Source of the DNA: Gemmatimonadaceae bacterium
GTDB lineage: Bacteria > Gemmatimonadota > Gemmatimonadetes > Gemmatimonadales > Gemmatimonadaceae
DNA: 64,000 nt
Assembly: GCA_035606695.1 (NCBI GenBank)
Contig: DATNEW010000050.1
Span: forward strand, 62,001 to 126,000
Reading direction: 5' to 3'
Shown here: piece after piece, positions 1 to 64,000 of the stretch
Layout of the letters: the number at the start of each line of letters is the position of its first letter
Position numbering within the stretch: the first letter of the stretch is position 1
The notes under the pieces: model-generated
The model's input: only the letters and a program-made list of their open reading frames with translations
The model's database searches: none
What the model was told of the DNA's origin: nothing
Translations under genes and position numbers: made by a program

Positions 1-726
1 GAGTACGCGCGACCCGGCATGCGCGTGCTCGACATCGGCTCGGGCCCAGGCCGCTTCGCCATCGACCTCGCCCTGCTCGGCGCCGACGTCACGGTCGCCG
101 ACTTGTCGCCGGTGCAGCTCGAACTCGCGCGCGCACGATTCGCCGAGCGCGGCGTGCTCGACAAGATTGCCGCTGTGCGCGAGCTCGATGTGACGAATCT
201 CGAATCAATCGACGACGCGTCGTATGATCTCATCGTGTGTTACGGCGGTGTGCTTTCGTACACGCGCGACCGACACCCGGTGGCTTTACGAGAGTTGGCG
301 CGTGTCGTGCGACCGGGCGGTGTCGTGCTGCTCAGCGTCATCTCGTTGTATGGAACATTGCGCCTGGTAGGTCCGCTCGACGCGGCCAAAGTGCTGGACG
401 AATTCGATCTGCACATGGACCTGGCGGCGGTGCTCGGCGGCGCGGATGTCATCTACACGCGCGAACGCAGCGCCGAGTTCCATCATCCGATCGCGCTGTT
501 CACTTCGCGCGGGCTGCGGTCGGCGATCGAAGATGCCGGCCTGGCAGTGGAGAAGTTGGCGTCGGCCAACCCGCTTTTGCCGCAGTATTCGAGAGTGCCG
601 AACATCGAGGTGAACGCGCATGCCGCGGACCGTCTGCGCGATCTGGAAGTCGCGGTGTGCGACAATCCGGGGCTAGTCGATGCCGGAGGGCACATGATCG
701 CCGTAGCGCGTCGCCCGGTCCCGTGA
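1..726 (+). CDS. Class I SAM-dependent methyltransferase (5' end cut off)
   Basis: The frame is open from base 1, so the gene starts upstream of the window. The ATG at 19 lies only two residues before the SAM-binding glycine loop (VLDIGSGPG), too close to be the real start, since the family normally has a helix before it. After motif I come an acidic loop (VTVADLS), a motif IV-like segment (YDLIVCYGG) and a post-motif with RVVRPGG, the usual order for a small-molecule methyltransferase. The C-terminal third carries no recognisable substrate domain, so the methyl acceptor is unknown. The GNAT gene follows 16 bp downstream on the same strand. Confidence 0.85.
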   Translation, partial: EYARPGMRVLDIGSGPGRFAIDLALLGADVTVADLSPVQLELARARFAERGVLDKIAAVRELDVTNLESIDDASYDLIVCYGGVLSYTRDRHPVALRELARVVRPGGVVLLSVISLYGTLRLVGPLDAAKVLDEFDLHMDLAAVLGGADVIYTRERSAEFHHPIALFTSRGLRSAIEDAGLAVEKLASANPLLPQYSRVPNIEVNAHAADRLRDLEVAVCDNPGLVDAGGHMIAVARRPVP

Positions 727-742
727 TGGATTCTCTCGCGGC

Positions 743-1618
743 ATGAGCATCGAGCCGAGCGCGCGGGAGATCGAACGCGTCGAGGGTGAGGCCTGGACGA
801 AGCTGTTGTTCGCCACGCCGAACAAGTTTCGCGAACGACACGGTATTCAGGTGCATCGCGGCGGAGCGGTGGTGACGCTGCTCGCGTCGCGCGCCGACGT
901 CGCGACGATCAACCGAACGATCGGCCTGGGCCTCGAGCAACCATTGACCGACGACGAGCTCCGACGTGTGACGGCGTCGTATGTCGACGCCGGCGTGCCG
1001 CGCTGGTTGATCGAGTGGACTCCCGGGGCGCAGCCTTCCGACGTTGCGGAGCTGCTCAGTCGTTACGGCGGCACGCTGCGTTCACCGACGGTGAAGTTCT
1101 GGCGCGCGATCGGCGACGATTTGCCGAATGCCGAGACTCCGCTCGACATCGTGGAAATCGACGCATCGCACGCCGCCGAATTTCAGGCGACGGTCGCGCC
1201 GCCGCTCGGCGTGCCATCCGACATTTCACCGATGATCGCTTCGGCGGTCGGCGACGACGGATGGCACTATTATCTCGCGCGCGACGGCGACAGAGCGGTA
1301 GCCGGCGCCGCGATGTTCGTTCACGGCCGCGCCGCGTGGATGGGCATCGCGGGCACCGCAGCCGATGCGCGGGGCCGCGGCGCGCAGTCGGCGCTCATCG
1401 CTCGGCGCGTGCGTGACGCAGGACGCCTTGGATGCGATTGGGTCAGTGCCGACACGTCGGTCGATACCGCGGAACGACCGAACCCATCATACCGCAACAT
1501 GCAACGAGCGGGACTGCGTCCGTTGTATCATCGAGCGAAGTATCTCTTTGAGCTCACTTCCGCGAAATCGCTGCTTGCCGCGCGAAGCATTCAGCACCAG
1601 ACGAATGAACATGAATAG
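743..1618 (+). CDS. GNAT-family N-acetyltransferase
   Basis: A 291-residue protein. The C-terminal half has the GNAT acetyl-CoA-binding signature: a beta-strand (AAWMGIAGTA) followed by the loop ARGRGAQSAL and a helix, then a typical end region with NPSYRNMQRAGLRPLYHR. The N-terminal half, about 130 residues, is less conserved and may be a degenerate first GNAT domain, as in many two-domain members. The substrate cannot be told from sequence. The stop overlaps the start of the next gene, so the two are probably co-translated. Confidence 0.8.
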   Translation: MSIEPSAREIERVEGEAWTKLLFATPNKFRERHGIQVHRGGAVVTLLASRADVATINRTIGLGLEQPLTDDELRRVTASYVDAGVPRWLIEWTPGAQPSDVAELLSRYGGTLRSPTVKFWRAIGDDLPNAETPLDIVEIDASHAAEFQATVAPPLGVPSDISPMIASAVGDDGWHYYLARDGDRAVAGAAMFVHGRAAWMGIAGTAADARGRGAQSALIARRVRDAGRLGCDWVSADTSVDTAERPNPSYRNMQRAGLRPLYHRAKYLFELTSAKSLLAARSIQHQTNEHE

Positions 1619-2126
1619 CCCGTGGCCCGACCCGAAGTTCGCCGTATTGACACCTGAGCTCCTGTCGTCGCTTTCGGCGGACGACGTCGCGAGCGCAATC
1701 GTGCAACACGTCGAGCTGCGGCTCATTGCGCCAGGCATCAGCCGTGATGCGATCGTCAGCTTGCTGCCGCCGGGCACCGCCGCGATCTACACCACGTGGC
1801 TCGTGGACGTCGAGGTGAACAACGGCGGCTTCAATCAGTTCTTTTTCAATCCGTACGGTAAACTCGCCGGAAACGCGCTTGCCGGATACGAGCTCATTGG
1901 CGCCGAGGAGTACGCGTCGGTCATGCGCGCCGCGATCGCGACGCACGAGAGCGAACGCGCGCGCATACTGCCACACTACGAAGAGCACACCGCGCAATCG
2001 TTTCGCGATTCATATCGCGTCACCGAGCTCGGCGAGGTGGATCAGCGATACTATTCGCTCGGCGATCGGATCTACGACATCTGGGCCGCGTTCGCACACG
2101 CACGGCCCGAACTGATCGTCGGCTGA
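1605..2126 (+). CDS. DUF4375 (DMP19-like) protein
   Basis: A 173-residue protein starting at ATG 1605 (a second ATG follows at 1611). The start overlaps the GNAT stop by 14 or 8 bp; a longer reading from 1365 would run deep inside the GNAT gene and is not credible. The central motif EVNNGGFNQFFFNPYG is the hallmark of DUF4375, a small helical family of unknown function. No signal peptide or membrane segment is visible. It converges with the MoeB/ThiF-like gene, with only 3 bp between the stops. Confidence 0.75.
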   Translation: MNMNSPWPDPKFAVLTPELLSSLSADDVASAIVQHVELRLIAPGISRDAIVSLLPPGTAAIYTTWLVDVEVNNGGFNQFFFNPYGKLAGNALAGYELIGAEEYASVMRAAIATHESERARILPHYEEHTAQSFRDSYRVTELGEVDQRYYSLGDRIYDIWAAFAHARPELIVG

Positions 2127-2129
2127 CTT

Positions 2130-3284
2130 CTAGTATTTCGGCACGGCCGGATCGACGTCGTCGCTCCAGCGCAGAATGCCGCCGGCGAGATTGCTGACGC
2201 GGAAACCGGCCGCGCGAAGCTGGCGCGCGGCGTCGGCGCTGCGCATGCCGCTGCGGCAGTACACGACGAGCTCGCGTGAGTTGTCCAGCGATGACATCTC
2301 GGTGGGAATGCGGCCGAGGGGAATCAGTCGCGCCGTCGGAAGGTGCGCGATGTTCCATTCATAGGGTTCGCGCACGTCGATCAAGTCGAAGTCGTCGTGC
2401 TGCTCCAACCGCGTCGCGAGCTCGCGCGGCGAGATCTCGGGAATGTCGTTCGCTGCCACCGTCGCTCCATGCGGTGTTCCGCAGAATTCGTCGTAGTCGA
2501 TGAGTGCGTCAATGGTGCGCAGACCGCAGGCCGGACATTCCGGATCGCGCGGCACTTTCACCGAATGAAAGCGCATGGTCATGGTGTCGATCAGCAACAA
2601 CCGCCCCGCGAGCGATTCGCCAATACCAAGAATGATCTTCAGGGTTTCCGTCGCTTGAATGGTGCCGACCAGGCCGGGCAGCACGCCGAGCACGCCGCCT
2701 TCCGCGCAGCTTGGCACGAGGCCCGGTGGTGGCGGCGTCGGAAAAAGACAGCGATAGCACGGACCGTCGGTGGTCGCGAACACCGACGCCTGACCCTCGA
2801 AGCGGAAAATCGAGCCGTACACGTTCGGCTTGCCGAGCATCACGCACGCGTCGTTGGTGAGATAGCGCGTCGCAAAGTTGTCGGTGCCGTCCACGATGAT
2901 GTCGTATTGCTCGAAGATCTCCAGGGCGTTGGCCGACGTCAGCCGCGTCTCGTGCGTCCGCACGTCGACGTTCGGATTGAGATCGGCAATGCGGGCGCGC
3001 GCCGACTCGAGCTTGGGCTTGCCGACGTACGAAACCCCGTGCAGCACCTGTCGCTGCAGGTTCGTCATGTCGACGACGTCGAAGTCGACCAGGCCGAGCG
3101 TTCCGACGCCCGCGGCCGCGAGATATAATGCCGCCGGCGAACCGAGCCCACCCGCTCCGACGAGCAGCACGCGCGCCGCCTTGATCTTCCGCTGGCCGTC
3201 GAGCGCGACGTCGGGCAGGATCAGATGGCGGCTGTATCGCAACAGCTCGTCGCGCGACAGCGTGGGAAGCTCACCCGGACTCAT
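2130..3284 (-). CDS. moeZ: MoeB/ThiF-type adenylyltransferase with C-terminal rhodanese domain (MoeZ-like)
   Basis: A 384-residue protein. The N-terminal two thirds are an E1-like adenylyltransferase: nucleotide loop GAGGLGSPA near residue 40, then DFDVVDMTNLQRQ, a CYRCLF motif, SCAEGGVLG and a zinc-type CPACG. The last ~100 residues are a rhodanese domain with active-site loop YCRSGMRSA. This fusion adenylates the C-terminal glycine of small sulfur-carrier proteins (MoaD/ThiS type) and supplies sulfur from the rhodanese cysteine, for molybdopterin, thiamine or thio-modification. The ATG at 3284 is preferred over a TTG at 3332 because it sits just before the conserved LSRDELLRYSRH opening. 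No MoaD or ThiS gene is next to it, so the exact pathway is open. Confidence 0.88.
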   Translation of the reverse strand: MSPGELPTLSRDELLRYSRHLILPDVALDGQRKIKAARVLLVGAGGLGSPAALYLAAAGVGTLGLVDFDVVDMTNLQRQVLHGVSYVGKPKLESARARIADLNPNVDVRTHETRLTSANALEIFEQYDIIVDGTDNFATRYLTNDACVMLGKPNVYGSIFRFEGQASVFATTDGPCYRCLFPTPPPPGLVPSCAEGGVLGVLPGLVGTIQATETLKIILGIGESLAGRLLLIDTMTMRFHSVKVPRDPECPACGLRTIDALIDYDEFCGTPHGATVAANDIPEISPRELATRLEQHDDFDLIDVREPYEWNIAHLPTARLIPLGRIPTEMSSLDNSRELVVYCRSGMRSADAARQLRAAGFRVSNLAGGILRWSDDVDPAVPKY

Positions 3285-3367
3285 GAGAAAAAAGATACGC
3301 CGGTGACTCCCGCCGCGCGCGCTGCGGCGCAATCATACGGGATGCCCATTGCCGAGGACCATCTTTG

Positions 3368-3730
3368 ATGAGTCATGCCAAGACCCGGCTTGTCGCCCTG
3401 GTCGGACCGCTGAACGGCGAGCGCCACGTCGTCCAGACCACGGATCATCCGCTCGATCCCGATCGCATGCTGCCAATGCCGGATGTCGTCCTTCTGGTGT
3501 CCGAGGACGCGACCAGCACGATGCTCTTTCGGTACACCGCGCACGGAGAATTCGGCGGCGACACCCTGCATGGCAGCGTCCGCGAAGCGCAGGAGCAGGC
3601 CGCGGACGAATATGAGGACGCGCTCATGGGATGGGAGCCCGTCCCCGACGACGTTGGCGATGCGCATCTCTTCGCCATCCGCTACGCGCACGATCGCCTG
3701 AACGATCGCGGCGACTGGAACGGCGAGTAG
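3368..3730 (+). CDS. Hypothetical cytoplasmic protein
   Basis: A 120-residue acidic protein starting at ATG 3368. I recognise no family. It has no signal peptide, membrane segment or metal-binding motif. The first half looks like a beta-rich fold (RLVALVGPLNGERHVV), the second is helical and acidic. Codon use matches the neighbours. It is followed 12 bp later by the DUF488 gene on the same strand, so the two probably form a small operon; upstream it is divergent from the MoeZ-like gene. Confidence 0.55.
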   Translation: MSHAKTRLVALVGPLNGERHVVQTTDHPLDPDRMLPMPDVVLLVSEDATSTMLFRYTAHGEFGGDTLHGSVREAQEQAADEYEDALMGWEPVPDDVGDAHLFAIRYAHDRLNDRGDWNGE

Positions 3731-3742
3731 CGAGCGCGCATC

Positions 3743-4132
3743 GTGGCCATTCGAATCGTTCGCCTTGGCAGTCCGCGCGAGCCCGGTGAGGGATTGCGGA
3801 TAGGCACCGTGCGCCGGCCGCCCCGCGGCGTGAAAAAAGCGGACTACGCGCGACGCGACTACTTCGATCTCTGGTTTCCCGACTTGGCGCCGAGCGCGGC
3901 CGTTGTTTCCTCTGCGATGTCGGAGCCTTGGACTCCTGCTCGATGGAAAGCCTTCGCGCGCCGGTACCGGGCCGAGATGAAGAAACCGGAAAAGCAGCGT
4001 CTCCTCGAGCTTCTCGCCGAACTGTCGAAGCAGACGGACTTCTCCGTCGGGTGCTACTGCGAGGATGAATCACTGTGCCATCGGTCGCTCCTCGCTGAGC
4101 TGCTCGAGGAAGCCGGCGCCGACGTGAAGTGA
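3743..4132 (+). CDS. DUF488-family protein
   Basis: A 129-residue protein from a GTG start at 3743. It has the DUF488 (YeaO-like) pattern: an N-terminal RLGSPREPGEG loop, a WFPDLAPS segment, a helix with WKAFARRYRAEM, and a C-terminal SVGCYCEDESLCHRS motif with three cysteines and a histidine. The biochemical role of the family is not established; the Cys/His cluster could bind metal. No membrane segment. It converges with the secreted propeller gene 13 bp downstream. Confidence 0.75.
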   Translation: MAIRIVRLGSPREPGEGLRIGTVRRPPRGVKKADYARRDYFDLWFPDLAPSAAVVSSAMSEPWTPARWKAFARRYRAEMKKPEKQRLLELLAELSKQTDFSVGCYCEDESLCHRSLLAELLEEAGADVK

Positions 4133-4145
4133 ACGGGACAGCGAG

Positions 4146-5120
4146 CTACGGCAGCGGACAGTTCGCGATGTGCAGCGGAACGCCGTGCCCTTCACTCGAG
4201 AACACGAACCGTCCATCATTCCGCGCCCAGCTCACGCCTTCGCCTTGTGGTTCACCAAGCGGGGCAATGTCGCAGACACTGGCGCCGACGGCGTGATTCA
4301 CCCGCCCCGTGAGTGAATCCGTCGCGAAAATGTAGAGCTCACCGTACGTCCGCACGGCGAGATGCTTCGCGTCGAAGGAGAGCGAGGCATCGGTGATCGT
4401 GCGCAGCGGCGTGGACCCGGGAACGATAGGTAGACTGTCTACACGTTCGGCCACGACACGGTTCCGCTGAGTCCATACGCTCGCCGGCAAGCGGTACACG
4501 AGCGCGGGACGCAGATGCAGCGTGCGGGCACGCTCCGGCCGCTTCGTGATCAGAAACGTGTCGCCGTTCGGCGCGACGTACATTGCCTCGACGTCGTGCT
4601 TGCCGTCGGGATACGTATACGACACGCTGTCCGGCGACAGCGCTCCAGTGAAGCTCGAATCCCTCGGCTCCGCCTCAGCGACGCGGTAGATCGTGCGCGA
4701 CGAGTGAAAGCTTTCGTTGTCGCCAACGTCGCCGATATAGACGCAGCGCGGCCGCGCATCGTTCGCGCATCGGCCGATGGACGCCGCCTCCCAATCCACG
4801 TTCGTCGCGCCCGCGATGCGCCATACCCCGCGATCCGCACCGGTGGTGTCGAGCGCGAACAAGAGCGGTTCATTTCCAGAATCGTTCACGGTGTACAGCA
4901 CACCGGGATACTGCGCGCTCATCACGGCCGCCGAGTTCTCGACGAGATCGGGCCGTGCTCGCGTCGGCACCGTGACGATGTCTCTCAACGTCGAAAGATT
5001 CGCGCGAACGCGGTCGGCCGGCGCGGCGTCTTTGGCACACGCCACGCCCACGAGAAGCGCCGCCAATCCCAAGCGCCATGCGACGCCGCGAAATAGATTC
5101 CGATCCATGTCCATGCTCAT
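4146..5120 (-). CDS. Predicted exported lipoprotein-like beta-propeller protein
   Basis: About 320 residues with a hydrophobic N-terminal export signal ending in VGVACAK, a lipobox-like site with a non-standard -3 residue. The mature part has repeated strand motifs typical of a propeller (YTVNDSGNEPLLFALD, ATNVDWEAAS, VYIGDVGDN, KHDVEAMYV), seen in uncharacterised extracellular propeller proteins. Possible ATG starts are 5120, 5114 and 5108, all at or within a few bases of the divergent M20 gene start. No catalytic residues can be assigned. Confidence 0.65.
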   Translation of the reverse strand: MSMDMDRNLFRGVAWRLGLAALLVGVACAKDAAPADRVRANLSTLRDIVTVPTRARPDLVENSAAVMSAQYPGVLYTVNDSGNEPLLFALDTTGADRGVWRIAGATNVDWEAASIGRCANDARPRCVYIGDVGDNESFHSSRTIYRVAEAEPRDSSFTGALSPDSVSYTYPDGKHDVEAMYVAPNGDTFLITKRPERARTLHLRPALVYRLPASVWTQRNRVVAERVDSLPIVPGSTPLRTITDASLSFDAKHLAVRTYGELYIFATDSLTGRVNHAVGASVCDIAPLGEPQGEGVSWARNDGRFVFSSEGHGVPLHIANCPLP

Positions 5121-5129
5121 TCAACGATA
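5094..5129. promoter_or_regulatory. Possible back-to-back promoters inside overlapping divergent gene starts
   Basis: TAGATT at 5094-5099 on the plus strand lies 7 bases before ATG 5107. TATCGT on the minus strand (5129 down to 5124) lies 9 bases before the minus ATG at 5114. Both fit the TANNNT -10 form at a distance that would give leaderless transcripts, and neither start has a visible Shine-Dalgarno sequence. No clear -35 is seen. This is inferred from spacing only. Confidence 0.35.
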
Positions 5130-6429
5130 CGCGCTCCTCGGCGCATTCGTTCTCGGCGCCGCGCCTGCCGACGCCCGCGGGCAAGCACTCTCGACCGCGG
5201 AACGCGCCGTCGCGACGTCGGTCGATGCGCATAACACCGAGGCGCTTGCCCTGCTCGAGCGCATCGTGAACATCAACAGCGGCACGATGAATTTCGCCGG
5301 CGTTCGGCAGGTCGCCGACGTGCTGCGCTCGCGCTTCGACTCACTCGGCTTTCGTACGCGGTGGGTTGATGGCGCCGCGTTTCATCGCGCCGGCCATCTC
5401 GTCGCCGAACACCCAGGGCCCGGCCCAAAGATTCTGCTGATCGGCCATCTCGACACCGTCTTCGAGCCGAGCAGTCCCTTTCAACGCTTCCAGCGGCTGA
5501 ACGATTCAACCGCGCGCGGCCCGGGCGTCATCGACATGAAGGGCGGCGACGTCATCATCCTCTACGCCTTGAAGGCGCTCAAGGATGCGGGCACGCTCGA
5601 TCGAATGAATGTGACGGTGGTGTTCGACGGTGACGAAGAGGATTCTGGCACGCCGACCGCCGAAGCGCGCCGTACGCTGGTCGACGCCGCGGAGGGAGCG
5701 ACCGTTGCGCTTGGCTTCGAGGACGGCGCCGCCGATCCCCGCACCGCCGTCATTTCGCGCCGCAGCGCGGGTTCCTGGACGGTGCGCACGACCGGGCACC
5801 CGGCGCATTCATCACAGATTTTTAAACCCGAGGTCGGCGCCGGCGCGGTGTACGAGGCGTCGCGGATCGTGCATGAGTTCTACACCCGGCTGTCGAACGA
5901 GCCGTATCTCACGTTCAATCCGGGCATGATCGTCGGCGGCACGCTCGTGGACGTGGACACGGACGGCACCGTCGGAAAAGCGTCGGGCAAACGCAACGTC
6001 GTCGCCGAGCATGCGGTGGTGACGGGTGATTTGCGGACGCTGTCGCCCGAGCAATTGGCCAAGGCGCAGAGCACGATGCGGGACGTCGTCTCACACCACC
6101 TTCCGTTGACCAACGCGGACATCTCGTTCGACGAAGGCTACCCGCCGATGGCGCCCACCGATGGCAATCGCCGCCTGCTCGCCATGTATGACAAGGCAAG
6201 CCGCGATCTCGGATTCGGCGGCGTAGAGGCGGTCGACCCCTCGCGCGCGGGAGCGGCAGACGTGTCGTTCGTTGCGCACGTCGTTCCGATGTTGATCGAC
6301 GGCATCGGGCTGTCGGGCCACGACGACCACACCGAGAGCGAGACCGCGGATCTGCGCTGGCTCGGGCCGCAGACGAAGCGCGCGGCACTGCTGATGTATC
6401 GACTCACGAATATGCCGCCCCGGACGTGA
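5107..6429 (+). CDS. Secreted M20-family metallopeptidase (glutamate carboxypeptidase-like)
   Basis: A 440-residue protein from ATG 5107 (or 5113), beginning with a signal peptide ending near ADARGQA. The zinc-dependent M20 fold is clear: GHLDTVF (first metal His and catalytic Asp), GVIDMKGGD (bridging Asp), and FDGDEEDSG (catalytic Glu and metal Glu). A dimerisation domain follows, then a late metal His in SGHDDHTESE. CPG2-like enzymes of this length remove C-terminal glutamate from peptides or folates; the natural substrate is unknown. The frame stays open upstream to 4777, but that part is the antisense of the propeller gene. Confidence 0.85.
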   Translation: MSMLIQRYALLGAFVLGAAPADARGQALSTAERAVATSVDAHNTEALALLERIVNINSGTMNFAGVRQVADVLRSRFDSLGFRTRWVDGAAFHRAGHLVAEHPGPGPKILLIGHLDTVFEPSSPFQRFQRLNDSTARGPGVIDMKGGDVIILYALKALKDAGTLDRMNVTVVFDGDEEDSGTPTAEARRTLVDAAEGATVALGFEDGAADPRTAVISRRSAGSWTVRTTGHPAHSSQIFKPEVGAGAVYEASRIVHEFYTRLSNEPYLTFNPGMIVGGTLVDVDTDGTVGKASGKRNVVAEHAVVTGDLRTLSPEQLAKAQSTMRDVVSHHLPLTNADISFDEGYPPMAPTDGNRRLLAMYDKASRDLGFGGVEAVDPSRAGAADVSFVAHVVPMLIDGIGLSGHDDHTESETADLRWLGPQTKRAALLMYRLTNMPPRT

Positions 6430-6436
6430 ACGGGAA

Positions 6437-6748
6437 ATGAATCTCGTTCAACTGCTACTGCCGCTGTTCGACAATGAAGGAAAGCGACAACCCGAGGAAC
6501 TGTTTCGTCGCGTGCGAGGCGAGCTGACCGAACGATTCGGCGGTTTGACGGAGCACACCCGAGCGCCGGCGCATGGTCTCTGGCAAGACGACGATACAGG
6601 CCGCACGAACCAGGACGACATCGTCGTTTACGAGGTGATGGTCGACGACATCGACCGTGACTGGTGGCGACGCTATCGCAACGACCTCGAAGGCGCGTTC
6701 CGCCAAAAGGAGCTCGTGATTCGCGCCCAACCGCTCGACCTGTTGTAG
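6437..6748 (+). CDS. Small hypothetical protein
   Basis: A 103-residue protein starting 7 bp after the M20 peptidase stop, with GGGAA just before the ATG. I recognise no named family. It reads as a compact soluble alpha/beta protein with a Trp-rich acidic segment (DIDRDWWRRYRND) near residue 75 and no export signal. Position suggests co-transcription with the M20 peptidase. It converges with the DNA ligase gene. Confidence 0.55.
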   Translation: MNLVQLLLPLFDNEGKRQPEELFRRVRGELTERFGGLTEHTRAPAHGLWQDDDTGRTNQDDIVVYEVMVDDIDRDWWRRYRNDLEGAFRQKELVIRAQPLDLL

Positions 6749-6762
6749 CCGGTTCGCCGAGC

Positions 6763-6794
6763 ATCACGCGTGATCACACGCGATCACGCATGAT
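6763..6794. terminator. Inverted repeat between convergent genes
   Basis: ATCACGCGTGAT (6763-6774, itself a perfect palindrome) and ATCACGCATGAT (6783-6794) can form a 12-bp stem with one mismatch and an 8-base loop. The second arm covers the stop codon of the DNA ligase gene. There is no U-tract on either side, so this may be a Rho-type or bidirectional stop, or a protein-binding dyad. Confidence 0.35.
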
Positions 6795-8382
6795 CCGGTG
6801 CATGCATCAGATTACGCAACGTCGCCACGCTGTCCGCCTCATCCGGATTTTTGTCGGTGCGCCATCTGAGAATGCGCGGAAAGCGCACCGCTACGCCCGA
6901 CTTGTGCCGCGGCGACATCTGAATTCCCTCGAAGCCGAGCTCGAATACCTGCTCCGGTTTCACCGAGCGAACGGGTCCGAACTTCTCGACGGTGTTTCGC
7001 CGGATCCACGCGTCGAGCTCGCGAATCTCGGCATCGGTCAGTCCGGAGTACGCCTTCGCGAACGGGACCAGCACGCCGTTGTCCCAGACCGCAAATGTGT
7101 AGTCCGTGTGCAGCGACGCGCGCCGGCCGTGCCCTGGCTGCGCATAGATCATGACCGCATCGATCGTGTAGGGCTTCACCTTCCATTTCCACCAGCCGCC
7201 TTTTCGCCGGCCAACACCATACGCCGCATCGCGACGCTTCAACATCAGTCCCTCGGCGCACATGGCTCGGGCGCGATCGTACGCGCCACGCGCGTCGCTC
7301 CAACTGCCAAGCGTAACGATTGGCGACGACACGAACACGCTCGTCGCGGCTTGCAGCAGCACTTGGTCGAGCCGCTCACGTCGCCACGCCAACGGCTCGC
7401 CGCGTACGTCGCGGCCGTCGATCTCGAGCAAATCGTACGCGATGAGAACGACCGGCACTTCACTCAAAATCTTCGGGCCGAGGGTCTTTCGTCCGATACG
7501 CCGCTGCAGTTGGGCGAATGGAAGCGGCTGGCCGTCCTTCCACGGCATGATCTCGCCATCCAGCACGGTGCCGTCAGGCAACCACTCCGCCGCGGTCGCG
7601 ATCTCGGGAAATCGGTCGGTGATCAACTCTTCACCGCGCGACCAGATGAATGTCTCGCTCTTCCGGCGAATGACCTGCGCGCGAATGCCGTCCCACTTCC
7701 ATTCCGCTTGCCATTCGCCCGGTTCGCCGAGCGCTTCCAGCTCATCGTCGATCGCGTATGCCAGGTAGAACGGATACGGACGCGAGAGATCCGCGTCATC
7801 AGTCTCCGTCGCGAACAGCGCTGCGTACGCGGCCGGCGTTGGCTCCCACTTGCCGGCCAGCCGGTGCGCGATCACCGCTTCAGCGACGCCCGTCGCCCGT
7901 GACAGCGCGCGGACGACGAGCTGTTGTGATACGCCAACGCGAAATCCGCCCGTGATCAACTTGTTCCAGACGAACCGCTCGGCTCCGCCGAGCTGCCGCC
8001 ACGCCTGCATGACGCTTTCGCGCTGCTCGTCTTCCGATTGCCGCGCCAACGGTAGCACTCGCTCCTCGATCCATCGATGGAGCGGGACGTCGGATTCGCC
8101 GGTCGCGTCGGGCAGCAGCAGCGACATGGTCTCCGCCAGGTCGCCGACCGAGTCATAAGACTCCTCGAATAACCATTCTGGTATACCAGATTCCTCGAGG
8201 GCCCACTGCGCCAGCCGCCGCACCGGAATGAGCCGCTTCGGCCGGCCGCCACTCAGGAAATAGACCGCCCACGCCGCATCGGCGGCGGCCGCGGTGCGGA
8301 AATACTCCGCCATGGCGTCCACTTTCTCCGTGGTCCGCATGGTCTCGTCGACGGCGGTGTACAGCTGGGCGAAACGCTTCAC
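6784..8382 (-). CDS. ATP-dependent DNA ligase of the ligase-associated repair type
   Basis: A 532-residue protein. An N-terminal all-helical DNA-binding domain is followed by the nucleotidyltransferase domain with catalytic lysine 229 in EWKWDGIR, then motifs III (VLDGEIM), IV (EGLMLKRRDAAY) and V (WWKWKVKP), and a C-terminal OB fold. The ligase seals nicks using ATP. The GTG start at 8382 overlaps the exonuclease stop as GTGA, so the pair is translationally coupled; a longer reading to 8439 has no conserved residues. The family usually travels with a metallo-beta-lactamase-fold exonuclease, an Lhr-type helicase and the endonuclease PdeM. Only the exonuclease is present here. Confidence 0.88.
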   Translation of the reverse strand: MKRFAQLYTAVDETMRTTEKVDAMAEYFRTAAAADAAWAVYFLSGGRPKRLIPVRRLAQWALEESGIPEWLFEESYDSVGDLAETMSLLLPDATGESDVPLHRWIEERVLPLARQSEDEQRESVMQAWRQLGGAERFVWNKLITGGFRVGVSQQLVVRALSRATGVAEAVIAHRLAGKWEPTPAAYAALFATETDDADLSRPYPFYLAYAIDDELEALGEPGEWQAEWKWDGIRAQVIRRKSETFIWSRGEELITDRFPEIATAAEWLPDGTVLDGEIMPWKDGQPLPFAQLQRRIGRKTLGPKILSEVPVVLIAYDLLEIDGRDVRGEPLAWRRERLDQVLLQAATSVFVSSPIVTLGSWSDARGAYDRARAMCAEGLMLKRRDAAYGVGRRKGGWWKWKVKPYTIDAVMIYAQPGHGRRASLHTDYTFAVWDNGVLVPFAKAYSGLTDAEIRELDAWIRRNTVEKFGPVRSVKPEQVFELGFEGIQMSPRHKSGVAVRFPRILRWRTDKNPDEADSVATLRNLMHAPDHA

Positions 8383-9410
8383 GCCGGGACATCCTCCCCG
8401 GCGAGGTCGAGGGGATCGAGATCTTCTTCGCCCTTCCACAGGCTCGACACCGCGCGCGCGTCGATGCCACGCTCGGTCAGCAATCGCACGAGCGGTTCAC
8501 GCGTTCCGTGCGTCACCCACACTCGCTCGGCCCCGCTTCCCTCCACGGCCGCGAGCAGCGACGGCCAATCGACGTGATCCGAGAGCACGAATCCACGATC
8601 GACCGCGCGGCGCCGGCGCGCACCGCGCACGCGCATCCAGCCAGACGCGAACCCCGTCGAGATTTCACCGAAGCGGCGCAGCCACGTACTACCCGACGCC
8701 GACGGCGGTGCGACGATCAAGCTGCCGGCGAAGCCGTGCCCGCGAGGCAGATCGCCGGCATAACGCGTGTTCGCGATTCGAACATCGGCTGCGCGATAAT
8801 CCGCGTTCAATCGCTCGACGGCGCCGTGCGTGTAGATCGGGCCGATGTCACAGTCAGCGAGGCCGGCGAGCAATCGCTGCGCTTTGCCGAGCGCGTAGCC
8901 GAAGAGCACGGACGCGCGGCCGGCGTGCGCGTTCGTCTGCCACCACGCGCGGATCTGATCGAACACTTGCCACTCGGGCGGCCATCGGTAGATCGGCAAG
9001 CCGAAGGTGCTTTCGGTAATGAAGGTGTGGCATCGTACGAGCTCGAATGGCGAGCACGTCGGATCCGGATCCGTCTTGTAGTCGCCCGAAACCACCCACA
9101 CCTCGCCCTGGTGTTCGACGCGCACTTGTGCCGAGCCGAGGATGTGACCCGCCGGATGCAGTGAGACGCGAACGCCGTTGATGTTCACAGCCTCGCCCCA
9201 TTCCACGGCCTGAATCGGGGACTCGGCGCCAAGTCGTGTGCGAAGCACACCCGCGCCCTCGCGCGAACAGAGGTAGTTCGCCGAGCCCCAACGCGCGTGG
9301 TCGCCGTGTGCGTGTGTGATCACCGCGCGAGACACCGGCTCCCACGGATCGACGTAGAAGTCGCCGGCCGAGCAGTAGAGTCCGCGTTCGTTCAGGCGCA
9401 GCAGGGTCAT
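8379..9410 (-). CDS. Ligase-associated DNA exonuclease (metallo-beta-lactamase fold)
   Basis: A 343-residue member of the metallo-beta-lactamase/beta-CASP superfamily. The zinc motif THAHGDHA gives H33, H35, D37 and H38; further ligands are plausible in HPAGHILGS and SGDYKTDPD, with a late SDHVDWP segment typical of beta-CASP enzymes. It matches the ligase-associated exonuclease group, thought to trim DNA ends before sealing. It is the first gene of the pair with the ligase (GTGA overlap) and is divergent from the S9 peptidase across a 165-bp intergenic region. Confidence 0.85.
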   Translation of the reverse strand: MTLLRLNERGLYCSAGDFYVDPWEPVSRAVITHAHGDHARWGSANYLCSREGAGVLRTRLGAESPIQAVEWGEAVNINGVRVSLHPAGHILGSAQVRVEHQGEVWVVSGDYKTDPDPTCSPFELVRCHTFITESTFGLPIYRWPPEWQVFDQIRAWWQTNAHAGRASVLFGYALGKAQRLLAGLADCDIGPIYTHGAVERLNADYRAADVRIANTRYAGDLPRGHGFAGSLIVAPPSASGSTWLRRFGEISTGFASGWMRVRGARRRRAVDRGFVLSDHVDWPSLLAAVEGSGAERVWVTHGTREPLVRLLTERGIDARAVSSLWKGEEDLDPLDLAGEDVPA

Positions 9411-9575
9411 CGCCCTTTTGAGGGTGTCAGAGATCGTGCCGTGCTGGACGGCATCGAGCGTTGCCTGGCTAGCGGCGAGCGCGCACGGGACGCAAAATCA
9501 TGGATGCAACGGTCTGGCTCGCCAGAGCGTTTGCCTGATGACCTTCCAGAGCGTCCCACCTCCTCGAGATTGATC

Positions 9576-11996
9576 ATGTCACGCATTCGTTCGTCCGCCT
9601 GCGCGTCGCTCGTTCCACTTGTTGCGCTCGTCGCTGGGGCGGTGCCGGCGGCCGCGCAGAATCACACGCCGTCGCGTCAGGAAGGACCGCAATACCACGC
9701 GAAAGCGGCCGCGGTCGCCCCGGAGCGAGTGGCCGGACCGACGCTCGAGCAATTCATGTCGCCGCCGTCGCCGCTCGAGATGGGCGCCGCCAAAAAAGCG
9801 GATCGCCTGGCGTGGGTCACGTACGAGCGCGGCATGCGCAACGTGTACACGGCCGTCGCGCCGGCGTACAAGGCGGTGCGCCTCACCAACTTCATGAACG
9901 ATGACGGCGTCGACGTCAGCTCGGTGAAATTGTCCGACGACGGCTCCGTCGCGATCTTCGTGCGCGGATCCGCGCAGAATCGCGCGGGTTGGGTTGCGAA
10001 TCCGTCGCACGATCCGGCGGGCCCCGATCGCGCGGTGTGGGCAGCGAAGACCGATGGCAGCGGCGCGTGGCGGCTTGCATCGATCGCCAACACCGAGACG
10101 CAGCAAGCCGGCGGATTCGGCGGCCGCGGCGGGAGTGGTCCCGAGCTTTCGCCGGACGGCAAGCATGTTGTCTTCGTGCGGGACGGGCAGATCTTCCATG
10201 CACGTGTCGCGAAAGGCGTAACGGCTGGCATCGACACGGGCGGCGTGCCGTTCATCAAGGAGTGGGGTCGTCAGAGCAGTCCGGTGTGGTCGCCCGACGG
10301 ATCGAAGCTCGCGTTCGTGAGCACGCGCGACAATCACTCGTTCGTCGGCGTGTTCGACATGAAGACGCGTCGCGTCGATTTCGTATCGCCGAGTGTGGAC
10401 TTTGATACCGCGCCGGTGTGGTCGGCGGATGGGAAGCAGATCGCGTTCATTCGTCGCCCCGGCACGCCGTTCGGGAATCAGGCGCAGCAAGGCGCCGGCG
10501 GCATTGGTGGCCCCGCGGGTCCGGCCGCGGCGCGCGGTGGTCGCGGCGGGAACGGAGGCGGTGGACGCGGCGGTCGTGGCGGCTTCGGCCAGGCGAACGA
10601 CTCGACTCCGCAACGCATCGATGGCCTGTATCGCGCGGCGTTCCCGGGCGGCTACACGTTGTCGTTCATGGTCGCCGACGTCGCGACTGGCAGAGCGCGC
10701 GAGTTCTGGCACAATCAGCCGAACGAGCGCGTGTTCAACGCGATCAACGGCATTGAGTGGGCGGGCGATCACGTCGTCTTCACCGCGCAACGTCCGAACG
10801 ACGAGTGGGATCGCTGGTTCTCTGTCCCGGTGAGCGGCAGCGGATACGCGGAGCCCGTGCTGTTGACGACGACCGACGGCTTGATCAACGACGGCGTCGC
10901 CGATCGCACGTTCGTGACGACGACGGTGTCGCGCGATGGCAAGACGTTTTACTACGCGACGAACGCCAAGGACATCGAGAAGCGGCACGTCTGGGCCGTG
11001 CCGGTGACGGGCGGTACGCCGCGCCAGATCTCGACCGACGACGGTGTCGAAGTCTCGCCGACGCTGCTCGCCGACGGAAAGTCGATGGCCGTGCTGTACT
11101 TCGGCGCGAGTCAACCCGCGTCGGTGGGCATTGTCCCGGTCGACGGCGGTTCGACGAAGATCGTGTATCCGACGGCGGCGATGCTCAAGGATTTCCCGCA
11201 GAGCGCGCACGTGACGCCGGAGATCGTGATCACGCACGCCGCCGATGGTTTAGAGATTCATAATCAGCTGTTCCTGCCCAAGGATCTCAAGCCGGGCGAG
11301 AAGCGGCCGGCGGTGGTGTTCGTGCACGGCGGGCCGGTGCGGCAGATGCTCCCCGCCTACCACTACATGCAGTTCTATCATTGGGCGTACGCGTACAACG
11401 AGTACCTCGCGTCGCAGGGATACATCGTCCTCTCGATCAACTACCGCAGCGGCATCGGCTACGGCAACTCGTTCCGCCGCGCGCCGAACACCGAAGGGCG
11501 CGGCAACTCCGAGTATCAGGACGTGCTGGCGGGCGGCAAATACCTGCAGTCACGCCCGGACGTCGATCCGGCCCGCGTCGGCATCTGGGGCCTGTCGTAT
11601 GGCGGCCTGCTCACCTCGCAGGCTCTCGCGCGCAACTCGGACATTTTCGTGGCGGGCGTGGACATGGCGGGCGTCCACCTCTACGGCAGCTCACTCGATT
11701 CGACGAACCTCGCGTATCAGTCGTCATCGGCGGCGCACATCAACACCTGGAAATCGCCGGTGTACCTGGTGCAGGGCGACGACGACCGCAATGTGGATTT
11801 CTCGCAGACGATCGGTCTCGTGCAGCTCCTGCGCGCGCACGGCATCTATTATGAGCTCACCGTGAACCCGGACGACACGCACGAGTCGTTGATTCACAGC
11901 CGGTGGATCGCCGTCTGGAACCACAGCACGGACTTCCTGCACCGCTTCCTGTGGGAGAAGCAGGCGCCGCCGGTCATGACGACGTCGAACAAGTGA
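9576..11996 (+). CDS. Secreted S9-family serine peptidase (prolyl oligopeptidase/DPP-like)
   Basis: An 806-residue protein from ATG 9576 with a signal peptide ending in PAAAQ. A WD40-like propeller region (repeats such as SPDGKHVVFV and SPDGSKLAFVS) is followed by an alpha/beta hydrolase domain. The triad is readable: S674 in GLSYGG, D737 in GDDDRNV and H769 in DDTHES. A glycine/arginine-rich low-complexity insert of about 35 residues interrupts the propeller near residues 305-345. Such enzymes clip dipeptides or short peptides outside the cytoplasm. An in-frame reading from 9297 overlaps the divergent exonuclease gene and was not used. Confidence 0.88.
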   Translation: MSRIRSSACASLVPLVALVAGAVPAAAQNHTPSRQEGPQYHAKAAAVAPERVAGPTLEQFMSPPSPLEMGAAKKADRLAWVTYERGMRNVYTAVAPAYKAVRLTNFMNDDGVDVSSVKLSDDGSVAIFVRGSAQNRAGWVANPSHDPAGPDRAVWAAKTDGSGAWRLASIANTETQQAGGFGGRGGSGPELSPDGKHVVFVRDGQIFHARVAKGVTAGIDTGGVPFIKEWGRQSSPVWSPDGSKLAFVSTRDNHSFVGVFDMKTRRVDFVSPSVDFDTAPVWSADGKQIAFIRRPGTPFGNQAQQGAGGIGGPAGPAAARGGRGGNGGGGRGGRGGFGQANDSTPQRIDGLYRAAFPGGYTLSFMVADVATGRAREFWHNQPNERVFNAINGIEWAGDHVVFTAQRPNDEWDRWFSVPVSGSGYAEPVLLTTTDGLINDGVADRTFVTTTVSRDGKTFYYATNAKDIEKRHVWAVPVTGGTPRQISTDDGVEVSPTLLADGKSMAVLYFGASQPASVGIVPVDGGSTKIVYPTAAMLKDFPQSAHVTPEIVITHAADGLEIHNQLFLPKDLKPGEKRPAVVFVHGGPVRQMLPAYHYMQFYHWAYAYNEYLASQGYIVLSINYRSGIGYGNSFRRAPNTEGRGNSEYQDVLAGGKYLQSRPDVDPARVGIWGLSYGGLLTSQALARNSDIFVAGVDMAGVHLYGSSLDSTNLAYQSSSAAHINTWKSPVYLVQGDDDRNVDFSQTIGLVQLLRAHGIYYELTVNPDDTHESLIHSRWIAVWNHSTDFLHRFLWEKQAPPVMTTSNK

Positions 11997-12003
11997 TGCT
12001 CGA

Positions 12004-12507
12004 ATGAACTCGCCGCTCCGCATCGCCTTCTACTACGCCCTGTTGCTGGCGGTCGTGAGCGTTTTAGTATTACAGTATACGAAACAGGCGATGTTGCCGC
12101 GGACGCAAACGCCGGCCGTGTGGGTCGCGGTCGGCGTCTCGCTCGTGTCGGTGGTCGTGCTGCGGTCGGGGTGGATGCGCGGAAACGCATGGAAGAGCGA
12201 TCAGGCGCGGCTGGGCACGATCGTCAACGACTTCTACGAGCCGCGCCGCGAGGCGCTCTCGAACGGCTTCGCGGTCGCGGGCGGAGTGTTTCTCTCACTC
12301 TGGTGGGCCACCGCGACCTGGAGTGTCGTACTCGGCGGCGTGCGACGACACGTGGCGGGACGCGGGCTGGCCGACTTCGAGATCGCCGCCGTCGTCGGTG
12401 CGATCACCGGCGGCCTCTTCGGTGCAGTGATCGGACTCGTCGTCGGACACATCTGGGAAACGCGCCACCGCCGCGCGCGACTCGCTCGGAGCGTAGCGAA
12501 TGCCTGA
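12004..12507 (+). CDS. Hypothetical integral membrane protein
   Basis: A 167-residue protein starting 7 bp after the S9 peptidase. It has about four hydrophobic segments: residues 8-25, 39-53, 80-100 and 128-148. The last is Gly-rich (AAVVGAITGGLFGAVIGLVV) and may pack tightly in the membrane. No family recognised. Its stop overlaps the next start by 8 bp (ATGCCTGA), so it is first in a four-gene run ending with the Nudix gene. Confidence 0.6.
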   Translation: MNSPLRIAFYYALLLAVVSVLVLQYTKQAMLPRTQTPAVWVAVGVSLVSVVVLRSGWMRGNAWKSDQARLGTIVNDFYEPRREALSNGFAVAGGVFLSLWWATATWSVVLGGVRRHVAGRGLADFEIAAVVGAITGGLFGAVIGLVVGHIWETRHRRARLARSVANA

Positions 12508-13024
12508 CCTCGTGATCCGAATCAAGAAGAAGACGGATGGCTCCGCCGCGCTGAGCTGCACGCGCGCCGACGGCTCGGTGACGTGGCAGCGGCAGGAAGG
12601 CTCGCAGGGCCGCTTCTTTCCGCTCCACGATCTCACGCACTTTGCCGTCGAGTCGACCTTGGGATTTCGCCGCGCGTTTTACGGATTGGTCGCCGAGGGT
12701 TGGGACATCGGCTCGTTCGAGGCGAACGGGGTTGCCGCGATTCCCGACGAAGCGCTTCTTGCGGAGTTGATCGTCGGGTTCCTCGACGTCGAGCGCGCCA
12801 GTGGTCAGCGGGATTCAGCGGAAGACTTCAACTGGAAGATCGATACGTATTGCAATGAGCACGGGCTGCCGCCAACGACGTTCCGCATGACCGCCGAGCG
12901 ACTCGACGCCATTCGTCGTCGCCGCGCCGCGCTGTTCGATCGCTGGTCCGCGGTGCCGGCCGGCGAAGCCCTCGAGCTCACGTTCGACCGAACCGGAGAC
13001 ACCAACGCCGCGGTGGGCGCGTAG
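12500..13024 (+). CDS. Hypothetical cytoplasmic protein
   Basis: A 174-residue protein overlapping the membrane protein gene by 8 bp. No named family recognised. A conserved-looking core FFPLHDLTHFAVESTLGFRRAFYGLVAEGW suggests a compact helical fold with two histidines that could bind a ligand or metal. No export signal. Part of the 12.0-13.7 kb operon. Confidence 0.6.
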   Translation: MPDLVIRIKKKTDGSAALSCTRADGSVTWQRQEGSQGRFFPLHDLTHFAVESTLGFRRAFYGLVAEGWDIGSFEANGVAAIPDEALLAELIVGFLDVERASGQRDSAEDFNWKIDTYCNEHGLPPTTFRMTAERLDAIRRRRAALFDRWSAVPAGEALELTFDRTGDTNAAVGA

Positions 13025-13032
13025 GAATCGTC

Positions 13033-13266
13033 ATGGACAACGCCGACATTCCTCCGACCCAGCCGAGTGGCGCGCTCGTGCCTCCACCGCGCGGACCGCG
13101 CACCGCGGTCGCGACGGCCACGCCCGAACCGCCCAATCGCCACGCGCGCCATCCCGATTCGTGGATTCGCCGCAACGCATTTCAGCAATTCGTCGCGCGC
13201 ACGCTCGACGCGGTTGACGATTTCGCGGACACCGTCGCGGCCGGACTCGGCCTCCGTCATCGGTGA
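13033..13266 (+). CDS. Small hypothetical protein
   Basis: A 77-residue protein: a Pro-rich, probably disordered first half and a helical second half (RNAFQQFVARTLDAVDDFADTVAAGL). It begins 8 bp after the previous stop, and its TGA overlaps the GTG of the Nudix gene (GTGA), which supports a real, translated gene despite its size. Function unknown. Confidence 0.55.
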   Translation: MDNADIPPTQPSGALVPPPRGPRTAVATATPEPPNRHARHPDSWIRRNAFQQFVARTLDAVDDFADTVAAGLGLRHR

Positions 13267-13733
13267 CGGCTCGCGCCGCGGTCAGCGCGGGGCTGTTGCT
13301 GTTTCGACGTTCGCACGGCGCGTTGGAGGTGTTTCTCGCGCATCCGGGGGGACCGTTCTGGTCCAAGCGCGACGCGGCGGCTTGGACGATTCCGAAAGGC
13401 ATCGTCGACGAGGGCGAAGATCTCCTCGACGGAGCACGCCGCGAATTCCGCGAGGAGACGAGCATCGAACCCGCGGGGCCGTTCCTTCCACTCGGCGCGA
13501 TCAAGCAAAAGGCCGGCAAGACGGTTCACGCCTGGGCCTGGGAAGGCGACGCGGATCCCGATGCGATTCAGAGCAACAGCATGCGCACGGAGTGGCCGCG
13601 CGGATCGGGACGGTGGATCGAGTTTCCGGAAGTCGATCGTTGCGCCTGGTTCGATGTGGCGACGGCGCGTGAAAAAATGAACGCCGCGCAAGCCGCGTTC
13701 GTGGATCGTCTCGTGGCGCTCGTCGGGGCGTAG
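13263..13733 (+). CDS. Nudix hydrolase
   Basis: A 156-residue protein from GTG 13263. The Nudix box is present: G at the start of GIVDEGEDL, then the catalytic helix RREFREETSI. The PKG that precedes the box (WTIPKGIVDEGE) is common in (di)nucleoside polyphosphate hydrolases. It removes nucleoside diphosphate linked to another moiety; the exact substrate is unknown. It closes the operon that begins with the membrane protein at 12004. Confidence 0.85.
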   Translation: MTARAAVSAGLLLFRRSHGALEVFLAHPGGPFWSKRDAAAWTIPKGIVDEGEDLLDGARREFREETSIEPAGPFLPLGAIKQKAGKTVHAWAWEGDADPDAIQSNSMRTEWPRGSGRWIEFPEVDRCAWFDVATAREKMNAAQAAFVDRLVALVGA

Positions 13734-13739
13734 GGCGTT

Positions 13740-13778
13740 CGAGAGGGTACCGCGTTCGGACGTACGAGAGTGTACCGC
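13740..13778. repeat. Short direct repeat in convergent intergenic space
   Basis: Two near-identical 14-bp copies, CGAGAGGGTACCGC (13740-13753) and CGAGAGTGTACCGC (13765-13778), 25 bp apart. They lie in the 122-bp gap between the Nudix gene and the convergent hypothetical gene. The same gap holds CTCGCGCGCGAG near its right end, a possible stop-site hairpin. No function assigned. Confidence 0.4.
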
Positions 13779-13855
13779 TCGCCGGGAGACATCCCCGGCC
13801 CGGAGCGATCGACTCTGTCCACGGTCATCGACGTGCGAGACTCGCGCGCGCGAGA

Positions 13856-14224
13856 CTAACGCGCGCCTCGACGCTCCCAGTATGACTCGTCGGCGATCAG
13901 CACATCGAGCTCGATCGCGCTCGCACCCTCCTCGACCGAATAGTCCGCGATGTGAATCGCCGACGTCGGAATTGGCGCGCCGTTCGCATCCTGCAGCTCG
14001 AGCTGCAACGCATCGCGCGCCTTGTAGTAGCGCGCGAGCACCGTTTCATCTCGCGCTGATCCGTCGCGCGGCACCGCGTGCGCGAAGAGTCGAAAGACAG
14101 GCTGCACGAGCTCGTAGCCAAGTCCGGGACGAAACGCTCCCCACGCGCGACCGGTGCCGGGCTCGATGTGCTCGAGCTCCGAGTGGCCGACGATGACGCC
14201 GTGCAGGCGCAGCGTATGTCGCAC
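13856..14224 (-). CDS. Hypothetical cytoplasmic protein
   Basis: A 122-residue beta-rich protein, the last gene of the minus-strand operon that starts at 18122. The N-terminus (LRLHGVIVGHSELEH) and GRAWGAFRPGLGYELVQPVF recall small uncharacterised cytosolic proteins; no catalytic motif is visible. It starts only 2 bp after the TonB-like gene stops, so coupling is likely. Function unknown. Confidence 0.55.
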   Translation of the reverse strand: MRHTLRLHGVIVGHSELEHIEPGTGRAWGAFRPGLGYELVQPVFRLFAHAVPRDGSARDETVLARYYKARDALQLELQDANGAPIPTSAIHIADYSVEEGASAIELDVLIADESYWERRGAR

Positions 14225-14226
14225 GA

Positions 14227-14943
14227 TTATGGTTTTTTGACCCTGGGCGCCACGGTGTTCGTGTCGGTGATGCGGAAGCTGAACTGCTGTTGCACCAGCT
14301 GCCGCACCTTGGCCGTGCCGATCTTCGCCGGCGAAAAGCGCATGTAGGGCAACGCTTCACGCACGGACGTCACGAAGTCGTTGTGCGTCGCCTTGAGCAC
14401 GATGAACGTCGTCGTGTCGGCGAATCCCGTCGTGTCCACCACGTATTGAGCGTCCACGTATCCCTGAATGTGTTGCGCCAGCAACTTGAGTGGATACGCC
14501 GGCGCCGCGCTCGATGTCGAGCGCACCGCGGCGGTGTCCACGTCGAGTACCGAATATACGGAGTCCTGCCCCGTCGCCGGCGGACCAGCGCGCGTGGCGA
14601 CGGTGTCAGTTGCCGTCGTCGCCGTGTCGCGCCCAACGGTTTGATCGGCCGACGTCGGACGCGCCTCGCCCATCATGCGCGCGCCTTCGCCCGTCCCCGG
14701 GCCCTCGATTGGCGCCTTCACATACGTCACGCGTTCCGTCTTTTCGCCGCCGGCGGTTGGCGCGCGGTCCGGCGGCGGAATGTAGAAGACGTGATTCGCG
14801 ATGCTGCCCTGCTCGACGTTCGGCTGCGGCAGCGTCGCGAACACCCAGGCCGTGATCGCCGCGGCGTGAAACACGACGCTGACCACCGCGGCCACGAGCG
14901 CGGTGATACGCACCGCGCGCGAGCTCAACCACCAGCGCATCAT
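14227..14943 (-). CDS. TonB-like periplasmic energy-transducer protein
   Basis: A 238-residue protein from ATG 14943, with a GAAGGGGGG ribosome-binding site just upstream. It has one N-terminal membrane anchor (residues 11-33), a long Thr/Ala/Pro-rich spacer and a C-terminal domain of about 85 residues resembling TonB_C (YPLKLLAQHIQGYV, DTTGFADTTTF, VREALPYMRFSPAKIG). This is the layout of energy transducers that span the periplasm to outer-membrane receptors. No ExbB or ExbD is nearby, and the spacer lacks the Pro-Glu/Pro-Lys repeats of classical TonB, so it may be a structural relative instead. Confidence 0.65.
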   Translation of the reverse strand: MMRWWLSSRAVRITALVAAVVSVVFHAAAITAWVFATLPQPNVEQGSIANHVFYIPPPDRAPTAGGEKTERVTYVKAPIEGPGTGEGARMMGEARPTSADQTVGRDTATTATDTVATRAGPPATGQDSVYSVLDVDTAAVRSTSSAAPAYPLKLLAQHIQGYVDAQYVVDTTGFADTTTFIVLKATHNDFVTSVREALPYMRFSPAKIGTAKVRQLVQQQFSFRITDTNTVAPRVKKP

Positions 14944-14986
14944 ATGCCCCCCTTCGCCGATGCGCGACGACGACTGCGTGATTCGC

Positions 14987-15523
14987 TTACGTCCAGTACC
15001 GCTCGCGGAGCAGCCCGACGTGATGCCGCTCATGCCCCGCCACGATGTACAACAGCGCCCTCGGCGTAATCTCGGCGCCGTTGGCCGAGCCGCGGCGCGT
15101 CAACTCGTCTTCGTCGAGCTGGCGGGCGAGGTGAATCGTCGCGGTGCGGACGACTTGCAGCTCCTCGAGCAAATCATCGAGCGACCGGCGCGAGAAATTC
15201 GCATTGGTCACGAACGCGTTCTCGTCGAATCCGGGAAGATTGGTCTGGTCGTTGCGCGCGACGCGCAGTGTGCGATATGCGAATATGCGTTCACAATCCG
15301 ACAGATGGCCAACCACTTCTTTCATGGTCCACTTGCCGGGTGCGTACGCGAAGTCCGCCCGATCGCCGTGCGCGCGAATCTGCGCGACGGAATCGATGAG
15401 CTGCTCGCGCAGCAGGGACAGCAGATCGCCGTCCGGCACCTGCGAGATGTACTTGCCGTAATACGACAAGTATTCGTCGGCTTGCGGACGAAGGATCGCT
15501 GTCGTCGAGGTAGTGGTGGTCAT
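14987..15523 (-). CDS. DinB-fold family protein
   Basis: A 178-residue four-helix-bundle protein. The metal-site histidines typical of DinB/YfiT proteins are in place: VVGHLSDCERIFAYR around residue 70 and HERHHVGLLRERYW at the C-terminus. Members bind a divalent metal; many are thiol-transferases or of unknown role. Its ATG overlaps the stop of the transporter gene as ATGA, so the two are co-translated. Confidence 0.8.
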   Translation of the reverse strand: MTTTTSTTAILRPQADEYLSYYGKYISQVPDGDLLSLLREQLIDSVAQIRAHGDRADFAYAPGKWTMKEVVGHLSDCERIFAYRTLRVARNDQTNLPGFDENAFVTNANFSRRSLDDLLEELQVVRTATIHLARQLDEDELTRRGSANGAEITPRALLYIVAGHERHHVGLLRERYWT

Positions 15524-16935
15524 AACGGTTGGCGTGAAGGTTCAACGATCCCCGGTCCCGACATCGGCCCCGACATCGGCCCCGACATCGGCCCCGAAGG
15601 CGAATACTGCCGAGCGGCATCGCCCGCGGCCAGCTGTGCCTGCCGGCGGCCGAGCCAGACCGCCAGTCCCAGCCAGATCGCCGATATCGGTACGGCGACG
15701 AACGAGATGCCGCCCAACCCCAGTCCAAGCGCCGCGAGCCCAGCATAGCTCCACGCGGCGAGCTGATCGCCGCCGCGATAGACGAACGTCTCGATGACGT
15801 TCTTCGCCTTATACTTGTCCTCGCGGCGTACTACCGTAAACAATACTTCGACCGCGGGATTCGTCACCGCGAAGTTCATTCCGCGCCGCGCGACGCTGAA
15901 CACCGCGACCGTCGCGAAGACCGGAAACGCGCCCAGCACGCCGAAGCCGAGCATGCTCACGACGGGCAGAACGGCGAGACCGACCACCAGGCCGAACCAG
16001 CGCAGGATGCGTCCCGTGAAGAACAGTTGCGTGATCACGGTGAGCGTTTGCGCCCCCAGCTCGAGGTCCGCCGAAATGGCCGTTCGCGCCGTCATCGTCG
16101 TGTAACGATGGCCGACGATGTCGGCCTGCGCGAAATACAGCACCGTGGATCCGAAGACATACAATATCTGGAATATGCAAATTCCAAAGAGATATGGCGA
16201 GTGCACCACGTGCGTGAACCCGGCCCACACGCTGCCGCCGATGACCTCGCGGTCGCGCGCGCCGTTCGGCCGAACGTCGTGCGCCGTCGACTCCAGCTTG
16301 AACACGGTGATGGTCAGCACCGCCAGCTCGATGAGCACCGCCGACACGAGCAGCATGTTCACCGCGCCGACGAACGGCGCGAGCGAGGCCGTCGCGGCCG
16401 ACCCGATGATCGATCCCGCCGTTCCGCCGACTCCGATGAATCCGAACACGCGCTTCGCCTGTTCGCTGCGCCATGAGTCGGCCATCAGCGTCCAGAAGAT
16501 CGACGTATTGAACAACGCATACACCGTGATCCAGACGTAGAACACGCGTCCCATCCAGAGAGCGACGGTCGATCCTTCGCCCGCGGCCACGAAACGCAGC
16601 ACCACGTAGAACACAAGGAACGACGCCGTAAAAAAGTGATATGAGATCGGAATCACTCGGCGCACGGGCAGGCGCGCGACCAGTCCGGAGAAAAGGGGAT
16701 TGCAGATGAGCGTGCCGGCGAGCGTCCCCATGAACAACCACGGCAGCTTGGTGACGCCCGACGCCGCGGCGACCGCTTCGCGAATCGGACGCAGCACGAA
16801 GTAGCTGCTCAGCAGGAAGAAGAAAAAGAAGAACGAGATCATCATCGGACGCACTTCATCCGCGCGCACGTCCACCGCGCGGCGAAGCAACCGATGCAAC
16901 CGACCTTCGTGCTGCCCTTCGGTTGCCGATGTCAT
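15520..16935 (-). CDS. Nucleotide-exchange-type/MFS-like membrane transporter
   Basis: A 471-residue protein with about 10-12 membrane helices, resembling the Tlc ADP/ATP-translocase-type carriers found also in free-living bacteria: RPMMISFFFFFFLLSSYFVLRPIREAV near the N-terminus and the KAKNVIETFVYRGGDQ motif in the second half are characteristic. In free-living bacteria the substrate is unknown. ATG 16935 shares a base with the stop of the upstream gene (TGATG). The C-terminus holds a short SGPM repeat encoded by a 12-bp DNA repeat. Confidence 0.75.
   Translation of the reverse strand: MTSATEGQHEGRLHRLLRRAVDVRADEVRPMMISFFFFFFLLSSYFVLRPIREAVAAASGVTKLPWLFMGTLAGTLICNPLFSGLVARLPVRRVIPISYHFFTASFLVFYVVLRFVAAGEGSTVALWMGRVFYVWITVYALFNTSIFWTLMADSWRSEQAKRVFGFIGVGGTAGSIIGSAATASLAPFVGAVNMLLVSAVLIELAVLTITVFKLESTAHDVRPNGARDREVIGGSVWAGFTHVVHSPYLFGICIFQILYVFGSTVLYFAQADIVGHRYTTMTARTAISADLELGAQTLTVITQLFFTGRILRWFGLVVGLAVLPVVSMLGFGVLGAFPVFATVAVFSVARRGMNFAVTNPAVEVLFTVVRREDKYKAKNVIETFVYRGGDQLAAWSYAGLAALGLGLGGISFVAVPISAIWLGLAVWLGRRQAQLAAGDAARQYSPSGPMSGPMSGPMSGPGIVEPSRQPL
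15557..15592. repeat. 12-bp tandem repeat, three copies
   Basis: Three exact copies of CCCGACATCGGC, each near-palindromic. It lies in the last codons of the transporter gene and encodes the repeated SGPM. Copy number is probably variable, and length change stays in frame. Confidence 0.75.
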
Positions 16936-18122
16936 CACTTCGAGGCCTGCTTCTGCTTCCACGCCGCGAGCACCTGCGCCTCACGCTCCGCGGAAATCCC
17001 CGCGATCTTTCCCTGCGACAACGCCTCGAGCTCCGCGGCTGGACGCGTCTTGTTCCAGTCGAGCGTATCCTTCGCGGTGACCGCGAGCGGACGGAACGTC
17101 AGACCGGCGGCAATCGCCTTGTCGACGCTCCGTCGCGAAAACCCGGCGCGCTCCGGCGTATCCGGTACGACGACCGGCATGTTCGACCACGGCCGAATGC
17201 CCTGCTCCTGCAGAAAGCTCCACGGCACCCATGTGAATTGCGCGCCGGCCGTCGTCACCGCCTTGATGCCGTACAGCATTTCGGCGAGCGACAACGGCTT
17301 CGCCGGACCGGTCGCGTTGAACGTTCCGAGCGTGTGGTTTTCCGCGACGCGAATGGTCCATTCGGCGAGATCGCGCGAATCGATGATCTGCACCGGATCG
17401 TTCGGCGTGCCCGGCGCGAGCACTTCCCCGCCCTTGTCGATGCGGTACGGCCAGTAGGTGAATCGATCCGACCGATCGAGCGGACCGACGATGAGGCCCG
17501 GGCGAATGATCGTGTACATGTCCGCATACTGCCGCGCGACTTCATGCTCGGACTCGGACTTGAGCACGCCGTACATGCGGCCGAAATCCGCCGGCTTCAC
17601 CGCGTAGAGATCGACGCCTGCCGGCGCCGGCGTCGTGTGATCGCTCTCGTCGACCCACGCGTGGCTGTTGTCGGGATAAACCGAAATGGTCGAAATGAAG
17701 ATGTAGTGATTCGTGTTCCCTTTCATGTACTGCGCGACGTTGCGCACCCAGGCCGGTGCGGTCGTCGGATTGTCGATCACAACGTCGAACTTCCGGCCCT
17801 TGAGCGCGCTGACGTCCGCATTCAAATCACCGATGAGCTGATCGACGCGCCCCTTGAAAAAATCCGGACGCGTGCGGTTGCGATTCAGCAGCGTGACCTT
17901 GTGCCCGCGCGCGATCGCATACTCGACCTGCTCGGGCCCCGTGAACCCCGTGCCCCCGAGAATGAGAATGTCGAGCGACTTGGCCGCGCGCTCGATGCTC
18001 GGCGCGTCGGCACCCAGGAGTTCCGGCGGCTGCGCCATCGAGATCTTCGGCAGCGTATCGAGGCCAATCGCGCCGGCGGCGACGGCGGAAGCTTTGATGA
18101 ATGTGCGGCGGTCGGTTGACAT
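16935..18122 (-). CDS. Tat-exported NAD(P)-dependent epimerase-like protein
   Basis: A 395-residue protein from ATG 18122. It begins with a twin-arginine signal (DRRTFIKASAVAAG) and then an NAD(P)-binding Rossmann fold (ILILGGTGFTGPEQVEYA near residue 52) of the extended SDR class. The usual YxxxK catalytic pair is not obvious; YGVLKSESE may hold Y and K. Secreted SDR proteins of this sort occur in Bacteroidota and related phyla, with unknown substrates. It is the first gene of the operon running down to 13856 and overlaps the next start by one base. A reading to 18536 crosses the divergent ggt gene and is rejected. Confidence 0.75.
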   Translation of the reverse strand: MSTDRRTFIKASAVAAGAIGLDTLPKISMAQPPELLGADAPSIERAAKSLDILILGGTGFTGPEQVEYAIARGHKVTLLNRNRTRPDFFKGRVDQLIGDLNADVSALKGRKFDVVIDNPTTAPAWVRNVAQYMKGNTNHYIFISTISVYPDNSHAWVDESDHTTPAPAGVDLYAVKPADFGRMYGVLKSESEHEVARQYADMYTIIRPGLIVGPLDRSDRFTYWPYRIDKGGEVLAPGTPNDPVQIIDSRDLAEWTIRVAENHTLGTFNATGPAKPLSLAEMLYGIKAVTTAGAQFTWVPWSFLQEQGIRPWSNMPVVVPDTPERAGFSRRSVDKAIAAGLTFRPLAVTAKDTLDWNKTRPAAELEALSQGKIAGISAEREAQVLAAWKQKQASK

Positions 18123-18282
18123 GGTTGACGCTGTGATGAGTGGCTCGCTCGCACGTGCGAATGCGAGCGCGAGCGCGAAACGATCGAGTGTCCGAGACAA
18201 TACTGACGCCTGGTCCAGCGCCTCGACAGTGGCGGCAACTCGCCAGTAAGTTCCCTTACACTCGGCAACCAGAGGCTTCCGA

Positions 18283-19998
18283 ATGCTTCGCCCCCTCGCT
18301 CGCGTCACCGCCCTGCTGTGTACAATCTGCGTCGCGGGCGCGGTTGGCGCGCAAACTGACAGCGGAATCGTTTCGTCGAAGCATGGCATGGTCGTGTCGA
18401 CGTCGGCGCCCGCGTCGGACGTCGGCGCGGCGATCCTCCGCAAAGGCGGCAACGCCATCGACGCCGCGGTGGCCACGGCGTTCGCGCTCGCGGTGACGCA
18501 CCCGAGCGCCGGGAACATCGGCGGCGGCGGCTTCATGATCGTTCGGCCCGCGAAGGGGGCACCGGTCGCGATCGACTATCGCGAACGCGCACCGTTCAAG
18601 TCGACGCAGACGATGTACCTCGACTCGACGGGCAAGATCGTTCGCCAGCGCACGGCAACGGGCTATCTCGCGCCCGGAGTGCCGGGCACGGTTCGCGGTC
18701 TGGCCATGGCGCACAAGCGGTACGGCACACTCGCGTGGAAGGACGTCGTGATGCCGGCCGCGGAGCTCGCCGAGCATGGCTTCGAGCTGTCGGAGGCGCT
18801 CGCGCGCTCGCTCAATCGCGAAGTCGCCGGCCAGATGGCGCGGTATCCCGCGTCGGTCGCCGCGTATGGCAAACCCGGCGGCGGACCGTGGGCGAAGGGC
18901 GATACGCTCGTGTTGAAGGATCTCGCACGAACGCTGCGCGCGATCGCCACGAAAGGGCCGAACGCCTTCTACACCGGTTGGATCGCCGACAGCATTGCCG
19001 CGACGATGGCCGAAAACGGCGGGCTGATCACGAAGAAGGATCTCGCCGCATACGAAGCGAAAGCGCGCAAGCCCATCACCGGCACCTTCAACGGCTATGC
19101 GTTGATCGGCATGCCGCCGCCGAGCAGCGGCGGCGTGACGATGGTCGAGATGCTGAACATTTTAGAGAACTTGAATATCGCGAAGCTCGGGCCCCAGGCG
19201 CCACAGACGCTGCATTACGAAATCGAAGCGATGCGTCGCGGCTATCTCGATCGCGCCCGCTACCTGGGCGATCCGGATTTCGTGAAGGACATGCCGCTCA
19301 CTCGGCTCATGTCGAAATCGTACGCGAAGTCGCTCGCCCAAACGATCGACCCCAATCACGCGTCGAGCAGCGTCGAGCTGGGCAAGGACATCGTGTCGCA
19401 GATCGCGTCGACCGAGCACGATGAGACCACGCAGTTCTCGGTCGTGGACAAGGACGGCAACGCCGTGTCGAACACCTTCACGCTCGAGGGCGGATTCGGT
19501 TCGCATGTCGTCGTTCGCGGCACAGGGATGATTCTCAACAACGAGATGGGCGACTTCAACAAGAAGCCCGGCGAGACGAACGTCACGGGCGACATCGGCA
19601 CGCCGGCGAATCTCATCGCGCCCGGGAAGCGCATGCTCAGCTCGATGAGCCCCACGATTCTGACCAAGAACGGCAAGCTGTTCATGGTGACCGGGTCGCC
19701 GGGCGGGCGCACGATCATCAATACGGTCATGGAGATCATCCTCAACGCGACGGCGTTCGACATGAACGTGCGTCAGGCCGTGGATGCGCCCCGCTTCCAC
19801 CACCAATGGCTGCCCGACGAAGTCACGTTCGAGCGCGGCGCGATTCCGGATTCAACCGCCGAGCGCCTGAAGGCGATGGGTCATGCCGTTCGCTTCGGCG
19901 GCGTGCAGGGCGACGGCCATTCGATCATCGTGCGCGACGGCGTCGCGTACGGCGCGAACGACCACCGGAGCCCGGACTCGAAGGTCGCGGTGCCGTAA
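18283..19998 (+). CDS. ggt: Gamma-glutamyltransferase
   Basis: A 571-residue Ntn-hydrolase precursor with a signal peptide ending near AVGAQ. It has GGNAIDAAVATAFAL and GGGGFMIV in the large subunit. T382 in ETTQFSVVDKDGNAV is the expected autoprocessing site and nucleophile at the start of the small subunit, equivalent to the Thr in TTHYSVVD of E. coli. It cleaves gamma-glutamyl bonds, as in glutathione, in the periplasm or outside. It is divergent from the epimerase-like gene (160 bp) and ends 2 bp from the convergent msrB stop. Confidence 0.93.
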   Translation: MLRPLARVTALLCTICVAGAVGAQTDSGIVSSKHGMVVSTSAPASDVGAAILRKGGNAIDAAVATAFALAVTHPSAGNIGGGGFMIVRPAKGAPVAIDYRERAPFKSTQTMYLDSTGKIVRQRTATGYLAPGVPGTVRGLAMAHKRYGTLAWKDVVMPAAELAEHGFELSEALARSLNREVAGQMARYPASVAAYGKPGGGPWAKGDTLVLKDLARTLRAIATKGPNAFYTGWIADSIAATMAENGGLITKKDLAAYEAKARKPITGTFNGYALIGMPPPSSGGVTMVEMLNILENLNIAKLGPQAPQTLHYEIEAMRRGYLDRARYLGDPDFVKDMPLTRLMSKSYAKSLAQTIDPNHASSSVELGKDIVSQIASTEHDETTQFSVVDKDGNAVSNTFTLEGGFGSHVVVRGTGMILNNEMGDFNKKPGETNVTGDIGTPANLIAPGKRMLSSMSPTILTKNGKLFMVTGSPGGRTIINTVMEIILNATAFDMNVRQAVDAPRFHHQWLPDEVTFERGAIPDSTAERLKAMGHAVRFGGVQGDGHSIIVRDGVAYGANDHRSPDSKVAVP

Positions 19999-20000
19999 GG

Positions 20001-20396
20001 CTACTTCTTCTCGTCGAGCTTGAGCGACGCGGAGTTCACACAGTAGCGAAGACCGGTGGGCTTCGGTCCGTCGTCGAACAGGTGGCCGAGGTGACAGCCG
20101 CACTTGGCGCAGTGGATCTCGGTCCGCCGCATGAAGTGGCCGTTGTCCTCTTCCGTCGCGATCGCGCCCGCATTGAGGGCATCATAAAAACTCGGCCAGC
20201 CCGAGCCGGAGTCGAACTTCGTGTCCGACGTGAAGAGCGGCTCGCCGCAGCACACGCATTTGTAGACGCCGGGCGTGTGAGAATCCCAATACTGGCCGGT
20301 GAACGCGCGTTCGGTTCCCTTTTCGCGCGCGATGCGGTATTGCTCGGGAGTGAGCTCCTTTGCCCACTCCGCGTCTGATTTTTCTATTTTGGACAT
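20001..20396 (-). CDS. msrB: Peptide-methionine (R)-S-oxide reductase MsrB
   Basis: A 131-residue cytoplasmic MsrB. Two CxxC pairs for structural zinc are present (CVCCG and CAKCG), with [10 protein letters not shown] and the catalytic cysteine in [11 protein letters not shown]. It reduces methionine-R-sulfoxide in proteins with thioredoxin. A GAGGA site lies 8 bases before the ATG. The 58-residue gene lies 56 bp upstream on the same strand and may share its promoter. Confidence 0.95.
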
Positions 20397-20452
20397 TTAT
20401 TGTTCCTCACTTCGGCGCTTCGCACCTACGCTCGGAATTCCGCCGAGAAAGT

Positions 20453-20629
20453 TTAGAACTCTCTCTTCTTCATGATCTCGAAGAGCTCGGCCGCCTCGGT
20501 ATCCTTGTCGTTTTCCCTGGGCCGCGTAACGTCGAGCGTCGCATCATATGTACGCCGTTGGGACGCTTTCGGTTTGTTGGCTTTGGCCATGGTTTTCTTC
20601 ATGAGCTTCGCAAGCTGTTTCTCGTCCAT
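20453..20629 (-). CDS. Short highly charged hypothetical protein (58 residues)
   Basis: Opens at ATG 20629 with ACGGAGACC 8 bases upstream, a good ribosome-binding site, and ends at TAA 20453. The product is Lys/Glu-rich and helical (DEKQLAKLMKKTMAK ... DTEAAELFEIMKKREF), with a basic first half and an acidic second half. No homologue recognised. It is in the same direction as msrB, 56 bp before it. Confidence 0.55.
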   Translation of the reverse strand: MDEKQLAKLMKKTMAKANKPKASQRRTYDATLDVTRPRENDKDTEAAELFEIMKKREF

Positions 20630-20716
20630 GCCGGTCTCCGTCTAGAGTGAGCGAAGCGGATATCCTTAAGCTATTGTTCAGCGCAACGCCAAAACAGACC
20701 TCGCTGCAACTCATAC

Positions 20717-21631
20717 ATGGAATCGACTAGCGAGCCAAGCCGGACCATTTCGGCGGCGCGCGCACATCTCGAACGCGGGTTTCGATTCGAGCAAGCGGGG
20801 ACCCTGGAGCGGGCGCTCGAGGCGTATCGCGATGCGCTCGCGGCGCGTCCGACCGAGCCCGAAGAGGCCGAGGCGCGGCTGCGCGTGGCGCGGGTGTATC
20901 GCAGCATGGCGCGCTGGGCCGAGGCGCGAGTCGAATCGCGCGAAGCGGTGCGCATCGCCCGAGCGATCGGCACGAACGACCTGGCCGCCGAAGCGCTGAA
21001 CATCGAGGTGGGCGCGCTGCAGCTGCAGGGGTTCTTCGACGACGCCGACGTGATCGCGCTCGAAGCCCTGGCGCTGGCGCAGTCGCATCGCGTGCGCGGG
21101 ATCACGCTCCAGAATCTCGGGCGGAGCGCCGCCGAACGCCGGGAGTTCGAGAAGTCAGATGAGTATTTCGACGCATCGATTTCGGCATTTCGATCGGCGA
21201 ATTACGAGGTCGGCCTGGCGATCGCGCTCGCGAACGCGGCGAAGGCGGCGCTGGATCGGGGCGACGCGGAGCGCTCGATCGAGATCGGGATGGAATCGGT
21301 CGGAATCGCCCGCCGGCTGAACGCGTTGGATGTGCTGTTGACCGCGGTGCAGAATCAGGCGGCGGCGCACGTGGCGATCGGTGATCTCGAGGCTGCCGAG
21401 TCCCTGCTGACGGAAGCGCTGGGGCATTTCACGACGGCCCGCAATCCCGTACGGCAGGCGGAGTGTCTCGAGATCATGGGCAGGATCAGCGAGGTCCGAG
21501 AGGATTTTGCCACGGCGGCGCGGTGCTACGCCCGGGCGCGCGACCTGGCGACGGCCGCGAACGATCTACCGCTGGTCGAGCGGCTGGCGCGGAAGGCGGC
21601 AGCCGCCGACGAACATCGGGAGCAGGCCTGA
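20717..21631 (+). CDS. TPR-repeat protein
   Basis: A 304-residue soluble protein made of about six tetratricopeptide-like helical hairpins (for example ARAHLERGFRFEQAGTLERALEAYRDAL at residues 14-41). No enzymatic domain, signal or membrane segment. The architecture is close to that of the TPR protein at 25591 and to the TPR part of the large regulator at 28584, so it may be a scaffold or signalling partner in this region. Confidence 0.75.
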   Translation: MESTSEPSRTISAARAHLERGFRFEQAGTLERALEAYRDALAARPTEPEEAEARLRVARVYRSMARWAEARVESREAVRIARAIGTNDLAAEALNIEVGALQLQGFFDDADVIALEALALAQSHRVRGITLQNLGRSAAERREFEKSDEYFDASISAFRSANYEVGLAIALANAAKAALDRGDAERSIEIGMESVGIARRLNALDVLLTAVQNQAAAHVAIGDLEAAESLLTEALGHFTTARNPVRQAECLEIMGRISEVREDFATAARCYARARDLATAANDLPLVERLARKAAAADEHREQA

Positions 21632-21651
21632 TCGGCCGCTCCCACGAGCGA

Positions 21652-21855
21652 TCAGGGGCTGGGAGCGCTGCCGTCGATCGGCGCGCAGTACGGGTTGCCG
21701 TCCTGATCGTAGGCGACGATGTAACCGCTTCGGCAGGTGATTTCGTCGCGCTGCGGGTGCGCATTGGGCGCCTTGGCCGCTGATGGAGCGCTGGGCGAAT
21801 CGGAGCAAGCGGCCATCAGTAGGCCGGCTCCCAACAGTAACAGGATCTTCTTCAC
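21652..21855 (-). CDS. Small lipoprotein with two-cysteine tail
   Basis: A 67-residue precursor from a GTG at 21855 with GGAGGT 4 bases upstream, which fixes the start. The signal KKILLLLGAGLLMAAC has a clear lipobox, giving a mature lipoprotein of about 50 residues beginning CSDSPSAPSA. The tail has two cysteines in a C-x7-D-x2-G-x3-C arrangement that could form a disulfide. It shares this plan with the gene at 26953. Longer readings to 21891 add no conserved residues. Confidence 0.7.
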   Translation of the reverse strand: MKKILLLLGAGLLMAACSDSPSAPSAAKAPNAHPQRDEITCRSGYIVAYDQDGNPYCAPIDGSAPSP

Positions 21856-21997
21856 GACTACCTCCACGGATTCGACCTCCAGAAAGCACAATCCGTGCTC
21901 AACGAATTTGGTGCGATTGCGCTATCATACGGGGTGGCGCGCGGACTGGCCACCTGATGTATTCTTTATGTGAAAACCGCGTCGAGAGCGGAGCGAC

Positions 21998-22384
21998 ATG
22001 GCCCGACAGGGACGGCGAGCGCGACCGTCGAATCAAAACAAAAAGAACCAGCGGACGGCGAAGTCCGATTACTTCATGCAACCCGGCAAGCGCGCGACGG
22101 TGATCGTTCTGCGCAAGCCGATCGGCAATCGAGCCACCGCGAAGGTCTGCGGCGTGATGCCGAGCCGGGTCCATGCGAAGATGCTGATCAATCAGCTGGA
22201 GCGCGCGGAGTCGGTCGTGAAGGATCTGTTCCTCGAGGCGACCGATGACGGCATCGAGGCGCTCGAGGCCGTGCTGTTGGCCTGCTGTAATGAAGTACTC
22301 GAACGCGGCCCAAAAGTCCGTGACGTACGGCCTGCCGAGGCTGCTGAGGGTGAGGTCGAGGAGCGGGCTGCGTCGTCAGAGTAG
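21998..22384 (+). CDS. Hypothetical protein with basic N-terminus
   Basis: A 128-residue protein, with a GGAG site before the ATG. The first 20 residues are very basic (RQGRRARPSNQNKKNQR), the middle is helical and the C-terminus is acidic (AEAAEGEVEERAASSE). It could bind nucleic acid, but no domain is recognised. Its end overlaps the convergent sigma-54 activator gene by 9 bp. Confidence 0.5.
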   Translation: MARQGRRARPSNQNKKNQRTAKSDYFMQPGKRATVIVLRKPIGNRATAKVCGVMPSRVHAKMLINQLERAESVVKDLFLEATDDGIEALEAVLLACCNEVLERGPKVRDVRPAEAAEGEVEERAASSE

Positions 22385-23344
22385 CGGCAGTGGCGCGCCC
22401 ATAACGCGACACTCGATCCGCATCGAAATCCCGAGCCGTTTCGCGCGACGGTAGACCGTCGCGCGATGGATGCCAAGCCGGCGGGCGAGGCGGCGGGTGT
22501 TCCAGTCTGCGTCCTGGAGGAGTGCGACCAGCTGGTCGCGTTCGCGGCTGGATGGCTCGCGCGCCGGAATTCCGGGAGGCGCGGCGATCAATAGCGATGA
22601 CGAGCGGTGGCGAAGTGCGAGCTCGATCGCGTCGGCGTCGAGCGTCGATTGGTCGCGCGACAGGACGACCGCCGTGTCGATCACCTGGCGCAGCTCGCGG
22701 ACGTTGCCCGGCCAGGCCCGTTGCTGAAGCAGACACTCCGCGCGCCGTGTGAGCTTGCACGAGGCGTCGGAAAGGCGGGTGAAGTGCGCCGCGAGGATTG
22801 GGATGTCCTCGATGCGATCGGCCAGTGGCGGAACGGTGAGGACGATTCCGCTCAGGCGATGGGCGAGGTCGGCGCGGAAGCGGCCGTCGGCGATCAGGGA
22901 CGCGAGCGGTTCGTTGGTGGCTGCGATGGGCCGGAAGTCGCTGCGTGCGTCGCGACTCGAGCCGATGGGGCGAAACACGCCCGTTTCGATTGCGCGCAGC
23001 AGCTTGGCTTGTTGGGCGAGCGGCAGGCCGCCGATCTCGTCGAAGAATGCCGAACCGCCGTTTGCTTCGCGCAGGAATCCGAGGGATTCGCCGATGGCGC
23101 CGGTGTAGGCGCCGCGGACGTGGCCGAAGAGCGCGTCCTCGAACATTGAATCGCCGAGCGCGCAGACGTTGAACGCGACGAGTGAGCCCGACCGTCGGCT
23201 GGCGGCGTGGAGCCGTGCGGCGACGAGCTCCTTGCCGCTGCCGGTTGGACCTTCGATGAGGACCGGCAGCCGGGTGGGCGCGACCGTGTCGATGAGCTGG
23301 CGCAGGCGAACGATGGACAGCGATTCGCCGACGATCGCCGTCAT
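22376..23344 (-). CDS. Sigma-54-dependent transcriptional activator without receiver domain
   Basis: A 322-residue protein that is almost only an AAA+ activator domain plus HTH. Walker A is GPTGSGKE, the sigma-54 contact loop is GAYTGA (a variant of GAFTGA), Walker B is FFDEIG and the sensor/arginine-finger region includes RFRADLAHRLS. The C-terminus has a Fis-type helix-turn-helix (NTRRLARRLGIHRATVYRRAKRLGI). There is no N-terminal receiver or sensor domain, so activity must be controlled otherwise. Its ATG overlaps the stop of the GspK-like gene (ATGA), placing it last in the pseudopilin operon. Confidence 0.9.
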   Translation of the reverse strand: MTAIVGESLSIVRLRQLIDTVAPTRLPVLIEGPTGSGKELVAARLHAASRRSGSLVAFNVCALGDSMFEDALFGHVRGAYTGAIGESLGFLREANGGSAFFDEIGGLPLAQQAKLLRAIETGVFRPIGSSRDARSDFRPIAATNEPLASLIADGRFRADLAHRLSGIVLTVPPLADRIEDIPILAAHFTRLSDASCKLTRRAECLLQQRAWPGNVRELRQVIDTAVVLSRDQSTLDADAIELALRHRSSSLLIAAPPGIPAREPSSRERDQLVALLQDADWNTRRLARRLGIHRATVYRRAKRLGISMRIECRVMGAPLPLL

Positions 23345-24216
23345 GAGAGAACTCTAAACGCGATCGCGCGCGTTTGGCGGCCGACGCGGACGAGGCGCCA
23401 TTGCAATGCGACCGTTGCGGGTGGCGTGCCGCTGGAGGCGGAGACGCGAAGAAGCCACGCGTCCGGATCGGGCGTGGTGAGGCGCTGTGCGTCGGGGAAT
23501 CGTGCGATGAGCGAGTCGGCGGCGGTTGCGGAAAGGTGGCCGAGGATGTTGGTGAGCGCGTCGAGCGGGCCGTTGCTGGTGCGGAGGTCGACGATTGCGT
23601 CGGCGGTTTCGCGCGAGATGCCCGGCGTGGCGACGAGCGCGGATGCGGGCGCGTTGGCGAGTGAGAGGCGGCCGGGTTCGGTGGTGAGCGTGGAATCGAA
23701 TGATGGTGCCAATGACGAGAGCAGTGCGCGGAGATGGCGGTCGTCGTCGAGCAGGACGACGCTACGTGTTGAGTCGCGGGCGGAGTCGATGCGGGCGACG
23801 AGAGCGTCGGCGTTGGGGAGTTGTTGGTCCGCGGCGAGTCGGAGCAGCATTTCGTCGGTGGCCGTGTTGATGTCGATGCGCGTGCCGGCGGCTTCGAGTG
23901 CGATGGTGCATGCCGTGTCGTGTGAGGCGGACGTGGCGATGGCGTCGAGCGTGCGCCATGCGCGATTGGCCGCTGCATCGTTGATCGCGTCGCGGAGGGT
24001 GGCGTCGATTGTCGATTGCGTCTTTCGTGCGCAGCCGATCGCGAGCCAGTACGCGCGTTGGTGATGGACGCGATTGCGTGCCGCGTCGATGGAGACGCGG
24101 CCGGTGAGCGCGAAGGCGATTGTCGATATCGTGGCGACGGTGATCACCCAGAGGACGGTGAGCATCGCGAAGCCTGTGCGCTTGCGGCGGCGGCGGGCGA
24201 CGGAGCGATCAATCAC
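23341..24216 (-). CDS. GspK-like type II secretion minor pseudopilin
   Basis: About 291 residues from GTG 24216, a start that overlaps the upstream stop by 8 bp. A basic stretch and a prepilin-like N-terminus (KRTGFAMLTVLWVITVATI) are followed by the GspK periplasmic region with a helix-hairpin-helix-like motif (LANAPASALVATPGISRETADAIV). GspK caps the pseudopilus tip. Residue +5 after the presumed cleavage glycine is not Glu, as is typical of GspK. No GspC-G, L or M gene is in the window, so the main secretion machinery must be elsewhere. The coding strand is unusually A+C-rich. Confidence 0.75.
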   Translation of the reverse strand: MIDRSVARRRRKRTGFAMLTVLWVITVATISTIAFALTGRVSIDAARNRVHHQRAYWLAIGCARKTQSTIDATLRDAINDAAANRAWRTLDAIATSASHDTACTIALEAAGTRIDINTATDEMLLRLAADQQLPNADALVARIDSARDSTRSVVLLDDDRHLRALLSSLAPSFDSTLTTEPGRLSLANAPASALVATPGISRETADAIVDLRTSNGPLDALTNILGHLSATAADSLIARFPDAQRLTTPDPDAWLLRVSASSGTPPATVALQWRLVRVGRQTRAIAFRVLS

Positions 24217-24739
24217 GTGCGGCTCCGATTGGTAAGACCGTTGTGTCGTGTGCGCTGGTAATCCCCAGAGCCGCGGGGATGGTGACCGCGGTCCGCCACG
24301 TGGTGTTCCATGTTGAATCGGCGCCGGCGGTGCCGAGGAAGAGGAAGGATGCGGTGCCGAGTTGGCGGTGGAGCGGGAGGAGACCGCCGTCGTGGGTTTG
24401 GGCGTAGATGATGCTGCTATCGCGTGTGGAGTCGATGAGGAGGGTGATGACGCAAGTCGTCGACCAGCCTGCGGGCTCGGCGCATCGCGTGCGGTATTGG
24501 ACGAAGTGCGTATCGCCTGCAAAGTTCTGCGTCGTATCGTTCGAGGGCATGGCGTTGGCGAGGAGGTCGGTGAGGAGTGCGTTGCCCGTGCCTTCGCGCG
24601 CGTTGTCGGTGGCGTCGCGTTGGATGTGTCGGCCCTGGGTCTCGAGCTGGTCGAGGGTGTACGCGGCGGTTTCGATGACCAGGGCCGCGAGCGCGAGCGC
24701 GAGGACGATTTCGAACAGTGTGAATCCGTTGGGGCGCAT
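24209..24739 (-). CDS. Type II/IV pilin-like protein (GspJ-like pseudopilin)
   Basis: A 176-residue protein with a classic class III prepilin signal: GFTLFEIVLALALAALV, where cleavage follows Gly and Glu is at +5. The rest is a beta-rich periplasmic domain with a Cys pair (RCAEPAGWSTTC). Size and position before a GspK-like gene suggest a GspJ-type minor pseudopilin. ATG 24739 shares a base with the upstream stop (TGATG); a GTG at 24745 is the alternative. Strong A+C bias on the coding strand, like its neighbours. Confidence 0.75.
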   Translation of the reverse strand: MRPNGFTLFEIVLALALAALVIETAAYTLDQLETQGRHIQRDATDNAREGTGNALLTDLLANAMPSNDTTQNFAGDTHFVQYRTRCAEPAGWSTTCVITLLIDSTRDSSIIYAQTHDGGLLPLHRQLGTASFLFLGTAGADSTWNTTWRTAVTIPAALGITSAHDTTVLPIGAARD

Positions 24740-25269
24740 CAGCACGCGTAGCGGAAGGCCGCGTTGCGCCGCTCGAGGTCTGCGTTGTCGGCGAGGCAGC
24801 GTGCGTAGGTCGAGTCGGCGCGCGCGAGGCGTGGCGGCGCGGGGTCGAGTGATCCCGGTGTGTTCGCGTAAACGAGCTCGACGAACGTGAATGTCGTCGC
24901 GTGTGTTGGTACCGCGGCGAGGATGCGGGGTAGAACCCCGCGGACGATTTGCGAGTCGGTGCTGGCGATGTCGACCCAGGTGGTAGATGCCGAATCGGCG
25001 GTGCCGAGTTGTTGGGTGAGGAGTCGGAAGAGGGTGGAGCGTGCGGTGGTGTCGCTGGGTGTGCAGTGGGCGCGGGTGCCGCTGCCGGCGTCATCGAAGC
25101 GTCGTGTTCCGGTGGTGGCGATGCGCCGGATGATGTGCGATGGCGGTTGGGCGACGACGGCGATGAGCGTTGTATAACAGGGTGGGGTATTGCGCGGTGG
25201 AATGATGAGGGCCGCGGCGCTGAGGAGTGCGGCGGCGAGGATGGACGTGGGTGTGGTGGCGGAATGCAT
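24739..25269 (-). CDS. Exported hypothetical protein, first gene of pseudopilin operon
   Basis: A 176-residue protein with a hydrophobic N-terminal segment (TSILAAALLSAAALI) that reads as a signal peptide or anchor. It lacks the Gly-Phe-Thr-Leu-x-Glu prepilin motif. The rest is rich in Thr, Ala and Arg, with cysteines at about 31, 69, 158 and 176. Its stop is coupled to the GspJ-like start, so it is probably a partner of the pseudopilins, perhaps a chaperone-like or minor subunit. Family not recognised. Confidence 0.6.
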   Translation of the reverse strand: MHSATTPTSILAAALLSAAALIIPPRNTPPCYTTLIAVVAQPPSHIIRRIATTGTRRFDDAGSGTRAHCTPSDTTARSTLFRLLTQQLGTADSASTTWVDIASTDSQIVRGVLPRILAAVPTHATTFTFVELVYANTPGSLDPAPPRLARADSTYARCLADNADLERRNAAFRYAC

Positions 25270-25590
25270 GATTGATTGCGGATCGCGAGGGGGACGAGGG
25301 ACGCGGGGTGTGTGGCGGCGGCGTGTGTCCAGCGTGGCGTGGGTGCCGTCGGCGGGTTGACGCGTCCAATGTGGTGGCGGTGGGCGTCGCGACCATCAGC
25401 AATCGAGTGTGTGTAGCGTTGTTTTGTTGCAGGGGTGGAATGGAACGGGATGGAATGGGGCGGTTTATTTGAGTTTTGTGACGAGGATTACCGAAATGTG
25501 GAAAACGTCACATTTCGCGGGTGTCAATGACATGAACAGGGGCTTGATGATCGTGGGGCGGGTGCCGATATATGGCTTAGAGGTATATGT
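25270..25590. other. Intergenic region between pseudopilin operon and TPR gene
   Basis: A 321-bp gap between divergent genes. It is rich in G and T on the plus strand, with a purine-rich TGGAA-type repeat at 25435-25460 and a pair of overlapping inverted repeats at 25478-25517. No ORF here has a good start. I found no convincing sigma-54 -24/-12 element on the pseudopilin side. Confidence 0.5.
25478..25517. promoter_or_regulatory. Mutually exclusive inverted repeats
   Basis: CGAAATGTG (25492-25500) and CACATTTCG (25509-25517) are perfect 9-bp arms with an 8-base loop. GTGACG (25478-25483) and CGTCAC (25506-25511) form a second perfect 6-bp pair that shares CAC with the right arm, so only one stem can form at a time. 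It lies 74 bp before the TPR gene start and could be an operator or a leader switch. Confidence 0.5.
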
Positions 25591-26901
25591 ATGCGACGTA
25601 TGCAGCGTGTTCGATGTGTGCAGACTGGAGCACTACTCGCCGGCGAGTGGAGGTCGGGCGTGATGGATTCGGATGGTGTGCTGCGGCATCTCGCGTTTTT
25701 CGAGGAGCTGGGGCGGATGGAGGAGACGGATGCGGGCTGGCGCTCGGTGAGTGCCGGTTTGGTGGTGATGCGTCTTGTCGATTCGTGGATAGCGGATGGG
25801 CCGACGGCGTCTCGCGTGGATTCGTGGGGTGTGAGTGCGGTGCGGGAGGCGATTGCGCAGATTGCGGAGACGACGCCGATCAAGCGGATTTTGACGTCGG
25901 TGGTGGATGTGATGGTGTCATCGACGGCGATCGATCTGCATGCGTTGTGTCCGCGGTTGATGGCGTATGGTCAGGCGTTGGAGTATGAGGCGAAGTGGGG
26001 GTTGGCGGCGGATGTGTATGGGGCGATTGTGGCGCATGCGCATCCGGTGGAGGATTCGGATTTAGCGATTGCGGCGAACCTGCAGCTCGCGTTTTGCTTG
26101 CGGACGATGGGTGAGTTGGATGCAGCCGCAACGTCGTATCAGCGAGCCACCGAAGTCGCGCACGCGGCGGGTGACATGATAGGAATACTTCGCGGCCGTT
26201 TAGGCGACGCGAAGATCGCCACTGCGCGCGGCAATTTTCCCCGCGCCGAGTCTATCCTCGAGGAGACTATCGGTCAGGCGCGATGCGAAGGGCTCGCGGA
26301 CGTCCAGTCGCGTGCGCTGATTGACCGCGCTTATATCGCCGGTCTATCGGGTCAATATGAGCGCACGATTCGTTACTCATACGACGCGCTCGCGATTACA
26401 TCGTCGAACCGTGAGCGCGATCGTATTCTGACCAACATTGCGACGGCATTTCGCTTCCTCGGCGTGCTGAAGGCAGCACGTGATGCCTATCTCGTGCTCG
26501 TCGCGACCGCGGAAGAACAATACATTCGCTGGGTCGCAGAGTTGAACTTGATGGAACTAGCAGCGCAACAACGCATCGAACTTCAGTTCGACAAATACCG
26601 TCGCGAGCTTGGGGACGCTGATCTCTCGCCGCAGCTCCGAATCATGTATCTGCTTCACGTTGGCCGGGGCTATCACGCCCTTGGAAACGCGCCAGACGGT
26701 GTGCCGTATCTGGAGCAGGCCATAGAAATGGCGTCGCGTTACGGGCTCAATCAAATGTTGTTCGAAGCTGAATCCGCGCTAGCTGATGCGCGTAGCGGTC
26801 GTCGTGTTAGTCTCGACGTCGAGGCGCCGGATCTCGACGCTGATGTTCAGGAAGTGGCTGAAGCGATACACGAAATGAGAGAGGCCGTAGCGGCCATATA
26901 A
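25591..26901 (+). CDS. TPR-repeat protein, possible mosaic
   Basis: A 436-residue soluble protein. Residues ~125-400 form TPR-like helical hairpins; the first 120 residues are helical without a named domain. ATG 25591 has AGAGGT 6 bases upstream; ATG 25663 with GGAGGT 8 bases upstream is an alternative start. Codon use changes sharply near residue 170: upstream the sense strand is strongly G+T-rich, downstream it looks like the rest of the window. Probable role is protein-protein interaction in the signalling region; nothing catalytic is seen. Confidence 0.7.
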   Translation: MRRMQRVRCVQTGALLAGEWRSGVMDSDGVLRHLAFFEELGRMEETDAGWRSVSAGLVVMRLVDSWIADGPTASRVDSWGVSAVREAIAQIAETTPIKRILTSVVDVMVSSTAIDLHALCPRLMAYGQALEYEAKWGLAADVYGAIVAHAHPVEDSDLAIAANLQLAFCLRTMGELDAAATSYQRATEVAHAAGDMIGILRGRLGDAKIATARGNFPRAESILEETIGQARCEGLADVQSRALIDRAYIAGLSGQYERTIRYSYDALAITSSNRERDRILTNIATAFRFLGVLKAARDAYLVLVATAEEQYIRWVAELNLMELAAQQRIELQFDKYRRELGDADLSPQLRIMYLLHVGRGYHALGNAPDGVPYLEQAIEMASRYGLNQMLFEAESALADARSGRRVSLDVEAPDLDADVQEVAEAIHEMREAVAAI

Positions 26902-26907
26902 GACAAA

Positions 26908-26930
26908 GGCCCGGAAACTAGTCCCGGGCC
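26908..26930 (-). terminator. Intrinsic terminator of the small lipoprotein gene
   Basis: Perfect 7-bp stem GGCCCGG/CCGGGCC with a 9-base loop. Read on the minus strand it is followed by TTTGTCTTATA, a moderate T-tract, 22 bases after the lipoprotein stop. On the plus strand it lies 6 bases after the TPR gene stop but lacks a T-tract. Confidence 0.65.
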
Positions 26931-26952
26931 CATGCTGAAAAAATGGAGTGAA

Positions 26953-27099
26953 TTACGGTTCGATGCAGCGACCCGACGAATCGACGAAGCCGCTGCACGG
27001 CAGATCACCATCCCGCTTGGGCGCCGAAATGTCGGAGCAGGCGGACGCAACCATGGAGGCAATCACGAGGGCAAGGAGGACAAGCGGGCGGCGGTTCAT
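26953..27099 (-). CDS. Tiny lipoprotein with two-cysteine tail (48 residues)
   Basis: ATG 27099 has GGAG 9 bases upstream; stop TAA at 26953. The product has a basic start (MNRRP), a hydrophobic core (LVLLALVIASMVASAC) with a lipobox before Cys 20, and a mature part of about 29 residues beginning CSDISAPKRD and ending with a C-G-F-x-D-x2-G-x-C-like tail. The SAC-S-D start and the two-Cys/D..G tail match the lipoprotein at 21652. A hairpin terminator follows. It is divergent from the AraC-type regulator. Confidence 0.65.
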   Translation of the reverse strand: MNRRPLVLLALVIASMVASACSDISAPKRDGDLPCSGFVDSSGRCIEP

Positions 27100-27190
27100 C
27101 AGCGCGATCTCCGTCTATTTGGACTAGGGTTCTGCAGTGTTTTCTTGGCGGGAAACATCTGCACGGAACAGTAGGCTCGCGGCTCGGAGC

Positions 27191-27232
27191 GTAAACTCGC
27201 ATTTTGTGTCAGGTTTACTCGCTTTTGTGTCA
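27191..27232. promoter_or_regulatory. Direct-repeat operator candidate
   Basis: Two copies of GTWWACTCGC(A)TTTTGTGTCA at 27191-27211 and 27213-27232, differing in two bases plus a one-base gap, with 22-bp period (two helical turns). They lie between the divergent small lipoprotein and AraC-type regulator genes, 24 bp before the regulator start. Same-face direct repeats of this kind are typical sites for a dimeric or AraC-like regulator. Confidence 0.55.
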
Positions 27233-27255
27233 CGAGTCCCACGACCGGCACCCGC

Positions 27256-28041
27256 TTGGACGTCGTCGCTTTTCTCCCGCGCTCGCTCCTCTCGCATCTC
27301 AGAATTGTGCTCGGTTCGGAGCATACGCTCACACCAGTCGTTACGTGGGCGGAGCTTCAAACCACGGTGCAACATCTCGTTAGCGATCTCGTTGTCGCCG
27401 ATCCGGCCGCGACGGGCTCCGTCGAGATCGAAGCACTCGAGTCACTTCGCAGGCAGTTTCCGTCACTTCCGGTGATCGTCTATACGTCGTTGGCGCCCGC
27501 ATCGATCAAGGCGATCGTGCGCCTCGCAAAATCCGGCGTCGAACATGTGGTACTCAGTCGCTTCGACGACGAGCCTCGGAAGTTTCTGGAATTAATCGAA
27601 GGCATCCCCGCTTTCTCCCTCGGGGATCGAATGCTGCAGGAACTGGCAAGCCCGCTGTCCTGCTTGCCGGTGGTGGTGGTGAGGGCGGTCGACCAGTTGT
27701 TTCGGTCGCCGGTACGATTCAAAAATGCTCAAGATCTCGCGACGGCGGCGGGGATGAACCTCCGCACGCTGTATCGGAATCTCGAGCCCGCCGGGATCTA
27801 CTCGGCGCGCGCCTTGGTGGTGTCGGCTCGGCTGCTTCGTGCCTATGCCTATTTGAAGGATCCTGGACGGTCGATCAAGGATGTGGCAGCCAAGGCCGGC
27901 TATCACTCCCCGTGGCAGCTCTCGCAGCAGATGCGTGAGTTGACCGGATTCACGACCGAGCAGGTTCGAAGAGACGTAGACGAAGATGCGCTGGTCGCTC
28001 TGCTCGCGGAGCAGGTGCGGCGCAGGAGACGAAAGTCATGA
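27256..28041 (+). CDS. AraC-type regulator with receiver-like N-terminal domain
   Basis: A 261-residue protein; no ATG is available, so TTG 27256 is taken as start. Residues 1-120 look like a degenerate receiver (DLVVADPA, LPVIVYTS) without the paired acidic residues. Residues ~150-245 form a two-HTH AraC DNA-binding domain (AQDLATAAGMNLRTLYRNL and IKDVAAKAGYHSPWQLSQQMRELTGFT). It could bind the direct repeats just upstream and autoregulate. Its stop overlaps the start of the response-regulator gene (ATGA). Confidence 0.78.
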   Translation: MDVVAFLPRSLLSHLRIVLGSEHTLTPVVTWAELQTTVQHLVSDLVVADPAATGSVEIEALESLRRQFPSLPVIVYTSLAPASIKAIVRLAKSGVEHVVLSRFDDEPRKFLELIEGIPAFSLGDRMLQELASPLSCLPVVVVRAVDQLFRSPVRFKNAQDLATAAGMNLRTLYRNLEPAGIYSARALVVSARLLRAYAYLKDPGRSIKDVAAKAGYHSPWQLSQQMRELTGFTTEQVRRDVDEDALVALLAEQVRRRRRKS

Positions 28042-28523
28042 CGTGGAAGGTCATTCTCGGAAACCCTGGCGGTCAGGCGTCGCGACCGCCGGCGCCCATT
28101 CCGAGCACACAGTCGAAGGAGCAGATGGTCCAGCGTCCGGCGGTACGGGTTCTGGTGGTGGATGACGAACCCTCGATCTGCAAGGCCCTCACGATGGCGC
28201 TGTCGCGCGCTGGCTATGAAGCCATCGCGGCGCAGTCCGGCGAGAGCGCGCTCGCGATCATCCGCAGCGAGCATGTGGACGTCATGCTGATCGACCTGCG
28301 CATTCCCGATATGCGCGGCGACGTGATCTTCGAGGTGGCGGCGGGGCATCAGCCGCATCTCCGGTATCAGACTTTATTCATGACCGGTGACATTACCGAG
28401 CGCGCGCACAAGCTCATCGCGGCGTGCAAGTGTCACTTTCTGAGGAAGCCGTTTGATCTTCGGGATATGACGGACGCCGTCGCCGCGTTGGCGCCGCGGC
28501 ATACGCAGGATGCTGCGGGGTGA
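28038..28523 (+). CDS. Single-domain response regulator
   Basis: A 161-residue protein with a ~35-residue Pro-rich lead and then a canonical receiver: acidic pair VVDDEP, phospho-acceptor Asp in VMLIDLRIPD, Thr in FMTGD and Lys in FLRKPF. There is no output domain. It is translationally coupled to the AraC-type gene, so the two probably work together; the cognate kinase is not in this stretch. A strong terminator follows 26 bp later. Confidence 0.88.
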   Translation: MTWKVILGNPGGQASRPPAPIPSTQSKEQMVQRPAVRVLVVDDEPSICKALTMALSRAGYEAIAAQSGESALAIIRSEHVDVMLIDLRIPDMRGDVIFEVAAGHQPHLRYQTLFMTGDITERAHKLIAACKCHFLRKPFDLRDMTDAVAALAPRHTQDAAG

Positions 28524-28549
28524 AAGCCCTCGAGGCTGCTGACGAACGA

Positions 28550-28575
28550 AAGGGCCGTCTCTTGAGACGGCCCTT
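28550..28575. terminator. Bidirectional intrinsic terminator
   Basis: AAAGGGCCGTC / GACGGCCCTTT form an 11-bp stem with a TTGA loop, followed by GTATTTGTT on the plus strand and by TTCGTTC on the minus strand. It sits between the response-regulator stop (28523) and the stop of the large minus-strand regulator (28584). Confidence 0.85.
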
Positions 28576-28583
28576 TGTATTTG

Positions 28584-31500
28584 TTAGACCGTTGCGGGCG
28601 CGTTCGCGGCGAGTGCGATCAACTCGGCGGGTGGTGGGTAGAGTTCGCGGCGGATGGTTGAGATGAATCGCTTCGCGAAGGCTTCGGCCTCGCCGGGTGC
28701 GCCGAATTGTTGGAGATAACTAGCAAAGAACGCTGCTGGTCGATCAAGCCAGTAGTCGGACGAGTCAAAAGAGTTCGACAGCGCTGACGCGATGTCACCA
28801 ATTCCGGAATGATGCGCAAGACCTAGGCGAGAGCCGAGATGCGTTGCGAGAGCTTGGGCACGAAAGCGGGTAACCGGTATCGATAGGCACATTTCGATAC
28901 TCGGTATGGTGCGCAACGCGTCATCAAACCGAGCTTCTCGGACGAACTGCGCTGCTTCGTGATGTCGCATTGTTAAGTCGATAAACAGCCTGGCCCCGTA
29001 CGCTCCAAGAGTTTGCCACGTAGGTTTAGCGGATTCGAGTAGTGCTCGGGTGTCTTCAGGAGCATCGACGTCAATGCTCACGGCCAACATATTGTCGAGG
29101 CCTGAACCCATAGCGTGGGTTAGTACAGTTCGTCTCGCGAGGTCGAACGCTTGTGACCATGCAGAACGCGCGTCGTCTAGCCGACCAGCAAAGGCAAGCG
29201 ACCGTGCGTAGATGTTCAAAGCACGTTCAACGCCGTGCACATCATCGGCCTTTCGCGCTTCCGCGAGAAGCTCTGCAGCCAACTCGCACGCTATCACCAT
29301 GCTTCCCACGCGTTCCTCAAACATGAGCCGAATTCGCAGACGGTCCCAGTTTTCGGCCGGCGAACTTGGCTCATAGTGGAGCGCGAAGTCGTTGAGTTCG
29401 TGTAATGCATCTGGGCAGACGAATGTCGCGATCTTCGTTGCCGTTCGGGCCGCGGCAAGCCGATGCTCCCGAGTAGCCCGGTTCGTTCGCACACAGTCGA
29501 GCGTAGCGGATAGCAATTCGGTCGCGCGGTCGAAGTCTGCAAGCTTCATGTCAAAGCGCACGATTTCGAGATCATCATGACCGCTGTACGAGGGATCAAC
29601 CTTGCATGCCAGCTCCCGATACTTATCGATTTCGGCAAGCGTGTCAGTCCACATTCCGGCTCGCCACATCGAATCCACCTGTAGTCGGAGCAACATCAAG
29701 TGCTCGCGCGTGTCGCCTGTGAGCCCGGCGGCACGAGCAAATGCAACCGCTGCATCTCTCAGAAAGCCCGCGCGATACAGATGCGTGGCTCCGCTAACAA
29801 TGGCCGCTCTTGCCTGTTCGGTTTGACCGGCGTCCAGCCAATGTTGAACGCTCTGCCACAACAGCAGGCAATCAGACCGCTCAGCATGTTCTTCATGGAA
29901 TGCCCGCGCGGCGTACGTGTGTAGTATTATCTTGACGCTCGATGGAAGACGGGCGAGTGAGGCATCTGCCCACAACACGTGACCGTGCATCGCTCCGATC
30001 CCATCGGTGGTGAGAATCCCAGCCGCGTCCAACTCGAGAAGGGCCTCAATCAATTCACTCTGAGTCAACCCGCTTACTTTCTGAATTCGCTCAACAGTCG
30101 CATATGTGCCCAGAAGGGCTGCCGATTGAAGAATTCGTAGTGCGTGCCGCGTCAATTTTGTCAGCGCCAACTCGATAAGTATGTTGAGCGATGGTGGTAG
30201 CATGTCAGCAGAGTTGCCGACTTTCCATTGTCGTGAAAGTTCGCGAATGAACAATGGGCTTCCGGCTGAACGGCTCGTGATCGCTTCGGCAGCCGCATGA
30301 TCTAACCCGCGATGCGACGACGACGCCGTCTGCTCAACCAATTCGCGACTCGCTGCTTCGTCCAACGGACCGATCGGAATGACTGGAAGCTCTCCGATCG
30401 GCAGCTTTTCTAACACCGGACGCAGGCTGAACATCCAGCCGATCGCCAACTCTGCGCTCGCGTCGGTAACCTGCTCCCATAGCCAGCCCGCGGACGGATT
30501 CGCCCAATGAATGTCTTCTACCTGAACGAGAAGCGGCGCCTCGAGCGCTATCGACCCGAGTAAATCCGAGAGCGCCGCCGCGATTTGAATGCGACGGTCG
30601 ACTGGATTTGAGCTGCTGACATCGAACGCCGGCTCGGGCTGGCTCACTTCGGGCTGCGTGAGTTTGCGAAGAAACGTGAGATTGGCCGGCTCGCATCCCA
30701 GTGCACCAGGCAACTCTAACAATTGCGTCAGAAGATCGATCACACCGGCGAGCGGCCGATCAACGTCGCTTCGCTGACAGCGAATAGAGACGACTACAAT
30801 GTTCGCCGCTATCGCTCGATTGCGGGCTTCTTCAAGCAGGCGGGTCTTACCAATTCCAGCGGGTCCACTGAATGCGATTGCTCCACCCTTTCCTCGACCG
30901 AGCTCCGTCAGCATTGAGTCGACGTGACGTAAATGTTCGGACCGTCCTACAAATGGCGTTTGGTCCTTCGATGAACTCGTTTCATTCTTGATCTGGTTCA
31001 GGTAGACAGCGACGCGCAGCCCCGCATGCGGAGACCTTTCACGAATTTCGGAGAGGTAGTCTTCGAGTTGTGAAATTGCTCGCTTCCGCGCACTGACTCG
31101 AACGAGCGCCTCAGCGCAGGCCAGGATCGCCGGCTCGTGCAGGGGGTCGAGGCTGAGTACCGCGTCAGCAACCGCGCGTGTCTCTGGCCACGGGCGTCGG
31201 TTGATCGCGCGCTCCAAGCGCTGCGACAAGAGTTGAATTGCCTGCGCCGTTAGCCTCGTGCGCCATTCGCCCAGCCACGACTCAAACAGCCGTGAAAATG
31301 CCGGTGCATAGCCCGAAAGGATCGCCATCTGCGGTGTGAGTTCGGACGTCCCGAGGTCATCTACATCCCACTCCACATCCTTCGTCTCGAGCGCAGCCGT
31401 CGTCGATCGCGTGTCGATTAGTACATCCATCGACCGCAACTTCGACAACAACCAGCGGAGCCGTCCAGCGCGCGTGGCGTACGGCGCGTCCGGCCACAAC

Positions 31501-31655
31501 ATCTCCGCCATCTGTTGCCGCGAGAATCCCTTCCCTCTTTCGAGCGCCAACATCAACAGCGCCGCAAACACCATCTCCGCGCTCGGCTCCACGCGCCGGT
31601 CACCAACATAGATGACCGCGCGGCCAAGCATCTCGACGCGTACACGAGCAGACAT
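28584..31655 (-). CDS. AfsR/SARP-like regulator: BTAD, AAA/STAND ATPase and TPR
   Basis: A 1023-residue protein. Residues 1-90 are a winged-helix-like DNA-binding region (RVRVEMLGRAVIYVGDRRVEP), then a bacterial transcriptional activation domain to ~220. Residues ~235-500 are an AAA/STAND ATPase with Walker A GPAGIGKTRLLEE near residue 264 and a Walker B-like LLVQVEDIHWAN. The rest is helical TPR-like. It is likely a signal-integrating switch that binds DNA after ATP-driven assembly. It is encoded opposite to the two-component genes and shares a terminator with them. Base composition is a little lower in GC than the housekeeping flanks. Confidence 0.82.
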   Translation of the reverse strand: MSARVRVEMLGRAVIYVGDRRVEPSAEMVFAALLMLALERGKGFSRQQMAEMLWPDAPYATRAGRLRWLLSKLRSMDVLIDTRSTTAALETKDVEWDVDDLGTSELTPQMAILSGYAPAFSRLFESWLGEWRTRLTAQAIQLLSQRLERAINRRPWPETRAVADAVLSLDPLHEPAILACAEALVRVSARKRAISQLEDYLSEIRERSPHAGLRVAVYLNQIKNETSSSKDQTPFVGRSEHLRHVDSMLTELGRGKGGAIAFSGPAGIGKTRLLEEARNRAIAANIVVVSIRCQRSDVDRPLAGVIDLLTQLLELPGALGCEPANLTFLRKLTQPEVSQPEPAFDVSSSNPVDRRIQIAAALSDLLGSIALEAPLLVQVEDIHWANPSAGWLWEQVTDASAELAIGWMFSLRPVLEKLPIGELPVIPIGPLDEAASRELVEQTASSSHRGLDHAAAEAITSRSAGSPLFIRELSRQWKVGNSADMLPPSLNILIELALTKLTRHALRILQSAALLGTYATVERIQKVSGLTQSELIEALLELDAAGILTTDGIGAMHGHVLWADASLARLPSSVKIILHTYAARAFHEEHAERSDCLLLWQSVQHWLDAGQTEQARAAIVSGATHLYRAGFLRDAAVAFARAAGLTGDTREHLMLLRLQVDSMWRAGMWTDTLAEIDKYRELACKVDPSYSGHDDLEIVRFDMKLADFDRATELLSATLDCVRTNRATREHRLAAARTATKIATFVCPDALHELNDFALHYEPSSPAENWDRLRIRLMFEERVGSMVIACELAAELLAEARKADDVHGVERALNIYARSLAFAGRLDDARSAWSQAFDLARRTVLTHAMGSGLDNMLAVSIDVDAPEDTRALLESAKPTWQTLGAYGARLFIDLTMRHHEAAQFVREARFDDALRTIPSIEMCLSIPVTRFRAQALATHLGSRLGLAHHSGIGDIASALSNSFDSSDYWLDRPAAFFASYLQQFGAPGEAEAFAKRFISTIRRELYPPPAELIALAANAPATV

Positions 31656-31749
31656 TGTGATAGATCCAGCTAACTGCGAAACGACGTGGGTGGGCCGCGG
31701 CGTCGCGAGGGTGCAAGGTTATACGTGACAGAACTGTGATGCACAAGGA

Positions 31750-31781
31750 AAAGGCGGACGACCTTGTTTGGCCGCCCGCCT
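31750..31781 (-). terminator. Intrinsic terminator for the carboxymuconolactone-decarboxylase-like gene
   Basis: Read on the minus strand, AGGCGG ... CCGCCT form a 6-bp stem with an inner GGCC/GGTC pairing, then TTTTCCTT. It is about 95 bp downstream of the 31875 stop. Confidence 0.5.
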
Positions 31782-31783
31782 AC

Positions 31784-31827
31784 GCGCTCACGATGCGCTC
31801 ACGACGCGCTCACGACGCGCTCACGAT
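31784..31827. repeat. 11-bp tandem repeat, four copies
   Basis: Four copies of GCGCTCACGAY in a row, at 31784, 31795, 31806 and 31817; only the last base varies (T, C, C, T). It lies in the 3' flank of the minus-strand gene at 31875. The 11-bp period is about one helical turn. It is not part of a credible ORF. Confidence 0.8.
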
Positions 31828-31874
31828 CCATCGCGTCCGGCCATCGCCCCGAATCGAGGCAACCATGCGCCACA

Positions 31875-32276
31875 TCAGCCTTTCCCGGCCGTCCGCTCCA
31901 GCTCACTCCACCGATCCACCGCCCGCCTCAGATGCGGGATCACGATCGACCCGCCGACGATCAACCCAATCGACATCGTCTCGAACACCTGGTCACGCGT
32001 CACGCCTTCCTCGGCGCATCGCACGAGATGGTACGTCACACAGTCGTCGCAACGCAGCACAAGGGACGCGACGAGGCCCAGCAACTCCTTCGTCTTCACA
32101 TCGAGCGCGCCTTGTTCGTACGCACGACCATCGAGCGCGAAGAAGCGATTGATGACGAGATTGTTCTCGCCGAGAATCTCCGTGTTCATCCGCTCGCGAA
32201 ACTCGCGAAAATCGGCCAGCGCGGACGCAGCAGAACCGGCCGGCGCCTCGCCATGCGTGTGACTGAAGTCGCTCAT
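31875..32276 (-). CDS. Carboxymuconolactone decarboxylase/AhpD-family protein
   Basis: A 133-residue all-helical protein with the AhpD-type redox motif RCDDCVTYHL (CxxC followed by His) near residue 77 and the helix ETMSIGLIVGGSIVIPHL. Members are alkylhydroperoxidase-like or decarboxylase-like trimers; the CxxC points to a peroxidase/thiol role rather than decarboxylation. A TPR gene lies 25 bp upstream on the same strand. Confidence 0.85.
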   Translation of the reverse strand: MSDFSHTHGEAPAGSAASALADFREFRERMNTEILGENNLVINRFFALDGRAYEQGALDVKTKELLGLVASLVLRCDDCVTYHLVRCAEEGVTRDQVFETMSIGLIVGGSIVIPHLRRAVDRWSELERTAGKG

Positions 32277-32301
32277 ACGCTCACACCTTCCATGTCATTC
32301 A

Positions 32302-32937
32302 TCAGTGCGCGTGTTCAGCCGACCCGGCATTCCAGTTCTTTAATTTTCTCAATGTCTCCTCCAACGCCAGCCGTTGCGCGGTTTGCGTCGATTCGGCGAG
32401 CAGGCCTTCGTACGTATCGACCGCCAGCTTGAGGGCGACAGGATCGTCTTCCTCACTCGCGAGACTCGTCGCGTTGTCCGCGAGGGCCGCGCGCGCGAGT
32501 TGATCGGCGGGAAATTGCTTCGTGACCTCGAGCCAGCGCTCGACGCGCTTTCTCACACTCGATTCGGCCAAGGCCCACAGGTGCCACGCGCCGCGATTCG
32601 TCGGATCGACCGACTTCGCGCGCGACGCGAGCTCGTTCACCGCCGCGGGACCGCGGCCGGTCAGCCAGTACGCGTTCGCGAGCACGACCATCGCCTGCGC
32701 ATCGTTCGGACTCGCCGCGACGATGCGCTCGTAGAGCGGCACCACCACTTCGGGCATGCTCGTATACGGCTTCGCGGCGCCTTTCAGCGCCTCGGGGGTG
32801 GCGCGAGCGGCGAGATCGCGCAGGGCGTCGAGCAGCGTGCCCACGTCGCCGGAACGCTCGTAGGCCTGGATGTGCGCAACGAGATCGCGACTTGGATCGT
32901 AATAAGGGTTGGGGGATGGGCTGGATGGGGTAGCCAT
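32302..32937 (-). CDS. TPR-like hypothetical protein
   Basis: A 211-residue soluble helical protein from ATG 32937. The middle (VVPLYERIVAASPNDAQAMV, LANAYWLTGRGPAAV) is a TPR pair. No enzymatic domain. It is just upstream of the AhpD-like gene and probably in the same operon. A TTG/GTG reading to 33084 runs into the rho leader and adds no family-like sequence. Confidence 0.65.
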   Translation of the reverse strand: MATPSSPSPNPYYDPSRDLVAHIQAYERSGDVGTLLDALRDLAARATPEALKGAAKPYTSMPEVVVPLYERIVAASPNDAQAMVVLANAYWLTGRGPAAVNELASRAKSVDPTNRGAWHLWALAESSVRKRVERWLEVTKQFPADQLARAALADNATSLASEEDDPVALKLAVDTYEGLLAESTQTAQRLALEETLRKLKNWNAGSAEHAH

Positions 32938-33452
32938 GCCTGATAAGCTAAGGGTCTTCCCGACCGGGACCGCCCCAATTCGGCACGAAGTTCGCACCGC
33001 GGGGGTGCCGGGATTGGGAGAGCGGCGGTATCCAGGGTTGCGCCAAACTGGTTTCGTGGCGATACTCTTGGCGTCCGCCGGCACGACCGCGACGTAGTCC
33101 CTCCGGCTGGTACGTCCGGGTTCTGTATCCCTCGATGACTGAGGGACGATATCGGGACCTGACGTCGAGAGCCGCGCCGTAGCGCCAGCATCGTCGGCAT
33201 CGCGTGTGGTATCCGCGGGGTTGACGATACCGACAGCAGAGCACGCGTCGCGTCGATTTTTGCCCCGTCACACAATCGTATCCATCGCGCGCAGCCATTC
33301 GCGAGCGATCTCTTCGAGCATACGTCCTTTGGCAATCGCCGGGACAAATCCGCTCGACAAGCATGAAGCAGGGCCCGCGAACCTGAGAAGCGAAGCGGGC
33401 GTGAGCGACTCGAATACCGAGTACCGAGAATCACCTTTTCACCACACGTTGC
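32938..33452. other. 515-bp intergenic region upstream of rho
   Basis: No ORF in this stretch has a convincing start and codon pattern. It holds GGGTTGACGATACCG near 33220, which could be a -35 element, but no matching -10 box at normal spacing. It may carry a long untranslated leader, as in other rho genes that are autoregulated by attenuation. No stable terminator hairpin is obvious. Confidence 0.45.
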
Positions 33453-35372
33453 ATGAGCGAAAGTCGACGCCCACCTCGTCGCGGACGTGGTCGACGTCCG
33501 TCCAATCAGTCCAACGCCGAGACGGGCGACAATCCGTATCGCGAGGACGGCGAAGGCGGTGGCGGACCACCTGCCGATTCCGGCGGTGTGAGCACCGAAA
33601 CAGCATCCAGTCGCGATCGCGGCGGTAGTGCCGACGCACCGAGCGAGTCGAGCGAGTCGAGCGAGTCGAGTGAGCCGAAGGAAGCTCGGGAACCGCGCGA
33701 ACCGCGCGGAGGCCGCCGACCGAAAGAGCCACGCCAACCGCGCGCACCGCGCGGTGAGCGCGCCGCGAGCGAGGAAACGTTCAGCGGCGAACGCCCCGAC
33801 CGTAGCGGCGAACCTGCCGATCGTAGTGAGCGTAGCGACGCCGCGGCGGATAGCGGCGGACAAACAACTACGGGACCGAGTGGTCCGAGCAGCGGCGGCG
33901 GATACTCTTCCGACAACGCGCCATCCGTCACAAGCGGCGGCGGCGGAAGCGGTGGGAGTGGCGCCGGCGGCGGATCGCAACAGAGCGACACCAGCGGCGG
34001 CGGCGGCTACCGCGAAAGAAATCAGCAAGGCGGATACGATCGCCACAATCAACACCGCGATCGCGACGGCAGCTTCAACGATCGCCGCAACGGACGCCGA
34101 CATCGCCGCGGGCGCGGACGTGGTCCGCGTCGCGACGGGCGTGATGGCGGCGACCGCAATCAAGGTGGCGAGCGCAGTCAGGGCGGCGAGCGCAATCAAG
34201 GCGGTGAGCGCAACCAGGGCGGCGGACAGCCGCAGCAACCCATTCAACTCACGGCCACCGGCGAAACGCGCGGTTGGTTCGACTCCGCACGCGACGCAGG
34301 CTTCATCCGGCGGTCCGGCAACAGCTATCTCGCCGAAGCGGGCGACGCGTACGTTCCGCCGCACGTCGTGCGACAGTTCTCGCTGCGCAAAGCGGATCTC
34401 ATCGACGCGACGATCGGTGTCGATCAACGCGGCCGTCCAACGGTCGTCGAGATTCGCACCATCAACGACGCCGATCCGCAGGCCGCCGCGAAGCGCCCGG
34501 ACTTCAATTCGCTTCCCGCGTCGTATCCCGAGCGGAAGTTGTTCCTCGAAACGGGACGGCCCGCCAAGGGCGGACCGGAGCTCACCCGGCGCGCGGTGGA
34601 TCTCATCGCGCCGATCGGCTACGGTCAGCGGGCGCTGATCGTCGCACCGGCACGCGCCGGCAAGACGACGCTGCTTCACGCGATCACGGAAGGCGTCGCG
34701 CTGAACCACTCGAACGCGGCGCTCCTCATTCTGCTCGTGGACGAACGTCCGGAGGAAGTGAGCGAAGCAATCTCCTGGGGCGTCGGCGAAGTCGTGTCGT
34801 CGAGCTTCGATCAACCGGCGGCGCGTCACGTCGAAGTCACCGAGATGGTGCTCAATCGCGCGCACCGACTCGTCGAGAGCGGGAAGGACGTCGTCATCGT
34901 GCTCGATTCACTCACGCGCATGGCGCGCGCGCACAACACGGCGGAACGCGGCACGGGTCGCACGCTCTCGGGTGGTCTCGACGCCACGGCGATGGCGAAG
35001 CCCAAGGCCTTTTTCGGATCGGCGCGCTCCATTCCGCAGTCGTCGGGCGGCGGATCGCTGACGATCATCGCGACGGCGCTCGTCGAAACCGGCTCGCGCA
35101 TGGACGACGTGATCTTCGAGGAGTTCAAGGGCACGGGCAACTGTGAGATCAAGCTCGATCGTGGACTCGCCGAGAAGCGCATCTATCCGGCGATCGACAT
35201 TGGGACGAGCGGCACGCGCCGCGAGGAGAAGCTCTTCCGGCCGGACCAGATCGACAGCGTGTATACGCTGCGGCGGGGGCTGGCGCAGATGCCGCCGCAG
35301 GCCGCGATGGAGTGGTTGATCAAGCGGATTGCGGCGACGCCAAGCAACGATCAGTTGCTGGCCGGGCTGTAG
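33453..35372 (+). CDS. rho: Transcription termination factor Rho with long low-complexity N-terminus
   Basis: A 639-residue Rho, against ~420 in E. coli. Residues 1-265 are a Ser/Glu-, Gly- and Arg-rich, probably disordered extension with SES and NQGGER repeats. The core starts near 270 with the OB-fold RNA-binding site, then Walker A PARAGKTTLL (~398-407), Walker B with VIVLDSLTRMAR (~480-490) and the Q/R-loop region. The hexameric helicase releases RNA polymerase. The canonical N-terminal helix bundle is not recognisable. The basic Arg/Gly tail could bind RNA or promote condensation, as proposed for other high-GC Rho proteins. Confidence 0.95.
   Translation: MSESRRPPRRGRGRRPSNQSNAETGDNPYREDGEGGGGPPADSGGVSTETASSRDRGGSADAPSESSESSESSEPKEAREPREPRGGRRPKEPRQPRAPRGERAASEETFSGERPDRSGEPADRSERSDAAADSGGQTTTGPSGPSSGGGYSSDNAPSVTSGGGGSGGSGAGGGSQQSDTSGGGGYRERNQQGGYDRHNQHRDRDGSFNDRRNGRRHRRGRGRGPRRDGRDGGDRNQGGERSQGGERNQGGERNQGGGQPQQPIQLTATGETRGWFDSARDAGFIRRSGNSYLAEAGDAYVPPHVVRQFSLRKADLIDATIGVDQRGRPTVVEIRTINDADPQAAAKRPDFNSLPASYPERKLFLETGRPAKGGPELTRRAVDLIAPIGYGQRALIVAPARAGKTTLLHAITEGVALNHSNAALLILLVDERPEEVSEAISWGVGEVVSSSFDQPAARHVEVTEMVLNRAHRLVESGKDVVIVLDSLTRMARAHNTAERGTGRTLSGGLDATAMAKPKAFFGSARSIPQSSGGGSLTIIATALVETGSRMDDVIFEEFKGTGNCEIKLDRGLAEKRIYPAIDIGTSGTRREEKLFRPDQIDSVYTLRRGLAQMPPQAAMEWLIKRIAATPSNDQLLAGL
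33641..33667. repeat. 9-bp tandem repeat in rho
   Basis: Three exact copies of GAGCGAGTC, encoding part of a Ser-Glu-Ser run in the disordered N-terminus of Rho. A degenerate fourth follows. Change in copy number would stay in frame. Confidence 0.7.
34155..34226. repeat. 18-bp tandem repeat in rho
   Basis: Four imperfect 18-bp units beginning CGCAATCAAGGTGGCGAG, encoding four hexapeptide units of the RNQGGE type just before the RNA-binding domain of Rho. Confidence 0.75.
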
Positions 35373-35383
35373 TCGCGGCGGCA

Positions 35384-35523
35384 GTGAGGCCCGCGCGCTT
35401 TGCGCGCGGGTGGTGTGGGCGGCGGCGCCTAGGGCCGCCAGGGTGGGGCCGGCGCTTGGCGCCGTAGGCGCGGCCCAACCATCGCGAAGCGGCCCAACCA
35501 TCGCGAAGCAGGCGGCCTAACCG
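35384..35523. repeat. Intergenic multi-hairpin repeat element, copy 1
   Basis: Three successive units, each beginning GTGNGG and containing its own hairpin: CCCGCGCGC/GCGCGCGGG, then GGCGGC-type/GCCGCC arms, then GGCGC/GCGCC. The element ends with two exact 19-bp copies (35471-35489 and 35490-35508) of CGGCCCAACCATCGCGAAG, then CGGCCTAACC. It fills the space between rho and the BamA-like gene, and may stop rho transcription. A related copy is at 42459. Confidence 0.7.
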
Positions 35524-35573
35524 GCCACAACAATACGCCTTCGGGTCTATAGCTTGCTCTACAGTTGGCCGTC

Positions 35574-37805
35574 ATGCGCCACGCCCTCATATGCGTGTTC
35601 TTGACGGTTGCCGTGTTCTCACCGACAGCCGCCGCTCAGAACACGCGTAATCAACAACGCGAAGCGCCTGAAGTCCGGAAGCTCACGTTCACCGGCGTCA
35701 AACACGCCGATCTGAACGACCTCCAGAAGAGTCTTTCGACACAGGCGTCCAAGTGCAGGAGCTTGTTGCTCCTGCCCTTCTGTCTGTTCAGCCACTCGCC
35801 GACGCTCGAGGACAAGCACTACTTCGACGAGAACGAATTCCGTCGCGACGTCACGCGCATTCGGCTCTACTACTGGAAAATCGGCTATCGCGACGCGACG
35901 GTCGACACGACCGTCGAGAAGACGGCACGGCGTCAGGTGCACGTCGCGTTCAAGATCACGGAAGGACCGCCGACCCTCATTCGCAAGATCGCCATCACGT
36001 ACGACACGGCGCTCATTCCGACCAAGATTCGGAACCGGCTCACGACGTTGCACGCGAAGGACCCGCTGAATCTCCTGCAGCTCGATTCCATGCGCGTGAT
36101 GTTCCAGAACGAGCTCTGGGACCAGGGCTACGGCGACGCGGTCGTCGACACGACGGTCAGCGTCGACACGGCGCGTCGGCTGGCCGACGTCCGGCTCACG
36201 CTGATCGAGAACCATCGCACGACGGTGGGCCGGGTGACGATATCGGGCATCAAGCGGATCAACGCGAAGACGGTGCTCAATTCACTGACCTTCGGCACCG
36301 GTGATCTGTACCGGCAGACGGACATTCTCGAGAGCCAGCGCAATCTGTACGAGTCGAACCTGTTCCAGCTGGCGGCGATCGACGTGCCCGTGCAGTACGA
36401 CAGCGTGAAGAACATCAACATCGACGTCACCGAAGCGCCGCTGCACGAGGCGCGCGTCGGACCCGGCATCAGCAGCCTCGACTTCCTGCAGGTTGAGGGA
36501 CACTACACGGCGTACAATCTGTTCGGCGGCGCGCGGCGGCTCGACATCGACGGCACCGTCGGCAATCTGCTCGCGAGCTCGCTCCAGGGTCGCGGATTGT
36601 TCCGCGACGTGCAAGCCGACGTGCCGTTCGGCGCGAGCGCGTCACCGTTCCTTCAGGCCACGTACAACGCGAGCATCGACTTCAAGCAGCCGGCGTTTCT
36701 CCAGCGGCCGGCGGATCAAGCGGGCTTCGGCACGTTCGCGCACCGCACGATCAACCCGGGCGTGTTCATCGATCAGGGATACGGCGGCCAGGCGACGTTC
36801 ACGCACATCGTTCGCCTGCGCGCGCCGGTGAGCGTCAACTACCGCTTCGAGCTCAATCGGGTCGAAGCGAGCGACGTGTATTTCTGTTTCAACTTCGGCG
36901 TGTGCGACGGAACGACGATCAGCACGCTACGCTCGCACCAGTCGCTCTCGCCGTTGACGCTCACCGGGTTCATCGACCGCTCCGACGTTCCGTTCTCGCC
37001 AACCAAGGGGTACGTGCTCCGGCTCGATTTCGAGAACGCGTCGGCGCTCACGTTCTCCGACTATCGCTACAACCGCGCGTTCATGGACGGCGCGTTCTAC
37101 ACGCATCGCAGCGGGTCGAAGTCCGTGTTCAGCGGCCATCTTCGCCTGGGCTGGGTGCGCCCACTCGGTACCGGACCGGACGCGGGCATTTTGCACCCGC
37201 GCAAACGCTTCTACGCGGGCGGCGCGAACTCCGTGCGTGGATTCGCCGAGAGCCAGTTGGGCCCGCGCATTTTGACGGTCGACGATTCGACGTTGGTGAA
37301 AAGCGCGACCAGCATCAACGGTGGGCGCTGTGCGGCCACACTCGCGGGCGTGAAGTTCTGCGATCCGAACACGCCCGCTCTCTCCAACGGCGACTTCATT
37401 CCGCAACCACTCGGCGGCACGTCGCTGGTCGAAGGCAGTCTCGAGTACCGCATGCCGCTTCCGCTCGGGCAATCGCTGCGGCATCTCGTGGGCGCGGTGT
37501 TCGTCGACGGCGGCATCGTCGGCAGCGCGCCGGTGGCGGGACTGCAGACGGTCAGCAATTTCATCCATGGCACGGGCGCGATCACGCCCGGATTCGGCGT
37601 GCGGTACGCGTCGCCCGTCGGTCCGATTCGCGTCGACATCGGCATCAACCCGAATCGTGTCGAGAAACTTGGCGTCGTGACGGCGGTGCGCGACAGCACC
37701 GGCAAGCAAGTGATCGTGCCGCTCGCCGTCAGCCGCTCGTTCGCGAACGGCAAGACCTTTCTCAACCACCTGACGCTGCACTTCTCGATCGGAGAAGCGT
37801 ACTAG
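35574..37805 (+). CDS. BamA/TamA-family (Omp85) outer-membrane assembly protein
   Basis: A 743-residue protein with a signal peptide ending in TAAAQ. Residues ~30-290 contain three POTRA-like domains (for example RKLTFTGVKHADLNDLQKSL and GRVTISGIKRINAKTVLNSL). The rest is a 16-strand barrel with the family VRGF motif (GGANSVRGFAESQLGPR). It inserts barrel proteins in the outer membrane, or works as TamA with a TamB partner. The first POTRA has an insertion with two cysteines around CRSLLLLPFC. The stop TAG shares its last base with the GTG of the TamB-like gene. Confidence 0.88.
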   Translation: MRHALICVFLTVAVFSPTAAAQNTRNQQREAPEVRKLTFTGVKHADLNDLQKSLSTQASKCRSLLLLPFCLFSHSPTLEDKHYFDENEFRRDVTRIRLYYWKIGYRDATVDTTVEKTARRQVHVAFKITEGPPTLIRKIAITYDTALIPTKIRNRLTTLHAKDPLNLLQLDSMRVMFQNELWDQGYGDAVVDTTVSVDTARRLADVRLTLIENHRTTVGRVTISGIKRINAKTVLNSLTFGTGDLYRQTDILESQRNLYESNLFQLAAIDVPVQYDSVKNINIDVTEAPLHEARVGPGISSLDFLQVEGHYTAYNLFGGARRLDIDGTVGNLLASSLQGRGLFRDVQADVPFGASASPFLQATYNASIDFKQPAFLQRPADQAGFGTFAHRTINPGVFIDQGYGGQATFTHIVRLRAPVSVNYRFELNRVEASDVYFCFNFGVCDGTTISTLRSHQSLSPLTLTGFIDRSDVPFSPTKGYVLRLDFENASALTFSDYRYNRAFMDGAFYTHRSGSKSVFSGHLRLGWVRPLGTGPDAGILHPRKRFYAGGANSVRGFAESQLGPRILTVDDSTLVKSATSINGGRCAATLAGVKFCDPNTPALSNGDFIPQPLGGTSLVEGSLEYRMPLPLGQSLRHLVGAVFVDGGIVGSAPVAGLQTVSNFIHGTGAITPGFGVRYASPVGPIRVDIGINPNRVEKLGVVTAVRDSTGKQVIVPLAVSRSFANGKTFLNHLTLHFSIGEAY

Positions 37806-40800
37806 TGGCGGCGTGGCGCGAAGGCGAGGGGCGTCGAGCGCTGGGCGACGGGCGAGACACCATCACGGTCGTACCGCCCGACGAGAAGCTCCACTGGGGA
37901 CGCGGCATTCTCGTGGGGCTGTCGATGATCGTCGGGCTCATCCTGCTGGCGATCATCGCGGTGCTGGTGCTCACCGGCACGGACTGGGGGCGCGAGCGCG
38001 TGCGGCGGTTCGCGGTGAACACGCTCAACGGGACGATGCACGGGCACGTCACGATCGGTCGGCTCTCCGGTAACCTGCTTACTGGAATGACCATCCACGA
38101 CCTCGCGATCACGGACAGCAGCGGCAAGCCGTTCGTGGCGGTCGAATCGTTCAAGGGCGACTACTCGATCATGGGTTTGCTGCGGAAGCACATCTGGATC
38201 GACGATGCCGTGCTCGTGAAGCCGCTGATCGTCCTCGACCGTCCGCCCGGCGGCACATGGAACTGGCAGCGGATCTTTCCACGCGACACGACGCCCAAGC
38301 CCGCGAGCCAACAAACCGGATGGTTCGATTGGCTGCGGTTCACCAATGCGTCCGTCGTCAACGGACAACTCATCGTTCGCTCGGAGTGGAAGCCGGGCGA
38401 AGGACTGAAGACACAGGCGGCGCGCGACAGCGCCATTCGCGTCGCCCTGGGCGGCGGTTCGCGGTTGATGATCTCGCGGGTCCCCGGCGGATTTCAAAAG
38501 ACCGTGCAGCTCGACTCGGTTACGGGGACCTTTCCGCTGCTGCGCCTTGCCGAGCCCGGTCGCAAGGATCGGTTGCTCGAAGTGTCGTCGCTGCGGATGG
38601 ATGCGTTTCCCTTCCGCGCGCCCGGCGCGCTCGTGCGGGATCTCAAGGGGACGTTCCCCTTCAACAACGATTCGATCTGGTGGAAGGGCGCGTACGTCGC
38701 GCTGCCGCAGTCGCGCGCCAACGGCGACGGGCGCTACGCGTTCAGCTCCGGCGACATCACGCTCAAGGTGCACAGCGATCCGGCGAACTTCGCCGACATG
38801 CGCTGGGTGTATCCTCGGCTGCCCGACGGGCACGGCAAGCTCGATCTCGACATGTCGTGGAAGGGGTCGGTGCAGACATATGTGTTTCATAATGCCGATA
38901 TCGTAATGGGCGCAGCCAGGGCCGACGGTTCGTTCGGCATCACGCTCGCCGACACGATCTCGATTCACGATACGAATCTCCGCTTCTCGGGCCTCAGCAC
39001 GAAAACGCTCGAGCAGCTCATTCCGCACTTCAGGTCGCCGCGCCGCGGGGTGTTCGCGGGGCGTGCGACCGTGCAGGGCGGACGGCATGCATTGGCCGTC
39101 AACGGCGACGTGCGCTTCGACGACACCCAAGCAGGTGCGAGCCGAGTGACGGGAGTGGGCGAGATCGGCTTCCTCGACAACGGCGGCGTGCGCGCGCGCG
39201 ATCTCAAGGTCGAGATGCTTCCGCTGCAGGTGGACATGGCGCGCACGTGGGATCCGACGCTGCCGATCGGCGGCATTCTCACCGGCTCGGCGACGGTGAA
39301 CGGCTCGACCAAGACCGAGTTCGCGGCGACGATGAATCTCGATCTGCGCGACCGCGGTACGCAGTCGGCGGTGGCGGGCAAGGCGACGATGCGCCTGTCG
39401 GGCGGCAAGGCGTTCGACGTCGACGTGACCGCGCGGCCCGTGTCGCTCGTCGAGGTGGGCCGCTTTTTTCCCGCCGCGGGATTGCAGGGAAGCGCAACCG
39501 GGCCGATTCGTCTCACGGGAACGCTGTCGAATTTGCGATTGCAAACCGCGCTTCGTCTGCCCGACGGTGGTCACTTCGATGCGCGTGGCGCGCTCGATCT
39601 CGCAAGCAAAGAGAAAGGCTACGACCTCACGGCGAACCTGTTCACCATCAATCTCCGCACCGTCGATACAAAAGCGCCGATCACGTCGCTCACGGCGCAC
39701 GCCGTGGTGCGCGGCCGAGGAACGAGCTTGCCGACGATGCGTACCGCGCTCGCCGCCGATCTCTCCACCTCGCGCTGGGACAGCATCGCGGTCGACACGG
39801 TGTCGATTCGCGCGAGCGTCGCCGACGGACTCGCGAACATTCAGAAGCTCTACGCCCTTGGCGCTCACACCACGGCGAACGTGTCGGGCACGTTTGGTCT
39901 CGTGCGCGGCCGCAGCGGGGAGCTCACCTACAACGTCGCCGTCGATTCACTCGGCGCATTCAATCGGTGGCTTCCGAAGACGCCGGGTTCGACCGCGCCC
40001 GTGCAGCCGAGGCCGGGGGTTGTCGCGCGGGCGGTGCGCCGTGCGAAGGCGGATTCGGCGCGCATCGATCGCGCGACGGAAATGGAACGCCTGATCAACG
40101 GGCGGCCGGGCCCGAAGCTCGTCGTCAATGTGCCGCAGGCCGTGCCCGCGGATACGATGACCGGCAAGGTGTATGCGGCCGGCAAGATGCGCGGCAACAT
40201 CTACGATTTCGATCTGAATGGCCGTGCGGGTGGCGAGAACATCGTGTTCCGCGGCAATTCGATTCGGCAGTTCGCGAGCGAGTACGTGTGGACGAACGCT
40301 CGCTCTCCGCAATCGAAACTTGCGGTGGGACTCGACGCGGGCGGCGTGAGCGCGATGGGCTTTGCGTTCGACACCGTGAACGCGCGCGTCACGTATGCGA
40401 CGCCGGGCGGTCACGTGGAGCTCGTGGTGCGGCAAGGCGACAATCGCGAGTACGGCGCGCGCGGCGACTACGCGCTGTATCCCGATCGCCGAGAGCTGCA
40501 GCTTGCCAACATGACGTTCCGGTTCGATACGGCGTACTGGTCGATGCCGCATCCGTCGACCGTCGTGTGGGGCGGACCGGGCATTCGCGTCGAACACTTC
40601 GAACTGCGCGACCGCGGCAACGGGCGTCTCTACGCGAACGGATTGCTGCCGACGAATGGCGTCGCCGACTTCACGCTCGACGTCGATCAGTTCCCTGTCG
40701 CGAACATCTCCGACATTCTCCAGTCGGATCTTCAGATCACCGGCGTGCTGATGTTGCATGGGTCGATGACGGGAACGATGACGAACCCCGCGTTCCGCGG

Positions 40801-42451
40801 CGCGTTCGCGCTCGTGAGCGGCACGTACAACGGCACGGTGATGCCCGATCTCCGCGGCCGGTTCGGCTACGCGGACGAGCAGCTCGTCTCTCACATCGAT
40901 GCCTTACGCAACAGCAGCCAGCTGCTCGCGACGGCCGATGCGCGGCTGCCGATCAATCTCGCGCTGAGCGGCGTGACGGGTCCGCGCCTCTTACCCGAGC
41001 CGATGCAGGTCGACGTCGTCGCCGATAGTCTGCCGCTCGAGCTCGTGCCGCAATTCACCGATCTCGTGTCGAACGTGCATGGGCGGGCTTCGGGAAAATT
41101 CGCGATGCGCGGCACCTTGAGCCGTCCGACGCTCGTTGGCGCGGTCACGCTCGATCACGGAACGGTCACGCTCAATCAGACGGGCGCCACCATCAACAAC
41201 CTGGCGGGATCGATTCGCATGGCGAACGACACCGTCTACGTTGATTCGATCGCGGGAAACGCGAAGGGCAACGTTCGCGTGCGTGGCACGTTGGCGGTCG
41301 GTAACTGGCGCGAACCGTCGTTCAATCTGTATCTGGTCTCGAGCGGCGCGCAGTTGATGAACAACGACATGGCGAACATCGGCGTGGATGCGGGGCTCGC
41401 GTTGACGGGACCATTCAAGTCGCCGTATCTGAGCGGCGCCGTGACGATCGTTCAAGGTGTGGTGTACGCGCCGGAGCCGACGGGCCGGCACCTGATCGGC
41501 GCGGGCGACCCGGCGCTCTTCAACGTGCTCGACACCGCCATCACCGCGGATCGCGATCTCTTCCCGTCACCGTCGCCGCTCGTCGCGAATCTGCGCATGG
41601 ACGTGACGCTCGCGGTCGATCGCGACGTCTGGGTGCGCAACCGCGAAGCGAACGTCGAGGTGTACACCGACGAGCCGCTCATCATTCACGAGCTGGCGCA
41701 GTCGTTCGCGATCACCGGCATCGTGAGCACCGATCGCGGCGAGTACAATTTCCTGAGCAAGCGGTTCCAGATCACGCGCGGCTCGGCCATGTTCATCGGG
41801 AGTCCGGATCTCAATCCGACGCTGCAGGTCACGGGCGAGTATGCGGTGCAGCTCGCGTCGCGCGGCACGCTGGACATTCGCGTGCTGATCGGCGGCACGT
41901 TAAAGAAGCCGACGTTGTCGCTCGAGAGCGACGCACAGCCGCCGAAGACGCAGTCGGAGCTTCTCAGCCTGCTCGCGTTCGGGCAGTCGACGACGACGCT
42001 GCTGGCGTCGGGATCGTCGAGCGTGGCGGGTTCGGCGGCGACGATGGATTTGTTCGGTGTCGGCGCGCAAGTCGCGGTGCGCCGATTGGCCAGCGTGGCG
42101 CTTGGCGTGGCGGTGGATCAGGTGCAGGTACAGACAGGCCGCGCGCTCGGTCTCGACGTATTCAACATCACGCCGGCCGACGTGCCGGACATCTCGGGTC
42201 AGGGGATCGGCAATTTCCTGACGCAGACGAAGTTCGAGGCGGGCAAGTACGTCAACCCGCGCACGTTCGTGAGCGGGCAGGAATCTGCGGGACAGCTTGG
42301 TGTGGCGATCCAGCATCGGACGAATGGCGGCTGGACGTACAGCGCGAGCTTCGAGCCGCGGATCGTGTTGCTGGAACCGAAACTGAACGCCCCGCAGTGG
42401 AGAACGCAGCGGACGATTGGTGGCTTTATTATCCGAGAGTGGAAGTTTTAG
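37805..42451 (+). CDS. TamB/AsmA-like translocation and assembly protein
   Basis: A 1548-residue protein from GTG 37805. A short basic cytoplasmic start and one membrane anchor (LSMIVGLILLAIIAVLVLTG) are followed by a very long beta-rich periplasmic region and a C-terminal TamB domain (PKTQSELLSLLAFGQSTTTLL, late barrel-like strands). TamB proteins bridge inner and outer membrane, moving lipid or helping barrel proteins. A reading that starts at 36902 lies inside the BamA-like gene and is rejected. With the upstream Omp85 protein it forms a TamA-TamB-like pair. Confidence 0.85.
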   Translation: MAAWREGEGRRALGDGRDTITVVPPDEKLHWGRGILVGLSMIVGLILLAIIAVLVLTGTDWGRERVRRFAVNTLNGTMHGHVTIGRLSGNLLTGMTIHDLAITDSSGKPFVAVESFKGDYSIMGLLRKHIWIDDAVLVKPLIVLDRPPGGTWNWQRIFPRDTTPKPASQQTGWFDWLRFTNASVVNGQLIVRSEWKPGEGLKTQAARDSAIRVALGGGSRLMISRVPGGFQKTVQLDSVTGTFPLLRLAEPGRKDRLLEVSSLRMDAFPFRAPGALVRDLKGTFPFNNDSIWWKGAYVALPQSRANGDGRYAFSSGDITLKVHSDPANFADMRWVYPRLPDGHGKLDLDMSWKGSVQTYVFHNADIVMGAARADGSFGITLADTISIHDTNLRFSGLSTKTLEQLIPHFRSPRRGVFAGRATVQGGRHALAVNGDVRFDDTQAGASRVTGVGEIGFLDNGGVRARDLKVEMLPLQVDMARTWDPTLPIGGILTGSATVNGSTKTEFAATMNLDLRDRGTQSAVAGKATMRLSGGKAFDVDVTARPVSLVEVGRFFPAAGLQGSATGPIRLTGTLSNLRLQTALRLPDGGHFDARGALDLASKEKGYDLTANLFTINLRTVDTKAPITSLTAHAVVRGRGTSLPTMRTALAADLSTSRWDSIAVDTVSIRASVADGLANIQKLYALGAHTTANVSGTFGLVRGRSGELTYNVAVDSLGAFNRWLPKTPGSTAPVQPRPGVVARAVRRAKADSARIDRATEMERLINGRPGPKLVVNVPQAVPADTMTGKVYAAGKMRGNIYDFDLNGRAGGENIVFRGNSIRQFASEYVWTNARSPQSKLAVGLDAGGVSAMGFAFDTVNARVTYATPGGHVELVVRQGDNREYGARGDYALYPDRRELQLANMTFRFDTAYWSMPHPSTVVWGGPGIRVEHFELRDRGNGRLYANGLLPTNGVADFTLDVDQFPVANISDILQSDLQITGVLMLHGSMTGTMTNPAFRGAFALVSGTYNGTVMPDLRGRFGYADEQLVSHIDALRNSSQLLATADARLPINLALSGVTGPRLLPEPMQVDVVADSLPLELVPQFTDLVSNVHGRASGKFAMRGTLSRPTLVGAVTLDHGTVTLNQTGATINNLAGSIRMANDTVYVDSIAGNAKGNVRVRGTLAVGNWREPSFNLYLVSSGAQLMNNDMANIGVDAGLALTGPFKSPYLSGAVTIVQGVVYAPEPTGRHLIGAGDPALFNVLDTAITADRDLFPSPSPLVANLRMDVTLAVDRDVWVRNREANVEVYTDEPLIIHELAQSFAITGIVSTDRGEYNFLSKRFQITRGSAMFIGSPDLNPTLQVTGEYAVQLASRGTLDIRVLIGGTLKKPTLSLESDAQPPKTQSELLSLLAFGQSTTTLLASGSSSVAGSAATMDLFGVGAQVAVRRLASVALGVAVDQVQVQTGRALGLDVFNITPADVPDISGQGIGNFLTQTKFEAGKYVNPRTFVSGQESAGQLGVAIQHRTNGGWTYSASFEPRIVLLEPKLNAPQWRTQRTIGGFIIREWKF

Positions 42452-42458
42452 CTGCTTG

Positions 42459-42547
42459 GTGAGGCCCGCGGGCTTCGCCGCGGATGGTGAGGGCCGCGGC
42501 CTAAGGCCGCGAGTGTGAGGCCGGAGCTAGCGCGCGCGGGCCTAACC
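42459..42547. repeat. Intergenic multi-hairpin repeat element, copy 2
   Basis: Three units beginning GTGAGG: the first holds CCCGCGGGC, the second GCCGCGGCC with TAA and GGCCGCG, the third ends in GCGCGCGGGCCTAACCC. The order and start motif match the element at 35384. It lies 8 bp after the TamB-like stop, and its right edge covers the stop codon of the convergent M20 dipeptidase gene. Confidence 0.7.
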
Positions 42548-43921
42548 CGGAACGACCAGTTCGTCCCACAGCGCCGCCATGGCGACCGCGCCGCGTTCAT
42601 AGTTGTCCACCGAAATCCATTCGTTCGGAGCGTGCGCATTCTCCCCCGGCAACCCAAACCCCACCAGCAACACCGGCGCATTGAGAATTCTCTGAAAATC
42701 GCCGACGACCGGAATCGAGCCGCCCTCGCCGACGATCACCGGCTCCTTCTCGTACGCCGCCTTGAGCGCGCGCCGCGCGGCGTCGAACAGCGGACCATTC
42801 AGCTCGGCGCGCCACGGTGTGCCGCCGTGCAAGTGGGTCACCGTTACCGTGACACCGGCCGGCTTCACGCGCTCCACGTGCGCGCGCATCAATTCCTCGA
42901 TCTCGGCAGGCGCCTGATCCGGAATGAGGCGGCAGCTCACCTTCGCCATTGCCTTCGACGGCAGCACGGTCTTGGCGCCCTCGCCCGTGTATCCGCTCAG
43001 CAAGCCGTTCACCTCGCAGGTCGGACGCATCCACAAACGCTCGAGCGTCGAGTAGCCCTTCTCGCCGAACAAGTCGGGCGAGCCCGTCTCCTTTCGTAAA
43101 TTCTCATCGCTGAACGGCAGCGCGCGGATGTCCTTGCGCGCCTGCTCGCCCCAGTCGCGGACCTTGTCGTAGAAGCCGGGAATCGCGATGTGGCCGTTCG
43201 CATCGTGCATGGTGGCGAGAATGCGCGCGAGCGCCATCGCCGGATTCATCACCGCGCCACCATAGCTGCCGGAGTGCAAATCGGTCGTTGGTCCCTGCAC
43301 GTCGATCTGGAAGTACGCCAAGCCGCGCAACGAAGACAGAATCGAGGGAAGCCCGGGCGCGAACATCGCCGAGTCGGAGATGACGACGCCGTCGCACTTC
43401 AAGAGATCGGTGTGTGCCTCGATGAACGCGGTGAGATTCTCGCTCCCCACTTCCTCTTCGCCTTCGGCGAGGACGATGATGTTCACCGGCAATTTGCCGC
43501 GCGTTTTCAAGTGCGCTTCAAGGGCCTTCACGTGCAGAAACAGCTGGCCTTTGTCATCCACCGATCCACGTGCATAGATACGGCCGTCGCGAATCGTCGG
43601 CTCGAACGCCGGACTGTCCCACAACTCCAGCGGCTCCGCCGGCTGCACGTCGTAGTGGCCGTAGATGAGGATCGTCGGCGCACCCTTCGGCGCGTTCCGC
43701 CACTCACCGACGACGATCGGATGGCCGGGCGTCGCATGTACGTTGGCGGTGAGACCGATCTTGCGCATCGAGTCCGCCACCCAATCCGCGGCACGCGCGG
43801 TGTCGGGGTTGTGCTCGGAGCGCGCGCTGACGCTGGGAATGCGCAAGAGCTCGAACAATTCGTCGAGCGCGCGCTGCTGGTTCGACGACAAATACGCCGC
43901 GAGATCGGTGGACAGTGGCAT
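42542..43921 (-). CDS. M20-family dipeptidase
   Basis: A 459-residue cytoplasmic zinc dipeptidase, no signal peptide. Metal and catalytic motifs: GHYDVQPAEP (His and Asp), RGSVDDKGQ (bridging Asp), AEGEEEVGSE (catalytic Glu and metal Glu), and a dimerisation-domain TTDLHSGSYGG. The late PGENAHAPNEW supplies the last His. This is the pattern of the PepV/CNDP-type group that cleaves dipeptides. It converges with the TamB-like gene. Confidence 0.9.
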   Translation of the reverse strand: MPLSTDLAAYLSSNQQRALDELFELLRIPSVSARSEHNPDTARAADWVADSMRKIGLTANVHATPGHPIVVGEWRNAPKGAPTILIYGHYDVQPAEPLELWDSPAFEPTIRDGRIYARGSVDDKGQLFLHVKALEAHLKTRGKLPVNIIVLAEGEEEVGSENLTAFIEAHTDLLKCDGVVISDSAMFAPGLPSILSSLRGLAYFQIDVQGPTTDLHSGSYGGAVMNPAMALARILATMHDANGHIAIPGFYDKVRDWGEQARKDIRALPFSDENLRKETGSPDLFGEKGYSTLERLWMRPTCEVNGLLSGYTGEGAKTVLPSKAMAKVSCRLIPDQAPAEIEELMRAHVERVKPAGVTVTVTHLHGGTPWRAELNGPLFDAARRALKAAYEKEPVIVGEGGSIPVVGDFQRILNAPVLLVGFGLPGENAHAPNEWISVDNYERGAVAMAALWDELVVPG

Positions 43922-43960
43922 GATCGGACCCTGGAAGGCGGAGGCTACCGCTCAACCTAA

Positions 43961-44710
43961 TCAGATCGCCAGGCCTCTCAATTCCTTCGATCGCGTCCGG
44001 CTCGCGACCAATCGCGTTCCATCGCGCATTTCGAGCTGCAAGCGCGTCCCGTCGAACGGCTCCATCGCCGCAACGTGATCCAGATTCACGATGTGCGAAC
44101 GATGAATGCGAAGGAAACGCCGAGGATCGAGCCGGGCCTCGAACTCGTTCATGCCGAGGTACACGAGGTAGCGCCGCCCGCGCGCGTGCACCGCGACGTA
44201 GTCGTCGTCCGCTTCCAACCGCTCGATGTCGTTCACCGCGATCGGAATGATGCGGCCGCGATCGCGCGCGAAGATGCGCGTCAACGGTCCGCCGGCCGCG
44301 AGTTGATCGAACGCCTCTGTCGCGCGGCGGCCCACCGGTTCATCGCTCACGTCGCGCACCGCGCGGCGAACGCGATCCAGCGCCGCATTCAATCGCTCGG
44401 CGCCGAAGGGCTTGAGAAGATAGTCGATCGCCTCGAGCTCGAACGCGGCGACGGCGAAAGTATCGTACGCGGTGGTGAACACGATCGCCGGATCGTGCCG
44501 GATCCGGCGAAGCACGTCCAGGCCGCTCAACTCGGGCATCTCGATGTCGAGGAACACGAGGTCGGGCTTGAGCGCATCGATGATCGCGACCGCGGTCTTT
44601 CCGTCGGCAGCCTCACCGACGCACTCGATCCAGTCGATGCCGGCGAGTAAGTCGCGCAGTTGATCGCGGGCGATCGGTTCGTCCTCGACGACGACGGCGC
44701 GCATTTTCAC
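43961..44710 (-). CDS. LytTR-family response regulator
   Basis: A 249-residue response regulator: receiver with VVEDEP, phospho-Asp in VFLDIEMPE, Thr in FTTAYD and Lys in YLLKPFG, then a LytTR DNA-binding domain (DIERLEADDDYVAVH, FLRIHRSHIVNLDHV). The GTG start overlaps the kinase stop as GTGA; an ATG at 44704 is the alternative. It acts with the LytS-like kinase upstream and may bind paired direct repeats near target promoters. Confidence 0.9.
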   Translation of the reverse strand: MKMRAVVVEDEPIARDQLRDLLAGIDWIECVGEAADGKTAVAIIDALKPDLVFLDIEMPELSGLDVLRRIRHDPAIVFTTAYDTFAVAAFELEAIDYLLKPFGAERLNAALDRVRRAVRDVSDEPVGRRATEAFDQLAAGGPLTRIFARDRGRIIPIAVNDIERLEADDDYVAVHARGRRYLVYLGMNEFEARLDPRRFLRIHRSHIVNLDHVAAMEPFDGTRLQLEMRDGTRLVASRTRSKELRGLAI

Positions 44711-45801
44711 GCGACCGTGCCGGCCGGTGTACCGCTAACCGACGTCGCGGGCAGACGAATGCGCACGCGAAACCCTTCATTCGGGGCGGTGACGACGACG
44801 AATGCCGCGCTGCGGCCGTATCGCGCGTCGAGGCGCTGTCGCACGGCACGCAGACCGACGCCGCTTCCGTCCTTGCGCTCATCGGCAAGGACAGTCGGCG
44901 GCGCGCCGGGACCGTCGTCCGCAACCTCCAACTCGAGTGCGTCGTCGACGAGCGTGGCGGTCAGCGTCATCGTTCCGCCTGACGCCCGCGGTGCGATGCC
45001 ATACTTGATCGCGTTCTCGACGAGCGGCTGAAGCGTGAGCGACGGCAGCACGCAATCGAGCGCGTCGGGATCGATCTGTTCGACGACGCGCAAGCGGTCG
45101 CCGAGCCGAAGCTGCTCGAGCGACAGGTAGCTGCGCAGGAACTTCAGCTCGTCGGCGAGCGGGCCATCTTCACGCCGAGATCGCTTGACGTCGAGCACGT
45201 AGCGCAGCATATCGCCGAATTGCTCGAGCGCATGTTCGGCGGTCGGCGGATCGCGCCGCACGAGGGCAACGAGCGTATGCAGGGTATTGAAGAGAAAGTG
45301 CGGATTGAGCTGACCGCGCAATGCCGCCAACTCCGCCTGGACGCGCAATGATTCGGCGCGTGCCGCGCGCGCTTCCTGCTCGCGCAAGCGTACGCCGATG
45401 CGAATGACGTGTGAACCCGCCGCGATCGCGGCGTAGAAGAACAGGCTGTCGAACGCCTCGTAGCCGATGAATTGATTGACGATGACGCGTGCCGCGTAGA
45501 ATCCCGTGCCCCAGGCAATGAGCAGGAATTCGGTGACCTCCCAGGTCGCGGCAAAGAGTGCGGCGCAGACCAGGTGGACAACCACGAGATGCCACAGGTG
45601 CCGCGGCGGCCACGGCAGTTTGCCCGTGAGCCACCACACGCCGATTCCGAGAATCGCCGGGACGTAGACGTAGCTCAAGCCTTCGACCAGTCCACGGCCG
45701 AACGACGCGTGCTGCATCTGCATGACGACCACGGCATAGATGAAGGCCATGGGAATCCACGCCAGTCCGTACCACGTCCAGTATTTCGCGCGACGTTGCA
45801 T
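44707..45801 (-). CDS. LytS/YehU-type sensor histidine kinase
   Basis: A 364-residue inner-membrane kinase. The first ~140 residues have four to five membrane helices without a named sensor domain. A coiled segment (RLREQEARAARAESLRVQAEL) leads to the His_kinase box LNPHFLFNTLHTL with the phospho-His, then the ATPase region (PLVENAIKYG, VADDGPG, GSGVGLRAVRQRL). Partner of the adjacent LytTR regulator through GTGA overlap. The stimulus is unknown. Confidence 0.9.
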   Translation of the reverse strand: MQRRAKYWTWYGLAWIPMAFIYAVVVMQMQHASFGRGLVEGLSYVYVPAILGIGVWWLTGKLPWPPRHLWHLVVVHLVCAALFAATWEVTEFLLIAWGTGFYAARVIVNQFIGYEAFDSLFFYAAIAAGSHVIRIGVRLREQEARAARAESLRVQAELAALRGQLNPHFLFNTLHTLVALVRRDPPTAEHALEQFGDMLRYVLDVKRSRREDGPLADELKFLRSYLSLEQLRLGDRLRVVEQIDPDALDCVLPSLTLQPLVENAIKYGIAPRASGGTMTLTATLVDDALELEVADDGPGAPPTVLADERKDGSGVGLRAVRQRLDARYGRSAAFVVVTAPNEGFRVRIRLPATSVSGTPAGTVA

Positions 45802-45819
45802 CAGAATCTCCGGTGCGTG

Positions 45820-46569
45820 CTACTTCAACGCGGCGAGCAGCGTCCGCGGCCAGGCGAACGTCGGCGCGAGTGCGAGCGCCGATTTGTACGCGGCTTCGGC
45901 CTTCGTCTTGTCATGCAGCTTCTCGTACACCTGTCCGAGCCACACATACGCTTCCGCATGTCCCCATGATGGCTCGCCCGGCTTGGGCGCATCTGTTGCG
46001 AACAGGTCGATCGCGTGCTGAATGTCGTCCTTCGCCTTGGCCAATCCACCGCCGTATTCCTCGGGGGTGAAGATCCACCCGATGCCGCGAATGAGCCAGA
46101 CGCGTGGATTCTTCGGCGCCATCGCCACGGCGGCGGTATTCTCTTCCTGCGAGGCGATGCCAAGCTCCATCGCGCGCGAGGGATCGGCGCCGATGAGCTG
46201 GCCGTCGATCGACGCCATCAGCGCATGCGTTTCCGCCAGCGGGTGCGTCTTGAGCGACCGCGTGAAGTAGTCCTGCGCGCGATTCAGGAGCGGCGTGGCA
46301 TTGCCGCCGCGCCCGATGATCATGCTCGCTTCCTGATACAGCGCGAAGCCCGCGTAATGCAGAATCAGTCCGTCGCTCGGATACGCCGTCGCGACGCGTT
46401 CGGCGAGCGCGCGCGCTGACGTGTATGCGGCAATGTCACCGCTCAGATTCGCTTTTTTCAGTTCGCCGCTGATGGTGTCCGCCCACTTGGCGGGTGCGTC
46501 TTGCGCCTTCGCGGTGCCGTGCGCGACAACGATCGCCGCGACAAGCACAAGAACAGTCGTACGAGACAT
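45820..46569 (-). CDS. Exported TPR protein
   Basis: A 249-residue protein from ATG 46569 with GGAGGT 5 bases upstream. Signal peptide ends in TAKAQ. The mature part is a run of TPR-like hairpins, the last one being AEAYVWLGQVYEKLHDKTKAEAAYKSAL. Likely periplasmic. It lies 2 bp after the TonB-dependent-receptor stop, so it is probably co-expressed and may help the receptor's function. A reading to 47055 lies within the receptor gene and is rejected. Confidence 0.75.
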   Translation of the reverse strand: MSRTTVLVLVAAIVVAHGTAKAQDAPAKWADTISGELKKANLSGDIAAYTSARALAERVATAYPSDGLILHYAGFALYQEASMIIGRGGNATPLLNRAQDYFTRSLKTHPLAETHALMASIDGQLIGADPSRAMELGIASQEENTAAVAMAPKNPRVWLIRGIGWIFTPEEYGGGLAKAKDDIQHAIDLFATDAPKPGEPSWGHAEAYVWLGQVYEKLHDKTKAEAAYKSALALAPTFAWPRTLLAALK

Positions 46570-46571
46570 GA

Positions 46572-48779
46572 TCAACCTCCAAGATGTGTGAGTGACGCAC
46601 CCAGATAGAACGAGCGATTGAACAGACTGCGCACCGGAATACGGCGGCTGTAGTCGGCGGTGTAGGCGTATTCGTACAGATTCGTGCGATCGAGGACGTT
46701 GTCGACCGAGAAGTAGTAGACGAGCGCGTTGTGCGAACCGAGACGGAGGTAGCGCGACACCGCGAGATCGAGCTTTTCCTCGGCGGGCATGCGCTGCGAA
46801 TTGGCCGGGCCGTATGCCGGCTCCCAGACATGCCGTGAAGGGTCGAATGTCGCGCCCGCCACCGGCGTAAACGGCTTTCCGGTGGCGTATCGCCAGGCGC
46901 CGCTCACGCTCCAACCCGCCGGCAACGCCTGCTCGCCAACGAGCGTCATTGAATGAGTGATGTCGAACGGCGACCGCGTGAGCACGGCGGTGCTGGGATC
47001 CGTGCGGCGCGCGTGCAGAAAGCTGTATGTCGCGCGCGCCGAGAAGAACGGCCATAGCTGGCGGCGTAGGAAGACGTCCGCACCGTTTGTTTCACCGGTG
47101 CCGCCGCCCACGACGAGCTTGTCGTGCGTCAAGCCAACGAGATCGTCGTACGACTTGTGATAGAGCTCGACGCGCGCCAGCTGCTTGTCTTCGCCCAGCT
47201 GCATCCCGAGCACGAATTGGCGCGCGGACATCGGGCCCAAGCCCGGCGTTCCGATGCCTGACGCGAAGTACAGCGGGTCAGACACCTGGTGGTACTCGCC
47301 AACCGCCGCGGTGAACGTCGCGTCGCCGCGCTGATACGCCACCGAGAAGCGTGGATCGATCGTGCGGCGGCGCGTGAAGCTCGAGTAGTCCGAGCGCAGG
47401 CCGGCGATCAAGCGCAGATCGTCGAGCGCGCGCACGTCCGCTTCGGTGAACTCACCGGTGCGATCGCCCGCGGCGCGCGAATCGAACGTCACGATCGGCG
47501 CACCCGGTGCACCGTCGGCGACCGACACGGGAATCGATCCGATGAACCGCGCATCGCGCCAATCGGCATCTCCGCCCGTTCGCAGCGTCAACCGCTCGGC
47601 GGCCGTCCACGCAACCTGACCGAAGATCTGCGACCAGCGCTCGACGTCTCCCAGGTCGAACACGCCGAACTCTTCGCCGCGATGCACGGTGGAGTACGAC
47701 ATGCTGATCGTCGGCGCGACGGAGCCGAACAGATCCTTCCAGCCGGCCTGCACCATCGAGCTGTGAATGTCCGCCGCATAGCCTCCGCTGTACGACGGAT
47801 CATCGACGCCGATGCCCAGCGCCGAGTGGCGATCGATAGCGAAGGTTTTGATTTCGGCGGTCGGACGATAGTTGTAGACGACGCTCCCGCTGACGTCGGT
47901 GCCGTTCGGCGCGGGATCATAACCGCGCGTCGCGCCATTCACCTTGAACAGCAGGTGCGTATCGTTGCGCGTCGCGGTCGCGTGTACACCTAGAGTTGGC
48001 GAAAGGGACAGGTCGGCGCCGGTGGACACGCTGGCTAAGCCGATCGCGGCGGTCTCTGAGCTCTGGACCGGACGGCCGGCGGTGCGCAGATCAACGACGC
48101 CGGACAGGATGTTGCCGTACCGCGCACCGAAACCGCCGGAGCTGAAAAAGATGCCGTCCAGCAAAAAGGGATTGACGGTGACCGTGTAATTGCCGGTCGG
48201 CGTCTCGTAGTTGTACGGCGACAACATCACGGTGTTGTTCAACAGGACCTTGGTCTCGCTCACGTCGCCGCCGCGCACGAATAGGCCGGTTCCTTCGTCG
48301 ACGCCTTGCACGCCGGGAAGGGTCTGAATCGCGCGCGCGATGTCGCCTGTCGCACCGGGCGTCGTGACCACCTCGAGCGCGCTCAGCGTGACGCCGCGTT
48401 CGTTGCCCGCCGTGTAGGCGCCGGCCTGAACGCGAATGGGGGCGAGTGTGGCCGCTTGTGCCAGGAGCGTGATAGCGAGATCGGCGCTCGTGTCGACGGG
48501 TACGACGATCGACACCGGCGCGAAGCCGATGTGCCGGACGACGATCGTCACCTGCCCGCTCGCTGACGTTCGCAGCGTGAACCGGCCCGCCTCGTCGGTC
48601 GTTGTGGCGTCAAGGGATTCGAGCAGAAAGACACTCGCGCCGGTCACAGGTGCGCCGGTGCGCGAACTGACCGTGCCGCGCAGCACGTGCGCTGGCGCCG
48701 GCAGCGTTTGCGCCGTCAGGACCGTGCGGGCCGCCGCGAAGAGCAGGGCCAAGCCGATGAATCGTGAAAGCTTTCTCAT
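46572..48779 (-). CDS. TonB-dependent outer-membrane receptor with carboxypeptidase-like N-terminal domain
   Basis: A 735-residue protein. The signal peptide ends near TVLTAQ. Residues ~33-115 form a carboxypeptidase regulatory-like beta-sandwich (RGTVSSRTGAPVTGASVFLLESLDATTTDEAGRF is split here by the Thr-rich turn), then a plug domain (VRGGDVSETKVLLNNTVM) and a 22-strand barrel. It imports an unknown ligand using TonB energy. Receptors with this N-terminal domain are common in Bacteroidota and Gemmatimonadota. A pair of 12-bp direct repeats lies just upstream. Confidence 0.88.
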   Translation of the reverse strand: MRKLSRFIGLALLFAAARTVLTAQTLPAPAHVLRGTVSSRTGAPVTGASVFLLESLDATTTDEAGRFTLRTSASGQVTIVVRHIGFAPVSIVVPVDTSADLAITLLAQAATLAPIRVQAGAYTAGNERGVTLSALEVVTTPGATGDIARAIQTLPGVQGVDEGTGLFVRGGDVSETKVLLNNTVMLSPYNYETPTGNYTVTVNPFLLDGIFFSSGGFGARYGNILSGVVDLRTAGRPVQSSETAAIGLASVSTGADLSLSPTLGVHATATRNDTHLLFKVNGATRGYDPAPNGTDVSGSVVYNYRPTAEIKTFAIDRHSALGIGVDDPSYSGGYAADIHSSMVQAGWKDLFGSVAPTISMSYSTVHRGEEFGVFDLGDVERWSQIFGQVAWTAAERLTLRTGGDADWRDARFIGSIPVSVADGAPGAPIVTFDSRAAGDRTGEFTEADVRALDDLRLIAGLRSDYSSFTRRRTIDPRFSVAYQRGDATFTAAVGEYHQVSDPLYFASGIGTPGLGPMSARQFVLGMQLGEDKQLARVELYHKSYDDLVGLTHDKLVVGGGTGETNGADVFLRRQLWPFFSARATYSFLHARRTDPSTAVLTRSPFDITHSMTLVGEQALPAGWSVSGAWRYATGKPFTPVAGATFDPSRHVWEPAYGPANSQRMPAEEKLDLAVSRYLRLGSHNALVYYFSVDNVLDRTNLYEYAYTADYSRRIPVRSLFNRSFYLGASLTHLGG

Positions 48780-48822
48780 GCCCGGACCCTACGTCGGCAC
48801 CTGGGCACCCGTCTTCAACTAT

Positions 48823-48855
48823 TCGGTGAACCGTCGGAACCACTCGGCGAACGGT
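48823..48855. promoter_or_regulatory. Direct-repeat operator candidate between receptor and MarR genes
   Basis: TCGGTGAACCGT at 48823-48834 and TCGGCGAACGGT at 48844-48855, differing at two positions, with a 21-bp period (two helical turns). It lies 44 bp before the minus-strand receptor start and 134 bp before MarR. The spacing fits LytTR-type or other paired direct-repeat binding sites. Confidence 0.4.
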
Positions 48856-48988
48856 GATGGCGGGCGATGGATACAATATTGGGCAGTGAATCGATCATTG
48901 ACCGCTCGCGCTTGGCGCGACAAACGCCTATCATCCCCTAAGCGTGCATTCGACAGCAGCAGCAGAGCCGGGAAGGCCAGGGGATCCA

Positions 48989-49534
48989 ATGGCGCAGAAC
49001 GACGGCGACATCCGAACGGAAATCGCCCAACGTCGTCCGTTTCACTCGGTCAAGGCAGAAGTTGCCGTGAGCATTTTGCGAACGGCGGCGCTGATCGAGC
49101 GCCATTTCGCGCAGGTCGTCGCTCGGACCGGTGTGACCGTGCAGCAGTACAACGTGCTGCGCATTCTTCGCGGCGCCGGCGAAGAAGGGCTGCCGACGCT
49201 CGTCATTCGCGATCGCATGATTCACGCGGCGCCGGGTATCACGCGGCTCTTGGACAAGCTCGAGACCGCGGGCCTCGCTCGACGCGAGCGGACGTCGCCC
49301 GACCGGCGTCAGGTGTTTTGCTTCATCACGTCGCGCGGCTTGGAAGTGCTCGACACGCTCGATGAAGAAATGCGAAAGGCCGACGAAGTGGCCGTCGGAA
49401 ATCTGAGCGACACCGAACAGCGGCAGCTGCTCAAGCTGCTGGAAGGCGTTCGAGCCGGACAGCGTGCCGGGCTGGAGCCGATCGACCGCGCGCTAACGGG
49501 CCGCGACCGGCCAGCCTCCGCGCCAGGCGACTAG
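48989..49534 (+). CDS. MarR-family transcriptional regulator
   Basis: A 181-residue protein from ATG 48989 (AGGGGA just upstream). Winged-helix MarR fold: QQYNVLRILRGAGEEGLPTLVIRDRMIHAAPGITRLLDKLETAGLARRER is the HTH and wing region, given here in part by its first and last segments; the helices before and after form the dimer interface. A target close by, such as the receptor operon, is plausible. Its 3' end overlaps the convergent GT39-type gene by 42 bp. Confidence 0.85.
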   Translation: MAQNDGDIRTEIAQRRPFHSVKAEVAVSILRTAALIERHFAQVVARTGVTVQQYNVLRILRGAGEEGLPTLVIRDRMIHAAPGITRLLDKLETAGLARRERTSPDRRQVFCFITSRGLEVLDTLDEEMRKADEVAVGNLSDTEQRQLLKLLEGVRAGQRAGLEPIDRALTGRDRPASAPGD

Positions 49535-51088
49535 CACCCACAAGCGACGCGTCGTGATTTCGCCGGCGCCGCGACGAAGCGAGACGAGCTCGCCGCGCCG
49601 CGTGGACGTGAAGTACGGCGCCAACGCCCTGACCACGTCGTGCGGACCGTTCGACTCGTCGAGCGCGAGCACCAGGTTGTCGCCGGTTTGCGCGACATCG
49701 GCAAAGCCGGGCCAGAGCACGTACTGATTCACCCGGCCGGTGAGATTCGTCGCGAACGTCGTGGGATGAACGGGGTCGTGGAACGCAAGCTCGGATGCTT
49801 CCTGATATCGATCGCCGCCGAGCCATGTGGTGGCATTCGTTTCGCGGCGGACTGCGTCCGCGGTGCTGTCCGCGCTCCGCGTCAGCTCGCGCCATCCGAA
49901 CGCTCGGCCGATCGGATCCTTGCGCGCGGGAATCGGCAGCACGGGCGCAAGCGCCTGAACGTAGATGATCGCCGACATCACCGCGGCGAAGATGACTCCA
50001 GCGCGAAGCCATTTGCTCGCGGCGACATTCCATGGCGTAACGGCGATCAACACGATCGCCGGGATGTATGCCGGGGCGGGCCAGTTTGGCTCGACGCGTT
50101 GGCGTAGGGCGCTGTAGATGAAAAAGCCGAAGGAGACCAGTGTCACGGCGGCAAGCATGAATTCTATGTCATCCTGAACGAGCGCAGCGAGCGAAGGATC
50201 CCTGTGCGCCGAGGGCAGGGGTCCTTCGCGCTTCGCGCTCAGAATGACACCATTCGTCAATGACCGATAAACCGCGATACCCATCATCACGAACAAAATG
50301 GGCGACGCGAGTCCGGCTTGACCGCCCCAGAAGTCTCCCTCGTGCTTCCACGCCGCGAGAAGCGCCGAACCTTGCGGTGCGGCGAGACCGTGCCTGAGCT
50401 GAAACACGAACGAAATCCAGCCGTGCTCTCGATTCCAAAGGAGTACCGGCAGAAGGACGATCGTCGCGATGATGCACGCGAGGTACGGCCCCGGCTCTCG
50501 CAGCCGAGCGCGCAGCGACGGGCGTATGAGGATTGCGACGACGACGCCGGCGGGCAGAAAGATCGACGTGTACTTGGACGAGAATGCGAGCCCGAGCGAG
50601 ACGCCCGTGGCAATCCACCATCGGAACGAATCGGCGCTTCGCGGCGGATGCTCGAGTGCGCGCACGACGCAATACAAGCCGACCGCGGTCATCATCAGCA
50701 CGGGCACGTCGGGCGTGGCGAGGATGAGTCCCGCGGCGGCAAGCGGCATCGCGGTGATCACGATGGCGGCACGCGTCGCGGCCCCGTCGCCCGCGAGGCG
50801 GCGCGCGATGGCAATGGTTGCCATAGCGGCAATCCAGCCGGCGATGATCACGCCCAGCCGAATTCCGAGCGGCGTCACCGCGGCGCGAAAGGGCGCGAGC
50901 GCGAGTGTCCCGAGCCGGATGAGGACTGCAATCCCGAAGGGATGGTCGAAGTACCCCGGCGCGAGATGGCGCGACCACTCCCAGTAATACGTCTCGTCGG
51001 GAAAGACGGGAATGATCGCGGCGAAGATCAACCGAACGACGGCCGCGATGCTGACGATCGCGACGGCGTTCGTGCGGTGAGAGGTCAC
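49493..51088 (-). CDS. GT39-type (ArnT/PMT-like) membrane glycosyltransferase
   Basis: A 531-residue protein with 11-12 membrane helices. The first periplasmic loop has FPDETYYWEWSRHL and YFDHP, the acidic motif of ArnT/PMT enzymes that transfer sugars from polyprenyl phosphate. A later WNREHGWISFVFQL segment is typical of the group. The acceptor is unknown (lipid A, protein or glycan). Near residues 280-307 an insertion is encoded by an 81-bp palindromic repeat, in frame. The C-terminal ~150 residues form a periplasmic domain. Confidence 0.82.
   Translation of the reverse strand: MTSHRTNAVAIVSIAAVVRLIFAAIIPVFPDETYYWEWSRHLAPGYFDHPFGIAVLIRLGTLALAPFRAAVTPLGIRLGVIIAGWIAAMATIAIARRLAGDGAATRAAIVITAMPLAAAGLILATPDVPVLMMTAVGLYCVVRALEHPPRSADSFRWWIATGVSLGLAFSSKYTSIFLPAGVVVAILIRPSLRARLREPGPYLACIIATIVLLPVLLWNREHGWISFVFQLRHGLAAPQGSALLAAWKHEGDFWGGQAGLASPILFVMMGIAVYRSLTNGVILSAKREGPLPSAHRDPSLAALVQDDIEFMLAAVTLVSFGFFIYSALRQRVEPNWPAPAYIPAIVLIAVTPWNVAASKWLRAGVIFAAVMSAIIYVQALAPVLPIPARKDPIGRAFGWRELTRSADSTADAVRRETNATTWLGGDRYQEASELAFHDPVHPTTFATNLTGRVNQYVLWPGFADVAQTGDNLVLALDESNGPHDVVRALAPYFTSTRRGELVSLRRGAGEITTRRLWVLVAWRGGWPVAAR
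50168..50248. repeat. REP-like palindromic element inserted in the GT39-type gene
   Basis: The left arm begins GTCATCCTGAACGAGCG and the right arm, read in reverse complement, begins GTCATTCTGAGCGCGAAG; both continue to a shared GAAGGAYCCCTG. At 81 bp, exactly 27 codons, it keeps the host frame open. GTCATCCTGA...TCAGAATGAC borders are typical of intergenic repeats in several phyla, which are rarely found in coding sequence. Confidence 0.75.
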
Positions 51089-51100
51089 GCCGTCACGCCG

Positions 51101-52534
51101 TCACGTCGCGATAGACGGGCGCACGCGATACCGACGCACCGCTCGGCCGATCAACACCAACCCCCACGTCCAGATCATCCAGGCAACGCGCTCATCGGCC
51201 GAGAGCGTCGTGAACATCCGCCATGCGATCGCGGGCAGCGCGAAGACCAACCCGGTCGCCGTGGTCCCGCCCGCCACGACACGCTCGGCGGTCTTCGTTC
51301 CGTCGCGTCGTCCGACGCGCAGAATGTCTTCGACGATCCGCGAAATCGAATCGGCGGTCATGCCGCGCCATCCGGGAATCGCGAGCAATGTCCAGCCGGG
51401 CGCCGTGCGCCCCCAGCCGTGATTGTCGGAACCCGTCACGAGCGCCAGGTTGAGGCTGTCGGCGAGATGTATGATGCGCTGCCGGTCACGCCGCGTCTGC
51501 GACAGTCCACGTGGCGAACCGTCGACGATCTCGATCGCGCTCATCCCCGCCTGTCCGGGCGCCGCCGCCACGACCTTCGAGAGGTTCCCGGGCATCGTTT
51601 CGATGAGCACGGGCGCGGTCTGCACGAGCAGACTCGCGATCATGAGCGATTGCTCATCGACATCCTTGAGGTCCGGCGTCGTAATTCCCTTGTAGCGCCG
51701 CCCGGCATTTAGAATGTTCACATGCTCGCCGCGATAGAACGCCTCGAGCCCCTGCAAAATCAGCGTGCCCTGCCCCGCCTGGGGCGGGTTCGACGCCACG
51801 CCGCGCTCGGCCCCCTCGAACGTGGCGTGATCGGTGATGAGCGCGAGATCGAACCCCGCGGCACGATGCCACTCCCGCACGTCATCCTCGCTCCAGCCGC
51901 TGCGCCCGTCGTGCGAGTACTTCGTGTGCGCGTGGAAATCGGCGACCAACACGCCGGGGTCCGACGTCTCGAGCTGCGCCATCGGACGCGGCAGCATCGC
52001 GGCGGCCGCATATGTCAGGAAGATCGCGCCGAGGAGCGCGAGCGAGGCCCATACTTCGCGGCGGGCCGTGGTGCTCCGCGAGCGCGCGAGAACGATTCGC
52101 GCGATCGCGAACAGGACGATCACCCAGATCACCAGCGCGATGTGCTGCGCCACGGTGAGGAGCGTGACCGTATCGAGAACGCTCGACACCGGCTCGATCG
52201 CGAGATACGACGTGGGCCGGCTGAGGCTCGCCTCGCCGATGGGCTGCAGCGTCGCGGCGTCGCGCACCGGATCGACGGCGAACGCGACCGTGATGAACGT
52301 GAGCAACGTGATCAGGATCGCGACGACGAGCGACGTCCGCAGCGCGAAGCGGCGCGGGTGATCGTGATGCGGCGCATGCTGGACATGCTGGGCATGCTGC
52401 TGACCGTCATGACGCTTGGGACTAGGCAATGCAGTATGATTTGAGCGTGGAACCACCCTGCTCGGCCCTTCTTCGGCCCTTCTGTCGAAGCGCCGGCGAG
52501 TGCCGACAAACTGACGACTGCGCTGGTTTCTCAC
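51101..52534 (-). CDS. Membrane-anchored PHP-domain phosphoesterase-like protein
   Basis: Up to 477 residues. A His-rich N-terminus precedes two to three membrane helices ([20 protein letters not shown] and two more to ~180), then a PHP domain with metal motifs [21 protein letters not shown] and GSDNHGWG, and a final membrane helix near the C-terminus. PHP enzymes are trinuclear-metal phosphoesterases. The GTG at 52534 leaves only 18 bp to the divergent DUF255 gene; a TTG at 52429 is an alternative start that drops part of the basic lead. Substrate unknown. Confidence 0.7.
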
Positions 52535-52552
52535 AAGCTTACACGCCGTTCA

Positions 52553-54628
52553 ATGCCGAATCGACTCGCGAGCGAAACCAGCCCGTACCTCCTGCAGCAC
52601 GCGGACAATCCGGTGGACTGGCATCCGTGGGGCCCTGAGGCACTCGAGCGTGCGAAGCACGAAGACAAGCCGATCCTGCTGAGCATCGGCTACGCGGCGT
52701 GCCATTGGTGTCACGTGATGGCGCACGAGTCGTTCGAGGACGACGCGACGGCCGCGCTCATGAATGAGCGTTTCATCAACATCAAGGTCGACCGCGAAGA
52801 GCGGCCGGACATCGACGCCATCTACATGCAGGCCGTGCAGGCGATGACCGGCCACGGCGGCTGGCCGATGACCATGTTCCTCACGCCCGACGGCGTGCCG
52901 TTTTACAGCGGAACGTATTTCCCGACGGACGACCGGCACGGCATGCCGTCGTTCACGCGCATCCTGACGGCGGTGTCCGATGCGTATCGCGCCAAGCCGG
53001 GCGAAGTGCAGCGCACCGCGGCGGCCGTCCGCGAAATGTACGAGCAGACGTCTAGCCAAACGCGCAGCAGCGGCCCGCTCACGAGCGAGCTTCTCGACGC
53101 TGCTTATCGCGCGCTGAGTGGCCACTACGACGAACGGAACGGCGGCTTCTCCGACGCACCAAAATTTCCGCAGACAATGTCGCTCGATTTTCTGCTGCGG
53201 TACTGGGCACGACGTGGCGTGGAGAACGCGCTGGCGATGGTTTCCAACTCGTTTCTCAAGATGGCGCGCGGCGGCATCTACGATCAGATCGGCGGCGGTT
53301 TCGCGCGCTACTCGGTCGATGCGGTGTGGCTCGTGCCGCACTTCGAGAAGATGCTCTACGACAACGCGCTCCTCGTGCGACTTGGCAGCCACCTCTGGCA
53401 GGCGACACGCGACGACGAAGTTCGGCGCGTCACCGAGGAAACCATCGACTGGGCGATTCGCGAGATGCGTGCTCCGGACGGCGGCTTTTATTCCTCGTAC
53501 GATGCCGACAGCGAAGGGCACGAAGGAAGATTCTACATCTGGAGCGCCGCGGAGCTCGATGCCGCGCTCGGCGCCGATGCCCCGGTGCTGCGCGCATACT
53601 GGGGCGTTTCGGAAACTGGAAACTTTGAAGGCCGAAACATTCTGGCGGTTGAAAGCGACGCCAGGACCATCGCCGCGCGATTCAAGCTTTCGGAGCCCGA
53701 GCTTCGCGAGCTCGTCGAACGCGGGAAGCGACGGTTGTACGACGTTCGAAAGGCGCGTGTGTGGCCAGGCCGCGATGACAAGGTGCTCGCGTCGTGGAAC
53801 GGGCTGATGGTGTGCGGCATCGCCGAGGCGGCGCGTGCGTTCGATAGCGAGGACTATCGGCGCGTCGCCATCGAAAGCGCCGAGTTTCTGTTCGAGCGGC
53901 TCGTTGAAAACGGACGCGTGCTGCGTTCGTTCAAGGATGGGCGGGCGCGCATCACCGGATTTCTCGAGGATCACGCCGCGCTCGGTCTCGCGGCGATCGC
54001 GGTGTACGAGATCACCTTCGACAGCCGATGGTTGGAGCGCGCCCGCGAGCTGGCATCGAGCGTCGTGCGCTGGTTCTGGGACGATGAGGCCGGCGCATTT
54101 TACGACACGGCCTCCGATCACGAAGCGCTCATCACTCGGCCGCGCGAGATCACCGACAACGCGACGCCGTCGGGTACGTCGCTCGCCGTGGAACTGCTGC
54201 TGCGAATCGCGGAGCTGTTCGACGATGCGGATGCGCGCCGCCGCGCGACTCATGTGCTCGAGTCAATCGCGCCGGCGATCGCACGCTACCCCACCGCGTT
54301 CGGCCATATGCTCGGCTGCGCCGACATGGTGGTGAACGGTGCGGTGGAATTGGCGCTCGTCGGCGACCCGAGCTCGGACGATTTTCGCGCGATGATGCGC
54401 ACCGCCGGCGATGAATACGTCCCGGCGCTGGTCGTCGCGGGCGGGCGCCCCGGCACGAGCGATGTGGCACTTCTGCGAGACCGTCCTGCGCGCGATGGAG
54501 CTTCGACAGCGTACGTTTGCCAAAACTATGCGTGTGATGAACCGGCAACGTCGGCTGCGATGCTGCGCGAACAGTTGATCGCGATTCGAACAAACGCGAC
54601 AAGGCAACAGCGGGCGCGCGCGGACTAA
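52553..54628 (+). CDS. DUF255/YyaL-type thioredoxin-fold protein
   Basis: A 691-residue cytoplasmic protein. The N-terminal ~170 residues are the thioredoxin-like DUF255 domain with AACHWCHVM (CxxC) and [10 protein letters not shown]. The remainder is an alpha/alpha-toroid ([23 protein letters not shown]) like those of cellobiose epimerases and glucosaminidases. The family (SSP411/YyaL) is conserved from bacteria to human SPATA20, with unclear function. Start ATG 52553 matches the conserved [21 protein letters not shown] opening. Confidence 0.9.
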
Positions 54629-54718
54629 CCCTGACACTTCGCGGGCTCACGCGAACGATCCCACAACCCCGCAAGACCGGGACGACAAGCGAAAAAAAGC
54701 AAATCAGGCCCGGGGTCA

Positions 54719-54733
54719 CCGATTCTGAATCGG
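54719..54733. promoter_or_regulatory. 15-bp perfect dyad upstream of the oxidoreductase gene
   Basis: CCGATTC-T-GAATCGG: 7-bp arms around one T, in the 228-bp gap before the FAD oxidoreductase gene, 123 bp from its start. A compact palindrome like this is a good candidate binding site for a dimeric repressor. The gap also has several GTCCGYG motifs and no other gene. Confidence 0.45.
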
Positions 54734-54856
54734 ATTGCGGATGTTGTGGTTTTCGTCCGCGGAAGTCCGTGCCGTGCCCGCGTTAGTCCGCGTGCGCCGT
54801 TGCTGTTGTTCTACGACCTTACGAAGTCGCCCCGGTTGCCGCACATTGCTCGCCGC

Positions 54857-56971
54857 ATGCCCTCCCGTCGTTCTCATCGACAACGAACACCACCCGAAGC
54901 CGATCGGCCGAGTCGAGTCGCGATCATCGGCGGCGGCTGTGCCGCGCTAACGACTGCCTTCGAGCTCACGCGTCCCGAGCTCGCCGGCCAGTTCGAGGTC
55001 ACGGTGTATCAGATGGGCTGGCGACTTGGCGGCAAAGGCGCGTCGGGGCGCGGCAAGCACGACCGCATCGAAGAGCACGGCCTCCATTTGTGGATGGGCT
55101 TCTACGAGAACGCATTCCGTTTGATGCGCGAGTGCTATGCCGAGCGGGCGGCGGACGGTGTCGAGCGTCGACTGAATGACTGGCGCGAGGCGTTCACACC
55201 CGCGCACGACGTCGCGGTCGTCGATCGCACGCGCGATGGCACCTGGGACGCGTGGCTCGCGCAATTTCCCTGCGGACGCGGTCTGCCCGGCGATCCGATC
55301 GAGAGCGGCAGCCCGTTCACGATCGCGAATTACTTGCGTCAATCGGCGTCGCTGCTCGCGGCGCTGCTTCGATCCGCACAGCCGAAAGGCACGACACCCT
55401 CGCTCTCGGGATTCGGCCAGCTCGCGGCACTCGGCGGCATCGTCGAGGCGGTGGAGACGCTGCTCGTGCTGCTGGATACCATGGCGCCCGAGCCGGTCTG
55501 CGCGGCGATCGACACGCAAACCCGGCTCATCGAATCGATCGCGGCCGTCGCGCGCCGGCAGCTCGAGGCGCTCGTCGATCGCGATCCGGCGCTGCTCCGC
55601 GTGTGGCAAGTCGCCGACATCATTCTGGCGATTCTGCGCGGCTCGACCGTGCATGGGCTGGCGTTCGATCCGCGCGGCTTCGATGCGTTGAATGACTACG
55701 ATTGGCGCGAGTGGCTGATGATGCACGGCGCCTCACAACGCTCGGTCGACTCCGGTTTCATGCGCGGCATCTACGATCTGGCTTTCGCCTTCGAGGACGG
55801 CGACGTCAATCGCCCGAGCCTGGCCGCCGGCGTCGCTCTCCGCGGCGCGATGCGCATGTTCTTCACCTACCGCGGCGCCCTCTTCTGGCGGATGAGCGCC
55901 GGCATGGGCGACGTCGTCTTTTCGCCGCTTTACGAAGTGCTCAAGCGCCGCGGCGTGCGATTCGAGTTCTTTCATCGCCTTCGAAATGTCTGTCTCTCGC
56001 CCACGAACGCACCCGGCCTCCCCTATGTGGACGCGCTCGAGCTCGACGTGCAGGCGAAAATCAAATCGGGCGGCGAGTATCAGCCGCTGGTCGACGTTCA
56101 CGGCGTGCCATCGTGGCCCGCCGAGCCGGATTACGCGCAGCTCGCGAATGGTGCGACGCTGCAGCGCGAGCGTCGAATGTTCGAGGCGCATTGGGACGAG
56201 CGGCGGGTCGGACGCAAGACACTTCGCGTCGGCACCGACTTCGACTTCGTCGTGCTTGGCGTGAGCATTGGTGCGATTCCGTACGTGGCGAGCGAGCTGC
56301 TGGCGCGCAGTCCGCGCTGGGCCGACATGGTGCGTCACGTGAAGTCAGTGCCGACGCAGGCACTCCAACTCTGGGTTCGCGCCGACGCGGCACAACTTGG
56401 CTGGCCGCATCCGCCGATCAACCTGTCGGGATTCGTCGAGCCGTTCGATACCTGGGCCGACATGTCCCATCTCATACCGGAAGAGAGCTTTTCCGAGGAT
56501 GTTGGTTCGGTCGCGTACTTCTGCAGTGTACTGCCGGACGCGATCCCACCGGACGGCGTCACGGAGGAGTTCGCGCGCGCGCAGCGCGCGAAGGTTCGAC
56601 AGAACGCAATCGATTTTCTTGATCGCGACGTCCGCGAGATCTGGCCGAATGCATGCAATGCAAACGGTGGATTCGATTGGTCGCTCCTTGCCGGTTCGAC
56701 TGCGCGGGGAAGCAAGGCGATCGACAGCCAATACTTCACTGCTAACGTAAATCCGAGCGACCGATACGTCCTTTCCCTGCCGGGGAGTTCGAGGTATCGT
56801 ATCTCCCCGCTCGACTTGACGTTCGACAATCTCACCATCGCCGGCGACTGGACCGCGTCCGGACTCGACTCGGGTTGCATCGAGTCGGCCGTGATGTCGG
56901 GGCGGCTGGCGGCACACGCACTCTCGCAGCATCCGCCGCTCGAGGAAATCGTCGGATACGATCATCCTTGA
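54857..56971 (+). CDS. FAD-dependent oxidoreductase, carotenoid-desaturase/hydroxysqualene-dehydroxylase-like
   Basis: About 704 residues from ATG 54857. After a basic lead comes a dinucleotide-binding fold (RVAIIGGGCAALTTAFELTR), the MGWRLGGKGASGRG loop and EEHGLHLWMGFYENAF, all typical of phytoene/zeta-carotene desaturase-like enzymes. The C-terminal FAD motif is NLTIAGDWTASGLDSGCIESAVMSG. Length exceeds the ~480-550 of most members because of a large helical insertion (residues ~140-270). It likely oxidises or isomerises a lipid or isoprenoid. It is followed by a polyprenyl synthase two genes downstream. An in-frame reading from 54746 covers the regulatory gap. Confidence 0.75.
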   Translation: MPSRRSHRQRTPPEADRPSRVAIIGGGCAALTTAFELTRPELAGQFEVTVYQMGWRLGGKGASGRGKHDRIEEHGLHLWMGFYENAFRLMRECYAERAADGVERRLNDWREAFTPAHDVAVVDRTRDGTWDAWLAQFPCGRGLPGDPIESGSPFTIANYLRQSASLLAALLRSAQPKGTTPSLSGFGQLAALGGIVEAVETLLVLLDTMAPEPVCAAIDTQTRLIESIAAVARRQLEALVDRDPALLRVWQVADIILAILRGSTVHGLAFDPRGFDALNDYDWREWLMMHGASQRSVDSGFMRGIYDLAFAFEDGDVNRPSLAAGVALRGAMRMFFTYRGALFWRMSAGMGDVVFSPLYEVLKRRGVRFEFFHRLRNVCLSPTNAPGLPYVDALELDVQAKIKSGGEYQPLVDVHGVPSWPAEPDYAQLANGATLQRERRMFEAHWDERRVGRKTLRVGTDFDFVVLGVSIGAIPYVASELLARSPRWADMVRHVKSVPTQALQLWVRADAAQLGWPHPPINLSGFVEPFDTWADMSHLIPEESFSEDVGSVAYFCSVLPDAIPPDGVTEEFARAQRAKVRQNAIDFLDRDVREIWPNACNANGGFDWSLLAGSTARGSKAIDSQYFTANVNPSDRYVLSLPGSSRYRISPLDLTFDNLTIAGDWTASGLDSGCIESAVMSGRLAAHALSQHPPLEEIVGYDHP

Positions 56972-57010
56972 GTCGTCATCATCTCCAACCGAGCTGCCCA
57001 CGAGGCGCAC

Positions 57011-57934
57011 GTGCCGTCCAAGCGAAGGAAGCGTACGCCGCCTGAACGCGGTGGTCCCAGGCGATCGAGCGCGCAGCCGGCGACGCCCGAAGAGAAGCGC
57101 AGCGGCAGAGAGACGAGCAACACCAGCGACACCGACAGCAAAAATGATTCGCGGCACGAGCGCGACTACAGCTATGGTCGCGCGGTCGATCGCGGACTCG
57201 AAGCCGCGCGGCGCGTCGTCGATGGAGTCGTCGGCGCGGTCGATGCAACGACGCGCGGTGCAGTCGAGCGCGGGGTGGAAACCGCATACGCGGTGGTCGA
57301 TGAGTACATGCGCCGCGGCCGAACGGCCGCGAGCCAGCGACGCAACGGAAATTCCGGGAATTCCGGGAACCCCGTGAATTACGGGAACTTTGGGGGAGGC
57401 AGCGTGGGACACCAACACGGCGGGTATTCGACGGGCGGCGGCGGCGCGGGCAACGGCGGCGGTCCGTTCAACAGCGGCGGAGGACCATGGGGCGGGGGCA
57501 ACATGTCGTCGAACCCGATGTTCGCGCCGTGGATCCAGATGATGCGCATGTGGACCGACAGCATGATGGCCTTCATGCCCACCGGCGCACCGAATCCGTT
57601 CGCGATGTGGACGGGCGCGGCCCAGCCTCGACCCGCGATCGCGGTGCGCACGGCATCGGTCAATCCCGCCGAGGTCACCGTGACTCTCGATGCGGGCGCG
57701 GAATGGCTGCTGCTGCGCGTCGACGCATTAGAGAATCCTGATGAGCCGGGCGCGTCATCCATTGCCGCGCCGACGATCACGTGCGAACCGGGCCGCGTCA
57801 GCGTGCACGTGAGCGTGCCGGCGTCGCAAACCGCCGGACACTACCACGGCACCATTCGCGACTCGGGCGGCGTGCGCCGCGGCGAGTTGTGCGTGGACGT
57901 CGAGGCGCCGCGGTCGGCCGGCGTGCCCGTTTAG
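57011..57934 (+). CDS. Gly-rich protein with helical amphipathic and beta-sandwich parts
   Basis: A 307-residue protein from GTG 57011. Order: basic disordered start (1-50), an amphipathic helical stretch (RAVDRGLEAARRVVDGVVGAV and on to ~100), a Gly/Asn-rich linker (105-160), a Trp/Met-rich helix (NPMFAPWIQMMRMWTDSMMAFM) and a C-terminal beta-sandwich (~205-300). The middle parts recall phasin-like granule-surface proteins, but no family is firmly recognised. It lies between the oxidoreductase and the polyprenyl synthase genes, so it may anchor or scaffold the pathway on a lipid or granule surface. Confidence 0.6.
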   Translation: MPSKRRKRTPPERGGPRRSSAQPATPEEKRSGRETSNTSDTDSKNDSRHERDYSYGRAVDRGLEAARRVVDGVVGAVDATTRGAVERGVETAYAVVDEYMRRGRTAASQRRNGNSGNSGNPVNYGNFGGGSVGHQHGGYSTGGGGAGNGGGPFNSGGGPWGGGNMSSNPMFAPWIQMMRMWTDSMMAFMPTGAPNPFAMWTGAAQPRPAIAVRTASVNPAEVTVTLDAGAEWLLLRVDALENPDEPGASSIAAPTITCEPGRVSVHVSVPASQTAGHYHGTIRDSGGVRRGELCVDVEAPRSAGVPV

Positions 57935-57941
57935 AGCCCGA

Positions 57942-58985
57942 GTGGCCACCGCGTCGGCTCCGATACGCGATCTCGTTCCGTCGCTGCTTCGCGAGTACGG
58001 CGAAGCGACGCGGTCCATTCTCTTTACGTATCTGCCTCGCAGCGAGCCCCGGCGCTACCTGTACGATCTCGCCGCCGACTATCCGCTGCGCGGCGGCCGA
58101 GCGTTTCGTCCGACACTGTGCATCGCGACCGCGCGCGCGTTCGGCGCGCCGATCGACGCCGCGGTCCGCACCGCCGCGTCGATCGAGATGATGCACAACG
58201 CCATGCTCATCCACGACGACATCGAGGACGAGAGCGAGGAGCGTCGCGGCCGCCCGACGATGCACCGCAACGAAGGCGTACCGCTCGCGATCAACGTCGG
58301 CGATATGCTCTCGCTGTTGGCGCTCCGTCCGCTGATCGACAATCGCGCGCTTCTCGGACCGCAGCTCGCGTTTCGCATTCTCGAAGAGACCGAGCGCATG
58401 GCGCGCGAGTCTGCCGAAGGGCAGGCGTTGGAGCTGGGCTGGCGTCGCGACAACGTCACTGACGTCGCCGAAGCGGACTATCTCGCGATGGTGCTCAAGA
58501 AGACCTGCTGGCTCGGCATGATTCACCCGAGCCGCGTCGGCGCGCTGATCGGATCGCACGGCGACCTCGACGCCGACGCCTGCATTCGCTTCGGCTTCTT
58601 CCTCGGCGCCGCGTTTCAGATCCAGGATGACCTGCTCAACCTCGTCGGCGACGCGACCGCATACGGCAAGGAACTGAGCGGCGACATCTGGGAAGGCAAG
58701 CGCACGCTCATGCTCATTCGCCTGTTGGCGCTGGCCGCCGACGACGAAGGCTCCCGCATTCGCCACGTGTTGTCGCTGCCGCGACCGGAGCGCTCGCTCG
58801 GCGACGTGCGATGGATTCGGTCGCGCATGGACTACTACGACTGCATCGACTACGCGCGGCAGGTGGCGCAGGGGCTCGCCGGCGCGGCGCATCACGAATT
58901 CTCGCTGCTGTACGATCACCTGCCGGACTCGCGCGACAAGCGGTTCATCGAAGCACTACCGACGTGGGTAATCGAGAGGAACTAA
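57942..58985 (+). CDS. trans-Polyprenyl diphosphate synthase family protein
   Basis: A 347-residue all-helical isoprenyl diphosphate synthase, GTG start 57942, 7 bp after the previous stop. First Asp-rich motif DDIED at residues 92-96. The second motif reads QDDLLN (residues 229-233), with Asn in place of the last Asp of DDxxD. It should join IPP to allylic diphosphates; residues before the first motif (NAMLIH) are compatible with a C15-C20 product, but this is weak. It is coupled to the ADC-like gene, which begins 3 bp after its stop. Confidence 0.9.
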   Translation: MATASAPIRDLVPSLLREYGEATRSILFTYLPRSEPRRYLYDLAADYPLRGGRAFRPTLCIATARAFGAPIDAAVRTAASIEMMHNAMLIHDDIEDESEERRGRPTMHRNEGVPLAINVGDMLSLLALRPLIDNRALLGPQLAFRILEETERMARESAEGQALELGWRRDNVTDVAEADYLAMVLKKTCWLGMIHPSRVGALIGSHGDLDADACIRFGFFLGAAFQIQDDLLNLVGDATAYGKELSGDIWEGKRTLMLIRLLALAADDEGSRIRHVLSLPRPERSLGDVRWIRSRMDYYDCIDYARQVAQGLAGAAHHEFSLLYDHLPDSRDKRFIEALPTWVIERN

Positions 58986-58988
58986 CGC

Positions 58989-61900
58989 ATGAAAGACGAT
59001 TCTTCGTTGCACCTGCCGCGCTTCAGCGTGCCGCAGGGAAGCGACTATTCCCTCTCGATCAAGCCGCCCTTGTCCTTTAGCGGCGTCACCAACCTCGTCT
59101 TTCCGCTGCGCGCCAGCCTCGATGCGTTGCAGCAATTCTGTAACAACTATCTGAACATCATTCCGCGCGAGCTCGGCTACTTTCGCGTTCCGATGCCGTA
59201 CGTCTATCTCATGCTGCTCGATTACGGGCGCATGGCGATCGACGTCGCAAACGTCGGGTGGCTCGCCCAGCGCGAAGTGTTCTTCTGCGTGCCGCTGGAG
59301 TGGTACCGCTACGTGAACGGCCGCTGGGTCTTTCACGACTGGGCGTCGATCTGCCCGTTCATCTACGTCGACGACGATCTGTCGATGGCCACCGGCCGCG
59401 CGGTGTACGGCTGGCCCAAGTCGCCGGCGAAGATGACGCCGACGGTGAGCGACTGGATGACAGATCCCACGTCGCCGATCACCGAAGCGTCGCTCAGCAC
59501 GCCGGTGTTCCCCGAGCTGTACGCGGGCGACAAACCGGAGCAGCGCGTCTTCCTGGAGATTCAGCGCCAACGCGCGCCGTCCATGCTGCGCATGCCGCCG
59601 ACCGGCGCCGGCCCGATGACGCCATGGCGCATGGCGACCAACGTGGCCGAAGCGATCGCGGGCTACGGGCGCGACGCCGTCGGGATGATGGCCGGCCTCG
59701 GCATCATGCCGATGCACCCGGGCTCCAGCGGCGACAATTACCTCGCCATGATGACGCGCATGATGCAGATGGGCTTTCCCATGCGCCCCAACATCGTCGC
59801 GAACACGCTCAACCTGAAGCAATTCAGGTTATCCGAAGATCCCAGCCGCTTCGCGTTTCAGGCACTGACGAACGGCCCCATGCACTACACGTCCTTCAAT
59901 CGCGCGGGCGCGCTCGGCGAAGAGCGAATTCTGCTCGGCGACTCGTCGGCGGGGTTTACGGTCAAGCTCTATCAATGGCCGTCGCTCCCGATCGTCGAGA
60001 CGCTCGGCCTCGCGGTCGATCGCAAGTGGCGCGGCGCCGGCGTGGACGTCGTCGAGATCAAGCCGGTGCTGCCGTTCTGGTACGACGTGAACATGACGTA
60101 CTTGCCGGGCTACAACATCGCCTGGCGGAGCCGCGACAGCGCGTGGCACGACGAGCACGACAAACCGGTCGCGCCGTCCACGTCGACCAAGATCGCCATG
60201 CCCGCGCTGTTCAACACCACGCTGGGCGCGGGGAACAAGGCGGTCGCCGGGCCGTTCCGATTCTCGAATACTACAATTAGAACACTCCCGCTGCTCGCCG
60301 ATCGCGAGACGCTGTCGCGGTTCATCGCCGAGTACCTGAACGCGCCGTTGGAGGAAGGCCGGGCGGCATACCGCTTCTCCCTCTGGGCCGGCGATGCGCC
60401 GAGCCGGTTCGCCTACGTGTACTTCACGGCGACGACATACGGCGACGTCACCTCGGGCACGGACAACATCGGCGATTGGGCGGACGCCGAAGTCGCGCTG
60501 CTCGTGCCCGTGCAGTGGGTCAAGGTCGACGGCGCCAAGGGCGAACAGTCGCTCGAGGGCGTCGGCCTCGTTCCGGTATTCACCTTTCTCGATACGGCCA
60601 CCGCGGCGAACGCGCGATCCGAAGTGCTCGGCATTCCGAGCACGATCGCAAAGTTCGCGCGGCAGCAGAGTGCGTGGCTGGGCGACAACTCGCCGCACGA
60701 AGGCGGACAGGAAACGCTCCTGCACGTCGGCACCGAGATTCTGCCCGCGGTCGGCGAAGGCCAGAAGGCCTCGCGGCGCGGGATTCTGGAGGTCATCGTC
60801 GGCGAAGCGGCGTCGGACTCGAATCCGGTCGAGTGGCGCGACGTCGCCGATCGCTGGGGCTCGATGCTCAAGCTCGAGCTGCTGCGCAAACGCGCCGCGG
60901 CGGGCAAAGACGCCGCGGGTCGGCCGGCGAATGAGGAGCGCCGAGCCACGTTCGACGCGGCCCGCGCGTTGTCGCTCGAGCTGCTCGGCAATCGCGTCCC
61001 CTTCTCGATCTACACGCTCAAACAATTCCGCGACATTCGAGACGCCGATCGCTCGTGCTATCAGTCGATCGTTCGAGTGCACCGTACACTCGATGAAATT
61101 CTCGACCTGCGCGAGATCGAAGCTCCGCTCCGCATTCGCATTCATGAATATCCGACCCAGCCGCTCGTCTCGCTGCTCGGACTCGTGGCGCGTCCGGTCG
61201 ACGGCAAGGGCGGCGTGACGTACATGGTGCAGCCGGTGCGGCCATTCTGGATGCGTGTATCGATGTCGGAAGCCTTAGGTGAGTTGATGCTGCATCGCGC
61301 GGCCGATGACCAGTGGCATTTGCCGAAGCGCGAGCCACAGGACCCCGATCAACCCGGCACGGCGATGCCGGCGAAGTCGTATTTCGACGGAACGTCTACG
61401 ACGCCCGGCGTGGGCGTCGGTGCAACATGGCTCCAGGATCACGCTGATCCACGCCGGCTCGCCGACGCGGCGATTCAATGGCGCACACACACGTACTCGG
61501 GCGCCGGCCAGAATCTCACCGTCGACGAAGCACGCGCCGCGGTGCGCGCGATCGATCCGCAAGCCGTGATCGAGTCGATTCTTTCGGGCGAGTGGGGAAA
61601 CTGGAACCGAAAAGCACGCTGGCTGCGCCGCCGCACCGAGCTTCGCCAAAAGCTCGAGCAGGATACGGTCGGCATGGAAGGCGTGTATCTCGCGCATCAG
61701 GAGCTCGCGGTCCTGCAGCAGATCGTCGACAACTCCAAGTCGGCGCCGGGCAAGGAGCCGGCGGACGATCGCTTGGCGTTGCTCAAAGCGCTCGAGCCGA
61801 TCGTCGATCTTCGCACGACGATCGAATCCGGTTGGGAGAACCTGTTTCGACTCGGCAAACAGATCGACAAGTTCCAGACGACGCACTCGCCGGACGATCA

Positions 61901-62432
61901 ACCGAAGATCGCGGAGGCGCACGACGCCGCGCGCAGCATGCTGGACGGTCTCGTCGCCATGGAAAACGACGCCGTCGGCGCCGCGGCGAAGCTGAAGGCG
62001 TTCGTTCGCCTGGAGTCCGTGCCGTCACAGCCGCGCCTGCACGAATTGAACGCGCACTTCGCTCCGCTGAGCGCGATGATCGACGCGGCGGGCGACGATC
62101 TCGCCAAGTGGTGGCAGATCGTGCTGCTGATGTGGAAGGAAGGCGATCTGCTGCGCGAAGCGATCGCTCTCGCGCGCGATCGGTATCTCTATTGGCGCAA
62201 CGTCGTGCTCGACGTGCTCAGTCGCGACGCGCAGAAGCCGGAGTTCGTCGTCACGCGCACCGCCGCGGGCACGGAAGCGGACCGCGTGTTTCCGCTACCG
62301 CAGTCGTGGGACGAAGATTGGTATGCGGGCGAGCCGGCAAATCAGTCGTGGGGACACGATCACGATTCAGACGCGGCAGGCGGGGCACCGCATCCCAACA
62401 CCGGCATTCCGCAACCGACTGACCAGGCGTAA
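58989..62432 (+). CDS. Giant protein with two tandem acetoacetate-decarboxylase-like domains
   Basis: A 1147-residue protein. Two related domains are visible. Landmarks in domain 1: FRVPMPYVYLMLLDYG, CVPLEWYRYV, AVYGWPKSPAKM with K144, and LYQWPSLPIVETLGL at 327. Domain 2 repeats them: APSRFAYVYFTATTYG, LVPVQWVKV, EVLGIPSTIAKF with S551, and HEYPTQPLVSLLGL at 719. The lysine that would form the Schiff base is present only in domain 1. Residues ~830-1120 are long helices. No signal or membrane segment. Possible role: decarboxylation of a beta-keto lipid or an aldol-type step in the same pathway as the adjacent polyprenyl synthase and oxidoreductase. Confidence 0.72.
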   Translation: MKDDSSLHLPRFSVPQGSDYSLSIKPPLSFSGVTNLVFPLRASLDALQQFCNNYLNIIPRELGYFRVPMPYVYLMLLDYGRMAIDVANVGWLAQREVFFCVPLEWYRYVNGRWVFHDWASICPFIYVDDDLSMATGRAVYGWPKSPAKMTPTVSDWMTDPTSPITEASLSTPVFPELYAGDKPEQRVFLEIQRQRAPSMLRMPPTGAGPMTPWRMATNVAEAIAGYGRDAVGMMAGLGIMPMHPGSSGDNYLAMMTRMMQMGFPMRPNIVANTLNLKQFRLSEDPSRFAFQALTNGPMHYTSFNRAGALGEERILLGDSSAGFTVKLYQWPSLPIVETLGLAVDRKWRGAGVDVVEIKPVLPFWYDVNMTYLPGYNIAWRSRDSAWHDEHDKPVAPSTSTKIAMPALFNTTLGAGNKAVAGPFRFSNTTIRTLPLLADRETLSRFIAEYLNAPLEEGRAAYRFSLWAGDAPSRFAYVYFTATTYGDVTSGTDNIGDWADAEVALLVPVQWVKVDGAKGEQSLEGVGLVPVFTFLDTATAANARSEVLGIPSTIAKFARQQSAWLGDNSPHEGGQETLLHVGTEILPAVGEGQKASRRGILEVIVGEAASDSNPVEWRDVADRWGSMLKLELLRKRAAAGKDAAGRPANEERRATFDAARALSLELLGNRVPFSIYTLKQFRDIRDADRSCYQSIVRVHRTLDEILDLREIEAPLRIRIHEYPTQPLVSLLGLVARPVDGKGGVTYMVQPVRPFWMRVSMSEALGELMLHRAADDQWHLPKREPQDPDQPGTAMPAKSYFDGTSTTPGVGVGATWLQDHADPRRLADAAIQWRTHTYSGAGQNLTVDEARAAVRAIDPQAVIESILSGEWGNWNRKARWLRRRTELRQKLEQDTVGMEGVYLAHQELAVLQQIVDNSKSAPGKEPADDRLALLKALEPIVDLRTTIESGWENLFRLGKQIDKFQTTHSPDDQPKIAEAHDAARSMLDGLVAMENDAVGAAAKLKAFVRLESVPSQPRLHELNAHFAPLSAMIDAAGDDLAKWWQIVLLMWKEGDLLREAIALARDRYLYWRNVVLDVLSRDAQKPEFVVTRTAAGTEADRVFPLPQSWDEDWYAGEPANQSWGHDHDSDAAGGAPHPNTGIPQPTDQA

Positions 62433-63581
62433 GCCGAGCGCGGTCGCGGGTGTGAGAATGCCGGCGCGCCGCGTGCTCGTGCGATCCGCGCCATCATCGG
62501 CGAGCGCGAGCGCGGCTTCGGAGACGATCTTCGCGGTGACGTCCGTCGCGGGATCGCCCCGATCGGCCACCTCGGCCCACGTGCTCGTGCCATCGTCGTA
62601 CTTGCCGACGAACTGCGCGCGGAAATACGGATTGGCGGGGCGCATGGCGTCGGGAAAGGCCCCGCGCGCGAACGGCGCAATCCAATCGGCCGCGCCCGGC
62701 TGACGGGCCATCAGCTGATACGCCGCCATTCCCATCGACGCGGCCGATGCCGCGACGAATCCGAGCGGCGAATTCGTGTCCCAGTATTCCTGATACCGGA
62801 ATCCGGCGCCGTACGGTTCCCCCCACTCGCGAAACAGCGCGGCGCTGCGGCGAACCACGCGCGTATTGATCGGCGCCATGAAGAAGGGGGCGACCCATCG
62901 GCCGAGGTCCTGATCGGCGATCGGGCCTGCCGGATCGGCGTTCCCCGCCCGCTCGGCATCCGTTTGTGTTTCATGAGGATTCAATAATATCGGATCTCTC
63001 ATAGCCTGAAGATCGGCTGGCCGGCGCCACAGCTCGCGCGTCGAGGCCGCGGTGCCGGCGTTGTAGCCGCCCGCATACTGGAAATAGCCTTTCACCTGTC
63101 GCAACTCGGCGCCGCGTGCCCGACCGTGCTCCGCGAGCAGGAACGCGCCAAGGTCCGACGGAACGGAGTCGAAGCCGCAGAGCGGGACGATGCGTGCGCC
63201 CGAGTGTTCGGCGCGCGCGTGGTAGCGGTCGATCATTCGGCGGACGTGCGCCGTCTCGCCGGTGATGTCGACGTAGTCCACGCCCGCTTCCGCGCACGCG
63301 CGAAGCGCCGGCTCGCCGTAGAGGACAAACGGACCGAGCGCGGCGAGGAGGACGCGAGTCTCGCCGACCATGCGGCGGACGGCGGCGTCGTCGAGCGCAT
63401 CAGCGACGATGGCGCCGGGCTTCGTGCGCAGCGAGCGACGGAGCGCGTCGAGCGCGGATGCGTTCCTTCCCGCGACCGCCCAACGAATTCCGTTCGCGGC
63501 CGCAACGCGGTCGAGATACGAAGCGATGGCGCGCCCCGCGGAGCCCGTCGCTCCGAAGACGACGATGTCGTACCGACTCAT
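62367..63581 (-). CDS. Saccharopine-dehydrogenase-like NAD(P) oxidoreductase (trans-acting enoyl-reductase-like)
   Basis: A 404-residue protein from ATG 63581. N-terminal Rossmann motif (VVFGATGSAGRAIASYL), then VDYVDITGETAHVRRMIDRYH and VPLCGFDSVPSDLGAFL, which are diagnostic of the saccharopine dehydrogenase-like group that includes mycobacterial trans-acting enoyl reductases of phthiocerol lipids. The length fits. It converges on the giant ADC-like gene with a 66-bp overlap. A longer reading to 63896 passes into the TPR gene and is rejected. Confidence 0.82.
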   Translation of the reverse strand: MSRYDIVVFGATGSAGRAIASYLDRVAAANGIRWAVAGRNASALDALRRSLRTKPGAIVADALDDAAVRRMVGETRVLLAALGPFVLYGEPALRACAEAGVDYVDITGETAHVRRMIDRYHARAEHSGARIVPLCGFDSVPSDLGAFLLAEHGRARGAELRQVKGYFQYAGGYNAGTAASTRELWRRPADLQAMRDPILLNPHETQTDAERAGNADPAGPIADQDLGRWVAPFFMAPINTRVVRRSAALFREWGEPYGAGFRYQEYWDTNSPLGFVAASAASMGMAAYQLMARQPGAADWIAPFARGAFPDAMRPANPYFRAQFVGKYDDGTSTWAEVADRGDPATDVTAKIVSEAALALADDGADRTSTRRAGILTPATALGLRLVSRLRNAGVGMRCPACRV

Positions 63582-63612
63582 CGTGCGCCGGCCGCCATCG
63601 TCGCCGTCACCG

Positions 63613-64000
63613 TCAGGCGGGCATGGAGACGGAGTCGCCGGCGACCAACGCGTCCAGCGTCGTGCGCAGGTCGCGCAGCTCCGGACTGTCGCGGCCTTCG
63701 GTGAACCACGCGTCGAGCGGCTCGAGCAACGCACGGGCTTCGTCGCGCTCGCCGGCGTTGGCCAGCATGCGAGCGAGCAGCAGCGCCGCACGCAACTCGA
63801 GCAATCGGGCGCCCTGTCCGCGCGCGATGTCGATCGCCGCGCGGAAGCTCCGTTCGGCGTGCTCCGTGTTGCCGAGCCCCAGCTCGATCTCACCAATGTT
63901 GCGGTGGAATTCGGCGGTGTAGTAGAGCTCGTCCTGCTCGCCCGCGATACGGAGCGCGGTCCGCAGAGAATCCAACGCGGCTTCGGGGTCGCCGGCGGCG
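63613..64000 (-). CDS. C-terminal part of a TPR regulator (start beyond the window)
   Basis: The frame is open to the window edge; only the last ~129 residues are seen. They are TPR-like hairpins (EFHRNIGEIELGLGNTEHAERSF, ALLLARMLANAGERDEARALL) ending in LDAWFTEGRDSPELRDLRTTLDAL. That ending is typical of the C-terminus of large AAA/TPR regulators and class III cyclase-like proteins. The full architecture lies to the right. It lies 31 bp upstream of the saccharopine-dehydrogenase-like gene. Confidence 0.65.
   Translation of the reverse strand, partial: AAGDPEAALDSLRTALRIAGEQDELYYTAEFHRNIGEIELGLGNTEHAERSFRAAIDIARGQGARLLELRAALLLARMLANAGERDEARALLEPLDAWFTEGRDSPELRDLRTTLDALVAGDSVSMPA

Follow-up and report, generated by a model that had tools for sequence, protein, structure and literature searches.

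Low-copy composite hairpin repeats, mostly at gene ends, in a Gemmatimonadaceae genome: a family resembling REP and BIME elements

We found seven copies of a composite hairpin repeat in the genome of a Gemmatimonadaceae bacterium (hereafter G000; a draft of 5,905,535 bases in 50 contigs, 99.35% complete), two of them in the window, the 64,000-nucleotide stretch that was analyzed. The copies were found by BLAST and by a sequence pattern, and single diverged units could escape this count. We give an even chance to the reading that they are low-copy, apparently species-private REP/BIME-like composite repeats, most of them transcribed at 3′ ends as hairpin barriers. By analogy with REPs, they probably function as transcribed 3′-end hairpins.

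Each unit is 19–33 nt long: a GTKNGG head is followed by a GC-rich, short-looped stem and then by a tail (mostly GATG) that runs into the next head. A variable number of direct units comes first and inverted units follow, which allows pairing between the outer heads and hairpins on either strand (Table 1). In the six copies tested, the outer heads paired at 7–9 of 9 positions with G–T pairs allowed. The initial annotation had placed two elements at 35384–35523 and 42459–42547, each described as GTGNGG plus a hairpin three times over. Both are present, the first ending at 35522, and five of the six units agree with that description, including the hairpins of copy 1 at 35384, 35413, and 35443, but the third head of copy 2 (42515) lacks a clean hairpin; the element is indeed a repeated one, with the variable layout given above rather than a three-hairpin design. 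The 19-bp direct repeat noted in copy 1 also exists (35470–35488 and 35489–35507), although it amounts to minimal inverted units and is not special to copy 1, C9:12033 having the same 19-mer. In copy 2, the closing inverted head includes the TAG stop of the M20 peptidase gene (42542–42544, minus strand).

Table 1. Coordinates of the two repeat copies and their units in the window.
Feature	Position	Strand	Description	Basis or remark
Copy 1	35384..35522		Composite array, direct then inverted units; between rho and Omp85	Read; BLAST copies elsewhere
Copy 1, direct unit 1	35384..35412	+	Head GTGAGG, 9-bp stem, loop TTT	Inverted repeat
Copy 1, direct unit 2	35413..35442	+	Head GTGTGG, hairpin, AGG tail	
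Copy 1, direct unit 3	35443..35467	+	Head GTGGGG, hairpin with loop TTG	
Copy 1, minimal inverted unit	35480..35498	-	GTTGGG head on minus strand	With its neighbor forms the 19-bp direct repeat at 35470-35507
Copy 1, last inverted unit	35499..35521	-	GTTAGG head on minus strand	
Copy 2	42459..42547		Composite array in the gap where tamB and the M20 peptidase gene converge	BLAST match to copy 1, E 3.0e-12
Copy 2, direct unit 1	42459..42486	+	Head GTGAGG, bulged hairpin, GATG tail	
Copy 2, direct unit 2	42487..42514	+	Head GTGAGG, 7-bp stem, loop TAA	
Copy 2, third head	42515..42531	+	Head GTGAGG, without clean hairpin of its own, running into inverted head	
Copy 2, closing inverted head	42539..42547	-	GGTTAGGCC	

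A BLAST search of G000 with copy 1 returned copies on C23, C9 (two), C32, and C50 (copy 2), with E values of 1.8e-18, 2.6e-16, 8.7e-13, 3.0e-12 (copy 2), and 2.3e-7. The unit-to-unit pattern GTKNGGSC-N7..30-GATGGTKNGG had 16 matches in the genome, some overlapping, of which 15 fell within the seven elements, while the same pattern reversed, used as the control, had none; the short element at C36:142786 was detected by this pattern alone. The remaining match, at C1:86916, was set aside as chance because, by eye, no array surrounds it. The two window elements are thus not the only copies, and although they do bracket the Omp85–TamB gene pair, as the initial annotation had stressed, this bracketing does not define the family, since five copies lie elsewhere. 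Searched with Rfam 15 at the gathering score, the window had no match, and across 11 element loci none fell at an element. The sole match in those loci was a TPP riboswitch away from the element (67.9 bits, at 260–361 of the C23 stretch of G000), upstream of the gene that precedes the C23 copy.

Five of the seven copies start 4–11 nt past a stop codon: copy 1 at 11 nt (after rho), copy 2 at 7 nt (after tamB), and those on C23, C32, and C36 at 4, 7, and 9 nt, respectively, so that the early remark that both window elements lie just past a gene stop was correct. By gene calls (made with a home-made gene caller, genes being named by Pfam), three copies are located between convergent genes, two between genes in the same direction, and two, both on C9, between divergent ones; hence, not all copies are 3′-end elements. 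At one of the latter, C9:35523, a called gene overlaps the element, and the oxidoreductase domain of that gene begins beyond it. The suggestion that the elements could be terminators found no backing in the sequence: sites combining a hairpin with a T-run were absent from 35300–35700 and from 42400–42640. rho itself is encoded in the window; a second Rho-like gene (G000:C9:120781–121608) is 59% identical to the window Rho over the part searched, and one is also present in the five other genomes of the genus.

The stems differ in sequence while their pairing is kept, as had been proposed, and this holds at the level of the unit. The outer three stem positions paired in all 21 complete units, four in 18 of 19, and five of five in 16 of 19. 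In an arm-swap test on 10 distinct five-base arm pairs, 94.0% of stem cells paired within units, against an average of 59.3% (maximum 90.0%) when right arms were swapped among units; in 20,000 swaps the observed pairing was never attained (P = 5e-5), so that the covariation check came out in favor of co-varying arms. This test used fixed registers and omitted unit C9au2, whose stem is broken, as well as units fused with inverted neighbors, the third head of copy 2 among them. Unit borders were read with the hairpins in view, which favors pairing, and the swap control preserves composition, not that choice. RNAalifold, applied to five elements, predicted 14 pairs, in three of which both partners had changed. 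By contrast, the whole junctions of copy 1 and copy 2 folded no better than dinucleotide shuffles (z = −0.66 and −1.19; 0.01 and −1.04 in a second run), and a blind k-mer array score misses both copies (p = 0.40 and 1), as did a separate k-mer scan. Conserved pairing is supported at the unit level, not by the total fold.

In build and place, the family resembles the GTAG REPs and BIMEs of Di Nocera et al. (2013; PMC3733652). These combine a short unpaired head with a palindrome of 20–40 nt, have stem sub-families with alternative complementary bases and units in both orientations, mostly adjoin gene 3′ ends, including those of convergent pairs, and have termini that can supply a TAG stop. Our units are likewise stem-loops of comparable size (19–33 nt) with paired variation in the arm-swap test, they are intergenic and mostly downstream of genes (5/7 near a stop), and they are inverted within one composite, as in BIMEs. 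The differences lie in the head, the copy number, and the mobilizing gene. Among 21 units, the heads were GTGA (11), GTGG (3), GTTG (3), GTGT (2), GTTA (1), and GTGC (1), and the GTKN head of this family was never GTAG (0/21); the unpaired tag GTAG, GYAG, GYRG, GTRG, or GTMG is thus lacking, with GTGG alone fitting one of these degenerate forms. Seven composite elements fall short of the high copy numbers of REPs and REPINs. The Y1_Tnp profile (PF01797) had no match in G000, which speaks against mobilization by a resident RAYT, and none in four other genomes of the genus (G002–G005), whereas it occurs in one of the six genus genomes (G001) and in 30 of 179 family genomes. The Y1-type transposase gene of G001 (C166, ~3832–4161) is flanked by GGGGTCAGACCC-type inverted sequences, and by eye no units of the window family were seen around it.

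With no GTAG tag, no Y1 transposase, and few copies, we do not file the family as a GTAG REP; it is best called an atypical, RAYT-less REP/BIME-like variant. It shares with the REPINs of Pseudomonas and Stenotrophomonas (PMC3686654) small palindromic repeats in species-specific classes, and replacement of one class by another is described for those REPINs; but they rely on a cognate RAYT and range from tens of copies to more than a thousand in a genome, in contrast to our few copies with no RAYT found. The initial impression of a new-looking repeat needs qualifying: the kind closely resembles REP/BIME, and what sets it apart is the missing GTAG tag and the absence of a detected RAYT. Copy 1 had no BLAST match in 39 relatives. 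Within the open-licence literature, titles and the openings of abstracts pointed to no paper on REP-like repeats in Gemmatimonadetes or Gemmatimonadota; the string ‘gemmatimonas’ occurs 0 times in PMC3733652 and ‘gemmatimon’ 0 times in PMC12306157.

The relatives just mentioned include five other genomes of the same genus (G001–G005, of which G005 is a sister species), and the BLAST threshold was E ≤ 0.001. By this sequence comparison, the family looks private to its species. The unit pattern does occur in at least 108 of 179 family genomes, our own included, but among the matches listed the next-highest counts were 7 and 6, and the reversed control matched in many of them too; we took these matches as chance. 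Different arrays are located at some of the same gene ends in sister species. By eye, the rho–Omp85 junction contains repeated short units or an inverted repeat in all six genus genomes, with differing sequences; the blind array test was passed by four of the six (G001, G002, G004, and G005) and failed by G003 and G000. Arrays also follow tamB in G005 and G004; in G002 that gene directly adjoins the peptidase gene, and G001 and G003 are not informative at this end. In G004, the reverse strand at this end carries tandem GACGCAGAGG units and then inverted CCTCTGCGTC units (array p = 0.002). In another genus, Roseisolibacter, the convergent peptidase–tamB junction contains GGGAGTCGT units, direct then inverted by eye; the best named relatives of the window peptidase are in a Gemmatimonadetes MAG and in Roseisolibacter, each at 76% identity (a list from which our own genome was possibly omitted).

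In the sister species G005, both the rho–Omp85 and the tamB junctions contain GTAGGGTCG-hairpins, so that it brackets the same Omp85–TamB pair with a repeat family of its own. This GTAGGG family occupies seven places, mostly gene ends, and by BLAST has no match in the five other genus genomes and no similarity to the window family. Like the window family, it has a GTNNGG head, with heads closing on inverted heads; unlike it, it combines a true GTAG head with a core of ~130 nt that is strongly conserved and has a predicted multi-branched fold, closed by the heads GTAGGGTCGC and GCGACCCTAC. The core fold is predicted to have 55 pairs, three with double changes, and its covariation term is slightly unfavorable (+1.56); Rfam gave no match for the core.

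Gene mapping showed that three genes, namely rho, tamB, and a cytochrome c-like gene, have the window family at their ends in G000 and the GTAGGG family there in G005. At the third site, only the upstream gene is common to the two genomes, the downstream neighbor being different, and by eye an array is present in G000 and G005 only; G003 has one hairpin there, the next gene seems to start directly in G001 and G002, and two G004 relatives are without an array. In total, counterparts of five window-family sites could be found in G005: the GTAGGG family is present at three, and the other two, corresponding to C9:12033 (divergent) and C36:142786, are free of an element, the latter with a stop-to-stop gap of ~9 nt in G005 versus ~72 in G000. 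The G005 stretches compared did not yield C23:60961 or C9:35523, and the G000 stretches compared did not yield the G005 sites C40:212007 and C6:51178, one match at 43% identity being rejected as an orthologue. Two further G005 sites match other arrays of G000, with GGGATGGC units at C12:71060 and, by eye, GCGCCCA units at C32:47.5 kb, and at another GGGATGGC site, C50:143380, G005 has no array.

The probability that two families of seven copies share three or more sites by chance is 7.5e-5 if ~457 junctions bear arrays (an extrapolation to 5.9 Mb from 53 in 684 kb), 0.007 if 100 do, and 0.05 if 50 do. The similarity of the two families at the same site, set against that across sites, was too weak to favor either common descent or independent arrival. 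We regard the three-site overlap as suggestive of more than chance, not as proof. Repeat families seem to be replaced over time, with certain positions at gene ends retained. Going further, it is possible, though we hold it only tentatively, that gene ends of this genus keep a hairpin array whose sequence family is replaced between species, with the position inherited or re-targeted, as RAYT-less overwriting at fixed 3′-end addresses; the rho and tamB ends would be the clearest case. Turnover at one address has precedent: in Pseudomonas and Stenotrophomonas, one REP class is described as giving way to another over time (‘orthoswitch’; PMC3686654), and PMC3733652 mentions two Xanthomonas recB genes that carry different REPs at nearly the same position. 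What would be new is its apparent extent over the gene ends of one genus.

Arrays of any family were counted at gene junctions in segments of 60–600 bp (array p ≤ 0.02), in stretches some of which had been chosen for holding elements. In the G000 stretches scanned (684 kb, 53 array-bearing junctions), they were most frequent at convergent junctions (14/41, against 32/137 same-direction and 7/67 divergent ones), and in those of G005 they occurred at 10/34, 16/122, and 4/50, respectively. C26 of G000 alone gave 7/22, 21/91, and 4/36. In C20 and C35 of G005, which were not chosen for elements, the values were 5/19, 12/81, and 4/27, the last two being alike. Other hairpin or short-unit arrays of G000 include GGGATGGC-hairpin arrays at C12:71060, C50:143380, C9:52690, and the tail of C23; that at C12:71060 is followed, by eye, by a separate hairpin with a T-run. 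C26 and G005 also contain many intergenic short-unit arrays of other families, often direct then inverted, for instance GTCATCCCGAGCG... hairpins, GCGCAGTTTGGAAGGCA tandem units, and GTGGACCGTGGATC units.

How do these results bear on the nature of the repeats? The REP/BIME-like reading fits the two element-free counterparts in G005, as expected from gain or loss of discrete elements, but it has to accommodate seven copies, which are few for a REP family, two of them between divergent gene calls, whole folds of both window copies no better than shuffles, a GTAG count of zero in 21, the lack of a detected Y1 transposase, and unselected G005 arrays that are no commoner at same-direction (12/81) than at divergent (4/27) junctions. 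The same two vacant sites, C9:12033 and C36:142786, would suit MITE-like elements moved by a transposase of another family, with GGTGAGGCC...GGCCTMACC as terminal inverted repeats and incidental effects on transcripts, as would the ends of six copies that pair at 7–9 of 9 positions. Such elements are unlikely, however, given a variable number of units instead of a fixed interior, most copies adjoining stop codons, no transposase linked to the repeats (Y1 being the family searched), and no consistent target-site duplication, the longest common words in the 12-nt flanks being GGC, AG, GCGG, CC, GCGG, and GCGCGC.

Positions at gene ends and between convergent genes, together with GC-rich hairpins on both strands, are also what two-way terminators would look like, if long GC-rich hairpins alone halted RNA polymerase at convergent ends. 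We consider this improbable: neither window element has a terminator-like site, and the related array at C12:71060 has its separate T-run hairpin downstream, which would be needless if the array itself terminated transcription. More mundanely, the arrays could be neutral by-products of local slippage or template switching in GC-rich, signal-free gene ends, with shared sites that are simply long 3′ junctions. The many short-unit arrays of differing sequence in the genome agree with such an origin, both window copies fold overall like shuffled DNA, and the three shared sites are borderline (P = 0.05) if only ~50 junctions can hold an array. It is a doubtful explanation all the same, as stem arms co-vary and the same unit family recurs in the same A–B order at unlinked loci, which requires copying between loci.

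On the REP/BIME-like reading, the copies would have spread by copying at the DNA level, and most would be present in RNA as the first part of the 3′ untranslated region, acting there as barriers. Transcript ends that are Rho-dependent or diffuse might be trimmed back to the stable hairpin, and the two-way layout may serve both genes of a convergent pair. PMC13289151 describes E. coli REPs as stabilizing the 3′ ends of RNA while taking no part in termination, and interprets Rho-dependent ends in E. coli as the result of trimming to such hairpins. Hairpins 4–11 nt from a stop codon might also influence ribosome release; PMC12306157 reports ribosome stalling by REPs located within 15 nt of a stop. 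Gene ends that tolerate or profit from hairpins may be kept or re-occupied as families replace each other, which would explain a different family at the three common gene ends in G005.

If families truly replace each other at the same gene ends, one could ask what copies such elements in the absence of a RAYT, and it would become testable whether selection acts on the presence of a hairpin at a given address rather than on its sequence.

Follow-up and report, generated by a model that had tools for sequence, protein, structure and literature searches.

A conserved gene cluster encoding a desaturase-like flavoenzyme, a prenyl synthase and a tandem acetoacetate-decarboxylase-like protein, with a possible role in polyprenoid biosynthesis

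Gene content of the locus

The locus was found in the window (the whole 64,000-nucleotide stretch analysed), which spans positions 62001-126000 of contig C50 in a Gemmatimonadaceae genome of 5.9 Mb that is 99% complete. It begins with four co-directional open reading frames on the plus strand, which encode an FAD enzyme (P0001), a small protein made of two parts (P0002, the product of gene 2), a trans-polyprenyl diphosphate synthase (PPS; P0003) and a large tandem acetoacetate-decarboxylase (ADC)-like protein (P0004). The coordinates of these genes and of features within them are listed in Table 1. An earlier inspection of the DNA (hereafter, the sequence-only reading) described four tightly spaced genes separated by 39, 7 and 3 bp, and both the reading frames and the gaps proved exact. 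It closed the cluster at position 62432, however, which is too early. A saccharopine-dehydrogenase-like (SDH) reductase and a cyclase-AAA-TPR regulator also belong to the locus, which thus comprises more than four genes; both recur beside the cluster in other genomes. The SDH reductase gene is convergent to the four-gene set, its 3′ end overlapping that of the P0004 gene by 66 bp; the regulator gene lies 31 bp upstream of the SDH gene, also on the minus strand, and runs past the end of the window (full span 63613-66819). A scan for promoters and terminators upstream of the FAD enzyme gene found none, the same result as with shuffled sequences.

Table 1. Genes and protein features of the locus (window coordinates).
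Feature	Position	Strand	Basis
FAD enzyme P0001, 704 aa, amine-oxidase fold	54857..56971	+	PF01593/PF13450; 49-member alignment
Two-part small protein P0002 (gene 2), 307 aa	57011..57934	+	Relatives between FAD and PPS genes at 54 loci; AF2 model
Gly-rich linker of P0002, about aa 119-165	57365..57505	+	Gapped in most relatives; pLDDT mostly <50
Conserved C-terminal beta-sandwich domain of P0002, aa 209-297	57635..57901	+	pLDDT mostly >=95; conserved motif
Trans-polyprenyl diphosphate synthase (PPS) P0003, 347 aa	57942..58985	+	PF00348; both Asp-rich motifs
Tandem ADC-like protein P0004, 1147 aa	58989..62432	+	PF06314; AF2 model; Foldseek to ADC superfamily
P0004 ADC domain 1, about aa 1-400, Lys144 codon at 59418-59420	58989..60188	+	Lys144 conservation; 4zbo alignment
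P0004 ADC domain 2, about aa 415-775, lysine lost (S/T/A/C/M)	60231..61313	+	25% self-similarity
P0004 C-terminal helical domain, about aa 800-1110	61386..62318	+	AF2 secondary structure; length classes
SDH-like NAD(P) reductase, 404 aa	62367..63581	-	PF03435
Class III cyclase-AAA-TPR regulator, 1068 aa, C-terminal part in window	63613..64000	-	Guanylate_cyc, AAA_16 and TPR matches

Distribution of the cluster among bacteria

Relatives of the FAD enzyme were collected by a scan in which each species was represented by one genome. The scan yielded 79 loci, of which 67 (the window's own locus aside) encode an enzyme with at least 43% identity to P0001 and are referred to as close; the other 12, with less than 43% identity, are referred to as distant. 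A PPS gene is present in 64 of the 67 close loci, the three exceptions (L028, L056 and L068) being located at contig ends. In 57 close loci it lies downstream of the FAD enzyme gene in the same orientation, with a median distance of 809 bp, and at 54 loci a gene 2 relative is found between the two. Thus, the invariant core consists of the FAD enzyme, gene 2 and PPS, and the four-gene order is a real unit. The sequence-only reading had named conservation of the gene set in other genomes as the test that could refute it; the cluster withstood this test. The ADC-like gene is not universal, being present in 45 of the 67 close loci. Many Myxococcota lack it near the cluster, and mostly elsewhere in the genome too, so that the core must be able to do without the ADC step. 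Chance adjacency of the genes was considered and rejected.

The close loci come from Gemmatimonadota, Acidobacteriota, Myxococcota, Binatota and Pseudomonadota, and the core enzymes are kept together across phyla at over 50% mean identity. In the tree of FAD enzymes, all PPS-linked members fall into one supported group (99) inside which the five phyla are mixed; the window's enzyme is placed among those of Gemmatimonadota (97). Within this phylum, an FAD enzyme relative is present in 6 of 298 sampled genomes, and besides the window only one has a close relative. The genome that contains the window encodes three further polyprenyl synthases. The cluster PPS shares at most 31% identity with the two of them that can be aligned to it, but 52-75% with its counterparts in clusters of other phyla. 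In a mirror-tree comparison, the distances of the FAD, PPS and ADC proteins covary (r 0.70-0.81, 0 of 999 permutations), which partly reflects shared ancestry. Taken with the mixed phyla in the tree and the closeness of the PPS to those of other phyla, this covariation fits an accessory unit that moves as a block and has spread horizontally. Mixing of phyla is no proof of transfer by itself, because some genome titles and bins are uncertain.

Properties of the encoded proteins

Profile searches bear out the earlier description of P0001 as a carotenoid-desaturase-like FAD enzyme. The protein matches PF01593 (2e-11) and PF13450 (NAD_binding_8; 9e-10), which correspond to an FAD amine-oxidase fold, and its best NCBIfam scores are with the hydroxysqualene dehydroxylase HpnE (4e-17), zeta-carotene desaturase (ZDS; 8e-11) and phytoene desaturase (PDS; 4e-6). 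A PDB search with the P0001 sequence alone returned no match; when a profile was used, plant phytoene desaturase 5mog was the best match (6e-5). By these scores, P0001 is kin of the zeta-carotene and phytoene desaturases and of HpnE and lies outside their equivalog limits: it reaches 62.6 bits with the HpnE model TIGR03467, whose cut-off is 283, and with the PDS/ZDS models it scores 25.7 bits for TIGR02731 (cut-off 569) and 41.6 bits for TIGR02732 (cut-off 622). With these enzymes it shares the FAD fold, an N-terminal signature of the GGK...GLHxxxGxYxNxFRLM type and, probably, an acyclic isoprenoid substrate, which is the natural inference. The GWRLGGK/EHGLH region is invariant in an alignment of 49 FAD enzymes. 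P0001 differs in length, being about 700 residues long versus 430-475 for PDS, ZDS and HpnE, and in that it and its relatives are paired with or fused to ADC-like domains, while phytoene or squalene synthase is not their partner.

The kinship just described could also be explained by a pathway of the carotenoid or squalene type, where a C30/C40 synthase encoded elsewhere in the genome would supply the substrate of a carotene-type desaturase, PPS would provide extra GGPP or FPP, and the ADC-like and SDH proteins would tailor end groups. The genome does contain one squalene/phytoene synthase (SQS/PSY) gene, on another contig; as the sequence-only reading had noted for phytoene synthase, there is none in the cluster. 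We consider this explanation unlikely, since the FAD enzyme scores are so far under the equivalog cut-offs and no recurrent synthase or cyclase gene was found among the neighbour families of the 79 loci. A genome-wide search for terpene cyclase families was without match, as was its control. Hopanoid (hpn) clusters likewise have an HpnE-like FAD enzyme, and some members of the present cluster have an HpnA-like SDR; unlike hpn clusters, however, it contains neither HpnC/HpnD nor squalene-hopene cyclase. An ordinary carotenoid or hopanoid cluster was rejected; squalene/phytoene synthase is absent from the window's cluster and does not recur among the neighbour families.

P0003 is a trans-polyprenyl diphosphate synthase, as had been proposed: it matches PF00348 with an E-value of 8e-54 (182.9 bits, cut-off 27), and both Asp-rich motifs (D92-D93-D96 and D229-D230, i.e., DDxxD and DDxxN) are intact and invariant in the alignment. 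At position -5 relative to the first Asp-rich motif, P0003 has alanine, which in this family suggests a product of C20 or longer and speaks against one of C15. The polyprenyl-transferase cargo of family 2 encapsulins (NF041169) belongs to the same synthase family, yet P0003 reaches only 160.4 bits with this model, far under the curated cut-off of 450, and no encapsulin shell gene is located beside the cluster. An encapsulin cargo was rejected. A genome-wide search with PF19307 for encapsulin was without match, and so was the control search.

The product of gene 2 had been taken for a Gly-rich, granule-type protein, a description with weak support. The Gly-rich stretch is a linker that is modelled with low confidence, is gapped in most relatives and is particular to the window's lineage. 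Phasin and PhaE models match none of 44 gene 2 members, and a phasin identity was rejected. Pfam has no family for P0002, and no relevant match was obtained for any of the 44 members at E 0.05. In the AF2 model, a disordered N-terminus is followed by a 60-residue helix, the linker and a C-terminal beta sandwich; the latter is confidently modelled and carries the conserved motif VPxxQPxGxYxGxIVD. A fold search of the PDB with P0002 gave no significant match. The maximal hydrophobic moment of the helix is above that of 99% of shuffled sequences (0.65% reach the same value). As in PHA granule proteins (phasins and PhaE), a helical region precedes other domains and a surface role can be suggested, although none of the 44 members has a Pfam match to those proteins. 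A surface or scaffold role is possible.

The match of P0004 to PF06314 is marginal (3e-7, residues 57-153 only, 30.6 bits versus a cut-off of 29.8), and a PDB search with the sequence alone yielded no match, a profile being needed. Its second half aligns to the first with 25% identity (E 2e-21). A Foldseek search with the AF2 model (pTM 0.81) retrieved ADC-superfamily crystal structures at 2e-9 to 1e-5 with a top probability of 1.00; these include Legionella ADC, the aldolase-dehydratase Sbi00515 and MppR. The proposal of a giant tandem ADC-like protein thus stands as far as the duplication and the fold are concerned, but domain 2 is without the lysine. The putative Schiff-base lysine of domain 1, Lys144, aligns to the GFPKKL motif of 4zbo and is invariant in all 38 members, as are, strictly, its neighbouring residues. 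At the equivalent column of domain 2, the residue is S, T, A, C or M and never K. The lysine is also kept in each of the 14 ADC-like proteins, single-domain or fused, that were examined. The helical region at the C-terminus is present in longer members and absent from shorter homologues. P0004 therefore has the fold of Legionella ADC (3c8w), Sbi00515 (4zbo/6eej) and MppR (4jm3) and, in domain 1, their Schiff-base lysine; it differs from them in its tandem domains, lysine-less second copy and helical C-terminal domain, and in that its gene shares an operon with those of a prenyl synthase and an FAD enzyme.

Loss of the lysine from domain 2, the large helical C-terminal region and the unusual hydrophobic moment of the gene 2 helix are features that one might expect if the tandem ADC-like protein served chiefly to carry or scaffold a hydrophobic intermediate without catalysis and the cluster encoded a membrane- or droplet-associated assembly line. 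Such an arrangement seems quite improbable to us, given that Lys144 and its neighbours are strictly invariant and that the lysine is retained in all single-domain partners, a pattern that argues for catalysis in domain 1.

The distant FAD enzymes bear on how the two proteins may act. PPS is found at only 1 of these 12 loci, and the enzymes adjoin, or are fused to, single ADC-like genes or domains. Fusions occur in both orders, FAD-ADC in L069 and L097 and ADC-FAD in L070, and FAD-ADC open frames are also present in Archangium and Pyxidicoccus (L102 and L103). Because fusions exist in both orders, there is strong evidence from gene architecture that the FAD enzyme and the ADC-like protein function together. 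FAD-ADC pairs are also found without any prenyl synthase; it follows that the substrate of such pairs need not be PPS-made. The partnership of FAD enzyme and ADC-like protein appears to predate its association with the prenyl synthase.

Accessory genes and a proposed pathway

SDH relatives adjoin the cluster in 24 of the 67 close loci and an SDR of the HpnA/OleD/SdmB kind is found in 20, the two occurring together in only 2 (Fisher p 0.005; the loci are not independent). Since they rarely co-occur, SDR and SDH look like alternative redox partners.

FadL/OMPP1 genes lie near some members (L013, L026, L054, L058 and the Azospirillum plasmid L096). Together with the large sensor ATPases nearby and with ADC and SDH chemistry that is compatible with breakdown, they could indicate a system that takes up or degrades hydrophobic compounds from outside the cell, with FadL-type import, breakdown by the FAD enzyme and the ADC-like protein, sensing by the regulator and a side role for PPS. 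This appears to us a rather remote prospect: FadL is rare among the close loci (four by clustering, two by tblastn), whereas a prenyl synthase with intact Asp-rich motifs is nearly universal.

The reading that we prefer, with a probability of about one half, is that of a horizontally spread biosynthetic cluster for a polyprenoid, in which a prenyl chain is made, oxidised and subjected to Schiff-base carbon-carbon chemistry. The chemistry put forward in the sequence-only reading, with a decarboxylation or aldol-type step after oxidation of a polyprenyl chain, seems plausible. It draws on the presence of PPS at nearly all close loci, the single clade of FAD enzymes, the covarying distances, the FAD-ADC fusions and the invariant Lys144, as well as on the FAD signature of the ZDS/PDS/HpnE type, the intact Asp-rich motifs of PPS and the alternation of SDR and SDH. 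What the data show are the genes present and their conservation, the fusions, the invariant lysine and the domain folds; from these we infer substrates, step order, product and a scaffold role. PPS would produce a prenyl diphosphate of C20 or longer, and the FAD enzyme, being of the carotene-desaturase/HpnE kind, would dehydrogenate or otherwise oxidise the chain. The ADC-like protein may then use Lys144 to form a Schiff base with a carbonyl intermediate, for decarboxylation or for aldol-type bond making or breaking, with domain 2 as a putative non-catalytic partner. An NAD(P) enzyme, SDH-like here and an HpnA/OleD-like SDR elsewhere, would adjust the redox state, and the gene 2 protein might organise the pathway as a scaffold or surface adaptor. 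Going further, one may tentatively suppose that in at least five phyla the desaturase-type FAD enzyme and the tandem ADC-like protein produce a new class of polyprenyl ketones or aldehydes from polyprenyl diphosphate, with a dedicated cyclase-type sensor ATPase in control; we regard this as doubtful.

Searches of the open-access literature and of the Pfam and NCBIfam models gave no description of this gene set, in agreement with the earlier remark that no pathway with it was known. Each enzyme family is known; their occurrence together, the conservation of the set and the pairing of FAD enzyme with ADC-like protein seem not to have been described. Hopanoids, carotenoids, quinones and other isoprenoid lipids were for the most part discovered as products first. 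Here, the conservation of a cluster across phyla hints at a bacterial lipid that perhaps still awaits isolation, and it provides a role for unusual ADC-like proteins and for an unassigned branch of desaturase-like flavoenzymes. Members include Sulfitobacter mediterraneus DSM 12244, Rhodopila globiformis DSM 161, Archangium violaceum Cb vi76, Polyangium fumosum DSM 14668 and Minicystis rosea DSM 24000; with such type or named strains, the lipid product is directly accessible through gene deletion and lipidomics.

The regulator contains Guanylate_cyc (2e-22), AAA_16 (2e-18) and TPR domains, and relatives of this cyclase type are found in 40 of the 67 close loci. It might sense or control the pathway. 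Large sensor ATPases were seen near loci, and at other loci serine/threonine-kinase-type relatives, recognised from their sequences, are located nearby.

Sister arrangements of FAD and ADC-like genes

A sister arrangement to the main cluster, itself lacking a prenyl synthase, was found on plasmid p4 of Azospirillum argentinense, with further cases at loci L091/L094, L090/L095 and L072. It consists of a single acetoacetate-decarboxylase-like (ADC-like) gene and two or three enzymes of the window's FAD family; in Azospirillum, a FadL-type outer membrane gene lies in between and an AAA ATPase adjoins. This arrangement is possibly a second undescribed system.

Fused and doubled genes

The FAD-ADC fusion on the Qingshengfaniella plasmid precedes genes for a protein with a cyclase domain and for a Crp/Fnr regulator, which suggests that this pair is under a cAMP-type control circuit. 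The Bryobacteraceae fusion neighbours a gene for an ADC-like protein, and also a regulator of the kinase type.

Features and their coordinates (within each locus or the window)
Location	Coordinates	Feature
L096, A. argentinense plasmid p4	7908-14606	sister arrangement
L097, Qingshengfaniella plasmid	7305-14019	FAD-ADC fusion and following genes
L062, Bryobacteraceae	9986-13048	DUF2515 fused to FAD-family enzyme
L044, Thermoanaerobaculia	5362-9980	two adjacent tandem ADC-like proteins upstream of FAD gene
Window	22000-26000	strong GC skew
Window	26000-32000	lowered G+C
Window	28584-31655 (minus)	gene of 1015-1023 aa

Base composition elsewhere in the window

One stretch has 59% G+C, compared with ~65% elsewhere, and contains the 1015-1023 aa gene, whose product, judged by its sequence, looks like a large transcriptional regulator. 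The GC skew (0.20-0.34) extends across minus-strand genes that resemble, in sequence, those for pilins or secretion pseudopilins and an NtrC-type regulator.
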